From Hirudinaria manillensis (taxonomy: Eukaryota; Annelida; Clitellata; Hirudinida; Hirudinidae): DNA of 64,000 nucleotides. Shown here one piece after another: positions 1-64,000 of this stretch. The stretch lies in assembly GCA_034509925.1 (NCBI GenBank), contig CM067528.1:1-64000 (forward strand), in the 5' to 3' direction. Position numbers and translations under genes: made by a program. A model generated the notes under the pieces. It had not been told where the DNA came from and did no database searches. It was given only the letters and a program-made list of their open reading frames with translations. Within the stretch, counting starts at the first letter, position 1, and each line of letters begins with the position of its first letter.

Positions 1-1583
1 CACGGTAAATTAAACTAAAGAAATAAGTTGTTTATTTGGTAATAAAATTATTTGGAATCCAAATAAAATTAAAACCAGAAATGTAATCAAAATAAATTAA
101 ATTAATTAACAAGGGATGATAAATCATCGCCCAAAACAACAAATTACCTTAGCAATTTAACCACGGATTCGTCAATGAACGGTAAAATAAACTAAAGAAA
201 TAAGTTGTTTATTTGGTAATAAAATTATTGGGAACCCAAGTAAAATTAAAACCAAAAATGCAATGTAACAACAAGAGATGAAATCTCAGCCCTTGGAAAA
301 ACCACAGAAATAAGTTGTTTATTTGGTAAAAAAATTATTGGGAACCCAAAAATTAAAACCAAAAATGCAATTAACTTAGTAGTTTTACCACGAATTCATC
401 AATGAACGATAAATTAGTGTAACAACAAGAGATGAAATCTCAGCCCTTGAAGAAACCAAGGAAAAAGTTATTTATTTGGTAAAAAAATTATTGGGAACCC
501 AAAAAAAATTTTTTTAAAAACCAAAAATACAATAAATTAAAATAAAATAGTTTATAACGTGCGTTTTTCAAAAAAAATCTAAAAACGTATTTAACGTTAA
601 AGATTTTTGAGAATGACGAGCGAGGTATATTAAAATGCTAAAAAATACCAGGAAATGCTTCGCATTACAAGTATCAAAGCTATACCGAAATATATAATAT
701 ATATTATATATTATATAAAAGTTCTACAAAATTCTAAAGCGTATTTCACGATAAAAAAGAATTTAAGAACAAAAGTGAAAAAAGCAATTAAAAAATTACG
801 CTAAGAAATACCATTAAATTGCAACGCATAAAATGGTATCGAAGCAAAATAGAAGCAAGCACGTGTGTTTTGAACAAAACACTGATAACCACTAAGAAAT
901 ATCTTAGGATTATCAAGCGACAAAAATACGAATACTTCAACAGACAAAATACAAGGCAAAATACCGTTAATACGATTAAACTCACTAGGCCCTCGGCAGT
1001 TCTGCCCTCTAAGGTGAGCGAATAAGCGAAAAACGTAAAGATCGAAAAGCGGAAAATATTGTCCTTATATAGCCGAGGAAGGTCCAGTGTTGACCAATAG
1101 GAGACTCCTGAGCGGCGGTGGGAGCACTGCTTCCCCTGTTCTTTGAAGTGTTCATGCTGGCTAGCTTCTCTCTCCTCTAGAGGGGAGGTGGTGTCCTAGG
1201 AACTAGTTAATTAGTTATGCAGGCGTGACTCATTACATCGAGTTCAGGCCAGTCATTGTGTAATGCATCATTGGCCTAGAACTAGGCGGTAAGATGGCTA
1301 TACGGTTCATTGTTTGCAGATAAATCTAATAACAAAGATGGTATTAGGCAGGGTAGGGTTAAGACAGGAAATATAAATAAAACTGCACTTCCACTTTCTT
1401 TGTTAATAGATAATCCAGCAACTTATGTACCGTATTCGTCAAAAACACACAATGTAAAGCTAACTAAATTAACACTGCATCAAGAGACAATATATCGGCA
1501 ATTGATGATACAAACTGGCATTAAAGTTATTGGGATCCCAAATAAAAATTAGAGCCAGATACGGACAAAATGTTTAACTAATT
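1..1583 (-). mobile_element. Family A fragment, inverted and truncated
   Basis: This is the reverse complement of the family A 3' region at about 18,930-20,450. Read on the minus strand, it runs from the element's 3' tail through a telomeric junction, promoter, RNA motif and leader to the AT-rich subrepeats at position 1. Its telomeric junction (1,350-1,362) is degenerate: one T is missing, giving GGGTAGGG. It meets the 523-bp satellite at about 1,583 with no telomeric repeat at the join, unlike most other boundaries here. No coding capacity is visible. The short ORFs across the leader also occur in other copies but carry no recognisable domain. Confidence 0.8.
981..1018 (-). other. Covarying RNA motif, family A copy (minus strand)
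   Basis: Same 38-bp two-helix motif as at 19,206-19,243. Upstream on the minus strand are a TATA box (1,064-1,073) and a CCAAT box (1,093-1,097). Confidence 0.6.
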
Positions 1584-4440
1584 CGACTTAAACCACTGTT
1601 CTTAGACTTCTTCTTAATACTTTCGACAAGAACTTTCGCTAGAGGTCGCTGAAATTAAACTTTCGATAATCCAATTTGTCAAATTTTAATCTCACATATT
1701 GTAAACTTCTACGCTAGCTCTTACAAGTCATTCTTCCTTTCTTCCTTCTTTCTTCTTAACCCACCAGAGATCGCTGAAATTTATCGATTCTCGTCAACAC
1801 GATCTATCGATACTAATTTCGTACCGAGCGCCTATTTTATGAATTTATATTTATATTATATAAATTTATATAAATTAAGGCATTTATCCGTAGGACTCAT
1901 TTTAAATTAACGAATAATTTAAACTTATCCTACACTCTGGAAATTCCTCCGATCCCAAATAAGAACGCCCGCTAGATGTCGCGGAAATTAATCGATTCTC
2001 AGCAAATTGACTTATCGATTTTTTGATCCTGCGTCTAGACTATAATTTATAAATGTATAAATTAAATTGTAGGAGGACCCTTAAATTGAAAAATAATTTA
2101 AGTCCATCCTACGTTAACCACTGTTCTTAGACTTCTTCTTAATACTTTCGACAAGAACTTTCGCTAGAGGTCGCTGAAATTAAACTTTCGATAATCCAAT
2201 TTGTCAAATTTTTAATCTCACATTATAAACCTCTACGCTAGTTCTTACAAGTCATTCTTCTCTTCTTTTCTTTCTACTTAACCCACCAGAGATCGCTGAA
2301 ATTTATCGATTCTCGTCAACGCGATCTATCGATACTAGTTTCGTACCGAGCGCCTATTTTATGAATTTATATTTATATTATATAAATTTATATAAATTAA
2401 GGCATTTATCCGTAGGACTCATTTTAAATTAACGAATAATTTAAACTTATCCTACACTCTGGAAATTCCTTTGATCCCAAATAAGAACGCCCGCTAGATG
2501 TCGCGGAAACTAATCGATTCTCAGCAAATTGACTTATCGATTTTTTGATCCTGCGTCTAGACTATAATTTATAAATGTATAAATTAAATTGTAGGAGGAC
2601 CCTTAAATTGAAAAATAATTTAAGTCCATCCTACGTTAACCACTGTTCTTAGACTTCTTCTTAATACTTTCGACAAGAACTTTCGCTAGAGGTCGCTGAA
2701 ATTAAACTTTCGATAATCCAATTTGTCAAATTTTTAATCTCACATTATAAACCTCTACGCTAGTTCTTACAAGTCATTCTTCTCTTCTTTTCTTTCTACT
2801 TAACCCACCAGAGATCGCTGAAATTTATCGATTCTCGTCAACGCGATCTATCGATACTAGTTTCGTACCGAGCGCCTATTTTATGAATTTATATTTATAT
2901 TATATAAATTTATATAAATTAAGGCATTTATCCGTAGGACTCATTTTAAATTAAAGAATAATTTAAATTTATCCTACACTCTGGAAATTCCTTTGATCCC
3001 AAATAAGAACGCCCGCTAGATGTCGCGGAAACTAATCGATTCTCAGCAAACTGACTTATCGATTTTTTGATCCTGCGTCTAGACTATAATTTATAAATGT
3101 ATAAATTAAAATGTAGATGGACCCTTAAATTGAAAAATAATTTAAGTCCATCCTACGTTAACCATTGTTCTTAGACTTCTTCTTAATACTTTCGACAAGA
3201 ACTTTCGCTAGAGGTCGCTGAAATTAAACTTTCGATAATCCAATTTGTCAAATTTTAATCTCACATATTGTAAACTTCTACGCTAGCTCTTACAAGTCAT
3301 TTTTCCTTTCTTCCTTCTTTCTTCTTAACCCACCAGAGATCGCTGAAATTTATCGATTCTCGTCAACACGATCTATCGATACTAATTTCGTACCGAGCGC
3401 CTATTTTATGAATTTATATTTATATTATATAAATTTATATAAATTAAGGCATTTATCCGTAGGACTCATTTTAAATTAACGAATAATTTAAACTTATCCT
3501 ACACTCTGGAAATTCCTTTGATCCCAAATAAGAACGCCCGCTAGATGTCGCGGAAACTAATCGATTCTCAGCAAATTGACTTATCGATTTTTTTGATCCT
3601 GCGTCTAGACTATAATTTATAAATGTATAAATTAAATTGTAGGAGGACCCTTAAATTGAAAAATAATTTAAGTCCACCCTACGTTAACCATTGTTCTTAG
3701 ACTTCTTCTTAATACTTCCGACAAGAACTTTCGCTAGAGGTCGCTGAAATTAAACTTTCGATAATCCAATTTGTCAAATTTTTAATCTCACATTATAAAC
3801 CTCTACGCTAGTTCTTACAAGTCATTCTTCTCTTCTTTTCTTTCTACTTAACCCACCAGAGATCGCTGAAATTTATCGATTCTCGTCAACGCGATCTATC
3901 GATACTAGTTTCGTACCGAGCGCCTATTTTATGAATTTATATTTATATTATATAAATTTATATAAATTAAGGCATTTATCCGTAGTACTCATTTTAAATT
4001 AAAGAATAATTTAAATTTATCCTACACTCTGGAAATTCCTTTGATCCCAAATAAGAACGCCCGCTAGATGTCGCGGAAACTAATCGATTCTCAGCAAACT
4101 GACTTATCGATTTTTGATCCTGCGTCTAGACTATAATTTATAAATGTATAAATTAAAATGTAGGAGGACCCTTAAATTGAAAAATAATTTAAGTCTATCC
4201 AACGTTAACCATTGTTCTTAGACTCCTTCTTAATACTTTCGACAAGAACTTTCACTAGAGGTCGCTGAAATTAAACTTTCGATAATCCAATTTGTCGAAT
4301 TTTTAATCTCACATATTATAAACTTCTACGCTAGTTCTTAAAATTCATTCATTTTCTTTTCTTTCTTCTTAACCCACCAGAGATCACTGAAACTTATCGA
4401 TTCTCGTCAACTCGATCTATCGATTCTAATTTCGTACCGA
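1584..4440 (+). repeat. Tandem satellite, about 523-bp monomer, first block
   Basis: About 5.5 head-to-tail monomers. The landmark 'ACTGTTCTTAGACTTC' or its one-base variant recurs near 1,597, 2,117, 2,640, 3,164, 3,688 and 4,211. Each monomer holds three diverged versions of one box (CGCTAGAGGTCGCTGAAA, CCAGAGATCGCTGAAA and CGCTAGATGTCGCGGAAA), the last two followed by TCGATTCTC, so the monomer is itself a higher-order repeat. The block is nearly the same as 9,005-11,855, offset 7,414 bp. No gene is seen. Confidence 0.9.
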
Positions 4441-5365
4441 GCGCCTCCCGCAAGGAAACGTTCCAATTTGACGAGACTCATTGCGAGTTTTAACCGTCAA
4501 ACGGCTATTTCTCAATGCATAATCTCTTATTTACAATAAATCCGAATGGATTTAAATCGACTTGATTTACAGTCTCCAGAGCTTTTTGAAAAGCCCCCGA
4601 TTAAGATGAAAACTTCATCGAAAACCGGACGAGAACCTGCCACCTGTCGACGGATATTAAACATTTCAGTTAGCTGATTCCCGGAAATGAAAATTCATCA
4701 AATACGGGTCGGGAACCTGTTATCTGTCATTGTTTAATGGATTTCAAGGCTCAGTCCACTGGACCAAAGCTTCTCGGAATACAGTGAAAAATTCACCGAA
4801 AACCGGGCAGAAATCCGCCAAATATTAAAACCCGAACCCGCCATCTATCGACGGAAGTTTCATGGGCTCCAGGGCTCAGTCCAAAGGACCAAAACCCCCC
4901 GGAATACGATCGGAAATTCATCGGAAACCGAGAGTGAACCTACCATCTGTCGACGGAAACTAGAATTTAATTGACTTCATGGTTATCCAGAAAACCGTGT
5001 TGCCTATAATTCTTCTGGCAATATCCCATTTGACATCAATGTATTTGGCACTACTTTATGAGTCTAAAAACTGACTCTCTTAATAATAAAAAATCTCTCT
5101 TGCGATCAACTCGAATAAATATTTGCGAAGATCGTTTAAAAGGCAATTAATCTTCGTCACGGACCCCCAACGAGCCTACAAGCGACCTGACACGAACATT
5201 TCCAAGACGAGCAGCCGTGCTGACGAGACACCCCCCATGGTTGCCTGTCTACACCGCCAGTATCCAGTAGGAACTGCTCATCTTGACACGTCATTAGAAC
5301 GACTGACTAATGACTATTTCGATCGTGGTTAAATAGCCACGTTTTTCCGTTTTGATCTACATTTT

Positions 5366-5404
5366 CCACCTTCGAGGGTTGTACGACAACCGAGGGCCTA
5401 GTGG
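5366..5404 (+). other. Covarying two-helix RNA motif, family C archetype
   Basis: The outer helix is CCAC (5,366-5,369) with GTGG (5,401-5,404). The inner hairpin is GGTTGT with ACAACC around loop ACG (5,377-5,391). Between them lie the internal-loop strands CTTCGAG and GAGGGCCTA. The same internal loop occurs in families A and B with different but still complementary helices. A TATA-like TTAAATA lies about 35 bp upstream, so the motif should fall at or just after the transcript start. Function unknown. It is not a hammerhead, because CUGAUGA and GAAA cores are absent. Confidence 0.6.
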
Positions 5405-6045
5405 TATAAAAATGTTTTAAATAAATGTTTTTTAAAAATGTATTAAATGGATTATCTTATCAATGTTCGTCTTGTTTCTGCCACAAGGTTAGCATCCGAG
5501 TTTTGGTGAGTTACGATTAATCTAATCCGACGCTGCACATAACTCTCTGCAAAAATTTATATCTTGCATTCTAGCATTATTCTTTACAATGGAATTGCAA
5601 TTGTTTTCCATTGTGTTTGCATTATAAGGCAAAGGTAGCTCGGTTTAAACAACATTCGCTACGATATGAATACACGCTAGATGGCGCAGAAACCTGTAAT
5701 AATTGCAAGTTGTACATCAGGGTCGTTATAAATCAAGATTAATCTAATCCGAAATTATACACGGCTACTTACAAATGTTATATCTTGCATTCTGGCTCAT
5801 ATTCTTGCTACTGGAATTACAATAGTTTTTTTTCCATCGCATAAGAATACCCGCTAGATGTCGCTTTAATGATTGCAAGATTTGCATCAAGGTCGTTATA
5901 AATCGGGATTAAAATAATCCGATATTATACACGGCTACATACAAATGCCATATCTTGTATTCAGGCTCATATTCTTGCTAATTGGAATTACAATAGCTTT
6001 TTCCATAGCATAAGAATACCCGCTAGATGTCGCTCAAAGGATTGC

Positions 6046-6074
6046 AAGACTTAACAATAATAATAGTAATAATG

Positions 6075-6142
<68 letters not shown>

Positions 6143-6179
6143 GTTAATAAACCCTAACCCTAACCCCTAACCCTAACCC

Positions 6180-6220
<41 letters not shown>

Positions 6221-6304
6221 GTAACAATAATAACAATAATAATAGCAATAATAATAATAATAATATTAATAACATTAATAATAATTATAATAATAACAAT
6301 AACG

Positions 6305-6344
<40 letters not shown>

Positions 6345-6372
6345 GAATAAGAATAAGAAGAAGAAGAAGAAG
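6046..6372 (+). repeat. (TAA)n microsatellite with telomeric insert
   Basis: An imperfect TAA/AAT tract ending in an AAG run. At 6,149-6,183 it contains two pairs of CCCTAA repeats separated by a CCCCTAA variant. The same insert sits in the matching tract at 13,566-13,599 and, inverted, at 58,280-58,317. Confidence 0.95.
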
Positions 6373-7262
6373 CCACCAAATAAGGACACTCGTTAGATGT
6401 CGCCAAAATATATCGATTCTCGTGATAACGACTAATCAACTATTTGCGACAAATTATATAGCACTCACTCCTTGGTCACCTTCCTCGAACAATATTAGCC
6501 GTAAAATTCGACTAATTACGGATCCGCTCTAAGGAGCGTAGGTCGTAAAAAGCGGTCTCACGATTAAAGCAAATGTTTTCTTCTGCGAAAGCGGAACGAC
6601 ATTTTTTTCTCCTATCTTAACCCTAACCGTGTCAATACCATCGTAGGAGGAAACAATTTTCTTTAATCATTGAGTACAGCAATCAATCGAGGATTTTGAC
6701 AATCTCAGAAGATAACTAATCAATAAGAGAGAATATAACGACCCCCGTAAGGAAACGTCCCAATGTGCCGAGATTCACTGCGAGTTTTAACCGTCAAACG
6801 GCTATTTCTCAATGCATAATCTCTTATTTACAATAAATCCGAATGGATTTAAATCGACTCGATTTGCAGTCTCCAGAACTTTTTTGAAAAAGCCCCCGAT
6901 TAAGATGAAAACTTCATCGAAAACCGGACGAGAAACTGCCACCTGTCGACGAATATTAAACATTTCAGTTAGCTGATTCCCGGAAATGAAAATTCATCAA
7001 ATACGGGTCGGGAATATGTTATCTGTCACTGTTTAATGGATTTCAGGGCTCAGTCCATTGGACCAAAGCTCCTCGGAATACGGTGAATAATTCACCGAAA
7101 ACCGAGCAAAAATCCGCCAAATACTAAAACCCGAACCAGCAATCTATCGACGGAAATTTTCATGGTCTCCAGGGCTCAATCCAAAGGACCAAAACCCCTC
7201 GGAATAAGATCAAAAATTCATCGGAAACCGAGATTGAATCCGCCATCTGTCGAGATAAGCTA

Positions 7263-10200
7263 AAATTTAAATTTATCGTACACTCTGGAAGAACATCCGC
7301 CAGATGCCGCATAAATTAATCGATTCTCAGCAAATTGACTTATCGATTTTTTGATCCTGCGTCTAGGCTATAATTTATAAATGTATAAATTAAAATGTAG
7401 GAGGACCCTTAAATTGAAAAATAATTTAAGTCCATCCTACATTAACCATTGTTCTTAGACTTCTTCTTAATACTTTCGACAAGAACTTTCACTAGAGGTC
7501 GCTGAAATTAAACTTTCGATAATCCAATTTGTCAAATTTTTAATCTCACATTATAAACTTCTACGCTAGTTCTTACAAGTCATTCTTCTCTTCTTTTCTT
7601 TCTACTTAACCCACCAGAGATCGCTGAAATTTATCGATTCTCGTCAACGCGATCTATCGATACTAGTTTCGTACCGAGCGCCTATTTGATGAATTTATAT
7701 TTATATTATATAAATTTATATAAATTAGGGCATTTATCCGTAGGACTCATTTTAAATTAATAATTTAAACTTATCCTACACTCTGGAAATCCCCTTGGTC
7801 CCAAATAAGAACGCTCACTAGATGTCGCGGAAATTAATCGATTCTCAGCAAATTGACTTATCGATTTTTTGATTCTGCGTCTAGACTATAATTTATAAAT
7901 GTATAAATTAAATTGTAGGAGGACCCTTAAATTGAAAAATAATTTAAGTCCATCCTACGTTAACCACTGTTCTTAGACTTCTTCTTAATACTTTCGACAA
8001 GAACTTTCGCTAGAGGTCGCTGAAATTAAACTTTCGATAATCCAATTTGTCAAATTTTTAATCTCACATTATAAACCTCTACGCTAGTTCTTACAAGTCA
8101 TTCTTCTTCTTTTCTTTCTACTTAACCCACCAGAGATCGCTGAAATTTATCGATTCTCGTCAACGCGATCTATCGATACTAGTTTCGTACCGAGCGCCTA
8201 TTTTATGAATTTATATTTATATTATATAAATTTATATAAATTAAGGCATTTATCCGTAGGACTCATTTTAAATTAAAGAATAATTTAAATTTATCCTACA
8301 CTCTGGAAATTCCTTTGATCCCAAATAAGAACGCTCACTAGATGTCGCGGAAATTAATCGATTCTCAGCAAATTGACTTATCGATTTTTTTGATCCTGCG
8401 TCTAGACTATAATTTATAAATGTATAAATTAAATTGTAGGAGGACCCTTAAATTGAAAAATAATTTAAGTCCATCCTACGTTAACCACTGTTCTTAGACT
8501 TCTTCTTAATACTTTCGACAAGAACTTTCGCTAGAGGTCGCTGAAATTAAACTTTCGATAATCCAATTTGTCAAATTTTTAATCTCACATTATAAACCTC
8601 TACGCTAGTTCTTACAAGTCATTCTTCTCTTCTTTTCTTTCTACTTAACCCACCAGAGATCGCTGAAATTTATCGATTCTCGTCAACGCGATCTATCGAT
8701 ACTAGTTTCGTACCGAGCGCCTATTTTATGAATTTATATTTATATTATATAAATTTATATAATTAAGGCATTTATCCGTAGGACTCATTTTAAATTAACG
8801 AATAATTTAAACTTATCCTACACTCTGGAAATTCCTTTGATCCCAAATAAGAACGCCCGCTAGATGTCGCGGAAACTAATCGATTCTCAGCAAATTGACT
8901 TATCGATTTTTTGATCCTGCGTCTAGACTATAATTTATAAATGTATAAATTAAATTGTAGGAGGACCCTTAAATTGAAAAATAATTTAAGTCCATCCTAC
9001 GTTAACCACTGTTCTTAGACTTCTTCTTAATACTTTCGACAAGAACTTTCGCTAGAGGTCGCTGAAATTAAACTTTCGATAATCCAATTTGTCAAATTTT
9101 AATCTCACATATTGTAAACTTCTACGCTAGCTCTTACAAGTCATTCTTCCTTTCTTCCTTCTTTCTTCTTAACCCACCAGAGATCGCTGAAATTTATCGA
9201 TTCTCGTCAACACGATCTATCGATACTAATTTCGTACCGAGCGCCTATTTTATGAATTTATATTTATATTATATAAATTTATATAAATTAAGGCATTTAT
9301 CCGTAGGACTCATTTTAAATTAACGAATAATTTAAACTTATCCTACACTCTGGAAATTCCTCCGATCCCAAATAAGAACGCCCGCTAGATGTCGCGGAAA
9401 TTAATCGATTCTCAGCAAATTGACTTATCGATTTTTTGATCCTGCGTCTAGACTATAATTTATAAATGTATAAATTAAATTGTAGGAGGACCCTTAAATT
9501 GAAAAATAATTTAAGTCCATCCTACGTTAACCACTGTTCTTAGACTTCTTCTTAATACTTTCGACAAGAACTTTCGCTAGAGGTCGCTGAAATTAAACTT
9601 TCGATAATCCAATTTGTCAAATTTTTAATCTCACATTATAAACCTCTACGCTAGTTCTTACAAGTCATTCTTCTCTTCTTTTCTTTCTACTTAACCCACC
9701 AGAGATCGCTGAAATTTATCGATTCTCGTCAACGCGATCTATCGATACTAGTTTCGTACCGAGCGCCTATTTTATGAATTTATATTTATATTATATAAAT
9801 TTATATAAATTAAGGCATTTATCCGTAGGACTCATTTTAAATTAACGAATAATTTAAACTTATCCTACACTCTGGAAATTCCTTTGATCCCAAATAAGAA
9901 CGCCCGCTAGATGTCGCGGAAACTAATCGATTCTCAGCAAATTGACTTATCGATTTTTTGATCCTGCGTCTAGACTATAATTTATAAATGTATAAATTAA
10001 ATTGTAGGAGGACCCTTAAATTGAAAAATAATTTAAGTCCATCCTACGTTAACCACTGTTCTTAGACTTCTTCTTAATACTTTCGACAAGAACTTTCGCT
10101 AGAGGTCGCTGAAATTAAACTTTCGATAATCCAATTTGTCAAATTTTTAATCTCACATTATAAACCTCTACGCTAGTTCTTACAAGTCATTCTTCTCTTC

Positions 10201-11855
10201 TTTTCTTTCTACTTAACCCACCAGAGATCGCTGAAATTTATCGATTCTCGTCAACGCGATCTATCGATACTAGTTTCGTACCGAGCGCCTATTTTATGAA
10301 TTTATATTTATATTATATAAATTTATATAAATTAAGGCATTTATCCGTAGGACTCATTTTAAATTAAAGAATAATTTAAATTTATCCTACACTCTGGAAA
10401 TTCCTTTGATCCCAAATAAGAACGCCCGCTAGATGTCGCGGAAACTAATCGATTCTCAGCAAACTGACTTATCGATTTTTTGATCCTGCGTCTAGACTAT
10501 AATTTATAAATGTATAAATTAAAATGTAGATGGACCCTTAAATTGAAAAATAATTTAAGTCCATCCTACGTTAACCATTGTTCTTAGACTTCTTCTTAAT
10601 ACTTTCGACAAGAACTTTCGCTAGAGGTCGCTGAAATTAAACTTTCGATAATCCAATTTGTCAAATTTTAATCTCACATATTGTAAACTTCTACGCTAGC
10701 TCTTACAAGTCATTTTTCCTTTCTTCCTTCTTTCTTCTTAACCCACCAGAGATCGCTGAAATTTATCGATTCTCGTCAACACGATCTATCGATACTAATT
10801 TCGTACCGAGCGCCTATTTTATGAATTTATATTTATATTATATAAATTTATATAAATTAAGGCATTTATCCGTAGGACTCATTTTAAATTAACGAATAAT
10901 TTAAACTTATCCTACACTCTGGAAATTCCTTTGATCCCAAATAAGAACGCCCGCTAGATGTCGCGGAAACTAATCGATTCTCAGCAAATTGACTTATCGA
11001 TTTTTTTGATCCTGCGTCTAGACTATAATTTATAAATGTATAAATTAAATTGTAGGAGGACCCTTAAATTGAAAAATAATTTAAGTCCACCCTACGTTAA
11101 CCATTGTTCTTAGACTTCTTCTTAATACTTCCGACAAGAACTTTCGCTAGAGGTCGCTGAAATTAAACTTTCGATAATCCAATTTGTCAAATTTTTAATC
11201 TCACATTATAAACCTCTACGCTAGTTCTTACAAGTCATTCTTCTCTTCTTTTCTTTCTACTTAACCCACCAGAGATCGCTGAAATTTATCGATTCTCGTC
11301 AACGCGATCTATCGATACTAGTTTCGTACCGAGCGCCTATTTTATGAATTTATATTTATATTATATAAATTTATATAAATTAAGGCATTTATCCGTAGTA
11401 CTCATTTTAAATTAAAGAATAATTTAAATTTATCCTACACTCTGGAAATTCCTTTGATCCCAAATAAGAACGCCCGCTAGATGTCGCGGAAACTAATCGA
11501 TTCTCAGCAAACTGACTTATCGATTTTTTGATCCTGCGTCTAGACTATAATTTATAAATGTATAAATTAAAATGTAGGAGGACCCTTAAATTGAAAAATA
11601 ATTTAAGTCTATCCAACGTTAACCATTGTTCTTAGACTCCTTCTTAATACTTTCGACAAGAACTTTCACTAGAGGTCGCTGAAATTAAACTTTCGATAAT
11701 CCAATTTGTCGAATTTTTAATCTCACATATTATAAACTTCTACGCTAGTTCTTAAAATTCATTCATTTTCTTTTCTTTCTTCTTAACCCACCAGAGATCA
11801 CTGAAACTTATCGATTCTCGTCAACTCGATCTATCGATTCTAATTTCGTACCGAG
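7263..11855 (+). repeat. Tandem satellite, about 523-bp monomer, second block
   Basis: About nine monomers with the same structure as the first block. The 'TGTTCTTAGACT' landmark recurs every 520-526 bp from about 7,449 to about 11,627. Monomers differ by scattered substitutions and by the state of a pyrimidine tract (TCTTCTCTTCTTTTC versus TTCCTTTCTTCC types), giving at least two monomer classes. Confidence 0.9.
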
Positions 11856-12779
11856 CGCCTCCCGCAAGGAAACGTTCCAATTTGACGAGACTCATTGCGA
11901 GTTTTAACCGTCAAACGGCTATTTCTCAATGCATAATCTCTTATTTACAATAAATCCGAATGGATTTAAATCGACTTGATTTACAGTCTCCAGAGCTTTT
12001 TGAAAAGCCCCCGATTAAGATGAAAACTTCATCGAAAACCGGACGAGAACCTGCCACCTGTCGACGGATATTAAACATTTCAGTTAGCTGATTCCCGGAA
12101 ATGAAAATTCATCAAATACGGGTCGGGAACCTGTTATCTGTCATTGTTTAATGGATTTCAAGGCTCAGTCCACTGGACCAAAGCTTCTCGGAATACAGTG
12201 AAAAATTCACCGAAAACCGGGCAGAAATCCGCCAAATATTAAAACCCGAACCCGCCATCTATCGACGGAAGTTTCATGGGCTCCAGGGCTCAGTCCAAAG
12301 GACCAAAACCCCCCGGAATACGATCGGAAATTCATCGGAAACCGAGAGTGAACCTACCATCTGTCGACGGAAACTAGAATTTAATTGACTTCATGGTTAT
12401 CCAGAAAACCGTGTTGCCTATAATTCTTCTGGCAATATCCCATTTGACATAAATGTATTTGGCACTACTTTATGAGTCTAAAAACTGACTCTCTTAATAA
12501 TAAAAAATCTCTCTTGCGATCAACTCGAATAAATATTTGCGAAGATCGTTTAAAAGGCAATTAATCTTCGTCACGGACCCCCAACGAGCCTACAAGCGAC
12601 CTGACACGAACATTTCCAAGACGAGCAGCCGTGCTGACGAGACACCCCCCATGGTTGCCTGTCTACACCGCCAGTATCCAGTAGGAACTGCTCATCTTGA
12701 CACGTCATTAGAACGACTGACTAATGACTATTTCGATCGTGGTTAAATAGCCACGTTTTTCCGTTTTGATCTACATTTT

Positions 12780-12818
12780 CCACCTTCGAGGGTTGTACGA
12801 CAACCGAGGGCCTAGTGG
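12780..12818 (+). other. Covarying RNA motif, family C copy
   Basis: Identical to 5,366-5,404, with the same TATA-like sequence upstream (about 12,742). Confidence 0.6.
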
Positions 12819-13468
12819 TATAAAAATGTTTTAAATAAATGTTTTTTAAAAATGTATTAAATGGATTATCTTATCAATGTTCGTCTTGTTTCTGCCACAA
12901 GGTTAGCATCCGAGTTTTGGTGAGTTACGATTAATCTAATCCGACGCTGCACATAACTCTCTGCAAAAATTTATATCTTGCATTCTAGCATTATTCTTTA
13001 CAATGGAATTGCAATTGTTTTCCATTGTGTTTGCATTATAAGGCAAAGGTAGCTCGGTTTAAACAACATTCGCTACGATATGAATACACGCTAGATGGCG
13101 CAGAAACCTGTAATAATTGCAAGTTGTACATCAGGGTCGTTATAAATCAAGATTAATCTAATCCGAAATTATACACGGCTACTTACAAATGTTATATCTT
13201 GCATTCTGGCTCATATTCTTGCTACTGGAATTACAATAGTTTTTTTTCCATCGCATAAGAATACCCGCTAGATGTCGCTTTAATGATTGCAAGATTTGCA
13301 TCAAGGTCGTTATAAATCGGGATTAAAATAATCCGATATTATACACGGCTACATACAAATGCCATATCTTGTATTCAGGCTCATATTCTTGCTAATTGGA
13401 ATTACAATAGCTTTTTCCATAGCATAAGAATACCCGCTAGATGTCGCTCAAAGGATTGCAAGACTTAA

Positions 13469-13488
13469 CAATAATAATAGTAATAATG

Positions 13489-13559
<71 letters not shown>

Positions 13560-13596
13560 GTTAATAAACCCTAACCCTAACCCCTAACCCTAACCC

Positions 13597-13634
<38 letters not shown>

Positions 13635-13793
13635 GTAACAATAATAACAATAATAATAGCAATAATAATAATAATAATATTAATAACATTATTAATAATA
13701 ATTATAATAATAACAATAACGATAATAATAATAATAATATTAATAATAATAATAATAATAAGAATAAGAATAAGAAGAAGAAGAAGAAGCCAC
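13469..13793 (+). repeat. (TAA)n microsatellite with telomeric insert, copy 2
   Basis: Counterpart of 6,046-6,372. It keeps the telomeric insert (13,566-13,599) although the TAA tract around it differs in length and interruptions. Confidence 0.95.
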
Positions 13794-14034
13794 CAAATAA
13801 GGACACTCGTTAGATGTCGCCAAAATATATCGATTCTCGTGATAACGACTAATCAACTATTTGCGACAAATTATATAGCACTCACTCCTTGGTCACCTTC
13901 CTCGAACAATTTTAGCCGTAAAATTCGACTAATTACGGATCCGCTCTAAGGAGCGTAGGTCGTAAAAAGCGGTCTCACGATTAAAGCAAATGTTTTCTTC
14001 TGCGAAAGCGGAACGACATTTTTTTCTCCTATCT

Positions 14035-14311
14035 TAACCCTAACCCTAACCCTAACCCTAACCCTAACCCTAACCCTAACCCTAACCCTAACCCTAACCC
14101 TAACCCTAACCCTAACCCTAACCCTAACCCTAACCCTAACCCTAACCCTAACCCTAACCCTAACCCTAACCCTAACCCTAACCCTAACCCTAACCCTAAC
14201 CCTAACCCTAACCCTAACCCTAACCCTAACCCTAACCCTAACCCTAACCCTAACCCTAACCCTAACCCTAACCCTAACCCTAACCCTAACCCTAACCCTA
14301 ACCCTAACCCT
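14035..14311 (+). repeat. Telomere repeat block (CCCTAA)n, 277 bp
   Basis: About 46 uninterrupted TAACCC units, joined on the left to the 3' end of C unit 2 and on the right to the 5' end of the full-length A element, nine bases before the ORF1 ATG. It reads as the 3' anchor of C and the cap of A at once. Confidence 0.98.
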
Positions 14312-14319
14312 GGTTTTAC

Positions 14320-15513
14320 ATGGACAACGGGAGGTCTGTGGAGTTCTCCAAGACCGTGGAGACAATGACCTCTACCTTCGGTCCCAAGGTCCCGGGATTC
14401 GATGAGGAATATATCAGAGTGCGTGAGGAGGCGGCTAGAGTTATGGCGAACATAATGTTCGACACGAATCTAGCGTTTGTGCTAAACAAGCACAACCAGT
14501 CTGTCTGCGAATTACGGGCGGTCCTTAATAGTGGAGTGACTGTGGATGAAGAAATTCTGATGCAGGCGTTCTCCTATAAGAAAGTCAGTAAGAAGCATGA
14601 CAGCTGGGATAATGAGAGGTTCAATGAAATGGAGAAATCCATCTTTGATTTTGTACTGGAGGATTCTCCGTGCAAACATACTTCTTATTTAGAAATTCCC
14701 CAGGCTCTCACAGCCTGGAGATCTCTCTTGGGTGAAAAACGACCTGCTGAGGATACCCCTGCACAGGTCGCTCCTGCAAAAAAACGCAGGATTCGTGGAC
14801 CTGAGGTTAAGGTTAGCAGGGAAACCACTATACCTTTCTTGGAATCCGTGGAGGTGCCTCCCCCAATTCCATCCACTAGTACCCCTGCCCGCCCCCTGTC
14901 TCCCCCATTTGATCCGAGCTTACTCGACGACTCCTTGGAGAAGGAAATGGAATCCCTTTCCATCCCTTCCCCAAACAGACCTACCCTCGGACCAACCATC
15001 GAACCAACCGTCGAACCAACCGTCGGACCTACTATCGTACCAACCGTCGGACCTACTATCGTACCAACCAATGAGGAAATGAACACGAGGACCACCAGGG
15101 TTCCCAGTGGTCCTCCTAACACAGGTTTGTGCTTAATCCATGGTATTAGTACTGTGAAACTAAAGAGGTTTTCCACGGTATCGGTGATTGCCGACGTCGT
15201 CCTCAGCCTACTTAAAGTAGCATTTGGGGTAAACCGGGATTCTGAGTGGGCTTTCCTGAATGGGAAAATCAACCCAGAAATCCATAATTCTTTAAAATGT
15301 TGTGAGAGGATCCCCTCACAATATTCGATTATTGAGCTACGTGATTGGGCCATCCATATAAGCAAATCTATGGTATCCGATAGTTTTGTTTGTGTGGGCT
15401 ATAAACTTAGAGTTTCTAGACTGAAATTGACCTTCAATGAACTCTTTTCACAGGAACCCTGGTGGAAAGTAACAAGAGGACTCGTAAGAGATGAGCCTCG
15501 CTCCCTACGGTGA
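14320..15513 (+). CDS. ORF1 protein of family A element, 397 aa
   Basis: An unrecognised protein encoded directly upstream of the RT and in the same frame. Visible features are: an acidic/helical N-terminal part (residues 20-115); a bipartite nuclear-localisation-like cluster (KR at 140-141, KKRR at 154-157); a proline/serine-rich linker (180-222); a short repeat of PTVGPTI-type units (221-250); and a C-terminal part with paired cysteines (327-328) and WW (381-382). Nuclear entry and RNA or telomere binding would suit a telomere-attaching element, but that is inference. The ATG lies nine bases after the telomere block and an in-frame TAA precedes it, so the original N-terminus may be lost. 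The frame ends in a single TGA and continues open into the RT. Confidence 0.75.
   Translation: MDNGRSVEFSKTVETMTSTFGPKVPGFDEEYIRVREEAARVMANIMFDTNLAFVLNKHNQSVCELRAVLNSGVTVDEEILMQAFSYKKVSKKHDSWDNERFNEMEKSIFDFVLEDSPCKHTSYLEIPQALTAWRSLLGEKRPAEDTPAQVAPAKKRRIRGPEVKVSRETTIPFLESVEVPPPIPSTSTPARPLSPPFDPSLLDDSLEKEMESLSIPSPNRPTLGPTIEPTVEPTVGPTIVPTVGPTIVPTNEEMNTRTTRVPSGPPNTGLCLIHGISTVKLKRFSTVSVIADVVLSLLKVAFGVNRDSEWAFLNGKINPEIHNSLKCCERIPSQYSIIELRDWAIHISKSMVSDSFVCVGYKLRVSRLKLTFNELFSQEPWWKVTRGLVRDEPRSLR
15511..15513 (+). other. In-frame UGA between ORF1 and RT, candidate readthrough stop
   Basis: ORF1 and the RT share a frame and are separated only by this TGA. The next codon is CTG, close to the leaky UGA-CUA context. 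The conserved PLE N-terminal segment (NLSNFVFNNKELNVLQKG) begins within a dozen codons of the stop and has no ATG before it. The first ATG in the RT frame comes about 100 codons later. The second copy has the same TGA at 48,947-48,949. Confidence 0.6.
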
Positions 15514-17283
15514 CTGGATCCAGATAATAGGACATTCAACCTTTCTAACTTTGTGTTTAACAATAAAGAATTGAATGTCTTACAGAAGGGCATTTACTTT
15601 GTTCCGTGTTATAGTAAAGTGAATTCACAAAGAATCCATGAAGCTATTAAACGTTTTATTAGAACGCTAAAATTAAAAGCGTTTTTCAAAAGTGATTTAC
15701 CTAAAAGTGATAGCTTTAGAATACCGAGTGAGTGGGAACCACCTCTCGAATGTCTTGATTACAACACGAGGTTAATTCTCGATGAAGTAACAAATAAGTT
15801 CTACCAAACAATGAATAATTTTATTGTAAGAGATGCTACCGATTCTAGTCGGACGTCCTTTCGAACTTTGAACGAAATCACACATGGGTTTTCTGATTAC
15901 GCAAGTATCAATAAAATTGCTAATAACAAGTCAATTACTATTCGTAAGGCCGATAAAGGTTCGTCCTTTGTAATCCTTGATAAACAGAAATACCTCGATG
16001 AGGCAATTCGGCAATTAAATGATACGAAATTCTACGTTAAATTGACAAAGTCAATACAACCAGAAAACGCTCGACTATTGGAACAAAAATTGAAAAATGC
16101 CTTGGATACACACCAAATTAGTTCGAAATTGTTTAAATTTCTTACGGGCCCAAGACCGTTTAATAGTAGAAAATTCTACTTTTTACCTAAGGTTCATAAA
16201 CCGAAGAGTAAATGGTTTGATCCTAATTGCCCACCCGGTCGACCGATAGTTTCCGATGTCAAAACGGAATCGTCACGTATTGCTCAATTTATTGATTACC
16301 ATATCAATAAATACGCACAACACCTTCCCTCTTATGTGAGGGATAGCTTCGATTTTATTCAAAAGATTAAAGGGATTCATTTGGATGATAATGACATTTT
16401 TATAACGGGTGACGTTAGTTCGTTATACACCAATATGAATTTGAATAGAACGGTTGCTGTCATTAAACGTTGGTTTAACAAGCACCCGGTCGGTAACCGC
16501 CCTGATTCTTTGATCATCGATCTGCTCGAATTCACCTTGAAAAGAAATGATTTTGAATTTAATGGTGATTATTTCCTCCAAGTTTGTGGTTGTGCCATGG
16601 GTAAAAAGTACTCACCGGGTTTAGCCAACCTCTACTTAAGAGCGTTAGATAATTTAGTTCTAAATTATCAATTAAAACCCAAAATCTACCTTAGGTATCT
16701 GGATGATATTTTCATGATCTGGAAGGGTTCATCGGATGATGCTACTCTTCTGGAATCTGCAATGAACAATGTAATAACGGACATTAAAATTGAATTACAA
16801 TGCGATAAAAACGCAATCAATTTTCTGGATGTAACGGTATTCCGCGAACCAGATAACTCCATTGGTACAAAGGTGTTTTTTAAGGAGACTAACAATAGAC
16901 TTCTTTTAAACCCGGACTCATGCCACCCAAAACATACTTTTGGTGGTATTGTTAAATCACAATTCATTCGATATAAAAGATTATCTTCTAAGAATGAATA
17001 CTTCCTTAAAACCTCTAATGAGCTTATCCACAAACAAATTTCGCTGGGTTACAATCGCCAAACTATGAGAAAAATTCTCAGAGAAGTAGCGAATGCTTCG
17101 GATGATCGTCCAAGTAAAAATAAAGATAAGAAAATCTTACCTTTTGTAATTCCTTTTGGTGAAACCTCGAGGAAGGCAGTAAACAGCGTTAGAAGAGTTC
17201 TCTCCGAAGATGATTTCTTCAGAAACTTCACGATCGTCTCAGCCTTCGAAAAAGGAAGTAATCTCCTCTCGAAATTCTTCTGA
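15514..17283 (+). CDS. Penelope-like reverse transcriptase, no GIY-YIG domain
   Basis: An RT that would copy element RNA onto a 3' OH, here probably the telomeric overhang. Numbering from the GTG at 15,553 (576 aa): the PLE N-terminal motif at 1-20, KADKG at 132-136, the PKVHKP...GRPIVS region at 212-234, motif A GDVSSLYTN (Asp287), motif B QVCGCAMGKKYSPG (343-356), and motif C RYLDD (Asp384, Asp385). The catalytic aspartates are intact. The C-terminal linker (KILPFVIPF ... GSNLLSKFF) is the part that precedes GIY-YIG in other PLEs, and the frame ends there. No GIY-YIG-like sequence follows in any frame I read. No ATG lies near the N-terminus, so translation by readthrough from ORF1 (a fusion of about 987 aa) is likelier than independent initiation. 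Confidence 0.9.
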   Translation: MDPDNRTFNLSNFVFNNKELNVLQKGIYFVPCYSKVNSQRIHEAIKRFIRTLKLKAFFKSDLPKSDSFRIPSEWEPPLECLDYNTRLILDEVTNKFYQTMNNFIVRDATDSSRTSFRTLNEITHGFSDYASINKIANNKSITIRKADKGSSFVILDKQKYLDEAIRQLNDTKFYVKLTKSIQPENARLLEQKLKNALDTHQISSKLFKFLTGPRPFNSRKFYFLPKVHKPKSKWFDPNCPPGRPIVSDVKTESSRIAQFIDYHINKYAQHLPSYVRDSFDFIQKIKGIHLDDNDIFITGDVSSLYTNMNLNRTVAVIKRWFNKHPVGNRPDSLIIDLLEFTLKRNDFEFNGDYFLQVCGCAMGKKYSPGLANLYLRALDNLVLNYQLKPKIYLRYLDDIFMIWKGSSDDATLLESAMNNVITDIKIELQCDKNAINFLDVTVFREPDNSIGTKVFFKETNNRLLLNPDSCHPKHTFGGIVKSQFIRYKRLSSKNEYFLKTSNELIHKQISLGYNRQTMRKILREVANASDDRPSKNKDKKILPFVIPFGETSRKAVNSVRRVLSEDDFFRNFTIVSAFEKGSNLLSKFF

Positions 17284-17339
17284 ACGAATGGACTCTTGAT
17301 GATATTCTGGACATCCATCTCGATGATGCTAAACCTCTT

Positions 17340-18940
17340 GTAGCCTGTACCGAATGAAAATCATAATTGATTTTTAAGAAAAGGAATTATTTGTACACAT
17401 GGTGAGCAGAATAATTATAAAAATTATCTTTTGTACGCTAATATCAACTAAATAACACTTCTGAGATTTCCAATAAGAGATTTCTTATTGAAAAAATGCT
17501 GAATCATGCTAAACCAATAAAAGTGGTTGTATCAATTCACATCTCATTCGATATAAAGATTATCTTAAAAAGATTTTCTTTGTCGACTGAATACTCCCCT
17601 TATATACTCCACTAAGTTACAATCACTATGCCTGTGACGATCGTCAAGACATTTTTTTCGAATATAAGAAATTCTTACCATTCATAACTCTCTTCGATAA
17701 ACCAGGAGGATAATTGATGATTTGTCTCCTATGACGGAATTCGTCGGGAACCTCAACGTCATATTATCGTTAGATATACAAAGAACGATAATTGGAACGG
17801 ATCATTCGAGACCGCGTAACTTTGAGGAATCTACAAGGATAAAACAAAAGAATTTATTTTTAAAAATTAATTTTTTAAGAATAAATTTTTGTATAATAAA
17901 TTTTTGAAAAATAATTTTCAATAAATTTGGAGTATATTATGACAATAATTATCTTTTCTGAGATTTCCAATAAGAGATTTCTTATTGAAAAAATGCTGAA
18001 TCATGCTAACCAATAAAAGTGGTTGTATCAATTCACATCTCATTCGATATAAAGATTATCTTAAAAAGATTTTCTTGGTCGACTGAATACTCCCCTTATA
18101 TACTCCACTAAGTTACAATCACTATGCCTGTGACGATCGTCAAGACATTTTTTTTCGAATATAAGAAATTCTTACCATTCATAACTCTCTTCGATTAACC
18201 AGGAGGATAATTGATGATTTGTCTCCTATGACGGAATTCGTCGGGAACCTCAACGTCATATTATCGTTAGATATACCAAGAACGATAATTGGAACGGATC
18301 ATTCGAGGCCGCGTAACTTTGAGGAATCTATTAGAATAAAACAAAAGAATTTATTTTTAAAATTTAATTTTTTAAGAATAAATTTCTGTATTTTTGAAAA
18401 ATTAATTTTCAAAAAATTTGGAGTATATTATGACAATAATTATCTTTTGGATGTAACGGGTTTCCGTGAACTTGATAATTCTTGATACGAATACATTTCT
18501 TAATAAAGAAGGAGATTAATTAGAGATTTCTTTCCTTATAAAAAATGCTGAATCATGCCACCCAAAATTATATGTTTGGGTATCCAGCTATCTCAGAAAT
18601 CAATAGTTTCATTAGATCACCTTCTAAGAATGAATATTACTTAGAAAATTCTATTGAACTTATCGACAAAGATATTTCGCCACTGTACAATCACCTAACT
18701 TTGAGAAGTATTCTCATAGAAATTACAAATGCTTCTGACGATCGTCTAAGTAGTATTTTAAAGTCTTACCCGTTATAGTTCCTTTGGGTAAAAACCACTG
18801 GGAACGACAGGAGACAACAACAGAAGATAGCATCAGGAATGTTCACCCCAGGGATGAACTCTTCAGGAACCTCACCGTCATCTTGGCGTTCGAAAAAGGA
18901 AGTTACTTCTGTCCGAAGGAACGTAGCCATCTTACCGCCT
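17340..18940 (+). pseudogene. Tandem decayed copies of the RT C-terminal coding region
   Basis: Two direct repeats of about 498 bp (starting near 17,461 and 17,959) and a third, more divergent segment (about 18,420-18,940) align with the end of the RT gene. Landmarks are 'CATTCGATATAAAGATTATCTT', seen as ATTCGATATAAA then GATTATCTT, and 'GACGATCGTC'. In the third copy a 77-aa frame (18,545-18,778) matches the SCHPKHTFGG to ANASDD part of the RT. At about 18,886-18,920 the last RT codons reappear (RNLTVILAFEKGS). Frameshifts and stops exclude function as protein. The element's 3' untranslated region is thus built from its own RT tail. Confidence 0.8.
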
Positions 18941-19119
18941 AGTTCTAGGCCAAGGATGCATTACACAATGACTGGCCTGAACTCGATGTAATGAGTCACG
19001 CCTGCATAACTAATTAACTAGTTCCTAGGACACCACCTCCCCTCTAGAGGAGAGAGAAGCTAGCCAGCATGAACACTTCAAAGGACAGGGGAAGCAGTGC
19101 TCCCACCGCCGCTCAGGAG

Positions 19120-19160
19120 TCTCCTATTGGTCAACACTGGACCTTCCTCGGCTATATAAG
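19120..19160 (+). promoter_or_regulatory. Family A promoter: inverted CCAAT plus TATA
   Basis: CTATTGGTCAA (inverted CCAAT) lies about 25 bp upstream of GCTATATAAGG (TATA, 19,151-19,160). A transcript would start near 19,185, shortly before the RNA motif. The promoter is downstream of the RT gene and points to the right, toward the next element inward, as the 3' promoter of Drosophila HeT-A does. Every A-family unit keeps the same pair. Confidence 0.65.
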
Positions 19161-19205
19161 GACAATATTTTCCGCTTTTCGATCTTTACGTTTTTCGCTT
19201 ATTCG

Positions 19206-19243
19206 CTCACCTTAGAGGGCAGAACTGCCGAGGGCCTAGTGAG
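19206..19243 (+). other. Covarying two-helix RNA motif, family A archetype
   Basis: Outer helix CTCAC (19,206-19,210) with GTGAG (19,239-19,243). Inner hairpin GGCAG/CTGCC with loop AA. Internal-loop strands CTTAGAG and GAGGGCCTA. The 3' helix strand continues as GTGAGT, which also resembles a 5' splice site. That reading explains the outer 3' strand in A but not the paired change in C (GTGG with CCAC). Confidence 0.65.
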
Positions 19244-19439
19244 TTTAATCGTATTAACGGTATTTTGCCTTGTATTTTGTCTGTTGAAGTATTCGTATTT
19301 TTGTCGCTTGATAATCCTAAGATATTTCTTAGTGGTTATCAGTGTTTTGTTCAAAACACACGTGCTTGCTTCTATTTTGCTTCGATACCATTTTATGCGT
19401 TGCAATTTAATGGTATTTCTTAGCGTAATTTTTTAATTG

Positions 19440-20456
19440 CTTTTTTCACTTTTGTTCTTAAATTCTTTTTTATCGTGAAATACGCTTTAGAATTTTGTAG
19501 AACTTTTATATAATATATAATATATATTATATATTTCGGTATAGCTTTGATACTTGTAATGCGAAGCATTTCCTGGTATTTTTTAGCATTTTAATATACC
19601 TCGCTCGTCATTCTCAAAAATCTTTAAAGTTAAATACGTTATTAGATTTTTTTTGAAAAACGCACGTTATAAAATATTTTATTTTAATTTATTGTTTTTT
19701 TTGTTTTTAAAAATTTATTTTGGGTTCCCAATAATTTTTTTACCAAATAAATAACCTTTTTCTTTGGTTTCTTCAAGGGCTGAGATTTCATCTCTTGTTG
19801 TTACACTAATTTATCGTTCATTGATGAATTCGTTGTAAAACTACTAAGTTAATTTAATTGCATCTTTGGTTTTAATTTTTGGGTTCCCAATAATTTTTTT
19901 ACCAAATAAACAACTTATTTCTGTGGTTTTTCCAAGGGCTGAGATTTCATCTCTTGTTGTTACACTAATTTATCGTTCATTGATGAATTCGTGGTAAAAC
20001 TACTAAGTTAATTTGTTGTTTTGGGCGATGATTTATCATCCCTTATTAATCTAATAGTTTTTTTTAAAAAAAACGTGCTTCGACGGGTAATTAATTATTT
20101 ATTAAGTGAATTTGCAATCGGTTTCGTTATTTTCTCCTTAGGTTCTTTCTACGATAAACACGTTTTAAGAATTTTTTGAGAACATACGACTCTCGAATAC
20201 TACTTTAATTCCAAGCTTGCTTAGCAATTCTTGGCGTTGTAGTTAAACATTCTGTCCATATCTGGCTCTTATTTTTATGGGTTCCCATTAACTTTAATGC
20301 CAGTTTATATCATCAATTGCCGATATATTGTCTCTTGATGCATTGTTAATTTAGTTAGACTTATATTGTGTGTTTTTGACGACCACGATACATAATTTGC
20401 TAGATTGTCTACTAACAAAGAAAGTGGAAGTGCAGTTTTATTTATATTTTCTATTC
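19440..20456 (+). repeat. Family A AT-rich 3' region with subrepeats
   Basis: Non-coding. It holds an ATATAATATATATTATAT palindrome (about 19,505), 160-190-bp subrepeats marked by GGGTTCCCAATAATTTT and GATGATTTATCATC, and the terminal segment with GAAAGTGGAAGTGCAG before the telomere block. Confidence 0.75.
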
Positions 20457-20655
20457 TAACCCTAACCCTAACCCTAACCCTAACCCTAACCCTAACCCTA
20501 ACCCTAACCCTAACCCTAACCCTAACCCTAACCCTAACCCTAACCCTAACCCTAACCCTAACCCTAACCCTAACCCTAACCCTAACCCTAACCCTAACCC
20601 TAACCCTAACCCTAACCCTAACCCTAACCCTAACCCTAACCCTAACCCTAACCCT
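20457..20655 (+). repeat. Telomere repeat block (CCCTAA)n, 199 bp
   Basis: About 33 uninterrupted units between the 3' end of the full A element and the truncated A copy to the right. The right junction shares CTTTGA with the equivalent position in the full element (about 19,543), so there may be microhomology at the cap. Confidence 0.98.
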
Positions 20656-22932
20656 TTGATACTTGTAATGCGAAGCATTTCCTGGTATTTTTTAGCATTT
20701 TAATATACCTCGCTCGTCATTCTCAAAAATCTTTAACGTTAAATACGTTTTTAGATTTTTTTTGAAAAACGCACGTTATAAACTATTTTATTTTAATTTA
20801 TTGTATTTTTGGTTTTTAAAAAAATTTTTTTTGGGTTCCCAATAATTTTTTTACCAAATAAATAACTTTTTCCTTGGTTTCTTCAAGGGCTGAGATTTCA
20901 TCTCTTGTTGTTACACTAATTTATCGTTCATTGATGAATTCGTGGTAAAACTACTAAGTTAATTGCATTTTTGGTTTTAATTTTTGGGTTCCCAATAATT
21001 TTTTTACCAAATAAACAACTTATTTCTGTGGTTTTTCCAAGGGCTGAGATTTCATCTCTTGTTGTTACATTGCATTTTTGGTTTTAATTTTACTTGGGTT
21101 CCCAATAATTTTATTACCAAATAAACAACTTATTTCTTTAGTTTATTTTACCGTTCATTGACGAATCCGTGGTTAAATTGCTAAGGTAATTTGTTGTTTT
21201 GGGCGATGATTTATCATCCCTTGTTAATTAATTTAATTTATCTTGATTACATTTCTGGTTTTAATTTTACTTGGATTCCAAGTAATTTTATTACCAAATA
21301 AACAACTTATTTCTTTAGTTTAATTTACCGTTCATTAACGAATTCGTGGTAAAATTGCTAGGGTAATTTGTTGTTTTGGGTGATGATTTATCATCCCTTG
21401 TTAATTTAATTTATTTTAATTGCATTTTTGGTTTTAATTTTACTTGGGTTCCCAATAATTTTATTACCAAATAAACAACTTATTTCTTTAGTCTAATTTA
21501 CCGTACATTGACGAATTCGTGGTGAAATTGCTAAGATAATTTGTTGTTTTGGGCGATGATTTATCATCCCTTGTTAATTAATTACATTTCTGGTTTTAAT
21601 TTTGTTTGGGTTCCGAGTAATTTTATTACCAAATAAACAACTTACTTCTTTAGTTTAATTTACCGTACATTGACGAATTCGTGGTGAAATTGCTAAGATA
21701 ATTTGTTGTTTCGGGTGATGATTTATCATCCCTTGCTAATTAAATTTATTTTAATTGCATTTTTGGTTTTAATTTTACTTGGGTTCCCAATAATTTTATT
21801 ACCAAATAAACAACTTATTTCTTTAGTTTAATTTACCGTTCATTGACGAATCCGTGGTAAAATTGCTAAGGTAATTTGTTGTTTTGGGCGATGATTTATC
21901 ATCCCTTGTTAATTAATTTAATTTATTTTGATTACATTTCTGGTTTTAATTTTACTTGGATTCCAGATAATTTTATTACCAAATAAACAACTTATTTCTT
22001 TAGTTTAATTTACCGTTCATTGACGAATTCGTGGTAAAACTGCTAAGGTAATTTGTTGTTTTGAGCGATGATTTATCATCCCTTGTTTATTTAATGGCAA
22101 TTTTGGTTTTAATTTTAATTGGGTTCCCAATTATTTTATTACCAAATAAACAACTTATTTCTTTAGTTTAATTTACCGTTCATTGACGAATTCGTGGTAA
22201 AATTGCTAAGGTAATTTGTTGTTTTGAGCGATGATTTATCATCCCTTGTTTATTTAATTTATTTTAATGGCAATTTTGGTTTTAATTTTAATTGGGTTCC
22301 CAATTATTTTATTACCAAATAAACAACTTATTTCTTTGGTTTCTCCAAGGGCTGAATTCTCATCTCTTGTTGTAACACTAATTTACCGTTCATTGACGAA
22401 TTCGTGGTAAAATTGCTAAGATAATTTGTTGTTTTGGGCGATGATTTATCATCCCTTGTTAATTTAATTAATTTTAACTGCATTTTTGGTTTTAATTTTA
22501 TTTGGATTCCAAATAATTTTATTACCAAATAAACAACTTATCTAATAGTTTTTAAACGTGCTTCGACGGGTATTTATTAAGTGAATTTGCAATCAGTTTC
22601 GTTATCTTCTCCTAAAATTCTTTTCACGTTAAATACGTTTTAAGAATTTTTGAGAACATATGACTCTCAAGTACTACTTTAATTCCAAGCTTGCTTAGCA
22701 ATTCTTGGCGTTGTAGTTAAACATTTTGTCCGTATCTGGCTCTAATTTTTATTTGGGATCCCAATAACTTTAATGCCAGTTTGTATCATCAATTGCCGAT
22801 ATATTGTCTCTTGATGCAGTGTTAATTTAGTTAGCTTTACATTGTGTGTTTTTGACGAATACGGTACATAAGTTGCTGGATTATCTATTAACAAAGAAAG
22901 TGGAAGTGCAGTTTTATTTATATTTCCTGTCT
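20656..22932 (+). mobile_element. 5'-truncated family A copy (leader and 3' region only)
   Basis: It starts at the position equivalent to about 19,546 of the full element and runs to the 3' terminus (GAAAGTGGAAGTGCAG), then into the next telomere block. It lacks ORF1, RT, promoter and RNA motif. Eight subrepeats of about 175 bp are present, each with the self-complementary GATGATTTATCATC (near 21,205, 21,382, 21,556, 21,717, 21,890, 22,063, 22,229 and 22,440). The longest element copies in the window have fewer of these. Confidence 0.85.
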
Positions 22933-23322
22933 TAACCCTAACCCTAACCCTAACCCTAACCCTAACCCTAACCCTAACCCTAACCCTAACCCTAACCCTA
23001 ACCCTAACCCTAACCCTAACCCTAACCCTAACCCTAACCCTAACCCTAACCCTAACCCTAACCCTAACCCTAACCCTAACCCTAACCCTAACCCTAACCC
23101 TAACCCTAACCCTAACCCTAACCCTACCTAACCCTAACCCTAACCCTAACCCTAACCCTAACCCTAACCCTAACCCTAACCCTAACCCTAACCCTAACCC
23201 TAACCCTAACCCTAACCCTAACCCTAACCCTAACCCTAACCCTAACCCTAACCCTAACCCTAACCCTAACCCTAACCCTAACCCTAACCCTAACCCTAAC
23301 CCTAACCCTAACCCTAACCCTA
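22933..23322 (+). repeat. Telomere repeat block (CCCTAA)n, 390 bp
   Basis: About 65 units with one interruption near 23,126 (CCCTACCTAACCC, two A missing) that shifts the hexamer phase. On the right it abuts a minus-oriented A unit, cut within its leader. Confidence 0.98.
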
Positions 23323-23521
23323 AAAGCAATCATAAGGTTATGCAGAGAAATACCATAAAATTGCAACGCATGAAATGGTATCGAAGCAATATAGAAGCAA
23401 GCAAGTGTTTTTCAAACAAAACACCGATAACCACTGAGAAAATCCCAGGATTATCAAGTGAACAAAATACGAATACTTCAACAGACAAAATACAAGGCAA
23501 AATACCGTTAATACGATTAAA

Positions 23522-23559
23522 CTCACTAGGCCCTCGGCAGTTCTGCCCTCTAAGGTGAG
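23522..23559 (-). other. Covarying RNA motif, inverted A unit 1
   Basis: Same sequence as 19,206-19,243. A minus-strand TATA (CTTATATAGC) lies at about 23,605. Confidence 0.6.
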
Positions 23560-26500
23560 CGAATAAGCGAAAAACGAGAAGATCGAAAAGCGGAAAATAT
23601 TGTCCTTATATAGCCGAGAAAGGTCCAGTGTTGACCAATAGGAGACTCCTGAGCGGCGGTGGGAGCACTGCTTCCACTGTCCTTTGAAGTGTTCATGCTG
23701 GCTAGCTTCTCTCTCCTAGAGGGGAGGTGGTGTCCTAGGAACTAGTTAATTAGTTATGCAGGCGTGAGTCATTACATCGAGTTCAGGCCAGCCATTGTGT
23801 AATGCATCATTGGCCCAGAACTAGGCGGCAAGATGGCTACGTCCCTTAGGAAGGAGATTACTTCCTTTTTTGAATGCCAAGATGACGGAAAGGTTCCTAG
23901 AGAATATCATCTCTAGTCCTTTCGATTGATTCATAATTGCAGATAAATCTAATAACAAAGATGGTATTAGGCAGGGTTAGGGTTAAAGACGAGAATTAAT
24001 AAAACTGCACTTCCACTTTCCTTGTCAAAAGATTATCAAGCAAATTATGTACCGTATTCGTCAAAAACACAATATAAACATAACTAAATTCACAATGCAT
24101 CAAGAGACCATGAGTCGGCAATTGATGAATGTAATAAGACTAGTTAGATATCTGGCATTAAAGATATTGGGAACCCATTAAAGTTAAAGCAGATTAGGAC
24201 AAAAAATGTTAACTGCACTACCAAGAATTGCAACGCAAGAATTGAAATAATGCAGTAACAGAGAGTCATATGTTCCAAAAAAAATTCTTCAGACGTATTT
24301 ATCGTGAAAAGAAATTTTGGAAAAAATGACACATAGATTGCATATTCACTTATTAAAAACTCGTCAAAGCACATTAAGACAGCAAGAGATGATAAATCAT
24401 CACTTATAAATTAAAGCTATACAACTAACAAATTACCCTAGTAGTTTTACCACAAATTTGTCAAGGAGCGATAAATCAGTGTTAAAACAAGAGATGAAAA
24501 CTCAGCTCTTAAAGAAACCAAAGAATTTAGTTGTATAATTGGTAATAAAATTATTGGAAACCCAAATAAAATTACAACCAGAATGCAATTAAAATAAGCG
24601 CTTTTTATTTTTAAAAAAATCTATCAAAACGTATTAAACGTTGACGATTTCTGGTAATAAAATTATTGGAAACCCAAATAAAATTAAACCAGAATGTAAT
24701 GAAATAAATAAAAATAAAAATAAAAATAAGCGCTTTTTATTTTTTAAAAAAATATATCAAAACGTATTAAACGTTGACGATTTTTAGTTGTATAATTGGT
24801 AATAAAATTATTGGAAACCCAAATAAAATTAAAATTAAAACCAGAATGCAATTAAAATAAGCGCTTTTTATTTTTAAAAAAATCTATCAGAACGTATTAA
24901 ACGTTGACGATTTCTGGTAATAAAATTATTGGAAACCCAAATAAAATTAAAACCAGAGTGCAATAAAATAAATTAAAATAAGCGTTTTTTGTTTTTAAAA
25001 AATATATCAAAACGTATTAAACGTTGACGATTTTTAGTTGCAAAATTGGTAATAAAATTATTGGAAACCCAAATAAAGTTAAAACCAGAATGCAATTAAA
25101 ATAAGCGCTTTTTATTTTTAAAAAAATCTATCAAGACGTATTAAACGTTGACGATTCCTGGTAATAAAATTATTGGAAACCCAAATAAAATTAAAACCAG
25201 AATGCAATGACAAAGTTGTGAATTACAACCAGAATGCAATTAAAAAACGCGCTTTTTATTTTTAAAAAAAACTATCAAAACGTATTAAACATTGACGATT
25301 TCTGGTAATAAAATTATTGGAAACCCAAATAAAATTAAAAACAGAATGCAATGAAATAAATAAAAATAAAAAATAAAAATAAGCGCTTTTTATTTTAAAA
25401 AAATATATCAAAACGTATTAAACGTTGACGATTTTTAGTTGTATAATTGGTAATAAAATTATTGGAAACCCAAATAAAATTAAAACCAGAATGCAATTAA
25501 AATAAGCGCTTTCTATTTTTAAAAAAATCTATCAAACGTATTAAACGTTGACGATTTCTGGTAATAAAATTATTGGAAACCCAAATAAAATTAAAACCAG
25601 AGTGCAATAAAATAAATTAAAATAAGCGTTTTTTGTTTTTTTTAAAAAATATATCAAAACGTATTAAACGTTGACGATTTTTAGTTGCAAAATTGGTAAT
25701 AAAATTATTGGAAACCCAAATAAAATTAAAACCAGAATGCAATTAAAATAAGCGCTTTTTATTTTTAAAAAATCCATCAGAACGTATTAAACGTTGACGA
25801 TTTCTGGTAATAAAATTATTGGAAACCCAAATAAAATTAAAAACAGAATGCAATGAAATAGATAAAAATAAAAATAAGCGCGTTTTATTTTAAAAAAATA
25901 TATCAAAACGTATTAAACGTTGACGATTTCTGGTAATAAAATTATTGGAAACCCAAATAAAATTAAAACTAGAATGCAATGAAATAAATTAAAATAAGCG
26001 CTTTTTATTTTTAAAAAAATATCAAAACGTATTAAACGTTGACGATTTTTAGTTGCAAAATTGGTAATAAAGTTATTGGAAACCCAAATAAAATTAAAAC
26101 CAGAATGCAATTAAAATAAGCGCTTTTTATTTTTAAAAAATCCATCAAAACGTATTAAACGTTGACGATTTCTAGTTGTATAATTGGTAATAAAATTATT
26201 GCGAACCCAAATAAAATTAAAACCAGAGTGCAATGAAATAAATTAAAATAAGCGCTTTTTAATTGGTAATAAAATTATTGGAAACCCAAATAAAATTAAA
26301 ACCATAATGCCATAAATTAAAATATGTGCTTCTTATTTAAAAAGATCCATCAAAACGTATTAAACGTTGACGATTTTTAAGAACGACGAGTGGGGTGTAT
26401 TGGAATGCTAAAAAATACCAGAAAATGCTACGCATTACTAGTATCCAGGCTACACCAAAATATAATCTCAGTGTTCAATGAAATTCTAAAGCGTATTAAC

Positions 26501-26728
26501 GATAAAAGAATTTAAGAACAAAGTGAATAAAAGCAATTATAAGGTTATGCAGAGAAATACCATAAAATTGCAACGCATGAAATGGTATCGAAGCAATATA
26601 GAAGCAAGCAAGTGTGTTTCAAACAAAACACCGATAACCACTAAGAAAATCCCAGGATTATCAAGTGAACAAAATACGAATACTTCAACAGACAAAATAC
26701 AAGGCAAAATACCGTTAATACGATTAAA

Positions 26729-26766
26729 CTCACTAGGCCCTCGGCAGTTCTGCCCTCTAAGGTGAG
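26729..26766 (-). other. Covarying RNA motif, inverted A unit 2
   Basis: Same sequence as 19,206-19,243, with the minus-strand TATA at about 26,812. Confidence 0.6.
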
Positions 26767-29700
26767 CGAATAAGCGAAAAACGAGAAGATCGAAAAGCGG
26801 AAAATATTGTCCTTATATAGCCGCGAAAGGTCCAGTGTTGACCAATAGGAGACTCCTGAGCGGCGGTGGGAGCACTGCTTCCACTGTCCTTTGAAGTGTT
26901 CATGTTGGCTAGCTTCTCTCTCCTAGAGGGGAGGTGGTGTCCTAGGAACTAGTTAATTAGTTATGCAGGCGTGAGTCATTACATCGAGTTCAGGCCAGTC
27001 ATTGTGTAATGCATCATTGGCCCAGAACTAGGCGGCAAGATGGCTACGTCCCTTAGGAAGGAGATTACTTCCTTTTTTGAACGCCAAGATGACGGAAAGG
27101 TTCCTAGAGAATATCATCTCTAGTCCTTTCGATTGATTCAAAATTGCAGATAAATCTAATAACAAAGATGGTATTAGGCAGGGTTAGGGTTAAAAACGAG
27201 AATTAATAAAACTGCACTTCCACTTTCCTTGTCAATAGATTATCAAGCAAATTATGTACCGTATTCGTCAAAAACACAATATAAACATAACTAAATTCAC
27301 AATGCATCAAGAGACCATGAGTCGGCAATTGATGAATGTAATAAGACTAGTTAGATATCTGGCATTAAAGATATTGGGAACCCATTAAAGTTAAAGCAGA
27401 TTAGGACAAAAAATGTTAACTGCACTACCAAGAATTGCAACGCAAGAATTGAAATAATGCAGTAACAGAGAGTCATATGTTCCAAAAAAAATTCTTCAGA
27501 CGTATTTATCGTGAAAAGAAATTTTGGAAAAAATGACACATAGATTGCATATTCACTTATTAAAAACTCGTCAAAGCACATTAAGACAGCAAGAGATGAT
27601 AAATCATCACTTATAAATTAAAGCTATACAACTAACAAATTACCCTAGTAGTTTTACCACAAATTTGTCAAGGAGCGATAAATCAGTGTTAAAACAAGAG
27701 ATGAAAACTCAGCTCTTAAAGAAACCAAAGAATTTAGTTGTATAATTGGTAATAAAATTATTGGAAACCCAAATAAAATTACAACCAGAATGCAATTAAA
27801 ATAAGCGCTTTTTATTTTTAAAAAAATCTATCAAAACGTATTAAACGTTGACGATTTCTGGTAATAAAATTATTGGAAACCCAAATAAAATTAAACCAGA
27901 ATGTAATGAAATAAATAAAAATAAAAATAAAAATAAGCGCTTTTTATTTTTTAAAAAAATATATCAAAACGTATTAAACGTTGACGATTTTTAGTTGTAT
28001 AATTGGTAATAAAATTATTGGAAACCCAAATAAAATTAAAACCAGAATGCAATTAAAATAAGCGCTTTTTATTTTTAAAAAAATCTATCAGAACGTATTA
28101 AACGTTGACGATTTCTGGTAATAAAATTATTGGAAACCCAAATAAAATTAAAACCAGAGTGCAATAAAATAAATTAAAATAAGCGTTTTTTGTTTTTAAA
28201 AAATATATCAAAACGTATTAAACGTTGACGATTTTTAGTTGCAAAATTGGTAATAAAATTATTGGAAACCCAAATAAAGTTAAAACCAGAATGCAATTAA
28301 AATAAGCGCTTTTTATTTTTAAAAAAATCTATCAAGACGTATTAAACGTTGACGATTCCTGGTAATAAAATTATTGGAAACCCAAATAAAATTAAAACCA
28401 GAATGCAATGACAAAGTTGTGAATTACAACCAGAATGCAATTAAAATAAGCGCTTTTTATTTTTTAAAAAAACTATCAAAACGTATTAAACATTGACGAT
28501 TTCTGGTAATAAAATTATTGGAAACCCAAATAAAATTAAAAACAGAATGCAATGAAATAAATAAAAATAAAAAATAAAAATAAGCGCTTTTTATTTTAAA
28601 AAAATATATCAAAACGTATTAAACGTTGACGATTTTTAGTTGTATAATTGGTAATAAAATTATTGGAAACCCAAATAAAATTAAAACCAGAATGCAATTA
28701 AAATAAGCGCTTTCTATTTTTAAAAAAATCTATCAAACGTATTAAACGTTGACGATTTCTGGTAATAAAATTATTGGAAACCCAAATAAAATTAAAACCA
28801 GAGTGCAATAAAATAAATTAAAATAAGCGTTTTTTGTTTTTTTAAAAAATATATCAAAACGTATTAAACGTTGACGATTTTTAGTTGCAAAATTGGTAAT
28901 AAAATTATTGGAAACCCAAATAAAATTAAAACCAGAATGCAATTAAAATAAGCGCTTTTTATTTTTAAAAAATCCATCAGAACGTATTAAACGTTGACGA
29001 TTTCTGGTAATAAAATTATTGGAAACCCAAATAAAATTAAAAACAGAATGCAATGAAATAGATAAAAAATAAAATAAGCGCGTTTTATTTTAAAAAAATA
29101 TATCAAAACGTATTAAACGTTGACGATTTCTGGTAATAAAATTATTGGAAACCCAAATAAAATTAAAACTAGAATGCAATGAAATAAATTAAAATAAGCG
29201 CTTTTTATTTTTAAAAAAATATCAAAACGTATTAAACGTTGACGATTTTTAGTTGCAAAATTGGTAATAAAGTTATTGGAAACCCAAATAAAATTAAAAC
29301 CAGAATGCAATTAAAATAAGCGCTTTTTATTTTTAAAAAATCCATCAAAACGTATTAAACGTTGACGATTTCTAGTTGTATAATTGGTAATAAAATTATT
29401 GGGAACCCAAATAAAATTAAAACCAGAGTGCAATGAAATAAATTAAAATAAGCGCTTTTTAATTGGTAATAAAATTATTGGAAACCCAAATAAAATTAAA
29501 ACCATAATGCCATAAATTAAAATATGTGCTTCTTATTTAAAAAGATCCATCAAAACGTATTAAACGTTGACGATTTTTAAGAACGACGAGTGGGGTGTAT
29601 TGGAATGCTAAAAAATACCAGAAAATGCTACGCATTACTAGTATCCAGGCTACACCAAAATATAATCTCAGTGTTCAATGAAATTCTAAAGCGTATTAAC

Positions 29701-29928
29701 GATAAAAGAATTTAAGAACAAAGTGAATAAAAGCAATTATAAGGTTATGCAGAGAAATACCATAAAATTGCAACGCATGAAATGGTATCGAAGCAATATA
29801 GAAGCAAGCAAGTGTGTTTCAAACAAAACACCGATAACCACTAAGAAAATCCCAGGATTATCAAGTGAACAAAATACGAATACTTCAACAGACAAAATAC
29901 AAGGCAAAATACCGTTAATACGATTAAA

Positions 29929-29966
29929 CTCACTAGGCCCTCGGCAGTTCTGCCCTCTAAGGTGAG
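29929..29966 (-). other. Covarying RNA motif, inverted A unit 3
   Basis: Same sequence as 19,206-19,243, with the minus-strand TATA at about 30,012. Confidence 0.6.
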
Positions 29967-31712
29967 CGAATAAGCGAAAAACGAGAAGATCGAAAAGCGG
30001 AAAATATTGTCCTTATATAGCCGCGAAAGGTCCAGTGTTGACCAATAGGAGACTCCTGAGCGGCGGTGGGAGCACTGCTTCCACTGTCCTTTGAAGTGTT
30101 CATGTTGGCTAGCTTCTCTCTCCTAGAGGGGAGGTGGTGTCCTAGGAACTAGTTAATTAGTTATGCAGGCGTGAGTCATTACATCGAGTTCAGGCCAGTC
30201 ATTGTGTAATGCATCATTGGCCCAGAACTAGGCGGCAAGATGGCTACGTCCCTTAGGAAGGAGATTACTTCCTTTTTTGAACGCCAAGATGACGGAAAGG
30301 TTCCTAGAGAATATCATCTCTAGTCCTTTCGATTGATTCAAAATTGCAGATAAATCTAATAACAAAGATGGTATTAGGCAGGGTTAGGGTTAAAAACGAG
30401 AATTAATAAAACTGCACTTCCACTTTCCTTGTCAATAGATTATCAAGCAAATTATGTACCGTATTCGTCAAAAACACAATATAAACATAACTAAATTCAC
30501 AATGCATCAAGAGACCATGAGTCGGCAATTGATGAATGTAATAAGACTAGTTAGATATCTGGCATTAAAGATATTGGGAACCCATTAAAGTTAAAGCAGA
30601 TTAGGACAAAAAATGTTAACTGCACTACCAAGAATTGCAACGCAAGAATTGAAATAATGCAGTAACAGAGAGTCATATGTTCCAAAAAAAATTCTTCAGA
30701 CGTATTTATCGTGAAAAGAAATTTTGGAAAAAATGACACATAGATTGCATATTCACTTATTAAAAACTCGTCAAAGCACATTAAGACAGCAAGAGATGAT
30801 AAATCATCACTTATAAATTAAAGCTATACAACTAACAAATTACCCTAGTAGTTTTACCACAAATTTGTCAAGGAGCGATAAATCAGTGTTAAAACAAGAG
30901 ATGAAAACTCAGCTCTTAAAGAAACCAAAGAATTTAGTTGTATAATTGGTAATAAAATTATTGGAAACCCAAATAAAATTACAACCAGAATGCAATTAAA
31001 ATAAGCGCTTTTTATTTTTAAAAAAATCTATCAAAACGTATTAAACGTTGACGATTTCTGGTAATAAAATTATTGGAAACCCAAATAAAATTAAACCAGA
31101 ATGTAATGAAATAAATAAAAATAAAAATAAAAATAAGCGCTTTTTATTTTTTAAAAAAATATATCAAAACGTATTAAACGTTGACGATTTTTAGTTGTAT
31201 AATTGGTAATAAAATTATTGGAAACCCAAATAAAATTAAAACCAGAATGCAATTAAAATAAGCGCTTTTTATTTTTAAAAAAATCTATCAGAACGTATTA
31301 AACGTTGACGATTTCTGGTAATAAAATTATTGGAAACCCAAATAAAATTAAAACCAGAGTGCAATAAAATAAATTAAAATAAGCGTTTTTTGTTTTTAAA
31401 AAATATATCAAAACGTATTAAACGTTGACGATTTTTAGTTGCAAAATTGGTAATAAAATTATTGGAAACCCAAATAAAGTTAAAACCAGAATGCAATTAA
31501 AATAAGCGCTTTTTATTTTTAAAAAAATCTATCAAGACGTATTAAACGTTGACGATTCCTGGTAATAAAATTATTGGAAACCCAAATAAAATTAAAACCA
31601 GAATGCAATGACAAAGTTGTGAATTACAACCAGAATGCAATTAAAATAAGCGCTTTTTATTTTTTAAAAAAACTATCAAAACGTATTAAACATTGACGAT
31701 TTCTGGTAATAA

Positions 31713-31799
31713 GGGTTAGGGTTCCTTTGTTAACCCTAACCCTAACCCTAACCCTAACCCTAACCCTAACCCTAACCCTAACCCTAACCCTAACCCTAA
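31713..31799. repeat. Head-to-head telomeric junction
   Basis: GGGTTAGGGTT (31,713-31,723), then a short spacer CCTTTGT, then about 11 CCCTAA units (31,731-31,799). The left part belongs to the truncated 5' end of the last inverted unit. The right part leads into the 3' terminus of a plus-oriented unit (31,800-31,830). Confidence 0.95.
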
Positions 31800-31830
31800 G
31801 TGGAAGTGCAGTTTTATTAATTCTCGTCTT

Positions 31831-34800
31831 TAACCCTAACCCTGCCTAATACCATCTTTGTTATTAGATTTATCTGCAATTATGAATCAATCGAAAGGAC
31901 TAGAGATGATATTCTCTAGGAACCTTTCCGTCATCTTGGCGTTCAAAAAAGGAAGTAATCTCCTTCCTAAGGGACGTAGCCATCTTGCCGCCTAGTTCTG
32001 GGCCAATGATGCATTACACAATGGCTGGCCTGAACTCGATGTAATGACTCACGCCTGCATAACTAATTAACTAGTTCCTAGGACACCACCTCCCCTCTAG
32101 GAGAGAGAAGCTAGCCAGCATGAACACTTCAAAGGACAGTGGAAGCAGTGCTCCCACCGCCGCTCAGGAGTCTCCTATTGGTCAACACTGGACCTTTCTC
32201 GGCTATATAAGGACAATATTTTCCGCTTTTCGATCTTCTCGTTTTTCGCTTATTCGCTCACCTTAGAGGGCAGAACTGCCGAGGGCCTAGTGAGTTTAAT
32301 CGTATTAACGGTATTTTGCCTTGTATTTTGTCTGTTGAAGTATTCGTATTTTGTTCACTTGATAATCCTGGGATTTTCTCAGTGGTTATCGGTGTTTTGT
32401 TTGAAAAACACTTGCTTGCTTCTATATTGCTTCGATACCATTTCATGCGTTGCAATTTTATGGTATTTCTCTGCATAACCTTATGATTGCTTTTATTCAC
32501 TTTGTTCTTAAATTCTCTTATCGTTAATACGCTTTGGAATTTCATTGAACACTGAGATTATATTTTGGTGTAGCCTGGATACTAGTAATGCGTAGCATTT
32601 TCTGGTATTTTTTAGCATTCCAATACACCCCACTCGTCGTTCTTAAAAATCGTCAACGTTTAATACGTTTTGATGGATCTTTTTAAATAAGCACATATTT
32701 TAATTTATTGCATTATGGTTTTAATTTTATTTGGGTTTCCAATAATTTTATTACCAATTAAAAAGCGCTTATTTTAATTTATTTTAATTTATTTCATTGC
32801 ACTCTGGTTTTAATTTTATTTGGGTTTCCAATAATTTTATTACCAATTATACAACTAGAAATCGTCAACGTTTAATACGTTTTGATAGATTTTTTAAAAT
32901 AAAAAGCGCTTATTTTACATTCTGGTTTTAATTTTATTTGGGTTTCCAATAATTTTATTACCAATGATACAACTAAAAATCGTCAACGTTTAATACGTTT
33001 TGATATTTTTTTAAAAATAAAAAGCGCTTATTTTAATTTATTTCATTGCATTCTAGTTTTAATTTTATTTGGGTTTCCAATAATTTTATTACCAGAAATC
33101 GTCAACGTTTAATACGTTTCGATAGATTTTTTAAAAATAAAAAGCGCTTATTTTAATTGCATTCTGGTTTTAATTTTATTTGGGTTTCCAATAATTTTAT
33201 TACCAATTATGCAACTAAAAATCGTCAACGTTTAATACGTTTTGATATATTTTTTTAAAATAAAAAGCGCTTATTTTTATTTTTATTTTTATTTATTTCA
33301 TTGCATTCTGTTTTTAATTTTATTTGGGTTTCCAATAATTTTATTACCAGAAATCGTCAATGTTTAATACGTTTTGATAGATTTTTTAAAAAATAAAAAG
33401 CGCTGATGTTAATTGCATTCTGGTTGTAATTCACAACTTTGTCATTGCATTCTGGGTTTAATTTTATTGGGGTGTCCAATAATTTTATGACCAGAAATCG
33501 TCAACGTTTAATACGTTCTGATAGATTTTTTTAAAAATAAACAGCGCTTATGATAATTGCCATCTGGTTTTAATTTTCTTAGGGTAGCCAATAATCTTAT
33601 TACCAATTTGGCAACTAAAAATCGTCCACGTTTAATACGTTTTGATATATTTTTTAAAAACAAAAAACGCTTATTTTAATTTTTATTTTTATTTATTTCA
33701 TTGCATTCTGTTTTTAATTTTATTTGGGTTTCCAATAATTTTATTACCAGAAATCGTCAATGTTTAATACGTTTTGATAGATTTTTTAAAAAATAAAAAG
33801 CGCTTATTTTAATTGCATTCTGGTTGTAATTCACAACTTTGTCATTGCATTCTGGTTTTAATTTTATTTGGGTTTCCAATAATTTTATTACCAGAAATCG
33901 TCAACGTTTAATACGTTCTGATAGGTTTTTTTAAAAATAAAAAGCGCTTATTTTAATTGCATTCTGGTTTTAATTTTATTTGGGTTTCCAATAATTTTAT
34001 TACCAATTTTGCAACTAAAAATCGTCAACGTTTAATACGTTTTGATATATTTTTTAAAAAACAAAAAAACGCTTATTTTAATTTTTAATTTTTATTTTTA
34101 TTTATTTCATTGCATTCTGTTTTTAATTTTATTTGGGTTTCCAATAATTTTATTACCAGAAATCGTCAATGTTTAATACGTTTTGATAGATTTTTTAAAA
34201 AATAAAAAGCGCTTATTTTAATTGCATTCTGGTTGTAATTCACAACTTTGTCATTGCATTCTGGTTTTAATTTTATTTGGGTTTCCAATAATTTTATTAC
34301 CAGAAATCGTCAACGTTTAATACGTTCTGATAGATTTTTTTAAAAATAAAAAGCGCTTATTTTAATTGCATTCTGGTTTTAATTTTATTTGGGTTTCCAA
34401 TAATTTTATTACCAATTTTGCAACTAAAAATCGTCAACGTTTAATACGTTTTGATATATTTTTTAAAAAACAAAAAACGCTTATTTTAATTTATTTTATT
34501 GCACTCTGGTTTTAATTTTATTTGGGTTTCCAATAATTTTATTAACAGAAATCGTCAACGTTTAATACGGTTTGATAGATTTTTTTAAAAGTAAAAAGCG
34601 CTTATTTTAATTGCATTCTGGTTGTAATTTTATTTGGGTTTCCAATAATTTTATTACCAATTATACAACTAAATTCTTTGGTTTCTTTAAGAGCTGAGTT
34701 TTCATCTCTTGTTTTAACACTGATTTATCGCTCCTTGACAAATTTGTGGTAAAACTACTAGGGTAATTTGTTAGTTGTATAGCTTTAATTTATAAGTGAT

Positions 34801-35212
34801 GATTTATCATCTCTTGCTGTCTTAATGTGCTTTGACGAGTTTTTAATAAGTGAATATGCAATCTATGTGTCATTTTTTCCAAAATTTCTTTTCACGATAA
34901 ATACGTCTGAAGAATTTTTTTGGAACATACGACTCTCTGTTACTGCATTATTTCAATTCTTGCGTTGCAATTCTTGGTAGTGCAGTTAACATTTTTTGTC
35001 CTAATCTGCTTTAACTTTAATGGGTTCCCAATATCTTTAATGCCAGATATCTAACTAGTCTTATTACATTCATCAATTGCCGACTCATGGTCTCTTGATG
35101 CATTGTGAATTTAGTTATGTTTATATTGTGTTTTTGACGAATACGGTACATAATTTGCTTGATAATCTTTTGACAAGGAAAGTGGAAGTGCAGTTTTATT
35201 AATTCTCGTCTT
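31831..35212 (+). mobile_element. 3.38-kb A-derived tandem unit 1
   Basis: The unit begins with the telomeric junction motif (TAACCCTAACCCTG, then CCTAATACCATC). Next come a 5' segment, the last ~18 RT codons (31,916-31,970, NLSVILAFKKGSNLL), CCAAT and TATA (about 32,175 and 32,203), the RNA motif (32,257-32,294), the leader and many ~110-bp AT-rich subrepeats, ending in AAAGTGGAAGTGCAG. No ORF1 and no RT domain are present, so mobility would depend on another element's RT. This unit is the most divergent of the five around 33,400-33,640. Confidence 0.85.
32257..32294 (+). other. Covarying RNA motif, tandem unit 1
   Basis: Same sequence as 19,206-19,243, 47 bp after the TATA. Confidence 0.6.
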
Positions 35213-38200
35213 TAACCCTAACCCTGCCTAATACCATCTTTGTTATTAGATTTATCTGCAATTATGAATCAATCGAAAGGACTAGAGATGATATTCTCTA
35301 GGAACCTTTCCGTCATCTTGGCGTTCAAAAAAGGAAGTAATCTCCTTCCTAAGGGACGTAGCCATCTTGCCGCCTAGTTCTGGGCCAATGATGCATTACA
35401 CAATGGCTGGCCTGAACTCGATGTAATGACTCACGCCTGCATAACTAATTAACTAGTTCCTAGGACACCACCTCCCCTCTAGGAGAGAGAAGCTAGCCAG
35501 CATGAACACTTCAAAGGACAGTGGAAGCAGTGCTCCCACCGCCGCTCAGGAGTCTCCTATTGGTCAACACTGGACCTTTCTCGGCTATATAAGGACAATA
35601 TTTTCCGCTTTTCGATCTTCTCGTTTTTCGCTTATTCGCTCACCTTAGAGGGCAGAACTGCCGAGGGCCTAGTGAGTTTAATCGTATTAACGGTATTTTG
35701 CCTTGTATTTTGTCTGTTGAAGTATTCGTATTTTGTTCACTTGATAATCCTGGGATTTTCTCAGTGGTTATCGGTGTTTTGTTTGAAAAACACTTGCTTG
35801 CTTCTATATTGCTTCGATACCATTTCATGCGTTGCAATTTTATGGTATTTCTCTGCATAACCTTATGATTGCTTTTATTCACTTTGTTCTTAAATTCTCT
35901 TATCGTTAATACGCTTTGGAATTTCATTGAACACTGAGATTATATTTTGGTGTAGCCTGGATACTAGTAATGCGTAGCATTTTCTGGTATTTTTTAGCAT
36001 TCCAATACACCCCACTCGTCGTTCTTAAAAATCGTCAACGTTTAATACGTTTTGATGGATCTTTTTAAATAAGCACATATTTTAATTTATTGCATTATGG
36101 TTTTAATTTTATTTGGGTTTCCAATAATTTTATTACCAATTAAAAAGCGCTTATTTTAATTTATTTTAATTTATTTCATTGCACTCTGGTTTTAATTTTA
36201 TTTGGGTTTCCAATAATTTTATTACCAATTATACAACTAGAAATCGTCAACGTTTAATACGTTTTGATAGATTTTTTAAAAATAAAAAGCGCTTATTTTA
36301 CATTCTGGTTTTAATTTTATTTGGGTTTCCAATAATTTTATTACCAATGATACAACTAAAAATCGTCAACGTTTAATACGTTTTGATATTTTTTTAAAAA
36401 TAAAAAGCGCTTATTTTAATTTATTTCATTGCATTCTAGTTTTAATTTTATTTGGGTTTCCAATAATTTTATTACCAGAAATCGTCAACGTTTAATACGT
36501 TTCGATAGATTTTTTAAAAATAAAAAGCGCTTATTTTAATTGCATTCTGGTTTTAATTTTATTTGGGTTTCCAATAATTTTATTACCAATTATGCAACTA
36601 AAAATCGTCAACGTTTAATACGTTTTGATATATTTTTTTAAAATAAAAAGCGCTTATTTTTATTTTTATTTTTATTTATTTCATTGCATTCTGTTTTTAA
36701 TTTTATTTGGGTTTCCAATAATTTTATTACCAGAAATCGTCAATGTGTCATACGTTGTGATAGATTGTTTAAAAAATAAAAAGCGCTTATTTTAATTGCA
36801 TTCTGGTTGTAATTCACAACTTTGTCATTGCATTCTGGTTTTAATTTTATTGGGGTTTCCAATAATTTTATTACCAGAAATCGTCAACGTTTAATACGTT
36901 CTGATAGATTTTTTAAAAATAAAAAGCGCTTATTTTAATTGCATTCTGGTTTTAATTTTATTTGGGTTTCCAATAATTTTATTACCAATTTTGCAACTAA
37001 AAATCGTCAACGTTGAATACGTTTTGATATATTTTTTAAAAACAAAAAACGCTTATTTTAATTTTTATTTTTATTTATTTCATTGCATTCTGTTTTTAAT
37101 TTTATTTGGGTTTCCAATAATTTTATTACCAGAAATCGTCAATGTTTAATACGTTTTGATAGATTTTTTAAAAAATAAAAAGCGCTTATTTTAATTGCAT
37201 TCTGGTTGTAATTCACAACTTTGTCATTGCATTCTGGTTTTAATTTTATTTGGGTTTCCAATAATTTTATTACCAGAAATCGTCAACGTTTAATACGTTC
37301 TGATAGGTTTTTTTAAAAATAAAAAGCGCTTATTTTAATTGCATTCTGGTTTTAATTTTATTTGGGTTTCCAATAATTTTATTACCAATTTTGCAACTAA
37401 AAATCGTCAACGTTTAATACGTTTTGATATATTTTTTAAAAAACAAAAAACGCTTATTTTAATTTTTAATTTTTATTTTTATTTATTTCATTGCATTCTG
37501 TTTTTAATTTTATTTGGGTTTCCAATAATTTTATTACCAGAAATCGTCAATGTTTAATACGTTTTGATAGATTTTTTAAAAAATAAAAAGCGCTTATTTT
37601 AATTGCATTCTGGTTGTAATTCACAACTTTGTCATTGCATTCTGGTTTTAATTTTATTTGGGTTTCCAATAATTTTATTACCAGAAATCGTCAACGTTTA
37701 ATACGTTCTGATAGATTTTTTTAAAAATAAAAAGCGCTTATTTTAATTGCATTCTGGTTTTAATTTTATTTGGGTTTCCAATAATTTTATTACCAATTTT
37801 GCAACTAAAAATCGTCAACGTTTAATACGTTTTGATATATTTTTTAAAAAACAAAAAACGCTTATTTTAATTTATTTTATTGCACTCTGGTTTTAATTTT
37901 ATTTGGGTTTCCAATAATTTTATTACCAGAAATCGTCAACGTTTAATACGTTTTGATAGATTTTTTTAAAAGTAAAAAGCGCTTATTTTAATTGCATTCT
38001 GGTTGTAATTTTATTTGGGTTTCCAATAATTTTATTACCAATTATACAACTAAATTCTTTGGTTTCTTTAAGAGCTGAGTTTTCATCTCTTGTTTTAACA
38101 CTGATTTATCGCTCCTTGACAAATTTGTGGTAAAACTACTAGGGTAATTTGTTAGTTGTATAGCTTTAATTTATAAGTGATGATTTATCATCTCTTGCTG

Positions 38201-38593
38201 TCTTAATGTGCTTTGACGAGTTTTTAATAAGTGAATATGCAATCTATGTGTCATTTTTTCCAAAATTTCTTTTCACGATAAATACGTCTGAAGAATTTTT
38301 TTGGAACATACGACTCTCTGTTACTGCATTATTTCAATTCTTGCGTTGCAATTCTTGGTAGTGCAGTTAACATTTTTTGTCCTAATCTGCTTTAACTTTA
38401 ATGGGTTCCCAATATCTTTAATGCCAGATATCTAACTAGTCTTATTACATTCATCAATTGCCGACTCATGGTCTCTTGATGCATTGTGAATTTAGTTATG
38501 TTTATATTGTGTTTTTGACGAATACGGTACATAATTTGCTTGATAATCTTTTGACAAGGAAAGTGGAAGTGCAGTTTTATTAATTCTCGTCTT
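35213..38593 (+). mobile_element. 3.38-kb A-derived tandem unit 2
   Basis: Same organisation as unit 1. A cluster of T-to-G type changes occurs at about 36,742-36,772 relative to the other units. Confidence 0.85.
35639..35676 (+). other. Covarying RNA motif, tandem unit 2
   Basis: Same sequence as 19,206-19,243. Confidence 0.6.
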
Positions 38594-41500
38594 TAACCCT
38601 AACCCTGCCTAATACCATCTTTGTTATTAGATTTATCTGCAATTATGAATCAATCGAAAGGACTAGAGATGATATTCTCTAGGAACCTTTCCGTCATCTT
38701 GGCGTTCAAAAAAGGAAGTAATCTCCTTCCTAAGGGACGTAGCCATCTTGCCGCCTAGTTCTGGGCCAATGATGCATTACACAATGGCTGGCCTGAACTC
38801 GATGTAATGACTCACGCCTGCATAACTAATTAACTAGTTCCTAGGACACCACCTCCCCTCTAGGAGAGAGAAGCTAGCCAGCATGAACACTTCAAAGGAC
38901 AGTGGAAGCAGTGCTCCCACCGCCGCTCAGGAGTCTCCTATTGGTCAACACTGGACCTTTCTCGGCTATATAAGGACAATATTTTCCGCTTTTCGATCTT
39001 CTCGTTTTTCGCTTATTCGCTCACCTTAGAGGGCAGAACTGCCGAGGGCCTAGTGAGTTTAATCGTATTAACGGTATTTTGCCTTGTATTTTGTCTGTTG
39101 AAGTATTCGTATTTTGTTCACTTGATAATCCTGGGATTTTCTCAGTGGTTATCGGTGTTTTGTTTGAAAAAACACTTGCTTGCTTCTATATTGCTTCGAT
39201 ACCATTTCATGCGTTGCAATTTTATGGTATTTCTCTGCATAACCTTATGATTGCTTTTATTCACTTTGTTCTTAAATTCTCTTATCGTTAATACGCTTTG
39301 GAATTTCATTGAACACTGAGATTATATTTTGGTGTAGCCTGGATACTAGTAATGCGTAGCATTTTCTGGTATTTTTTAGCATTCCAATACACCCCACTCG
39401 TCGTTCTTAAAAATCGTCAACGTTTAATACGTTTTGATGGATCTTTTTAAATAAGCACATATTTTAATTTATTGCATTATGGTTTTAATTTTATTTGGGT
39501 TTCCAATAATTTTATTACCAATTAAAAAGCGCTTATTTTAATTTATTTTAATTTATTTCATTGCACTCTGGTTTTAATTTTATTTGGGTTTCCAATAATT
39601 TTATTACCAATTATACAACTAGAAATCGTCAACGTTTAATACGTTTTGATAGATTTTTTAAAAATAAAAAGCGCTTATTTTACATTCTGGTTTTAATTTT
39701 ATTTGGGTTTCCAATAATTTTATTACCAATGATACAACTAAAAATCGTCAACGTTTAATACGTTTTGATATTTTTTTAAAAATAAAAAGCGCTTATTTTA
39801 ATTTATTTCATTGCATTCTAGTTTTAATTTTATTTGGGTTTCCAATAATTTTATTACCAGAAATCGTCAACGTTTAATACGTTTCGATAGATTTTTTAAA
39901 AATAAAAAGCGCTTATTTTAATTGCATTCTGGTTTTAATTTTATTTGGGTTTCCAATAATTTTATTACCAATTATGCAACTAAAAATCGTCAACGTTTAA
40001 TACGTTTTGATATATTTTTTTAAAATAAAAAGCGCTTATTTTTATTTTTATTTTTATTTATTTCATTGCATTCTGTTTTTAATTTTATTTGGGTTTCCAA
40101 TAATTTTATTACCAGAAATCGTCAATGTTTAATACGTTTTGATAGATTTTTTAAAAAATAAAAAGCGCTTATTTTAATTGCATTCTGGTTGTAATTCACA
40201 ACTTTGTCATTGCATTCTGGTTTTAATTTTATTGGGGTTTCCAATAATTTTATTACCAGAAATCGTCAACGTTTAATACGTTCTGATAGATTTTTTAAAA
40301 ATAAAAAGCGCTTATTTTAATTGCATTCTGGTTTTAATTTTATTTGGGTTTCCAATAATTTTATTACCAATTTTGCAACTAAAAATCGTCAACGTTTAAT
40401 ACGTTTTGATATATTTTTTAAAAACAAAAAACGCTTATTTTAATTTTTATTTTTATTTATTTCATTGCATTCTGTTTTTAATTTTATTTGGGTTTCCAAT
40501 AATTTTATTACCAGAAATCGTCAATGTTTAATACGTTTTGATAGATTTTTTAAAAAATAAAAAGCGCTTATTTTAATTGCATTCTGGTTGTAATTCACAA
40601 CTTTGTCATTGCATTCTGGTTTTAATTTTATTTGGGTTTCCAATAATTTTATTACCAGAAATCGTCAACGTTTAATACGTTCTGATAGGTTTTTTTAAAA
40701 ATAAAAAGCGCTTATTTTAATTGCATTCTGGTAATAATTTTATTTGGGTTTCCAATAATTTTATTACCAATTTTGCAACTAAAAATCGTCAACGTTTAAT
40801 ACGTTTTGATATATTTTTTAAAAAACAAAAAACGCTTATTTTAATTTTTAATTTTTATTTTTATTTATTTCATTGCATTCTGTTTTTAATTTTATTTGGG
40901 TTTCCAATAATTTTATTACCAGAAATCGTCAATGTTTAATACGTTTTGATAGATTTTTTAAAAAATAAAAAGCGCTTATTTTAATTGCATTCTGGTTGTA
41001 ATTCACAACTTTGTCATTGCATTCTGGTTTTAATTTTATTTGGGTTTCCAATAATTTTATTACCAGAAATCGTCAACGTTTAATACGTTCTGATAGATTT
41101 TTTTAAAAATAAAAAGCGCTTATTTTAATTGCATTCTGGTAATAATTTTATTTGGGTTTCCAATAATTTTATTACCAATTTTGCAACTAAAAATCGTCAA
41201 CGTTTAATACGTTTTGATATATTTTTTAAAAAACAAAAAACGCTTATTTTAATTTATTTTATTGCACTCTGGTTTTAATTTTATTTGGGTTTCCAATAAT
41301 TTTATTACCAGAAATCGTCAACGTTTAATACGTTTTGATAGATTTTTTTAAAAGTAAAAAGCGCTTATTTTAATTGCATTCTGGTTGTAATTTTATTTGG
41401 GTTTCCAATAATTTTATTACCAATTATACAACTAAATTCTTTGGTTTCTTTAAGAGCTGAGTTTTCATCTCTTGTTTTAACACTGATTTATCGCTCCTTG

Positions 41501-41975
41501 ACAAATTTGTGGTAAAACTACTAGGGTAATTTGTTAGTTGTATAGCTTTAATTTATAAGTGATGATTTATCATCTCTTGCTGTCTTAATGTGCTTTGACG
41601 AGTTTTTAATAAGTGAATATGCAATCTATGTGTCATTTTTTCCAAAATTTCTTTTCACGATAAATACGTCTGAAGAATTTTTTTGGAACATACGACTCTC
41701 TGTTACTGCATTATTTCAATTCTTGCGTTGCAATTCTTGGTAGTGCAGTTAACATTTTTTGTCCTAATCTGCTTTAACTTTAATGGGTTCCCAATATCTT
41801 TAATGCCAGATATCTAACTAGTCTTATTACATTCATCAATTGCCGACTCATGGTCTCTTGATGCATTGTGAATTTAGTTATGTTTATATTGTGTTTTTGA
41901 CGAATACGGTACATAATTTGCTTGATAATCTTTTGACAAGGAAAGTGGAAGTGCAGTTTTATTAATTCTCGTCTT
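38594..41975 (+). mobile_element. 3.38-kb A-derived tandem unit 3
   Basis: Same organisation. It carries an extra A in the leader (about 39,170) and GGTAATAATTTT in place of GGTTTTAATTTT at two subrepeats (about 40,730 and 41,140). Confidence 0.85.
39020..39057 (+). other. Covarying RNA motif, tandem unit 3
   Basis: Same sequence as 19,206-19,243. Confidence 0.6.
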
Positions 41976-44900
41976 TAACCCTAACCCTGCCTAATACCAT
42001 CTTTGTTATTAGATTTATCTGCAATTATGAATCAATCGAAAGGACTAGAGATGATATTCTCTAGGAACCTTTCCGTCATCTTGGCGTTCAAAAAAGGAAG
42101 TAATCTCCTTCCTAAGGGACGTAGCCATCTTGCCGCCTAGTTCTGGGCCAATGATGCATTACACAATGGCTGGCCTGAACTCGATGTAATGACTCACGCC
42201 TGCATAACTAATTAACTAGTTCCTAGGACACCACCTCCCCTCTAGGAGAGAGAAGCTAGCCAGCATGAACACTTCAAAGGACAGTGGAAGCAGTGCTCCC
42301 ACCGCCGCTCAGGAGTCTCCTATTGGTCAACACTGGACCTTTCTCGGCTATATAAGGACAATATTTTCCGCTTTTCGATCTTCTCGTTTTTCGCTTATTC
42401 GCTCACCTTAGAGGGCAGAACTGCCGAGGGCCTAGTGAGTTTAATCGTATTAACGGTATTTTGCCTTGTATTTTGTCTGTTGAAGTATTCGTATTTTGTT
42501 CACTTGATAATCCTGGGATTTTCTCAGTGGTTATCGGTGTTTTGTTTGAAAAACACTTGCTTGCTTCTATATTGCTTCGATACCATTTCATGCGTTGCAA
42601 TTTTATGGTATTTCTCTGCATAACCTTATGATTGCTTTTATTCACTTTGTTCTTAAATTCTCTTATCGTTAATACGCTTTGGAATTTCATTGAACACTGA
42701 GATTATATTTTGGTGTAGCCTGGATACTAGTAATGCGTAGCATTTTCTGGTATTTTTTAGCATTCCAATACACCCCACTCGTCGTTCTTAAAAATCGTCA
42801 ACGTTTAATACGTTTTGATGGATCTTTTTAAATAAGCACATATTTTAATTTATTGCATTATGGTTTTAATTTTATTTGGGTTTCCAATAATTTTATTACC
42901 AATTAAAAAGCGCTTATTTTAATTTATTTTAATTTATTTCATTGCACTCTGGTTTTAATTTTATTTGGGTTTCCAATAATTTTATTACCAATTATACAAC
43001 TAGAAATCGTCAACGTTTAATACGTTTTGTTAGATTTTTTAAAAATAAAACGCGCTTATTTTACATTCTGGTTTTACTTTTATTTGGGTTTCCAATAATT
43101 TTATTACCAATGATACAACTAAAAATCGTCAACGTTTAATACGTTTTGATATTTTTTTAAAAATAAAAAGCGCTTATTTTAATTTATTTCATTGCATTCT
43201 AGTTTTAATTTTATTTGGGTTTCCAATAATTTTATTACCAGAAATCGTCAACGTTTAATACGTTTCGATAGATTTTTTAAAAATAAAAAGCGCTTATTTT
43301 AATTGCATTCTGGTTTTAATTTTATTTGGGTTTCCAATAATTTTATTACCAATTATGCAACTAAAAATCGTCAACGTTTAATACGTTTTGATATATTTTT
43401 TTAAAATAAAAAGCGCTTATTTTTATTTTTATTTTTATTTATTTCATTGCATTCTGTTTTTAATTTTATTTGGGTTTCCAATAATTTTATTACCAGAAAT
43501 CGTCAATGTTTAATACGTTTTGATAGATTTTTTAAAAAATAAAAAGCGCTTATTTTAATTGCATTCTGGTTGTAATTCACAACTTTGTCATTGCATTCTG
43601 GTTTTAATTTTATTGGGGTTTCCAATAATTTTATTACCAGAAATCGTCAACGTTTAATACGTTCTGATAGATTTTTTAAAAATAAAAAGCGCTTATTTTA
43701 ATTGCATTCTGGTTTTAATTTTATTTGGGTTTCCAATAATTTTATTACCAATTTTGCAACTAAAAATCGTCAACGTTTAATACGTTTTGATATATTTTTT
43801 AAAAACAAAAAACGCTTATTTTAATTTTTATTTTTATTTATTTCATTGCATTCTGTTTTTAATTTTATTTGGGTTTCCAATAATTTTATTACCAGAAATC
43901 GTCAATGTTTAATACGTTTTGATAGATTTTTTAAAAAATAAAAAGCGCTTATTTTAATTGCATTCTGGTTGTAATTCACAACTTTGTCATTGCATTCTGG
44001 TTTTAATTTTATTTGGGTTTCCAATAATTTTATTACCAGAAATCGTCAACGTTTAATACGTTCTGATAGGTTTTTTTAAAAATAAAAAGCGCTTATTTTA
44101 ATTGCATTCTGGTTTTAATTTTATTTGGGTTTCCAATAATTTTATTACCAATTTTGCAACTAAAAATCGTCAACGTTTAATACGTTTTGATATATTTTTT
44201 AAAAAACAAAAAACGCTTATTTTAATTTTTAATTTTTATTTTTATTTATTTCATTGCATTCTGTTTTTAATTTTATTTGGGTTTCCAATAATTTTATTAC
44301 CAGAAATCGTCAATGTTTAATACGTTTTGATAGATTTTTTAAAAAATAAAAAGCGCTTATTTTAATTGCATTCTGGTTGTAATTCACAACTTTGTCATTG
44401 CATTCTGGTTTTAATTTTATTTGGGTTTCCAATAATTTTATTACCAGAAATCGTCAACGTTTAATACGTTCTGATAGATTTTTTTAAAAATAAAAAGCGC
44501 TTATTTTAATTGCATTCTGGTTTTAATTTTATTTGGGTTTCCAATAATTTTATTACCAATTTTGCAACTAAAAATCGTCAACGTTTAATACGTTTTGATA
44601 TATTTTTTAAAAAACAAAAAACGCTTATTTTAATTTATTTTATTGCACTCTGGTTTTAATTTTATTTGGGTTTCCAATAATTTTATTACCAGAAATCGTC
44701 AACGTTTAATACGTTTTGATAGATTTTTTTAAAAGTAAAAAGCGCTTATTTTAATTGCATTCTGGTTGTAATTTTATTTGGGTTTCCAATAATTTTATTA
44801 CCAATTATACAACTAAATTCTTTGGTTTCTTTAAGAGCTGAGTTTTCATCTCTTGTTTTAACACTGATTTATCGCTCCTTGACAAATTTGTGGTAAAACT

Positions 44901-45356
44901 ACTAGGGTAATTTGTTAGTTGTATAGCTTTAATTTATAAGTGATGATTTATCATCTCTTGCTGTCTTAATGTGCTTTGACGAGTTTTTAATAAGTGAATA
45001 TGCAATCTATGTGTCATTTTTTCCAAAATTTCTTTTCACGATAAATACGTCTGAAGAATTTTTTTGGAACATACGACTCTCTGTTACTGCATTATTTCAA
45101 TTCTTGCGTTGCAATTCTTGGTAGTGCAGTTAACATTTTTTGTCCTAATCTGCTTTAACTTTAATGGGTTCCCAATATCTTTAATGCCAGATATCTAACT
45201 AGTCTTATTACATTCATCAATTGCCGACTCATGGTCTCTTGATGCATTGTGAATTTAGTTATGTTTATATTGTGTTTTTGACGAATACGGTACATAATTT
45301 GCTTGATAATCTTTTGACAAGGAAAGTGGAAGTGCAGTTTTATTAATTCTCGTCTT
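41976..45356 (+). mobile_element. 3.38-kb A-derived tandem unit 4
   Basis: Same organisation. A few private substitutions lie near 43,030-43,080. Confidence 0.85.
42402..42439 (+). other. Covarying RNA motif, tandem unit 4
   Basis: Same sequence as 19,206-19,243. Confidence 0.6.
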
Positions 45357-48300
45357 TAACCCTAACCCTGCCTAATACCATCTTTGTTATTAGATTTATC
45401 TGCAATTATGAATCAATCGAAAGGACTAGAGATGATATTCTCTAGGAACCTTTCCGTCATCTTGGCGTTCAAAAAAGGAAGTAATCTCCTTCCTAAGGGA
45501 CGTAGCCATCTTGCCGCCTAGTTCTGGGCCAATGATGCATTACACAATGGCTGGCCTGAACTCGATGTAATGACTCACGCCTGCATAACTAATTAACTAG
45601 TTCCTAGGACACCACCTCCCCTCTAGGAGAGAGAAGCTAGCCAGCATGAACACTTCAAAGGACAGTGGAAGCAGTGCTCCCACCGCCGCTCAGGAGTCTC
45701 CTATTGGTCAACACTGGACCTTTCTCGGCTATATAAGGACAATATTTTCCGCTTTTCGATCTTCTCGTTTTTCGCTTATTCGCTCACCTTAGAGGGCAGA
45801 ACTGCCGAGGGCCTAGTGAGTTTAATCGTATTAACGGTATTTTGCCTTGTATTTTGTCTGTTGAAGTATTCGTATTTTGTTCACTTGATAATCCTGGGAT
45901 TTTCTCAGTGGTTATCGGTGTTTTGTTTGAAAAACACTTGCTTGCTTCTATATTGCTTCGATACCATTTCATGCGTTGCAATTTTATGGTATTTCTCTGC
46001 ATAACCTTATGATTGCTTTTATTCACTTTGTTCTTAAATTCTCTTATCGTTAATACGCTTTGGAATTTCATTGAACACTGAGATTATATTTTGGTGTAGC
46101 CTGGATACTAGTAATGCGTAGCATTTTCTGGTATTTTTTAGCATTCCAATACACCCCACTCGTCGTTCTTAAAAATCGTCAACGTTTAATACGTTTTGAT
46201 GGATCTTTTTAAATAAGCACATATTTTAATTTATTGCATTATGGTTTTAATTTTATTTGGGTTTCCAATAATTTTATTACCAATTAAAAAGCGCTTATTT
46301 TAATTTATTTTAATTTATTTCATTGCACTCTGGTTTTAATTTTATTTGGGTTTCCAATAATTTTATTACCAATTATACAACTAGAAATCGTCAACGTTTA
46401 ATACGTTTTGATAGATTTTTTAAAAATAAAAAGCGCTTATTTTACATTCTGGTTTTAATTTTATTTGGGTTTCCAATAATTTTATTACCAATGATACAAC
46501 TAAAAATCGTCAACGTTTAATACGTTTTGATATTTTTTTAAAAATAAAAAGCGCTTATTTTAATTTATTTCATTGCATTCTAGTTTTAATTTTATTTGGG
46601 TTTCCAATAATTTTATTACCAGAAATCGTCAACGTTTAATACGTTTCGATAGATTTTTTAAAAATAAAAAGCGCTTATTTTAATTGCATTCTGGTTTTAA
46701 TTTTATTTGGGTTTCCAATAATTTTATTACCAATTATGCAACTAAAAATCGTCAACGTTTAATACGTTTTGATATATTTTTTTAAAATAAAAAGCGCTTA
46801 TTTTTATTTTTATTTTTATTTATTTCATTGCATTCTGTTTTTAATTTTATTTGGGTTTCCAATAATTTTATTACCAGAAATCGTCAATGTTTAATACGTT
46901 TTGATAGATTTTTTAAAAAATAAAAAGCGCTTATTTTAATTGCATTCTGGTTGTAATTCACAACTTTGTCATTGCATTCTGGTTTTAATTTTATTGGGGT
47001 TTCCAATAATTTTATTACCAGAAATCGTCAACGTTTAATACGTTCTGATAGATTTTTTAAAAATAAAAAGCGCTTATTTTAATTGCATTCTGGTTTTAAT
47101 TTTATTTGGGTTTCCAATAATTTTATTACCAATTTTGCAACTAAAAATCGTCAACGTTTAATACGTTTTGATATATTTTTTAAAAACAAAAAACGCTTAT
47201 TTTAATTTTTATTTTTATTTATTTCATTGCATTCTGTTTTTAATTTTATTTGGGTTTCCAATAATTTTATTACCAGAAATCGTCAATGTTTAATACGTTT
47301 TGATAGATTTTTTAAAAAATAAAAAGCGCTTATTTTAATTGCATTCTGGTTGTAATTCACAACTTTGTCATTGCATTCTGGTTTTAATTTTATTTGGGTT
47401 TCCAATAATTTTATTACCAGAAATCGTCAACGTTTAATACGTTCTGATAGGTTTTTTTAAAAATAAAAAGCGCTTATTTTAATTGCATTCTGGTTTTAAT
47501 TTTATTTGGGTTTCCAATAATTTTATTACCAATTTTGCAACTAAAAATCGTCAACGTTTAATACGTTTTGATATATTTTTTAAAAAACAAAAAACGCTTA
47601 TTTTAATTTTTAATTTTTATTTTTATTTATTTCATTGCATTCTGTTTTTAATTTTATTTGGGTTTCCAATAATTTTATTACCAGAAATCGTCAATGTTTA
47701 ATACGTTTTGATAGATTTTTTAAAAAATAAAAAGCGCTTATTTTAATTGCATTCTGGTTGTAATTCACAACTTTGTCATTGCATTCTGGTTTTAATTTTA
47801 TTTGGGTTTCCAATAATTTTATTACCAGAAATCGTCAACGTTTAATACGTTCTGATAGATTTTTTTAAAAATAAAAAGCGCTTATTTTAATTGCATTCTG
47901 GTTTTAATTTTATTTGGGTTTCCAATAATTTTATTACCAATTTTGCAACTAAAAATCGTCAACGTTTAATACGTTTTGATATATTTTTTAAAAAACAAAA
48001 AACGCTTATTTTAATTTATTTTATTGCACTCTGGTTTTAATTTTATTTGGGTTTCCAATAATTTTATTACCAGAAATCGTCAACGTTTAATACGTTTTGA
48101 TAGATTTTTTTAAAAGTAAAAAGCGCTTATTTTAATTGCATTCTGGTTGTAATTTTATTTGGGTTTCCAATAATTTTATTACCAATTATACAACTAAATT
48201 CTTTGGTTTCTTTAAGAGCTGAGTTTTCATCTCTTGTTTTAACACTGATTTATCGCTCCTTGACAAATTTGTGGTAAAACTACTAGGGTAATTTGTTAGT

Positions 48301-48737
48301 TGTATAGCTTTAATTTATAAGTGATGATTTATCATCTCTTGCTGTCTTAATGTGCTTTGACGAGTTTTTAATAAGTGAATATGCAATCTATGTGTCATTT
48401 TTTCCAAAATTTCTTTTCACGATAAATACGTCTGAAGAATTTTTTTGGAACATACGACTCTCTGTTACTGCATTATTTCAATTCTTGCGTTGCAATTCTT
48501 GGTAGTGCAGTTAACATTTTTTGTCCTAATCTGCTTTAACTTTAATGGGTTCCCAATATCTTTAATGCCAGATATCTAACTAGTCTTATTACATTCATCA
48601 ATTGCCGACTCATGGTCTCTTGATGCATTGTGAATTTAGTTATGTTTATATTGTGTTTTTGACGAATACGGTACATAATTTGCTTGATAATCTTTTGACA
48701 AGGAAAGTGGAAGTGCAGTTTTATTAATTCTCGTCTT
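45357..48737 (+). mobile_element. 3.38-kb A-derived tandem unit 5
   Basis: Same organisation. Its 3' terminus enters a long telomere block instead of the short junction motif. Confidence 0.85.
45783..45820 (+). other. Covarying RNA motif, tandem unit 5
   Basis: Same sequence as 19,206-19,243. Confidence 0.6.
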
Positions 48738-48887
48738 TAACCCTAACCCTAACCCTAACCCTAACCCTAACCCTAACCCTAACCCTAACCCTAACCCTAA
48801 CCCTAACCCTAACCCTAACCCTAACCCTAACCCTAACCCTAACCCTAACCCTAACCCTAACCCTAACCCTAACCCTAACCCTAACCC
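48738..48887 (+). repeat. Telomere repeat block (CCCTAA)n, 150 bp
   Basis: Twenty-five uninterrupted units. The right end passes directly into the 3' part of ORF1 of the second A copy (CCCAGGAACCCTGG), so this is a telomere-capped 5' truncation inside coding sequence. Confidence 0.98.
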
Positions 48888-48949
48888 AGGAACCCTGGTG
48901 GAAAGTAACAAGAGGACTCGTAAGAGATGAGCCTCGCTCCCTACGGTGA

Positions 48950-50719
48950 CTGGATCCAGATAATAGGACATTCAACCTTTCTAACTTTGTGTTTAACAAT
49001 AAAGAATTGAATGTCTTACAGAAGGGCATTTACTTTGTTCCTTGTTATAGTAAAGTGAATTCACAAAGAATCCATGAAGCTATTAAACGTTTTATTAGAA
49101 CGCTAAAATTAAAAGCGTTTTTCAAAAGTGATTTACCTAAAAGTGATAGCTTTAGAATACCGAGTGAGTGGGAACCACCTCTCGAATGTCTTGATTACAA
49201 CACGAGGTTAATTCTCGATGAAGTAACAAATAAGTTCTACCAAACAATGAATAATTTTATTGTAAGAGATGCTACCGATTCTAGTCGGACGTCCTTTCGA
49301 ACTTTGAACGAAATCACACATGGGTTTTCTGATTACGCAAGTATCAATAAAATTGCTAATAACAAGTCAATTACTATTCGTAAGGCCGATAAAGGTTCGT
49401 CCTTTGTAATCCTTGATAAACAGAAATACCTCGATGAGGCAATTCGGCAATTAAATGATACGAAATTCTACGTTAAATTGACAAAGTCAATACAACCAGA
49501 AAACGCTCGACTATTGGAACAAAAATTGAAAAATGCCTTGGATACACACCAAATTAGTTCGAAATTGTTTAAATTTCTTACGGGCCCAAGACCGTTTAAT
49601 AGTAGAAAATTCTACTTTTTACCTAAGGTTCATAAACCGAAGAGTAAATGGTTTGATCCTAATTGCCCACCCGGTCGACCGATAGTTTCCGATGTCAAAA
49701 CGGAATCGTCACGTATTGCTCAATTTATTGATTACCATATCAATAAATACGCACAACACCTTCCCTCTTATGTGAGGGATAGCTTCGATTTTATTCAAAA
49801 GATTAAAGGGATTCATTTGGATGATAATGACATTTTTATAACGGGTGACGTTAGTTCGTTATACACCAATATGAATTTGAATAGAACGGTTGCTGTCATT
49901 AAACGTTGGTTTAACAAGCACCCGGTCGGTAACCGCCCTGATTCTTTGATCATCGATCTGCTCGAATTCACCTTGAAAAGAAATGATTTTGAATTTAATG
50001 GTGATTATTTCCTCCAAGTTTGTGGTTGTGCCATGGGTAAAAAGTACTCACCGGGTTTAGCCAACCTCTACTTAAGAGCGTTAGATAATTTAGTTCTAAA
50101 TTATCAATTAAAACCCAAAATCTACCTTAGGTATCTGGATGATATTTTCATGATCTGGAAGGGTTCATCGGATGATGCTACTCTTCTGGAATCTGCAATG
50201 AACAATGTAATAACGGACATTAAAATTGAATTACAATGCGATAAAAACGCAATCAATTTTCTGGATGTAACGGTATTCCGCGAACCAGATAACTCCATTG
50301 GTACAAAGGTGTTTTTTAAGGAGACTAACAATAGACTTCTTTTAAACCCGGACTCATGCCACCCAAAACATACTTTTGGTGGTATTGTTAAATCACAATT
50401 CATTCGATATAAAAGATTATCTTCTAAGAATGAATACTTCCTTAAAACCTCTAATGAGCTTATCCACAAACAAATTTCGCTGGGTTACAATCGCCAAACT
50501 ATGAGAAAAATTCTCAGAGAAGTAGCGAATGCTTCGGATGATCGTCCAAGTAAAAATAAAGATAAGAAAATCTTACCTTTTGTAATTCCTTTTGGTGAAA
50601 CCTCGAGGAAGGCAGTAAACAGCGTTAGAAGAGTTCTCTCTGAAGATGATTTCTTCAGAAACTTCACGATCGTCTCAGCCTTCGAAAAAGGAAGTAATCT
50701 CCTCTCGAAATTCTTCTGA
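48950..50719 (+). CDS. Penelope-like reverse transcriptase, second copy
   Basis: From the GTG at 48,989 the predicted protein is identical in sequence to the RT at 15,553-17,283, including the YLDD catalytic motif. The two nucleotide differences I saw are synonymous (CCG to CCT in the N-terminal VPCYS segment, and TCC to TCT in the LSEDDFF segment). The frame follows the same in-frame TGA (48,947-48,949). ORF1 is truncated here, so if the RT needs readthrough from an intact ORF1 this copy may not be expressed despite its intact RT. Its upstream frame is open through the telomere block as a Thr-Leu repeat, with no obvious start. Confidence 0.88.
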   Translation: MDPDNRTFNLSNFVFNNKELNVLQKGIYFVPCYSKVNSQRIHEAIKRFIRTLKLKAFFKSDLPKSDSFRIPSEWEPPLECLDYNTRLILDEVTNKFYQTMNNFIVRDATDSSRTSFRTLNEITHGFSDYASINKIANNKSITIRKADKGSSFVILDKQKYLDEAIRQLNDTKFYVKLTKSIQPENARLLEQKLKNALDTHQISSKLFKFLTGPRPFNSRKFYFLPKVHKPKSKWFDPNCPPGRPIVSDVKTESSRIAQFIDYHINKYAQHLPSYVRDSFDFIQKIKGIHLDDNDIFITGDVSSLYTNMNLNRTVAVIKRWFNKHPVGNRPDSLIIDLLEFTLKRNDFEFNGDYFLQVCGCAMGKKYSPGLANLYLRALDNLVLNYQLKPKIYLRYLDDIFMIWKGSSDDATLLESAMNNVITDIKIELQCDKNAINFLDVTVFREPDNSIGTKVFFKETNNRLLLNPDSCHPKHTFGGIVKSQFIRYKRLSSKNEYFLKTSNELIHKQISLGYNRQTMRKILREVANASDDRPSKNKDKKILPFVIPFGETSRKAVNSVRRVLSEDDFFRNFTIVSAFEKGSNLLSKFF

Positions 50720-50775
50720 ACGAATGGACTCTTGATGATATTCTGGACATCCATCTCGATGATGCTAAACCTCTT

Positions 50776-52376
50776 GTAGCCTGTACCGAATGAAAATCAT
50801 AATTGATTTTTAAGAAAAGGAATTATTTGTACACATGGTGAGCAGAATAATTATAAAAATTATCTTTTGTACGCTAATATCAACTAAATAACACTTCTGA
50901 GATTTCCAATAAGAGATTTCTTATTGAAAAAATGCTGAATCATGCTAAACCAATAAAAGTGGTTGTATCAATTCACATCTCATTCGATATAAAGATTATC
51001 TTAAAAAGATTTTCTTTGTCGACTGAATACTCCCCTTATATACTCCACTAAGTTACAATCACTATGCCTGTGACGATCGTCAAGACATTTTTTTCGAATA
51101 TAAGAAATTCTTACCATTCATAACTCTCTTCGATAAACCAGGAGGATAATTGATGATTTGTCTCCTATGACGGAATTCGTTGGGAACCTCAACGTCATAT
51201 TATCGTTAGATATACAAAGAACGATAATTGGAACGGATCATTCGAGACCGCGTAACTTTGAGGAATCTACAAGGATAAAACAAAAGAATTTATTTTTAAA
51301 AATTAATTTTTTAAGAATAAATTTTTGTATAATAAATTTTTGAAAAATAATTTTCAATAAATTTGGAGTATATTATGACAATAATTATCTTTTCTGAGAT
51401 TTCCAATAAGAGATTTCTTATTGAAAAAATGCTGAATCATGCTAACCAATAAAAGTGGTTGTATCAATTCACATCTCATTCGATATAAAGATTATCTTAA
51501 AAAGATTTTCTTGGTCGACTGAATACTCCCCTTATATACTCCACTAAGTTACAATCACTATGCCTGTGACGATCGTCAAGACATTTTTTTCGAATATAAG
51601 AAATTCTTACCATTCATAACTCTCTTCGATTAACCAGGAGGATAATTGATGATTTGTCTCCTATGACGGAATTCGTCGGGAACCTCAACGTCATATTATC
51701 GTTAGATATACCAAGAACGATAATTGGAACGGATCATTCGAGGCCGCGTAACTTTGAGGAATCTATTAGAATAAAACAAAAGAATTTATTTTTTTAAAAT
51801 TTAATTTTTTAAGAATAAATTTCTGTATTTTTGAAAAATTAATTTTCAAAAAATTTGGAGTATATTATGACAATAATTATCTTTTGGATGTAACGGGTTT
51901 CCGTGAACTTGATAATTCTTGATACGAATACATTTCTTAATAAAGAAGGAGATTAATTAGAGATTTCTTTCCTTATAAAAAATGCTGAATCATGCCACCC
52001 AAAATTATATGTTTGGGTATCCAGCTATCTCAGAAATCAATAGTTTCATTAGATCACCTTCTAAGAATGAATATTACTTAGAAAATTCTATTGAACTTAT
52101 CGACAAAGATATTTCGCCACTGTACAATCACCTAACTTTGAGAAGTATTCTCATAGAAATTACAAATGCTTCTGACGATCGTCTAAGTAGTATTTTAAAG
52201 TCTTACCCGTTATAGTTCCTTTGGGTAAAAACCACTGGGAACGACAGGAGACAACAACAGAAGATAGCATCAGGAATGTTCACCCCAGGGATGAACTCTT
52301 CAGGAACCTCACCGTCATCTTGGCGTTCGAAAAAGGAAGTTACTTCTGTCCGAAGGAACGTAGCCATCTTACCGCC
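50776..52376 (+). pseudogene. Decayed RT C-terminal copies, second element
   Basis: Counterparts of 17,340-18,940 with the same two ~498-bp repeats and the same 77-aa remnant frame (51,982-52,215). Confidence 0.78.
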
Positions 52377-52559
52377 TAGTTCTAGGCCAAGGATGCATTA
52401 CACAATGACTGGCCTGAACTCGATGTAATGAGTCACGCCTGCATAACTAATTAACTAGTTCCTAGGACACCACCTCCCCTCTAGAGGAGAGAGAAGCTAG
52501 CCAGCATGAACACTTCAAAGGACAGGGGAAGCAGTGCTCCCACCGCCGCTCAGGAGTCT

Positions 52560-52598
52560 CCTATTGGTCAACACTGGACCTTCCTCGGCTATATAAGG
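52560..52598 (+). promoter_or_regulatory. Family A promoter, copy 2 (inverted CCAAT, TATA)
   Basis: CTATTGGTCAA (52,561-52,571) and CTATATAAGG (52,589-52,598), identical to the first copy. Confidence 0.6.
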
Positions 52599-52642
52599 AC
52601 AATATTTTCCGCTTTTCGATCTTTACGTTTTTCGCTTATTCG

Positions 52643-52680
52643 CTCACCTTAGAGGGCAGAACTGCCGAGGGCCTAGTGAG
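52643..52680 (+). other. Covarying RNA motif, A element copy 2
   Basis: Same sequence as 19,206-19,243. Confidence 0.6.
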
Positions 52681-53897
52681 TTTAATCGTATTAACGGTAT
52701 TTTGCCTTGTATTTTGTCTGTTGAAGTATTCGTATTTTTGTCGCTTGATAATCCTAAGATATTTCTTAGTGGTTATCAGTGTTTTGTTCAAAACACACGT
52801 GCTTGCTTCTATTTTGCTTCGATACCATTTTATGCGTTGCAATTTAATGGTATTTCTTAGCGTAATTTTTTAATTGCTTTTTTCACTTTTGTTCTTAAAT
52901 TCTTTTTTATCGTGAAATACGCTTTAGAATTTTGTAGAACTTTTATATAATATATAATATATTATATATTTCGGTATAGCTTTGATACTTGTAATGCGAA
53001 GCATTTCCTGGTATTTTTTAGCATTTTAATATACCTCGCTCGTCATTCTCAAAAATCTTTAACGTTAAATACGTTTTTAGATTTTTTTTGAAAAACGCAC
53101 GTTATAAACTATTTTATTTTAATTTATTGTATTTTTGGTTTTTAAAAAATTTTTTTTGGGTTCCCAATAATTTTTTTACCAAAATAAATAACCTTTTTCT
53201 TTGGTTTCTTCAAGGGCTGAGATTTCATCTCTTGTTGTTACACTAATTTATCGTTCATTGATGAATTCGTTGTAAAACTACTAAGTTAATTTAATTGCAT
53301 CTTTGGTTTTAATTTTTGGGTTCCCAATAATTTTTTTTACCAAATAAACAACTTATTTCTGTGGTTTTTCCAAGGGCTGAGATTTCATCTCTTGTTGTTA
53401 CACTAATTTATCGTTCATTGATGAATTCGTGGTAAAACTACTAAGTTAATTTGTTGTTTTGGGCGATGATTTATCATCCCTTATTAATCTAATAGTTTTT
53501 TTAAAAAAAAAAAAAAAACGTGCTTCGACGGGTAATTATTTATTAAGTGAATTTGCAATCGGTTTCGTTATTTTCTCCTTAGGTTCTTTCTACGATAAAC
53601 ACGTTTTAAGAATTTTTTGAGAACATACGACTCTCGAATACTACTTTAATTCCAAGCTTGCTTAGCAATTCTTGGCGTTGTAGTTAAACATTCTGTCCAT
53701 ATCTGGCTCTTATTTTTATGGGTTCCCATTAACTTTAATGCCAGTTTATATCATCAATTGCCGATATATTGTCTCTTGATGCATTGTTAATTTAGTTAGA
53801 CTTATATTGTGTGTTTTTGACGACCACGATACATAATTTGCTAGATTGTCTACTAACAAAGAAAGTGGAAGTGCAGTTTTATTTATATTTTCTATTC

Positions 53898-54285
53898 TAA
53901 CCCTAACCCTAACCCTAACCCTAACCCTAACCCTAACCCTAACCCTAACCCTAACCCTAACCCTAACCCTAACCCTAACCCTAACCCTAACCCTAACCCT
54001 AACCCTAACCCTAACCCTAACCCTAACCCTAACCCTAACCCTAACCCTAACCCTAACCCTAACCCTAACCCTAACCCTAACCCTAACCCTAACCCTAACC
54101 CTAACCCTAACCCTAACCCTAACCCTAACCCTAACCCTAACCCTAACCCTAACCCTAACCCTAACCCTAACCCTAACCCTAACCCTAACCCTAACCCTAA
54201 CCCTAACCCTAACCCTAACCCTAACCCTAACCCTAACCCTAACCCTAACCCTAACCCTAACCCTAACCCTAACCCTAACCCTAAC
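53898..54285 (+). repeat. Telomere repeat block (CCCTAA)n, 388 bp
   Basis: About 65 uninterrupted units. The right junction (CTAACAGTTCTCTC) truncates family B at the same place where its second copy reads GGACAGTTCTCTC, sharing ACAG. Confidence 0.98.
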
Positions 54286-55003
54286 AGTTCTCTCAAGAAC
54301 AACAAGACATCGACAAAACATGCCCCGTAGGGGCATAAACCAAGGCTAATCTCTATTTAGAATCACTTGATAATTTTATCTCAAATTATCGAACCAAAGA
54401 TATAAATCTTTAGTTTGGCACTTGAATGAGATTTTCCTGATTTTAAAGGGATCTATCAGCGATTCTAAAAATACTAGAGAATAAAAATAAAATAATATCA
54501 TTCCGGATATTAAATTTGAACTGCAATATAACGCAAATTCAACTAATTTCCTAGATGTCGCCTTGTTCCGAGAACTGGACTATTGGCACTAAGGTATATT
54601 TTTAAGGAAACTAATAATAGACTCCTTCTAAACCCTACCTCTGGTCACCCCAAACATACGTTTGCGGGGATAGTGAAATTCATTCGGTATAAAAGACTTT
54701 CGTCTAAAAAAGGAATATTCCTTTAAAACCGCTAATGAATTAATACATAAACAAATCACGCTTGGCTATAATCGCCAAAAAATGAGGAATATTCTCAAAA
54801 ACGTCGCTAACTCGTCAGAGGATGCAACAAAAAAGAATAACGATAATAAGAAAATCTTACCCTTCGTTATTCCCTTTGATAAAACTACAAAGGAGGCTGT
54901 AAACAACGTAAGAAAAGTCCTCTCTGAAGATTTATTCTTCAAAGACTTTCAAATAGTTTCAGCTTTTACAAAAGGAAATAGTCTCTTGTCAAAATTCTTT
55001 TGA
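54286..55003 (+). pseudogene. Family B RT remnant, copy 1
   Basis: Degenerate RT downstream of motif B. Fragments readable across frameshifts include an ILKGSISDS-like piece after a lost YxDD, PDIKFELQYNANSTNFLDV, and FKTANELIHKQITLGYNRQK. The last 73 codons (54,782-55,003) are still open and end in GNSLLSKFF, the same terminus as family A and again without GIY-YIG. It is clearly a different lineage from A at the amino-acid level (for example DKTTKEAVNNVRKVL versus ETSRKAVNSVRRVL). Confidence 0.82.
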
Positions 55004-55429
55004 ACAGAACTATGCTGCCTAATAAAACAGTTACGTCGCCATTCCTGACCACGTAACACTTTCACACGGAAACTCATGTTACATAACGAGCTGTCACGTC
55101 TTTGACAGCCGTTTATCATACATAATTTTTCTAGCAATAAAGATTACATCATCTTTCCCCTTCTGACCGAAGAGGATTAAGGAGTTCACAAGTTCAAACA
55201 CATCAAAGATTCTCGGAGCGACTTCAAACAAACTTCTTCAAGAGCTTGTTCACGCCCAACTTATCCAAGTAACTCCGGAAACATTACGCAAGGATTGACT
55301 AATGTCTTCCCCTCTTGGATATATCTCGGAGCGACTTCAAACAAACTTCTTCAAGAGCTTGTTCACGCCCAACTTACCCAAGAAACTCCGGAAACATTAC
55401 GCAAGGATTGACTAATGTCTTCCCCTCTT

Positions 55430-55507
55430 GGATATATAAGGACAAATTTATCGTTCTGTTTTCATTTATTTCGCCATCGAGGACGTAGAACGTCGAGGGC
55501 CTAGCGA
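55430..55507 (+). promoter_or_regulatory. Family B TATA box and covarying RNA motif archetype
   Basis: TATA GATATATAAG (55,431-55,440), then the motif at 55,471-55,507: outer helix TCGC with GCGA, inner hairpin GACGT/ACGTC with loop AGA, internal-loop strands CATCGAG and GAGGGCCTA. Compared with family A, both helices change on both strands while the loop strands stay nearly constant. Confidence 0.65.
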
Positions 55508-56039
55508 GTTTTGAACTACTGTACGGTATCTATTAAAATTTGTCTTATACTTTGTGTTTTTGTATTCTTGTGTTCAGTTTCTTCCTTATTTATAAAATAA
55601 GGATTTTACTTGCTCCTTCTCGCGATATTCTTATAACGCACGCGTGTATATAAAATTAGTAATTTATATATTTCGCCTGGTCACCTCTTTAAAATCTATT
55701 TTCAAGATTTAAGAGTGAGGATCCAGATTCTTACCGCTAACCTAGCATTTTTTCTTCCCTTTCTGGGAACTATTGCTTAGGTACTTTTAATTGAGATGTA
55801 CTGCTAGTTTATTAACAATTATTTGTGAAAAATAATTGTTTTCTCCCTAAGATTATTTCGAAGGGATATTACTTCCGTCTATTAGGCTTTTTCCTTATTT
55901 AATCCTGATATTTAAATTAAGACTATTGGAACGAAAGTGGAAGTACAAGCTTTTTAATTTTTCTTAACCCTAACCTTGTCTAATACCATCGTTCCAGTAT
56001 TTTAATTTGAATAAAAGGAATAGAAAGCGTGAATCGGAC

Positions 56040-56757
56040 AGTTCTCTCAAGAACAACAAGACATCGACAAAACATGCCCCGTAGGGGCATAAACCAAGGC
56101 TAATCTCTATTTAGAATCACTTGATAATTTTATCTCAAATTATCGAACCAAAGATATAAATCTTTAGTTTGGCACTTGAATGAGATTTTCCTGATTTTAA
56201 AGGGATCTATCAGCGATTCTAAAAATACTAGAGAATAAAAATAAAATAATATCATTCCGGATATTAAATTTGAACTGCAATATAACGCAAATTCAACTAA
56301 TTTCCTAGATGTCGCCTTGTTCCGAGAACTGGACTATTGGCACTAAGGTATATTTTTAAGGAAACTAATAATAGACTCCTTCTAAACCCTACCTCTGGTC
56401 ACCCCAAACATACGTTTGCGGGGATAGTGAAATTCATTCGGTATAAAAGACTTTCGTCTAAAAAAGGAATATTCCTTTAAAACCGCTAATGAATTAATAC
56501 ATAAACAAATCACGCTTGGCTATAATCGCCAAAAAATGAGGAATATTCTCAAAAACGTCGCTAACTCGTCAGAGGATGCAACAAAAAAGAATAACGATAA
56601 TAAGAAAATCTTACCCTTCGTTATTCCCTTTGATAAAACTACAAAGGAGGCTGTAAACAACGTAAGAAAAGTCCTCTCTGAAGATTTATTCTTCAAAGAC
56701 TTTCAAATAGTTTCAGCTTTTACAAAAGGAAATAGTCTCTTGTCAAAATTCTTTTGA
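56040..56757 (+). pseudogene. Family B RT remnant, copy 2
   Basis: Same frameshifts as copy 1 and the same open 73-codon tail (56,536-56,757), so the decay predates the tandem duplication. Confidence 0.82.
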
Positions 56758-57183
56758 ACAGAACTATGCTGCCTAATAAAACAGTTACGTCGCCATTCCT
56801 GACCACGTAACACTTTCACACGGAAACTCATGTTACATAACGAGCTGTCACGTCTTTGACAGCCGTTTATCATACATAATTTTTCTAGCAATAAAGATTA
56901 CATCATCTTTCCCCTTCTGACCGAAGAGGATTAAGGAGTTCACAAGTTCAAACACATCAAAGATTCTCGGAGCGACTTCAAACAAACTTCTTCAAGAGCT
57001 TGTTCACGCCCAACTTATCCAAGTAACTCCGGAAACATTACGCAAGGATTGACTAATGTCTTCCCCTCTTGGATATATCTCGGAGCGACTTCAAACAAAC
57101 TTCTTCAAGAGCTTGTTCACGCCCAACTTACCCAAGAAACTCCGGAAACATTACGCAAGGATTGACTAATGTCTTCCCCTCTT

Positions 57184-57262
57184 GGATATATAAGGACAAA
57201 TTTATCGTTCTGTTTTTCATTTATTTCGCCATCGAGGACGTAGAACGTCGAGGGCCTAGCGA
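57184..57262 (+). promoter_or_regulatory. Family B TATA box and covarying RNA motif, copy 2
   Basis: TATA at 57,184-57,194 and motif at 57,226-57,262, as in copy 1 apart from one extra T in the spacer. Confidence 0.62.
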
Positions 57263-57719
57263 GTTTTGAACTACTGTACGGTATCTATTAAAATTTGTCT
57301 TATACTTTGTGTTTTTGTATTCTTGTGTTCAGTTTCTTCCTTATTTATAAAATAAGGATTTTACTTGCTCCTTCTCGCGATATTCTTATAACGCACGCGT
57401 GTATATAAAATTAGTAATTTATATATTTCGCCTGGTCACCTCTTTAAAATCTATTTTCAAGATTTAAGAGTGAGGATCCAGATTCTTACCGCTAACCTAG
57501 CATTTTTTCTTCCCTTTCTGGGAACTATTGCTTAGGTACTTTTAATTGAGATGTACTGCTAGTTTATTAACAATTATTTGTGAAAAATAATTGTTTTCTC
57601 CCTAAGATTATTTCGAAGGGATATTACTTCCGTCTATTAGGCTTTTTCCTTATTTAATCCTGATATTTAAATTAAGACTATTGGAACGAAAGTGGAAGTA
57701 CAAGCTTTTTAATTTTTCT

Positions 57720-57881
57720 TAACCCTAACCCTAACCCTAACCCTAACCCTAACCCTAACCATAACCCTAACCCTAACCCTAACCCTAACCCTAACCCTAA
57801 CCCTAACCCTAACCCTAACCCTAACCTAACCCTAACCCTAACCCTAACCCTAACCCTAACCCTAACCCTAACCCTAACCCT
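57720..57881 (+). repeat. Telomere repeat block with variants, 162 bp
   Basis: About 27 units with two variants: CCATAACCC near 57,760 and a unit lacking one C (CTAACCTAACCC) near 57,826. It joins family B's 3' end to the fold-back C copy. Confidence 0.97.
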
Positions 57882-57999
57882 GACCAAGGAGTGAGTGCTA
57901 TATAATTTTGTCGCAAATAGTTGATTAGTCGTTATCACGAGAATCGAAATATTTTAGCGACATCTGACGAGTGTCCTTATTTGGTGGTTTCTTCTTCTT

Positions 58000-58006
58000 C
58001 TTATTC

Positions 58007-58079
<73 letters not shown>

Positions 58080-58193
58080 CGTTATTGTTATTATTATAAT
58101 TATTATTAATGTTATTAATATTATTATTATTATTATTGCTATTATTATTGTTATTATTATCATCATTACTATTATTATTGTTATTATTATTAC

Positions 58194-58279
<86 letters not shown>

Positions 58280-58322
58280 GGGTTAGGGTTAGGGTTAGTG
58301 GTTAGGGTTAGGGTTTATTAAC

Positions 58323-58363
<41 letters not shown>

Positions 58364-58380
58364 CATTATTATTATTATTG
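58000..58380 (-). repeat. (ATT)n microsatellite with telomeric insert
   Basis: Reverse-complement counterpart of the C microsatellites. The TTAGGG insert is at 58,280-58,317, with a GTGG variant corresponding to the CCCC variant in the other two copies. Confidence 0.95.
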
Positions 58381-59030
58381 TTAAGTCTTGCAATCCTTTG
58401 AGCGACATCTAGCGGGTATTCTTATGCTATGGAAAAAGCTATTGTAATTCCAATTAGCAAGAATATGAGCCAGAATGCAAGATATGGCATTTGTATGTAG
58501 CCGTGTATAATATCGGATTATTTTAATCCCGATTTATAACGACCTTGATGCAAATCTTGCAATCATTAAAGCGACATCTAGCGGGTATTCTTATGCGACG
58601 GAAAAAAGCTATTTTAATTCCAGTAGCAAGAATATGAGCTAGAATGCAAGATATAACATTTGTATGTAGCCGTGTATAATGTCGGATTAGATTAATCTTG
58701 ATTTATAACGACCCTGATGTACAACTTGCAATTATTAAAGGTTTCTGCGCCATCTAGCGTGTATTCATATCGTAGCGAATGTTGTTTAAACCGAGCTACC
58801 TTTGCCTTATAATGCAAACACAATGGAAAACAATTGCAATTCCATTGTAAAGAATAATGCTAGAATGCAAGATATAAATTTTTGCAGAGAGTTATGTGCA
58901 GCGTCGGATTAGATTAATCGTAACTCACCAAGACTCGGATGCTAACCTTGTGGCAGAAACAAGACGAACATTGATAAGATAATCCGTTTAATACATTTTT
59001 AAAAAACATTTATTTAAAAACATTTTTATA

Positions 59031-59069
59031 CCACTAGGCCCTCGGTTGTCGTACAACCCTCGAAGGTGG
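59031..59069 (-). other. Covarying RNA motif, family C inverted copy
   Basis: Reverse-complement match to 5,366-5,404. Confidence 0.6.
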
Positions 59070-59465
59070 AAAATGTAGATCAAAACGGAAAAACGTGGCT
59101 ATTTAACCACGATCGAAATAGTCATTAGTCAATCGTTCTAATGACGTGTCACGATGAGCAGTTCCTACTGGATACTGGCGGTGTAGACAGGCAACCATGG
59201 GGGGTGTCTCGTCAGCACGGCTGCTCGTCTTGGAAATGTTCGTGTCAGGTCGCTTGTAGGCTCGTTGGGGGTCCGTGACGAAGATTAATTGCCTTTTAAA
59301 CGATCTTCGCAAATATTTATTCGAGTTGATCGCAAGAGAGATTTTTTATTTTTAAGAGAGAGTCAGTTTTTAGACTCATAAAGTAGTGCCAAACACATTG
59401 ATGTCAAATGGGATATTGCCAGAAGAATTATAGGCAACACGGTTTTCTGGATAACCATGAAGTCA

Positions 59466-59512
<47 letters not shown>

Positions 59513-59777
59513 GAATAAGAAGAAGAAGAAACCACCAAATAAGGACACTCGTCAGATGTCGCTAAAATATATCGATTCTCGTGATAACGACTAATCAACT
59601 ATTTGCGACAAAATTATATAGCACTCACTCCTTGGTCACCTTCTTCGAACAATATTAGCCGTAAAATTCGACTAATTACGGATCCGCTCTAAGGAGCGTA
59701 GGTCGTAAAAAGCGGTCTCACGATTAAAGCAAATGTTTTCTTCTGCGAAAGCGGAACGACATTTTTTTCTCCTATCT

Positions 59778-59979
59778 TAACCCTAACCCTAACCCTAACC
59801 CTAACCCTAACCCTAACCCTAACCCTAACCCTAACCCTAACCCTAACCCTAACCCTAACCCTAACCCTAACCCTAACCCCCTAACCCTAACCCTAACCCT
59901 AACCCCTAACCCCCTAACCCTAACCCTAACCCCGGAACATTTTTTTCTCCTATTCCTAGCCCTAACCCTAACCCTGATT
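59778..59979 (+). repeat. Innermost, degenerate telomere repeat block
   Basis: About 100 bp of clean CCCTAA, then mixed CCCTAA, CCCCTAA and CCCCCTAA units (to 59,933). A short piece of the C 3' end follows (GGAACATTTTTTTCTCCTAT, 59,934-59,953), then CCTAGCCCTAACCCTAACCCTGA. Variant-rich repeats are typical of the oldest, centromere-side part of a telomere. The embedded piece suggests a very short, almost fully truncated C insertion. Confidence 0.95.
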
Positions 59980-60324
59980 TTTCCATTCTAAAATTTAACT
60001 TCATTGACATACGCGACAGAAAATGCTTCCCATTTTCTCGATAACCGGCATGTTACTTATAAGCGCTAATTTCGAAAATTAGAAATATGAGTAAAATCCA
60101 CAACCTCCAGAAACTAAACTTGTCTTCAAAAAGTTATTACAAATAAAAGCTATTATAAATACATGAAAGTATTTAGTAATAATATTTTTTGTGAAGAGGG
60201 AATGTTGTTGCAGTTGGAATGATAAAACAATAATAAACTGACATCAGATCTATTACCTTTCCGATTCATCTCTGATCTTAGAGATGCTGAATTTTTCTTT
60301 TTTCCTGTCTTCCTTTCTTATTTA
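59980..60324. other. Boundary between telomeric block and first host gene
   Basis: 345 bp of AT-rich sequence with no repeat family seen elsewhere in the window and no ORF. On the minus strand it would hold the 3' untranslated region of the RSPH1-like gene. No canonical AATAAA was found close to its stop. Confidence 0.5.
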
Positions 60325-62991
<2,667 letters not shown>

Positions 62992-63262
62992 CCTCTCCTT
63001 TGATGTTTATTTTAGCAAAAAAAATTAGGTATTTGGAAAGTTAACACAATTCATGTGAAATGACGTCACCAAAGTACTAGTAGAACTTAATAGTTCGATT
63101 ATTATCGAATATCGAATTTTATAACCAAGCGTTTTTTTCAACCAGGCTAAAATTTGGCAAACTTCACAAAAAAGTCATTGACAAAACTATTTTATTGAAC
63201 AGAAAGTCGGGCCATAAACTTACTACAAAAAACACCTTAACGAGAAATAACATGGAATAATA
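62992..63262. promoter_or_regulatory. Intergenic region: RSPH1-like promoter and PDIA4-like 3' end
   Basis: 270 bp. It contains a perfect CRE palindrome TGACGTCA (63,061-63,068), 70 bp upstream of the RSPH1-like ATG, and the AATAAA signal of the PDIA4-like gene on the minus strand (63,196-63,191), about 67 bp after its stop. The two genes run in the same direction. Confidence 0.55.
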
Positions 63263-64000
63263 TCACAATTCATCCTTCTTGTCTTTATGGATAGCTACTC
63301 CATACTTCTTGATGAATGCCATTAGCTCCTCTAATGTATGATTACCTTCAAAAAGCACAGGATCATCCTTTCTGTTGGATGGAGCAAAATAAATTGTTGG
63401 ATATCCTGAAGCAAAATAATTTGCTGGAGAATCATTAGCCATGGCATCCATTTTTGCCACAATAAGATTCTTTTCAGACTTTAGCCTTTTGGCCAGTTCT
63501 TTAAAAACTGGTTCAAATTGTTTGCAGTGCTCACACCAGGGAGCATACAATTCAACAAGAACATCTTTTTGAGGATCAAACACAATTTTTTCAAAACTCT
63601 TTCCAACTATTACCACCACTGGTCCTGCCTGTTTGCTTGGTATCTGTTGGGACTTGACTCGAGGTTTCAACAAACCTAAATGAAATAAATAAATTTTTAA
63701 AATATAATATGCTTTTAAATGTATGCAACCTTATTTTGTAAAACGTATGTGTGAAATACAGCAGCTCAATGAAAATCAATAATAAAAAATATATTTAGCA
63801 AGTCATTTGAAGTGACACAAACCTACAAATGAATGAAAAGGAGAAAACCCATACCAACAACAATGTTACCTTGATTGAATTTTGTGATAAAGGTGAGTAC
63901 TTCTTCATCGTCAAATTCTTCCATTGGTTTCATTGGAAATTTTCGACCTTCCTTTGAAATTATGCCTACATTAACTTCTTCCCCAGAGTCATCAAATCCA
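63263..64000 (-). CDS. PDIA4: PDIA4/ERp72-like protein disulfide isomerase, last two exons (5' part outside window)
   Basis: Exons at 64,000(+)-63,870 and 63,674-63,263, with a 195-bp GT-AG intron joined in phase 1. The visible part starts in the b' to a' linker (GFDDSGEEVN, as in PDIA4 GFSDSGEDVN) and covers the C-terminal thioredoxin-like a' domain, ending in KDEL for retention in the endoplasmic reticulum. Diagnostic family strings are LKPRVKSQ, FDPQKDVLVELYAPWC, AKMDA-AND and GYPTIYFAPS. The active site is CEHC (63,534-63,523) instead of the usual CGHC. Both cysteines remain, so redox activity is possible but its potential may be altered. The gene encodes a folding enzyme that forms and rearranges disulfides in the ER and is unrelated to the telomeric elements. 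Its start lies beyond the window. Confidence 0.88.

Follow-up and report, generated by a model that had tools for sequence, protein, structure and literature searches.

Penelope-like retroelements (PLEs) encode reverse transcriptases (RTs) that share ancestry with telomerase. How PLEs without an endonuclease recognise their own RNA and the chromosome ends is poorly known. At the chromosome ends of Drosophila, a promoter in the 3' region of one HeT-A unit drives the next unit. The elements described here likewise carry a 3' promoter that reads from one unit into the next, but HeT-A is a non-LTR element of a fly without telomerase repeats, whereas these are PLEs among (TTAGGG)n.

Athena elements and Terminons of bdelloid rotifers are described in passages of PMC3846280 and PMC6431247 as having a PLE-type RT without GIY-YIG and residing at chromosome ends, with copies 5'-truncated by telomere repeats, head-to-tail arrays, and reverse-complement telomere repeats at the 3' end. 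All these features recur here. In Terminons, as passages of PMC6431247 describe them, a hammerhead lies beside the reverse-complement telomere repeats, whereas here the repeats are present, a hammerhead was not found and another RNA fold, J, stands in its place. Further differences from Terminons are the motif under study, an extra fold at the RNA start, and the telomere unit, here TTAGGG. The Poseidon PLE of Anolis (PAc), the one PLE whose protein has been studied in vitro, resembles the present elements in its pLTR-ORF-pLTR units and in an RNA fold at the pLTR-ORF junction, but unlike them it has an endonuclease and a protein-assisted hammerhead (PMC11167929). That hammerhead acts only with protein and is dispensable for insertion (PMC11167929).

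Host elements

The window, i.e. the whole stretch of 64,000 nt that was analysed, comprises bases 1-64000 of contig C3 in the Hirudinaria manillensis genome (148 Mb, 23 contigs). It is a subtelomere in which retroelements are set apart by (CCCTAA)n arrays. The preliminary description had assigned them to families with a Penelope-type RT, which was borne out by RVT_1 in Pfam and by protein relatives. The main features of the hosts are as follows.

14311..20456, plus strand: a single inserted element flanked on both sides by (CCCTAA)n arrays; copying passed through the motif at 19206
14308..15513, plus strand: ORF1, 5'-truncated by a telomere-repeat array, ending in UGA
15514..17283, plus strand: Penelope-type RT frame, 589 aa, Pfam RVT_1 only, no GIY-YIG domain found
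48950..50719, plus strand: second copy of the RT frame, 589 aa, Pfam RVT_1 only

Among the best 7987 candidates scored, the nearest RT proteins were six at 57-62% identity; GIY-YIG (PF01541) was unannotated in the ten nearest, and the eleventh (40%) carries one. No RT relatives were confirmed in viral contigs. The hosts thus bear two marks of endonuclease-deficient, telomere-associated PLEs, a PLE RT without GIY-YIG and a chromosome-end location, the latter evident from (CCCTAA)n at both element ends. Additionally, the places of the motif and those of the RT lie mostly near contig ends (exceptions include C12:3021226 and C10:3175783). Judged by sequence, the hosts are Penelope-like retroelements without a detected endonuclease at (TTAGGG)n chromosome ends.

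The tandem unit runs from the motif through 1.25 kb, the 3' end, CCCTAACCCT and GCCTAATACCATC to the ORF1 ATG, and from there through the RT, a 3' fragment of a second RT and a TATA to the next motif. This order places the promoter in the 3' region of one unit, reading into the next. The tandem unit read has its ORF1 ATG 1308 nt past the motif start, with nine ATGs ahead of it. ORF1 and RT form one frame, interrupted by UGA CUG in all eight copies read (L145 differs in spacing). In the window, the in-frame UGA between them occupies 15511-15513 and 48947-48949. A single UGA followed by CUG suggests that the RT would be made by stop-codon readthrough.

Some further observations concern the structure of the region. 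Between RT and promoter, type A elements carry the 3' fragment of a second, diverged RT (18447-18918 and 51884-52355), with 40-50% identity over most of residues 438-587. A type A block on the minus strand (23321-31734) runs opposite to its plus-strand neighbours, its 3'-truncated end lying at a (CCCTAA)n array. Near a contig end, locus L136 shows telomere-like letters in place of pLTR letters at 51-112 (C5, about 150-211), perhaps an assembly or polishing error. At 63263-63730 on the minus strand, a thioredoxin-domain frame ending in KDEL is PDI-like and possibly represents the first host gene inward of the telomere.

Sequence types of the motif

The motif consists of an outer helix (P1) and an inner hairpin (P2) joined by a conserved internal loop, CWTMGAG / GAGGGCCTA. 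All 16 copies reported earlier were located, with coordinates and strands as claimed. A model with one copy per type (R1) retrieved every one of them, with no other hit in the window up to E = 10, and all 16 GAGGGCC sites in the 64 kb are motif copies. Those found by R1 are listed below.

19206..19243, plus strand: motif type A, P1 CTCAC/GTGAG, P2 GGCAG/CTGCC (the copy under study)
981..1018, minus strand: motif type A
23522..23559, minus strand: motif type A
26729..26766, minus strand: motif type A
29929..29966, minus strand: motif type A
32257..32294, plus strand: motif type A, tandem array of 3.38 kb units
35639..35676, plus strand: motif type A
39020..39057, plus strand: motif type A
42402..42439, plus strand: motif type A
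45783..45820, plus strand: motif type A
52643..52680, plus strand: motif type A
55471..55507, plus strand: motif type B, P1 TCGC/GCGA, P2 GACGT/ACGTC
57226..57262, plus strand: motif type B
5366..5404, plus strand: motif type C, P1 CCAC/GTGG, P2 GGTTGT/ACAACC
12780..12818, plus strand: motif type C
59031..59069, minus strand: motif type C

The three sequence types (A 11, B 2, C 3) are each invariant in their motif letters within the window, which thus holds three independent observations rather than 16. As had been stated, the families are unlike outside the motif: their 800-nt surroundings barely align, and the loop strands are conserved. In this comparison TATATAAGGACAA was also common to the A and B surroundings. 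Genome-wide, GAGGN{8,30}CGAGGGCCTA gave 137 matches against 7 with the reversed pattern; the matches listed were of types A, B and C, plus four singletons without the structure, and most of them lay close to contig ends.

A fourth, divergent family (D) was recovered through the RT protein, which gave 74 scored matches in the genome. For five of the RT copies, diverged or partial, the 3' flank was taken (C11:198353, C11:38091, C5:30614, C9:5172171 and C8:5086668). The two C11 copies have 63-72% amino-acid identity, and R1, trained on A, B and C alone, detected the motif beside both (E 6e-10 at C11:198353 and 1e-10 at C11:38091). The same search found no motif in the other three of these five flanks. 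As R1 was applied to the window and the RT flanks, it may have missed other families. In family D, P1 is TTCAC/GTGAA, P2 is GGTTG/CAACC and the loop strands are CGTCGAG (5') and GAGAGCTTA (3'); the hairpin loop has 6 nt, compared with 4 nt in A and 3 nt in B and C. Relative to C, one P1 pair has changed from C-G to T-A, and a T-T mismatch has become T-A. A search with loop variants was at background (82 matches versus 158 in the reversed control); three true D copies were recognised among its matches by their hairpin, the third of them at C12:3772. The loop letters GGCC (19233-19236 in the copy under study; A, B and C) are AGCT in D (motif of L177), and both are self-complementary, perhaps for an RNA-RNA contact; the change is a single event.

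Covariation and folding

Both helices had been described as keeping their pairing through changes on both strands, and for A, B and C this withstood shuffle and sliding controls. Their alignment had 95.8% of 24 cells paired and both-side changes in four of eight pairs, each value being reached by 6 of 500 shuffles. Pairing fell to 20.8-45.8% when partners were slid by 1-3 columns. A six-row alignment (A, one decayed A copy, B, C and two D copies) had 97.9% of 48 cells paired (0/500 shuffles), double changes in five of eight pairs (2/500) and a covariation score of 0.500 (0/500), the shuffles ignoring relatedness. The number of further pair types was unremarkable in both alignments, being reached by 343 and 425 of 500 shuffles, respectively. 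All families come from one genome, and C and D are related (65% over 900 nt).

Chance formation of the two helices is rare. With random flanks of 34% GC, 200,000 trials put the rate at which both helices have at least 4 Watson-Crick pairs near 3e-5 per site. At least 120 viral contigs had a chance match to the loop strands, and one of these (L014, GC-rich) had both helices of at least 4 pairs; P2 of at least 5 with P1 of at least 4 occurred in none of the viral-contig matches listed (at least 120).

Folding energy gives a different picture of the motif, which was no better than its shuffles (z -0.63 to +0.31, six folds). In 140-nt context, the energy model makes P1 improbable in A, B and C and P2 improbable in A and B; the weight of P1 is 0.01 in A, 0 in B, 0.04 or less in C and 0.35-0.48 in D. 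The motif fold would therefore need non-canonical contacts or a protein. An alternative helix within the loop (CCWTM with GAGGG) is energy-favoured in A and C; it was rejected, as D opposes C to A there. Kink-turn and tetraloop-receptor readings misfit some families.

There is little doubt that the motif is a real, conserved RNA element. With pairing kept while letters change, it is probably a working signal of these elements.

Promoter and RNA start

The motif had been placed just downstream of a TATA, near the RNA 5' end, and this position was supported by P1 lying 37-53 nt past the TATA start and by a junction in family D. The promoter elements in the window are listed below.

19153..19161, plus strand: TATATAAGG, TATA box of type A promoters, 53 nt ahead of P1
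55433..55441, plus strand: TATATAAGG of type B, 38 nt before P1
5329..5338, plus strand: TTAAATAGCC of type C, 37 nt before P1

The "TATA" of type C reads TTAAATA, a correction to the preliminary description. The distance from TATA start to P1 is 37-39 nt in B and C of the window and in D, 43 nt in a B copy on C13 and 53 nt in A. The C12 copy of D has telomere repeats up to a point 8 nt before P1: its (CCCTAA)n array gives way at once to ATGCTTTT and then P1. The ATGC of this junction lies exactly 30 nt past the TATA start in the D copy L177 (L176 has ATGT). Since the junction thus falls at the point predicted from the TATA of a sister copy, the simplest reading is that the cDNA reached the RNA 5' end. 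Such an RNA-start junction is known from this single copy; the search for it gave five matches, namely three overlapping readings of the C12 copy and two chance matches (control, four). It is very likely that the motif sits at the RNA 5' end. It would make up about the first 45-60 nt of the RNA of the element and recur near the 3' end of longer RNAs.

Closeness to the TATA and the predicted start in all four families would also suit a promoter site at the DNA level, where the inverted repeats serve a protein or a cruciform and not an RNA. The six rows hold a single G-U pair, so that sequence alone cannot tell RNA from DNA for the motif. However, a dimer site would keep its half-sites, not change them in pairs, and the TATA spacing varies from 37 to 53 nt (38 to 43 within B). 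A DNA site is considered highly improbable.

The 5'-terminal position is equally compatible with a translation or stability element, which would aid a capped RNA with a 1.3 kb leader or shield the 5' end from decay. The nine ATGs ahead of the ORF1 ATG would hinder simple scanning. On the other side, no known IRES or decay-resistant Rfam family matches, the leader could be spliced or the RNA start elsewhere, and the repeat of the motif at the 3' end is given no role. Such an element is an unlikely explanation.

Cleavage and splicing

Among the functions first proposed for the motif was self-cleavage. The motif would then be a new small ribozyme of two helices and a catalytic internal loop, in the role of the hammerheads of other PLEs. 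The copies speak against this. In the fetched regions, 54 of 55 distinct copies extend upstream past the predicted start, 53 with an exact TATA and C5:262 with altered letters; the only one that does not, the C12 copy of D, stops where the RNA start is predicted, so that its template was not cut inside the motif. Three further copies, outside the 55, likewise have the upstream TATA. Of 55 post-motif anchors, one sat at the edge of its locus; the complete motif stood upstream of each of the other 54, so that no checkable copy starts within it. A genome search for CCCTAA in the 30 nt ahead of GAGGGCCTAG, which may skip repeats, found nothing. As copies extend through the motif and none starts inside, templates were usually uncut; the argument covers RNAs that served as templates and leaves room for cleavage of others. 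Recombination may be the origin of some copies. Moreover, a cut at +10 to +50 would release just a short piece, and the hammerhead of the Anolis PLE lies at the pLTR-ORF junction, which is the place of J and not of the motif.

A hammerhead core has CUGANGA and GAAA between three helices. None had been noticed in these elements, in agreement with Rfam, which gave no hammerhead in the window up to E = 10 and none around one B motif copy up to E = 5. A regular-expression scan with stem II of at least 3 bp matched at 50640, 54924 and 56678 and nowhere at the motif. At gathering score, Rfam returned nothing in the window; up to E = 10 it gave five matches, all chance hits to bacterial sRNAs, two of which were RsaF overlapping two type C copies at E 6.4. 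No Rfam family matched around a B motif.

In favour of a new ribozyme, hammerheads are usual in PLEs (PMC11167929; passages of PMC6431247) and none was found in the window, and cutting only with protein or at a late stage is possible, as proposed for the Anolis hammerhead (PMC11167929). The shape also resembles that of twister-sister-like ribozymes (LINE-1, OR4K15), which passages of PMC11620745 describe as two stems with a conserved internal loop and a core of about 31-35 nt. These are described there as cutting at a conserved CA in the longer loop strand, whereas the motif strand GAGRGCYTA has no CA. Assignment to this class was rejected, the longer strand (GAGGGCCTA or GAGAGCTTA) lacking CA and Rfam giving no match. 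A ribozyme is quite unlikely, and self-cleavage less likely than a protein-binding signal.

A splice donor shared by all families had also been raised, and it failed as a rule. The letters at the donor position are GTGAGT in A, GTGGTA in C, GTGAAT in D and GCGAGT in B, so that B has GC instead of GT, and pairing is still kept. A related proposal is a dimer or splice-control element like that of retroviral leaders, in which GGCC joins two RNAs and P1 hides GTGAGT, leaving the full-length RNA unspliced. The type A GTGAGT does pair with CTCAC in P1, and self-complementarity is retained from GGCC to AGCT; but that change is one event, and as a donor the site reads GC in B and would be weak in the other two, C and D. 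The proposal appears improbable.

Junction fold J

The junctions between units carry a second covarying fold, J, in types A, A2, A3, B and C; it was not seen in the D loci. It spans the unit end, CCCTAACCC and the start of the next unit, and examples are given below.

35158..35260, plus strand: J, type A2
55912..56010, plus strand: J, type B
6566..6662, plus strand: J, type C
1310-1420, minus strand: J

Two helices of the fold covary, a long one and an inner one that closes a TTAACCCTAACC loop, and its core (GAAAGYGGAA with AATACCATC, of which the window has 11) is invariant. The loop is telomere-complementary (CCCTAACC). In J, 96.6% of 89 cells are paired; the 15 double-change cells and the covariation score were each reached by 0/500 shuffles, and the six pairs with double changes by 31/500. 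Its stability has z -3.4 to -5.2 in A, A2, A3 and B and -2.9 in C, whose best fold is different. In energy terms J is stable, whereas the motif is not. Furthermore, the sense strand has G-U at several J pairs, an indication of RNA. The core pattern had no match in viral contigs, and Rfam on a type B J gave weak chance matches only, mostly to miRNA models, and no hammerhead.

J is a candidate start site of reverse transcription, at which it may offer CCCUAACC to the TTAGGG overhang. In keeping with this, inserted copies carry (CCCTAA)n at their 3' ends; telomerase could be an alternative source of these repeats. The start-site stem-loop of PAc is AC-rich and lies 111-118 bp into the ORF (PMC11167929), whereas J directly precedes the ORF and is complementary to the telomere. 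One broader proposal is that two new folds replaced the hammerhead, namely the 5' motif and J, the latter as a telomerase-RNA-like template with a CCCUAACC loop at which the RT starts, and that one of them could be a new ribozyme class. This combination is doubtful.

Proposed role and significance

The preferred reading makes the motif a cis-acting element at the 5' end of the RNA, with protein binding as its most likely function; by analogy, a protein-binding or RNP role is given a probability of about 0.4. The motif lies directly behind the promoter in the pLTR, the terminal region that is repeated. The element's own protein, either the RT or the ORF1 product, would recognise it and thereby mark its RNA or assemble it as an RNP. 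Reverse transcription would start downstream at J, where CCCUAACC would pair with the TTAGGG overhang, and from J copying would run up to the RNA 5' end. The covarying helices, the conserved loop, the 5' position and the templates copied through the motif form the sequence basis of this scheme. In favour of the preferred reading, the start of reverse transcription in the Anolis PLE falls within a stem-loop close to the pLTR-ORF junction (PMC11167929), which is the place of J. The protein-binding part of the Anolis PLE is thought to lie within the first 172 nt of the ORF and not at the RNA 5' end (PMC11167929). This location, the energy models and the three of five flanks without the motif count against the protein-binding reading.

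No description of the motif was found at title and abstract level or in passages of the cited papers, a coverage outside which most subscription papers fall. A literature search for GAGGGCCTA over titles and abstract starts gave unrelated contexts among the matches listed. The elements are of a known kind, endonuclease-deficient telomeric PLEs, and what is new are the RNA folds and the missing hammerhead. The 5' element and J are small, concrete RNAs for the study of binding, self-cleavage and telomere-primed reverse transcription. Both folds suggest that hammerheads may be dispensable in telomeric PLEs.
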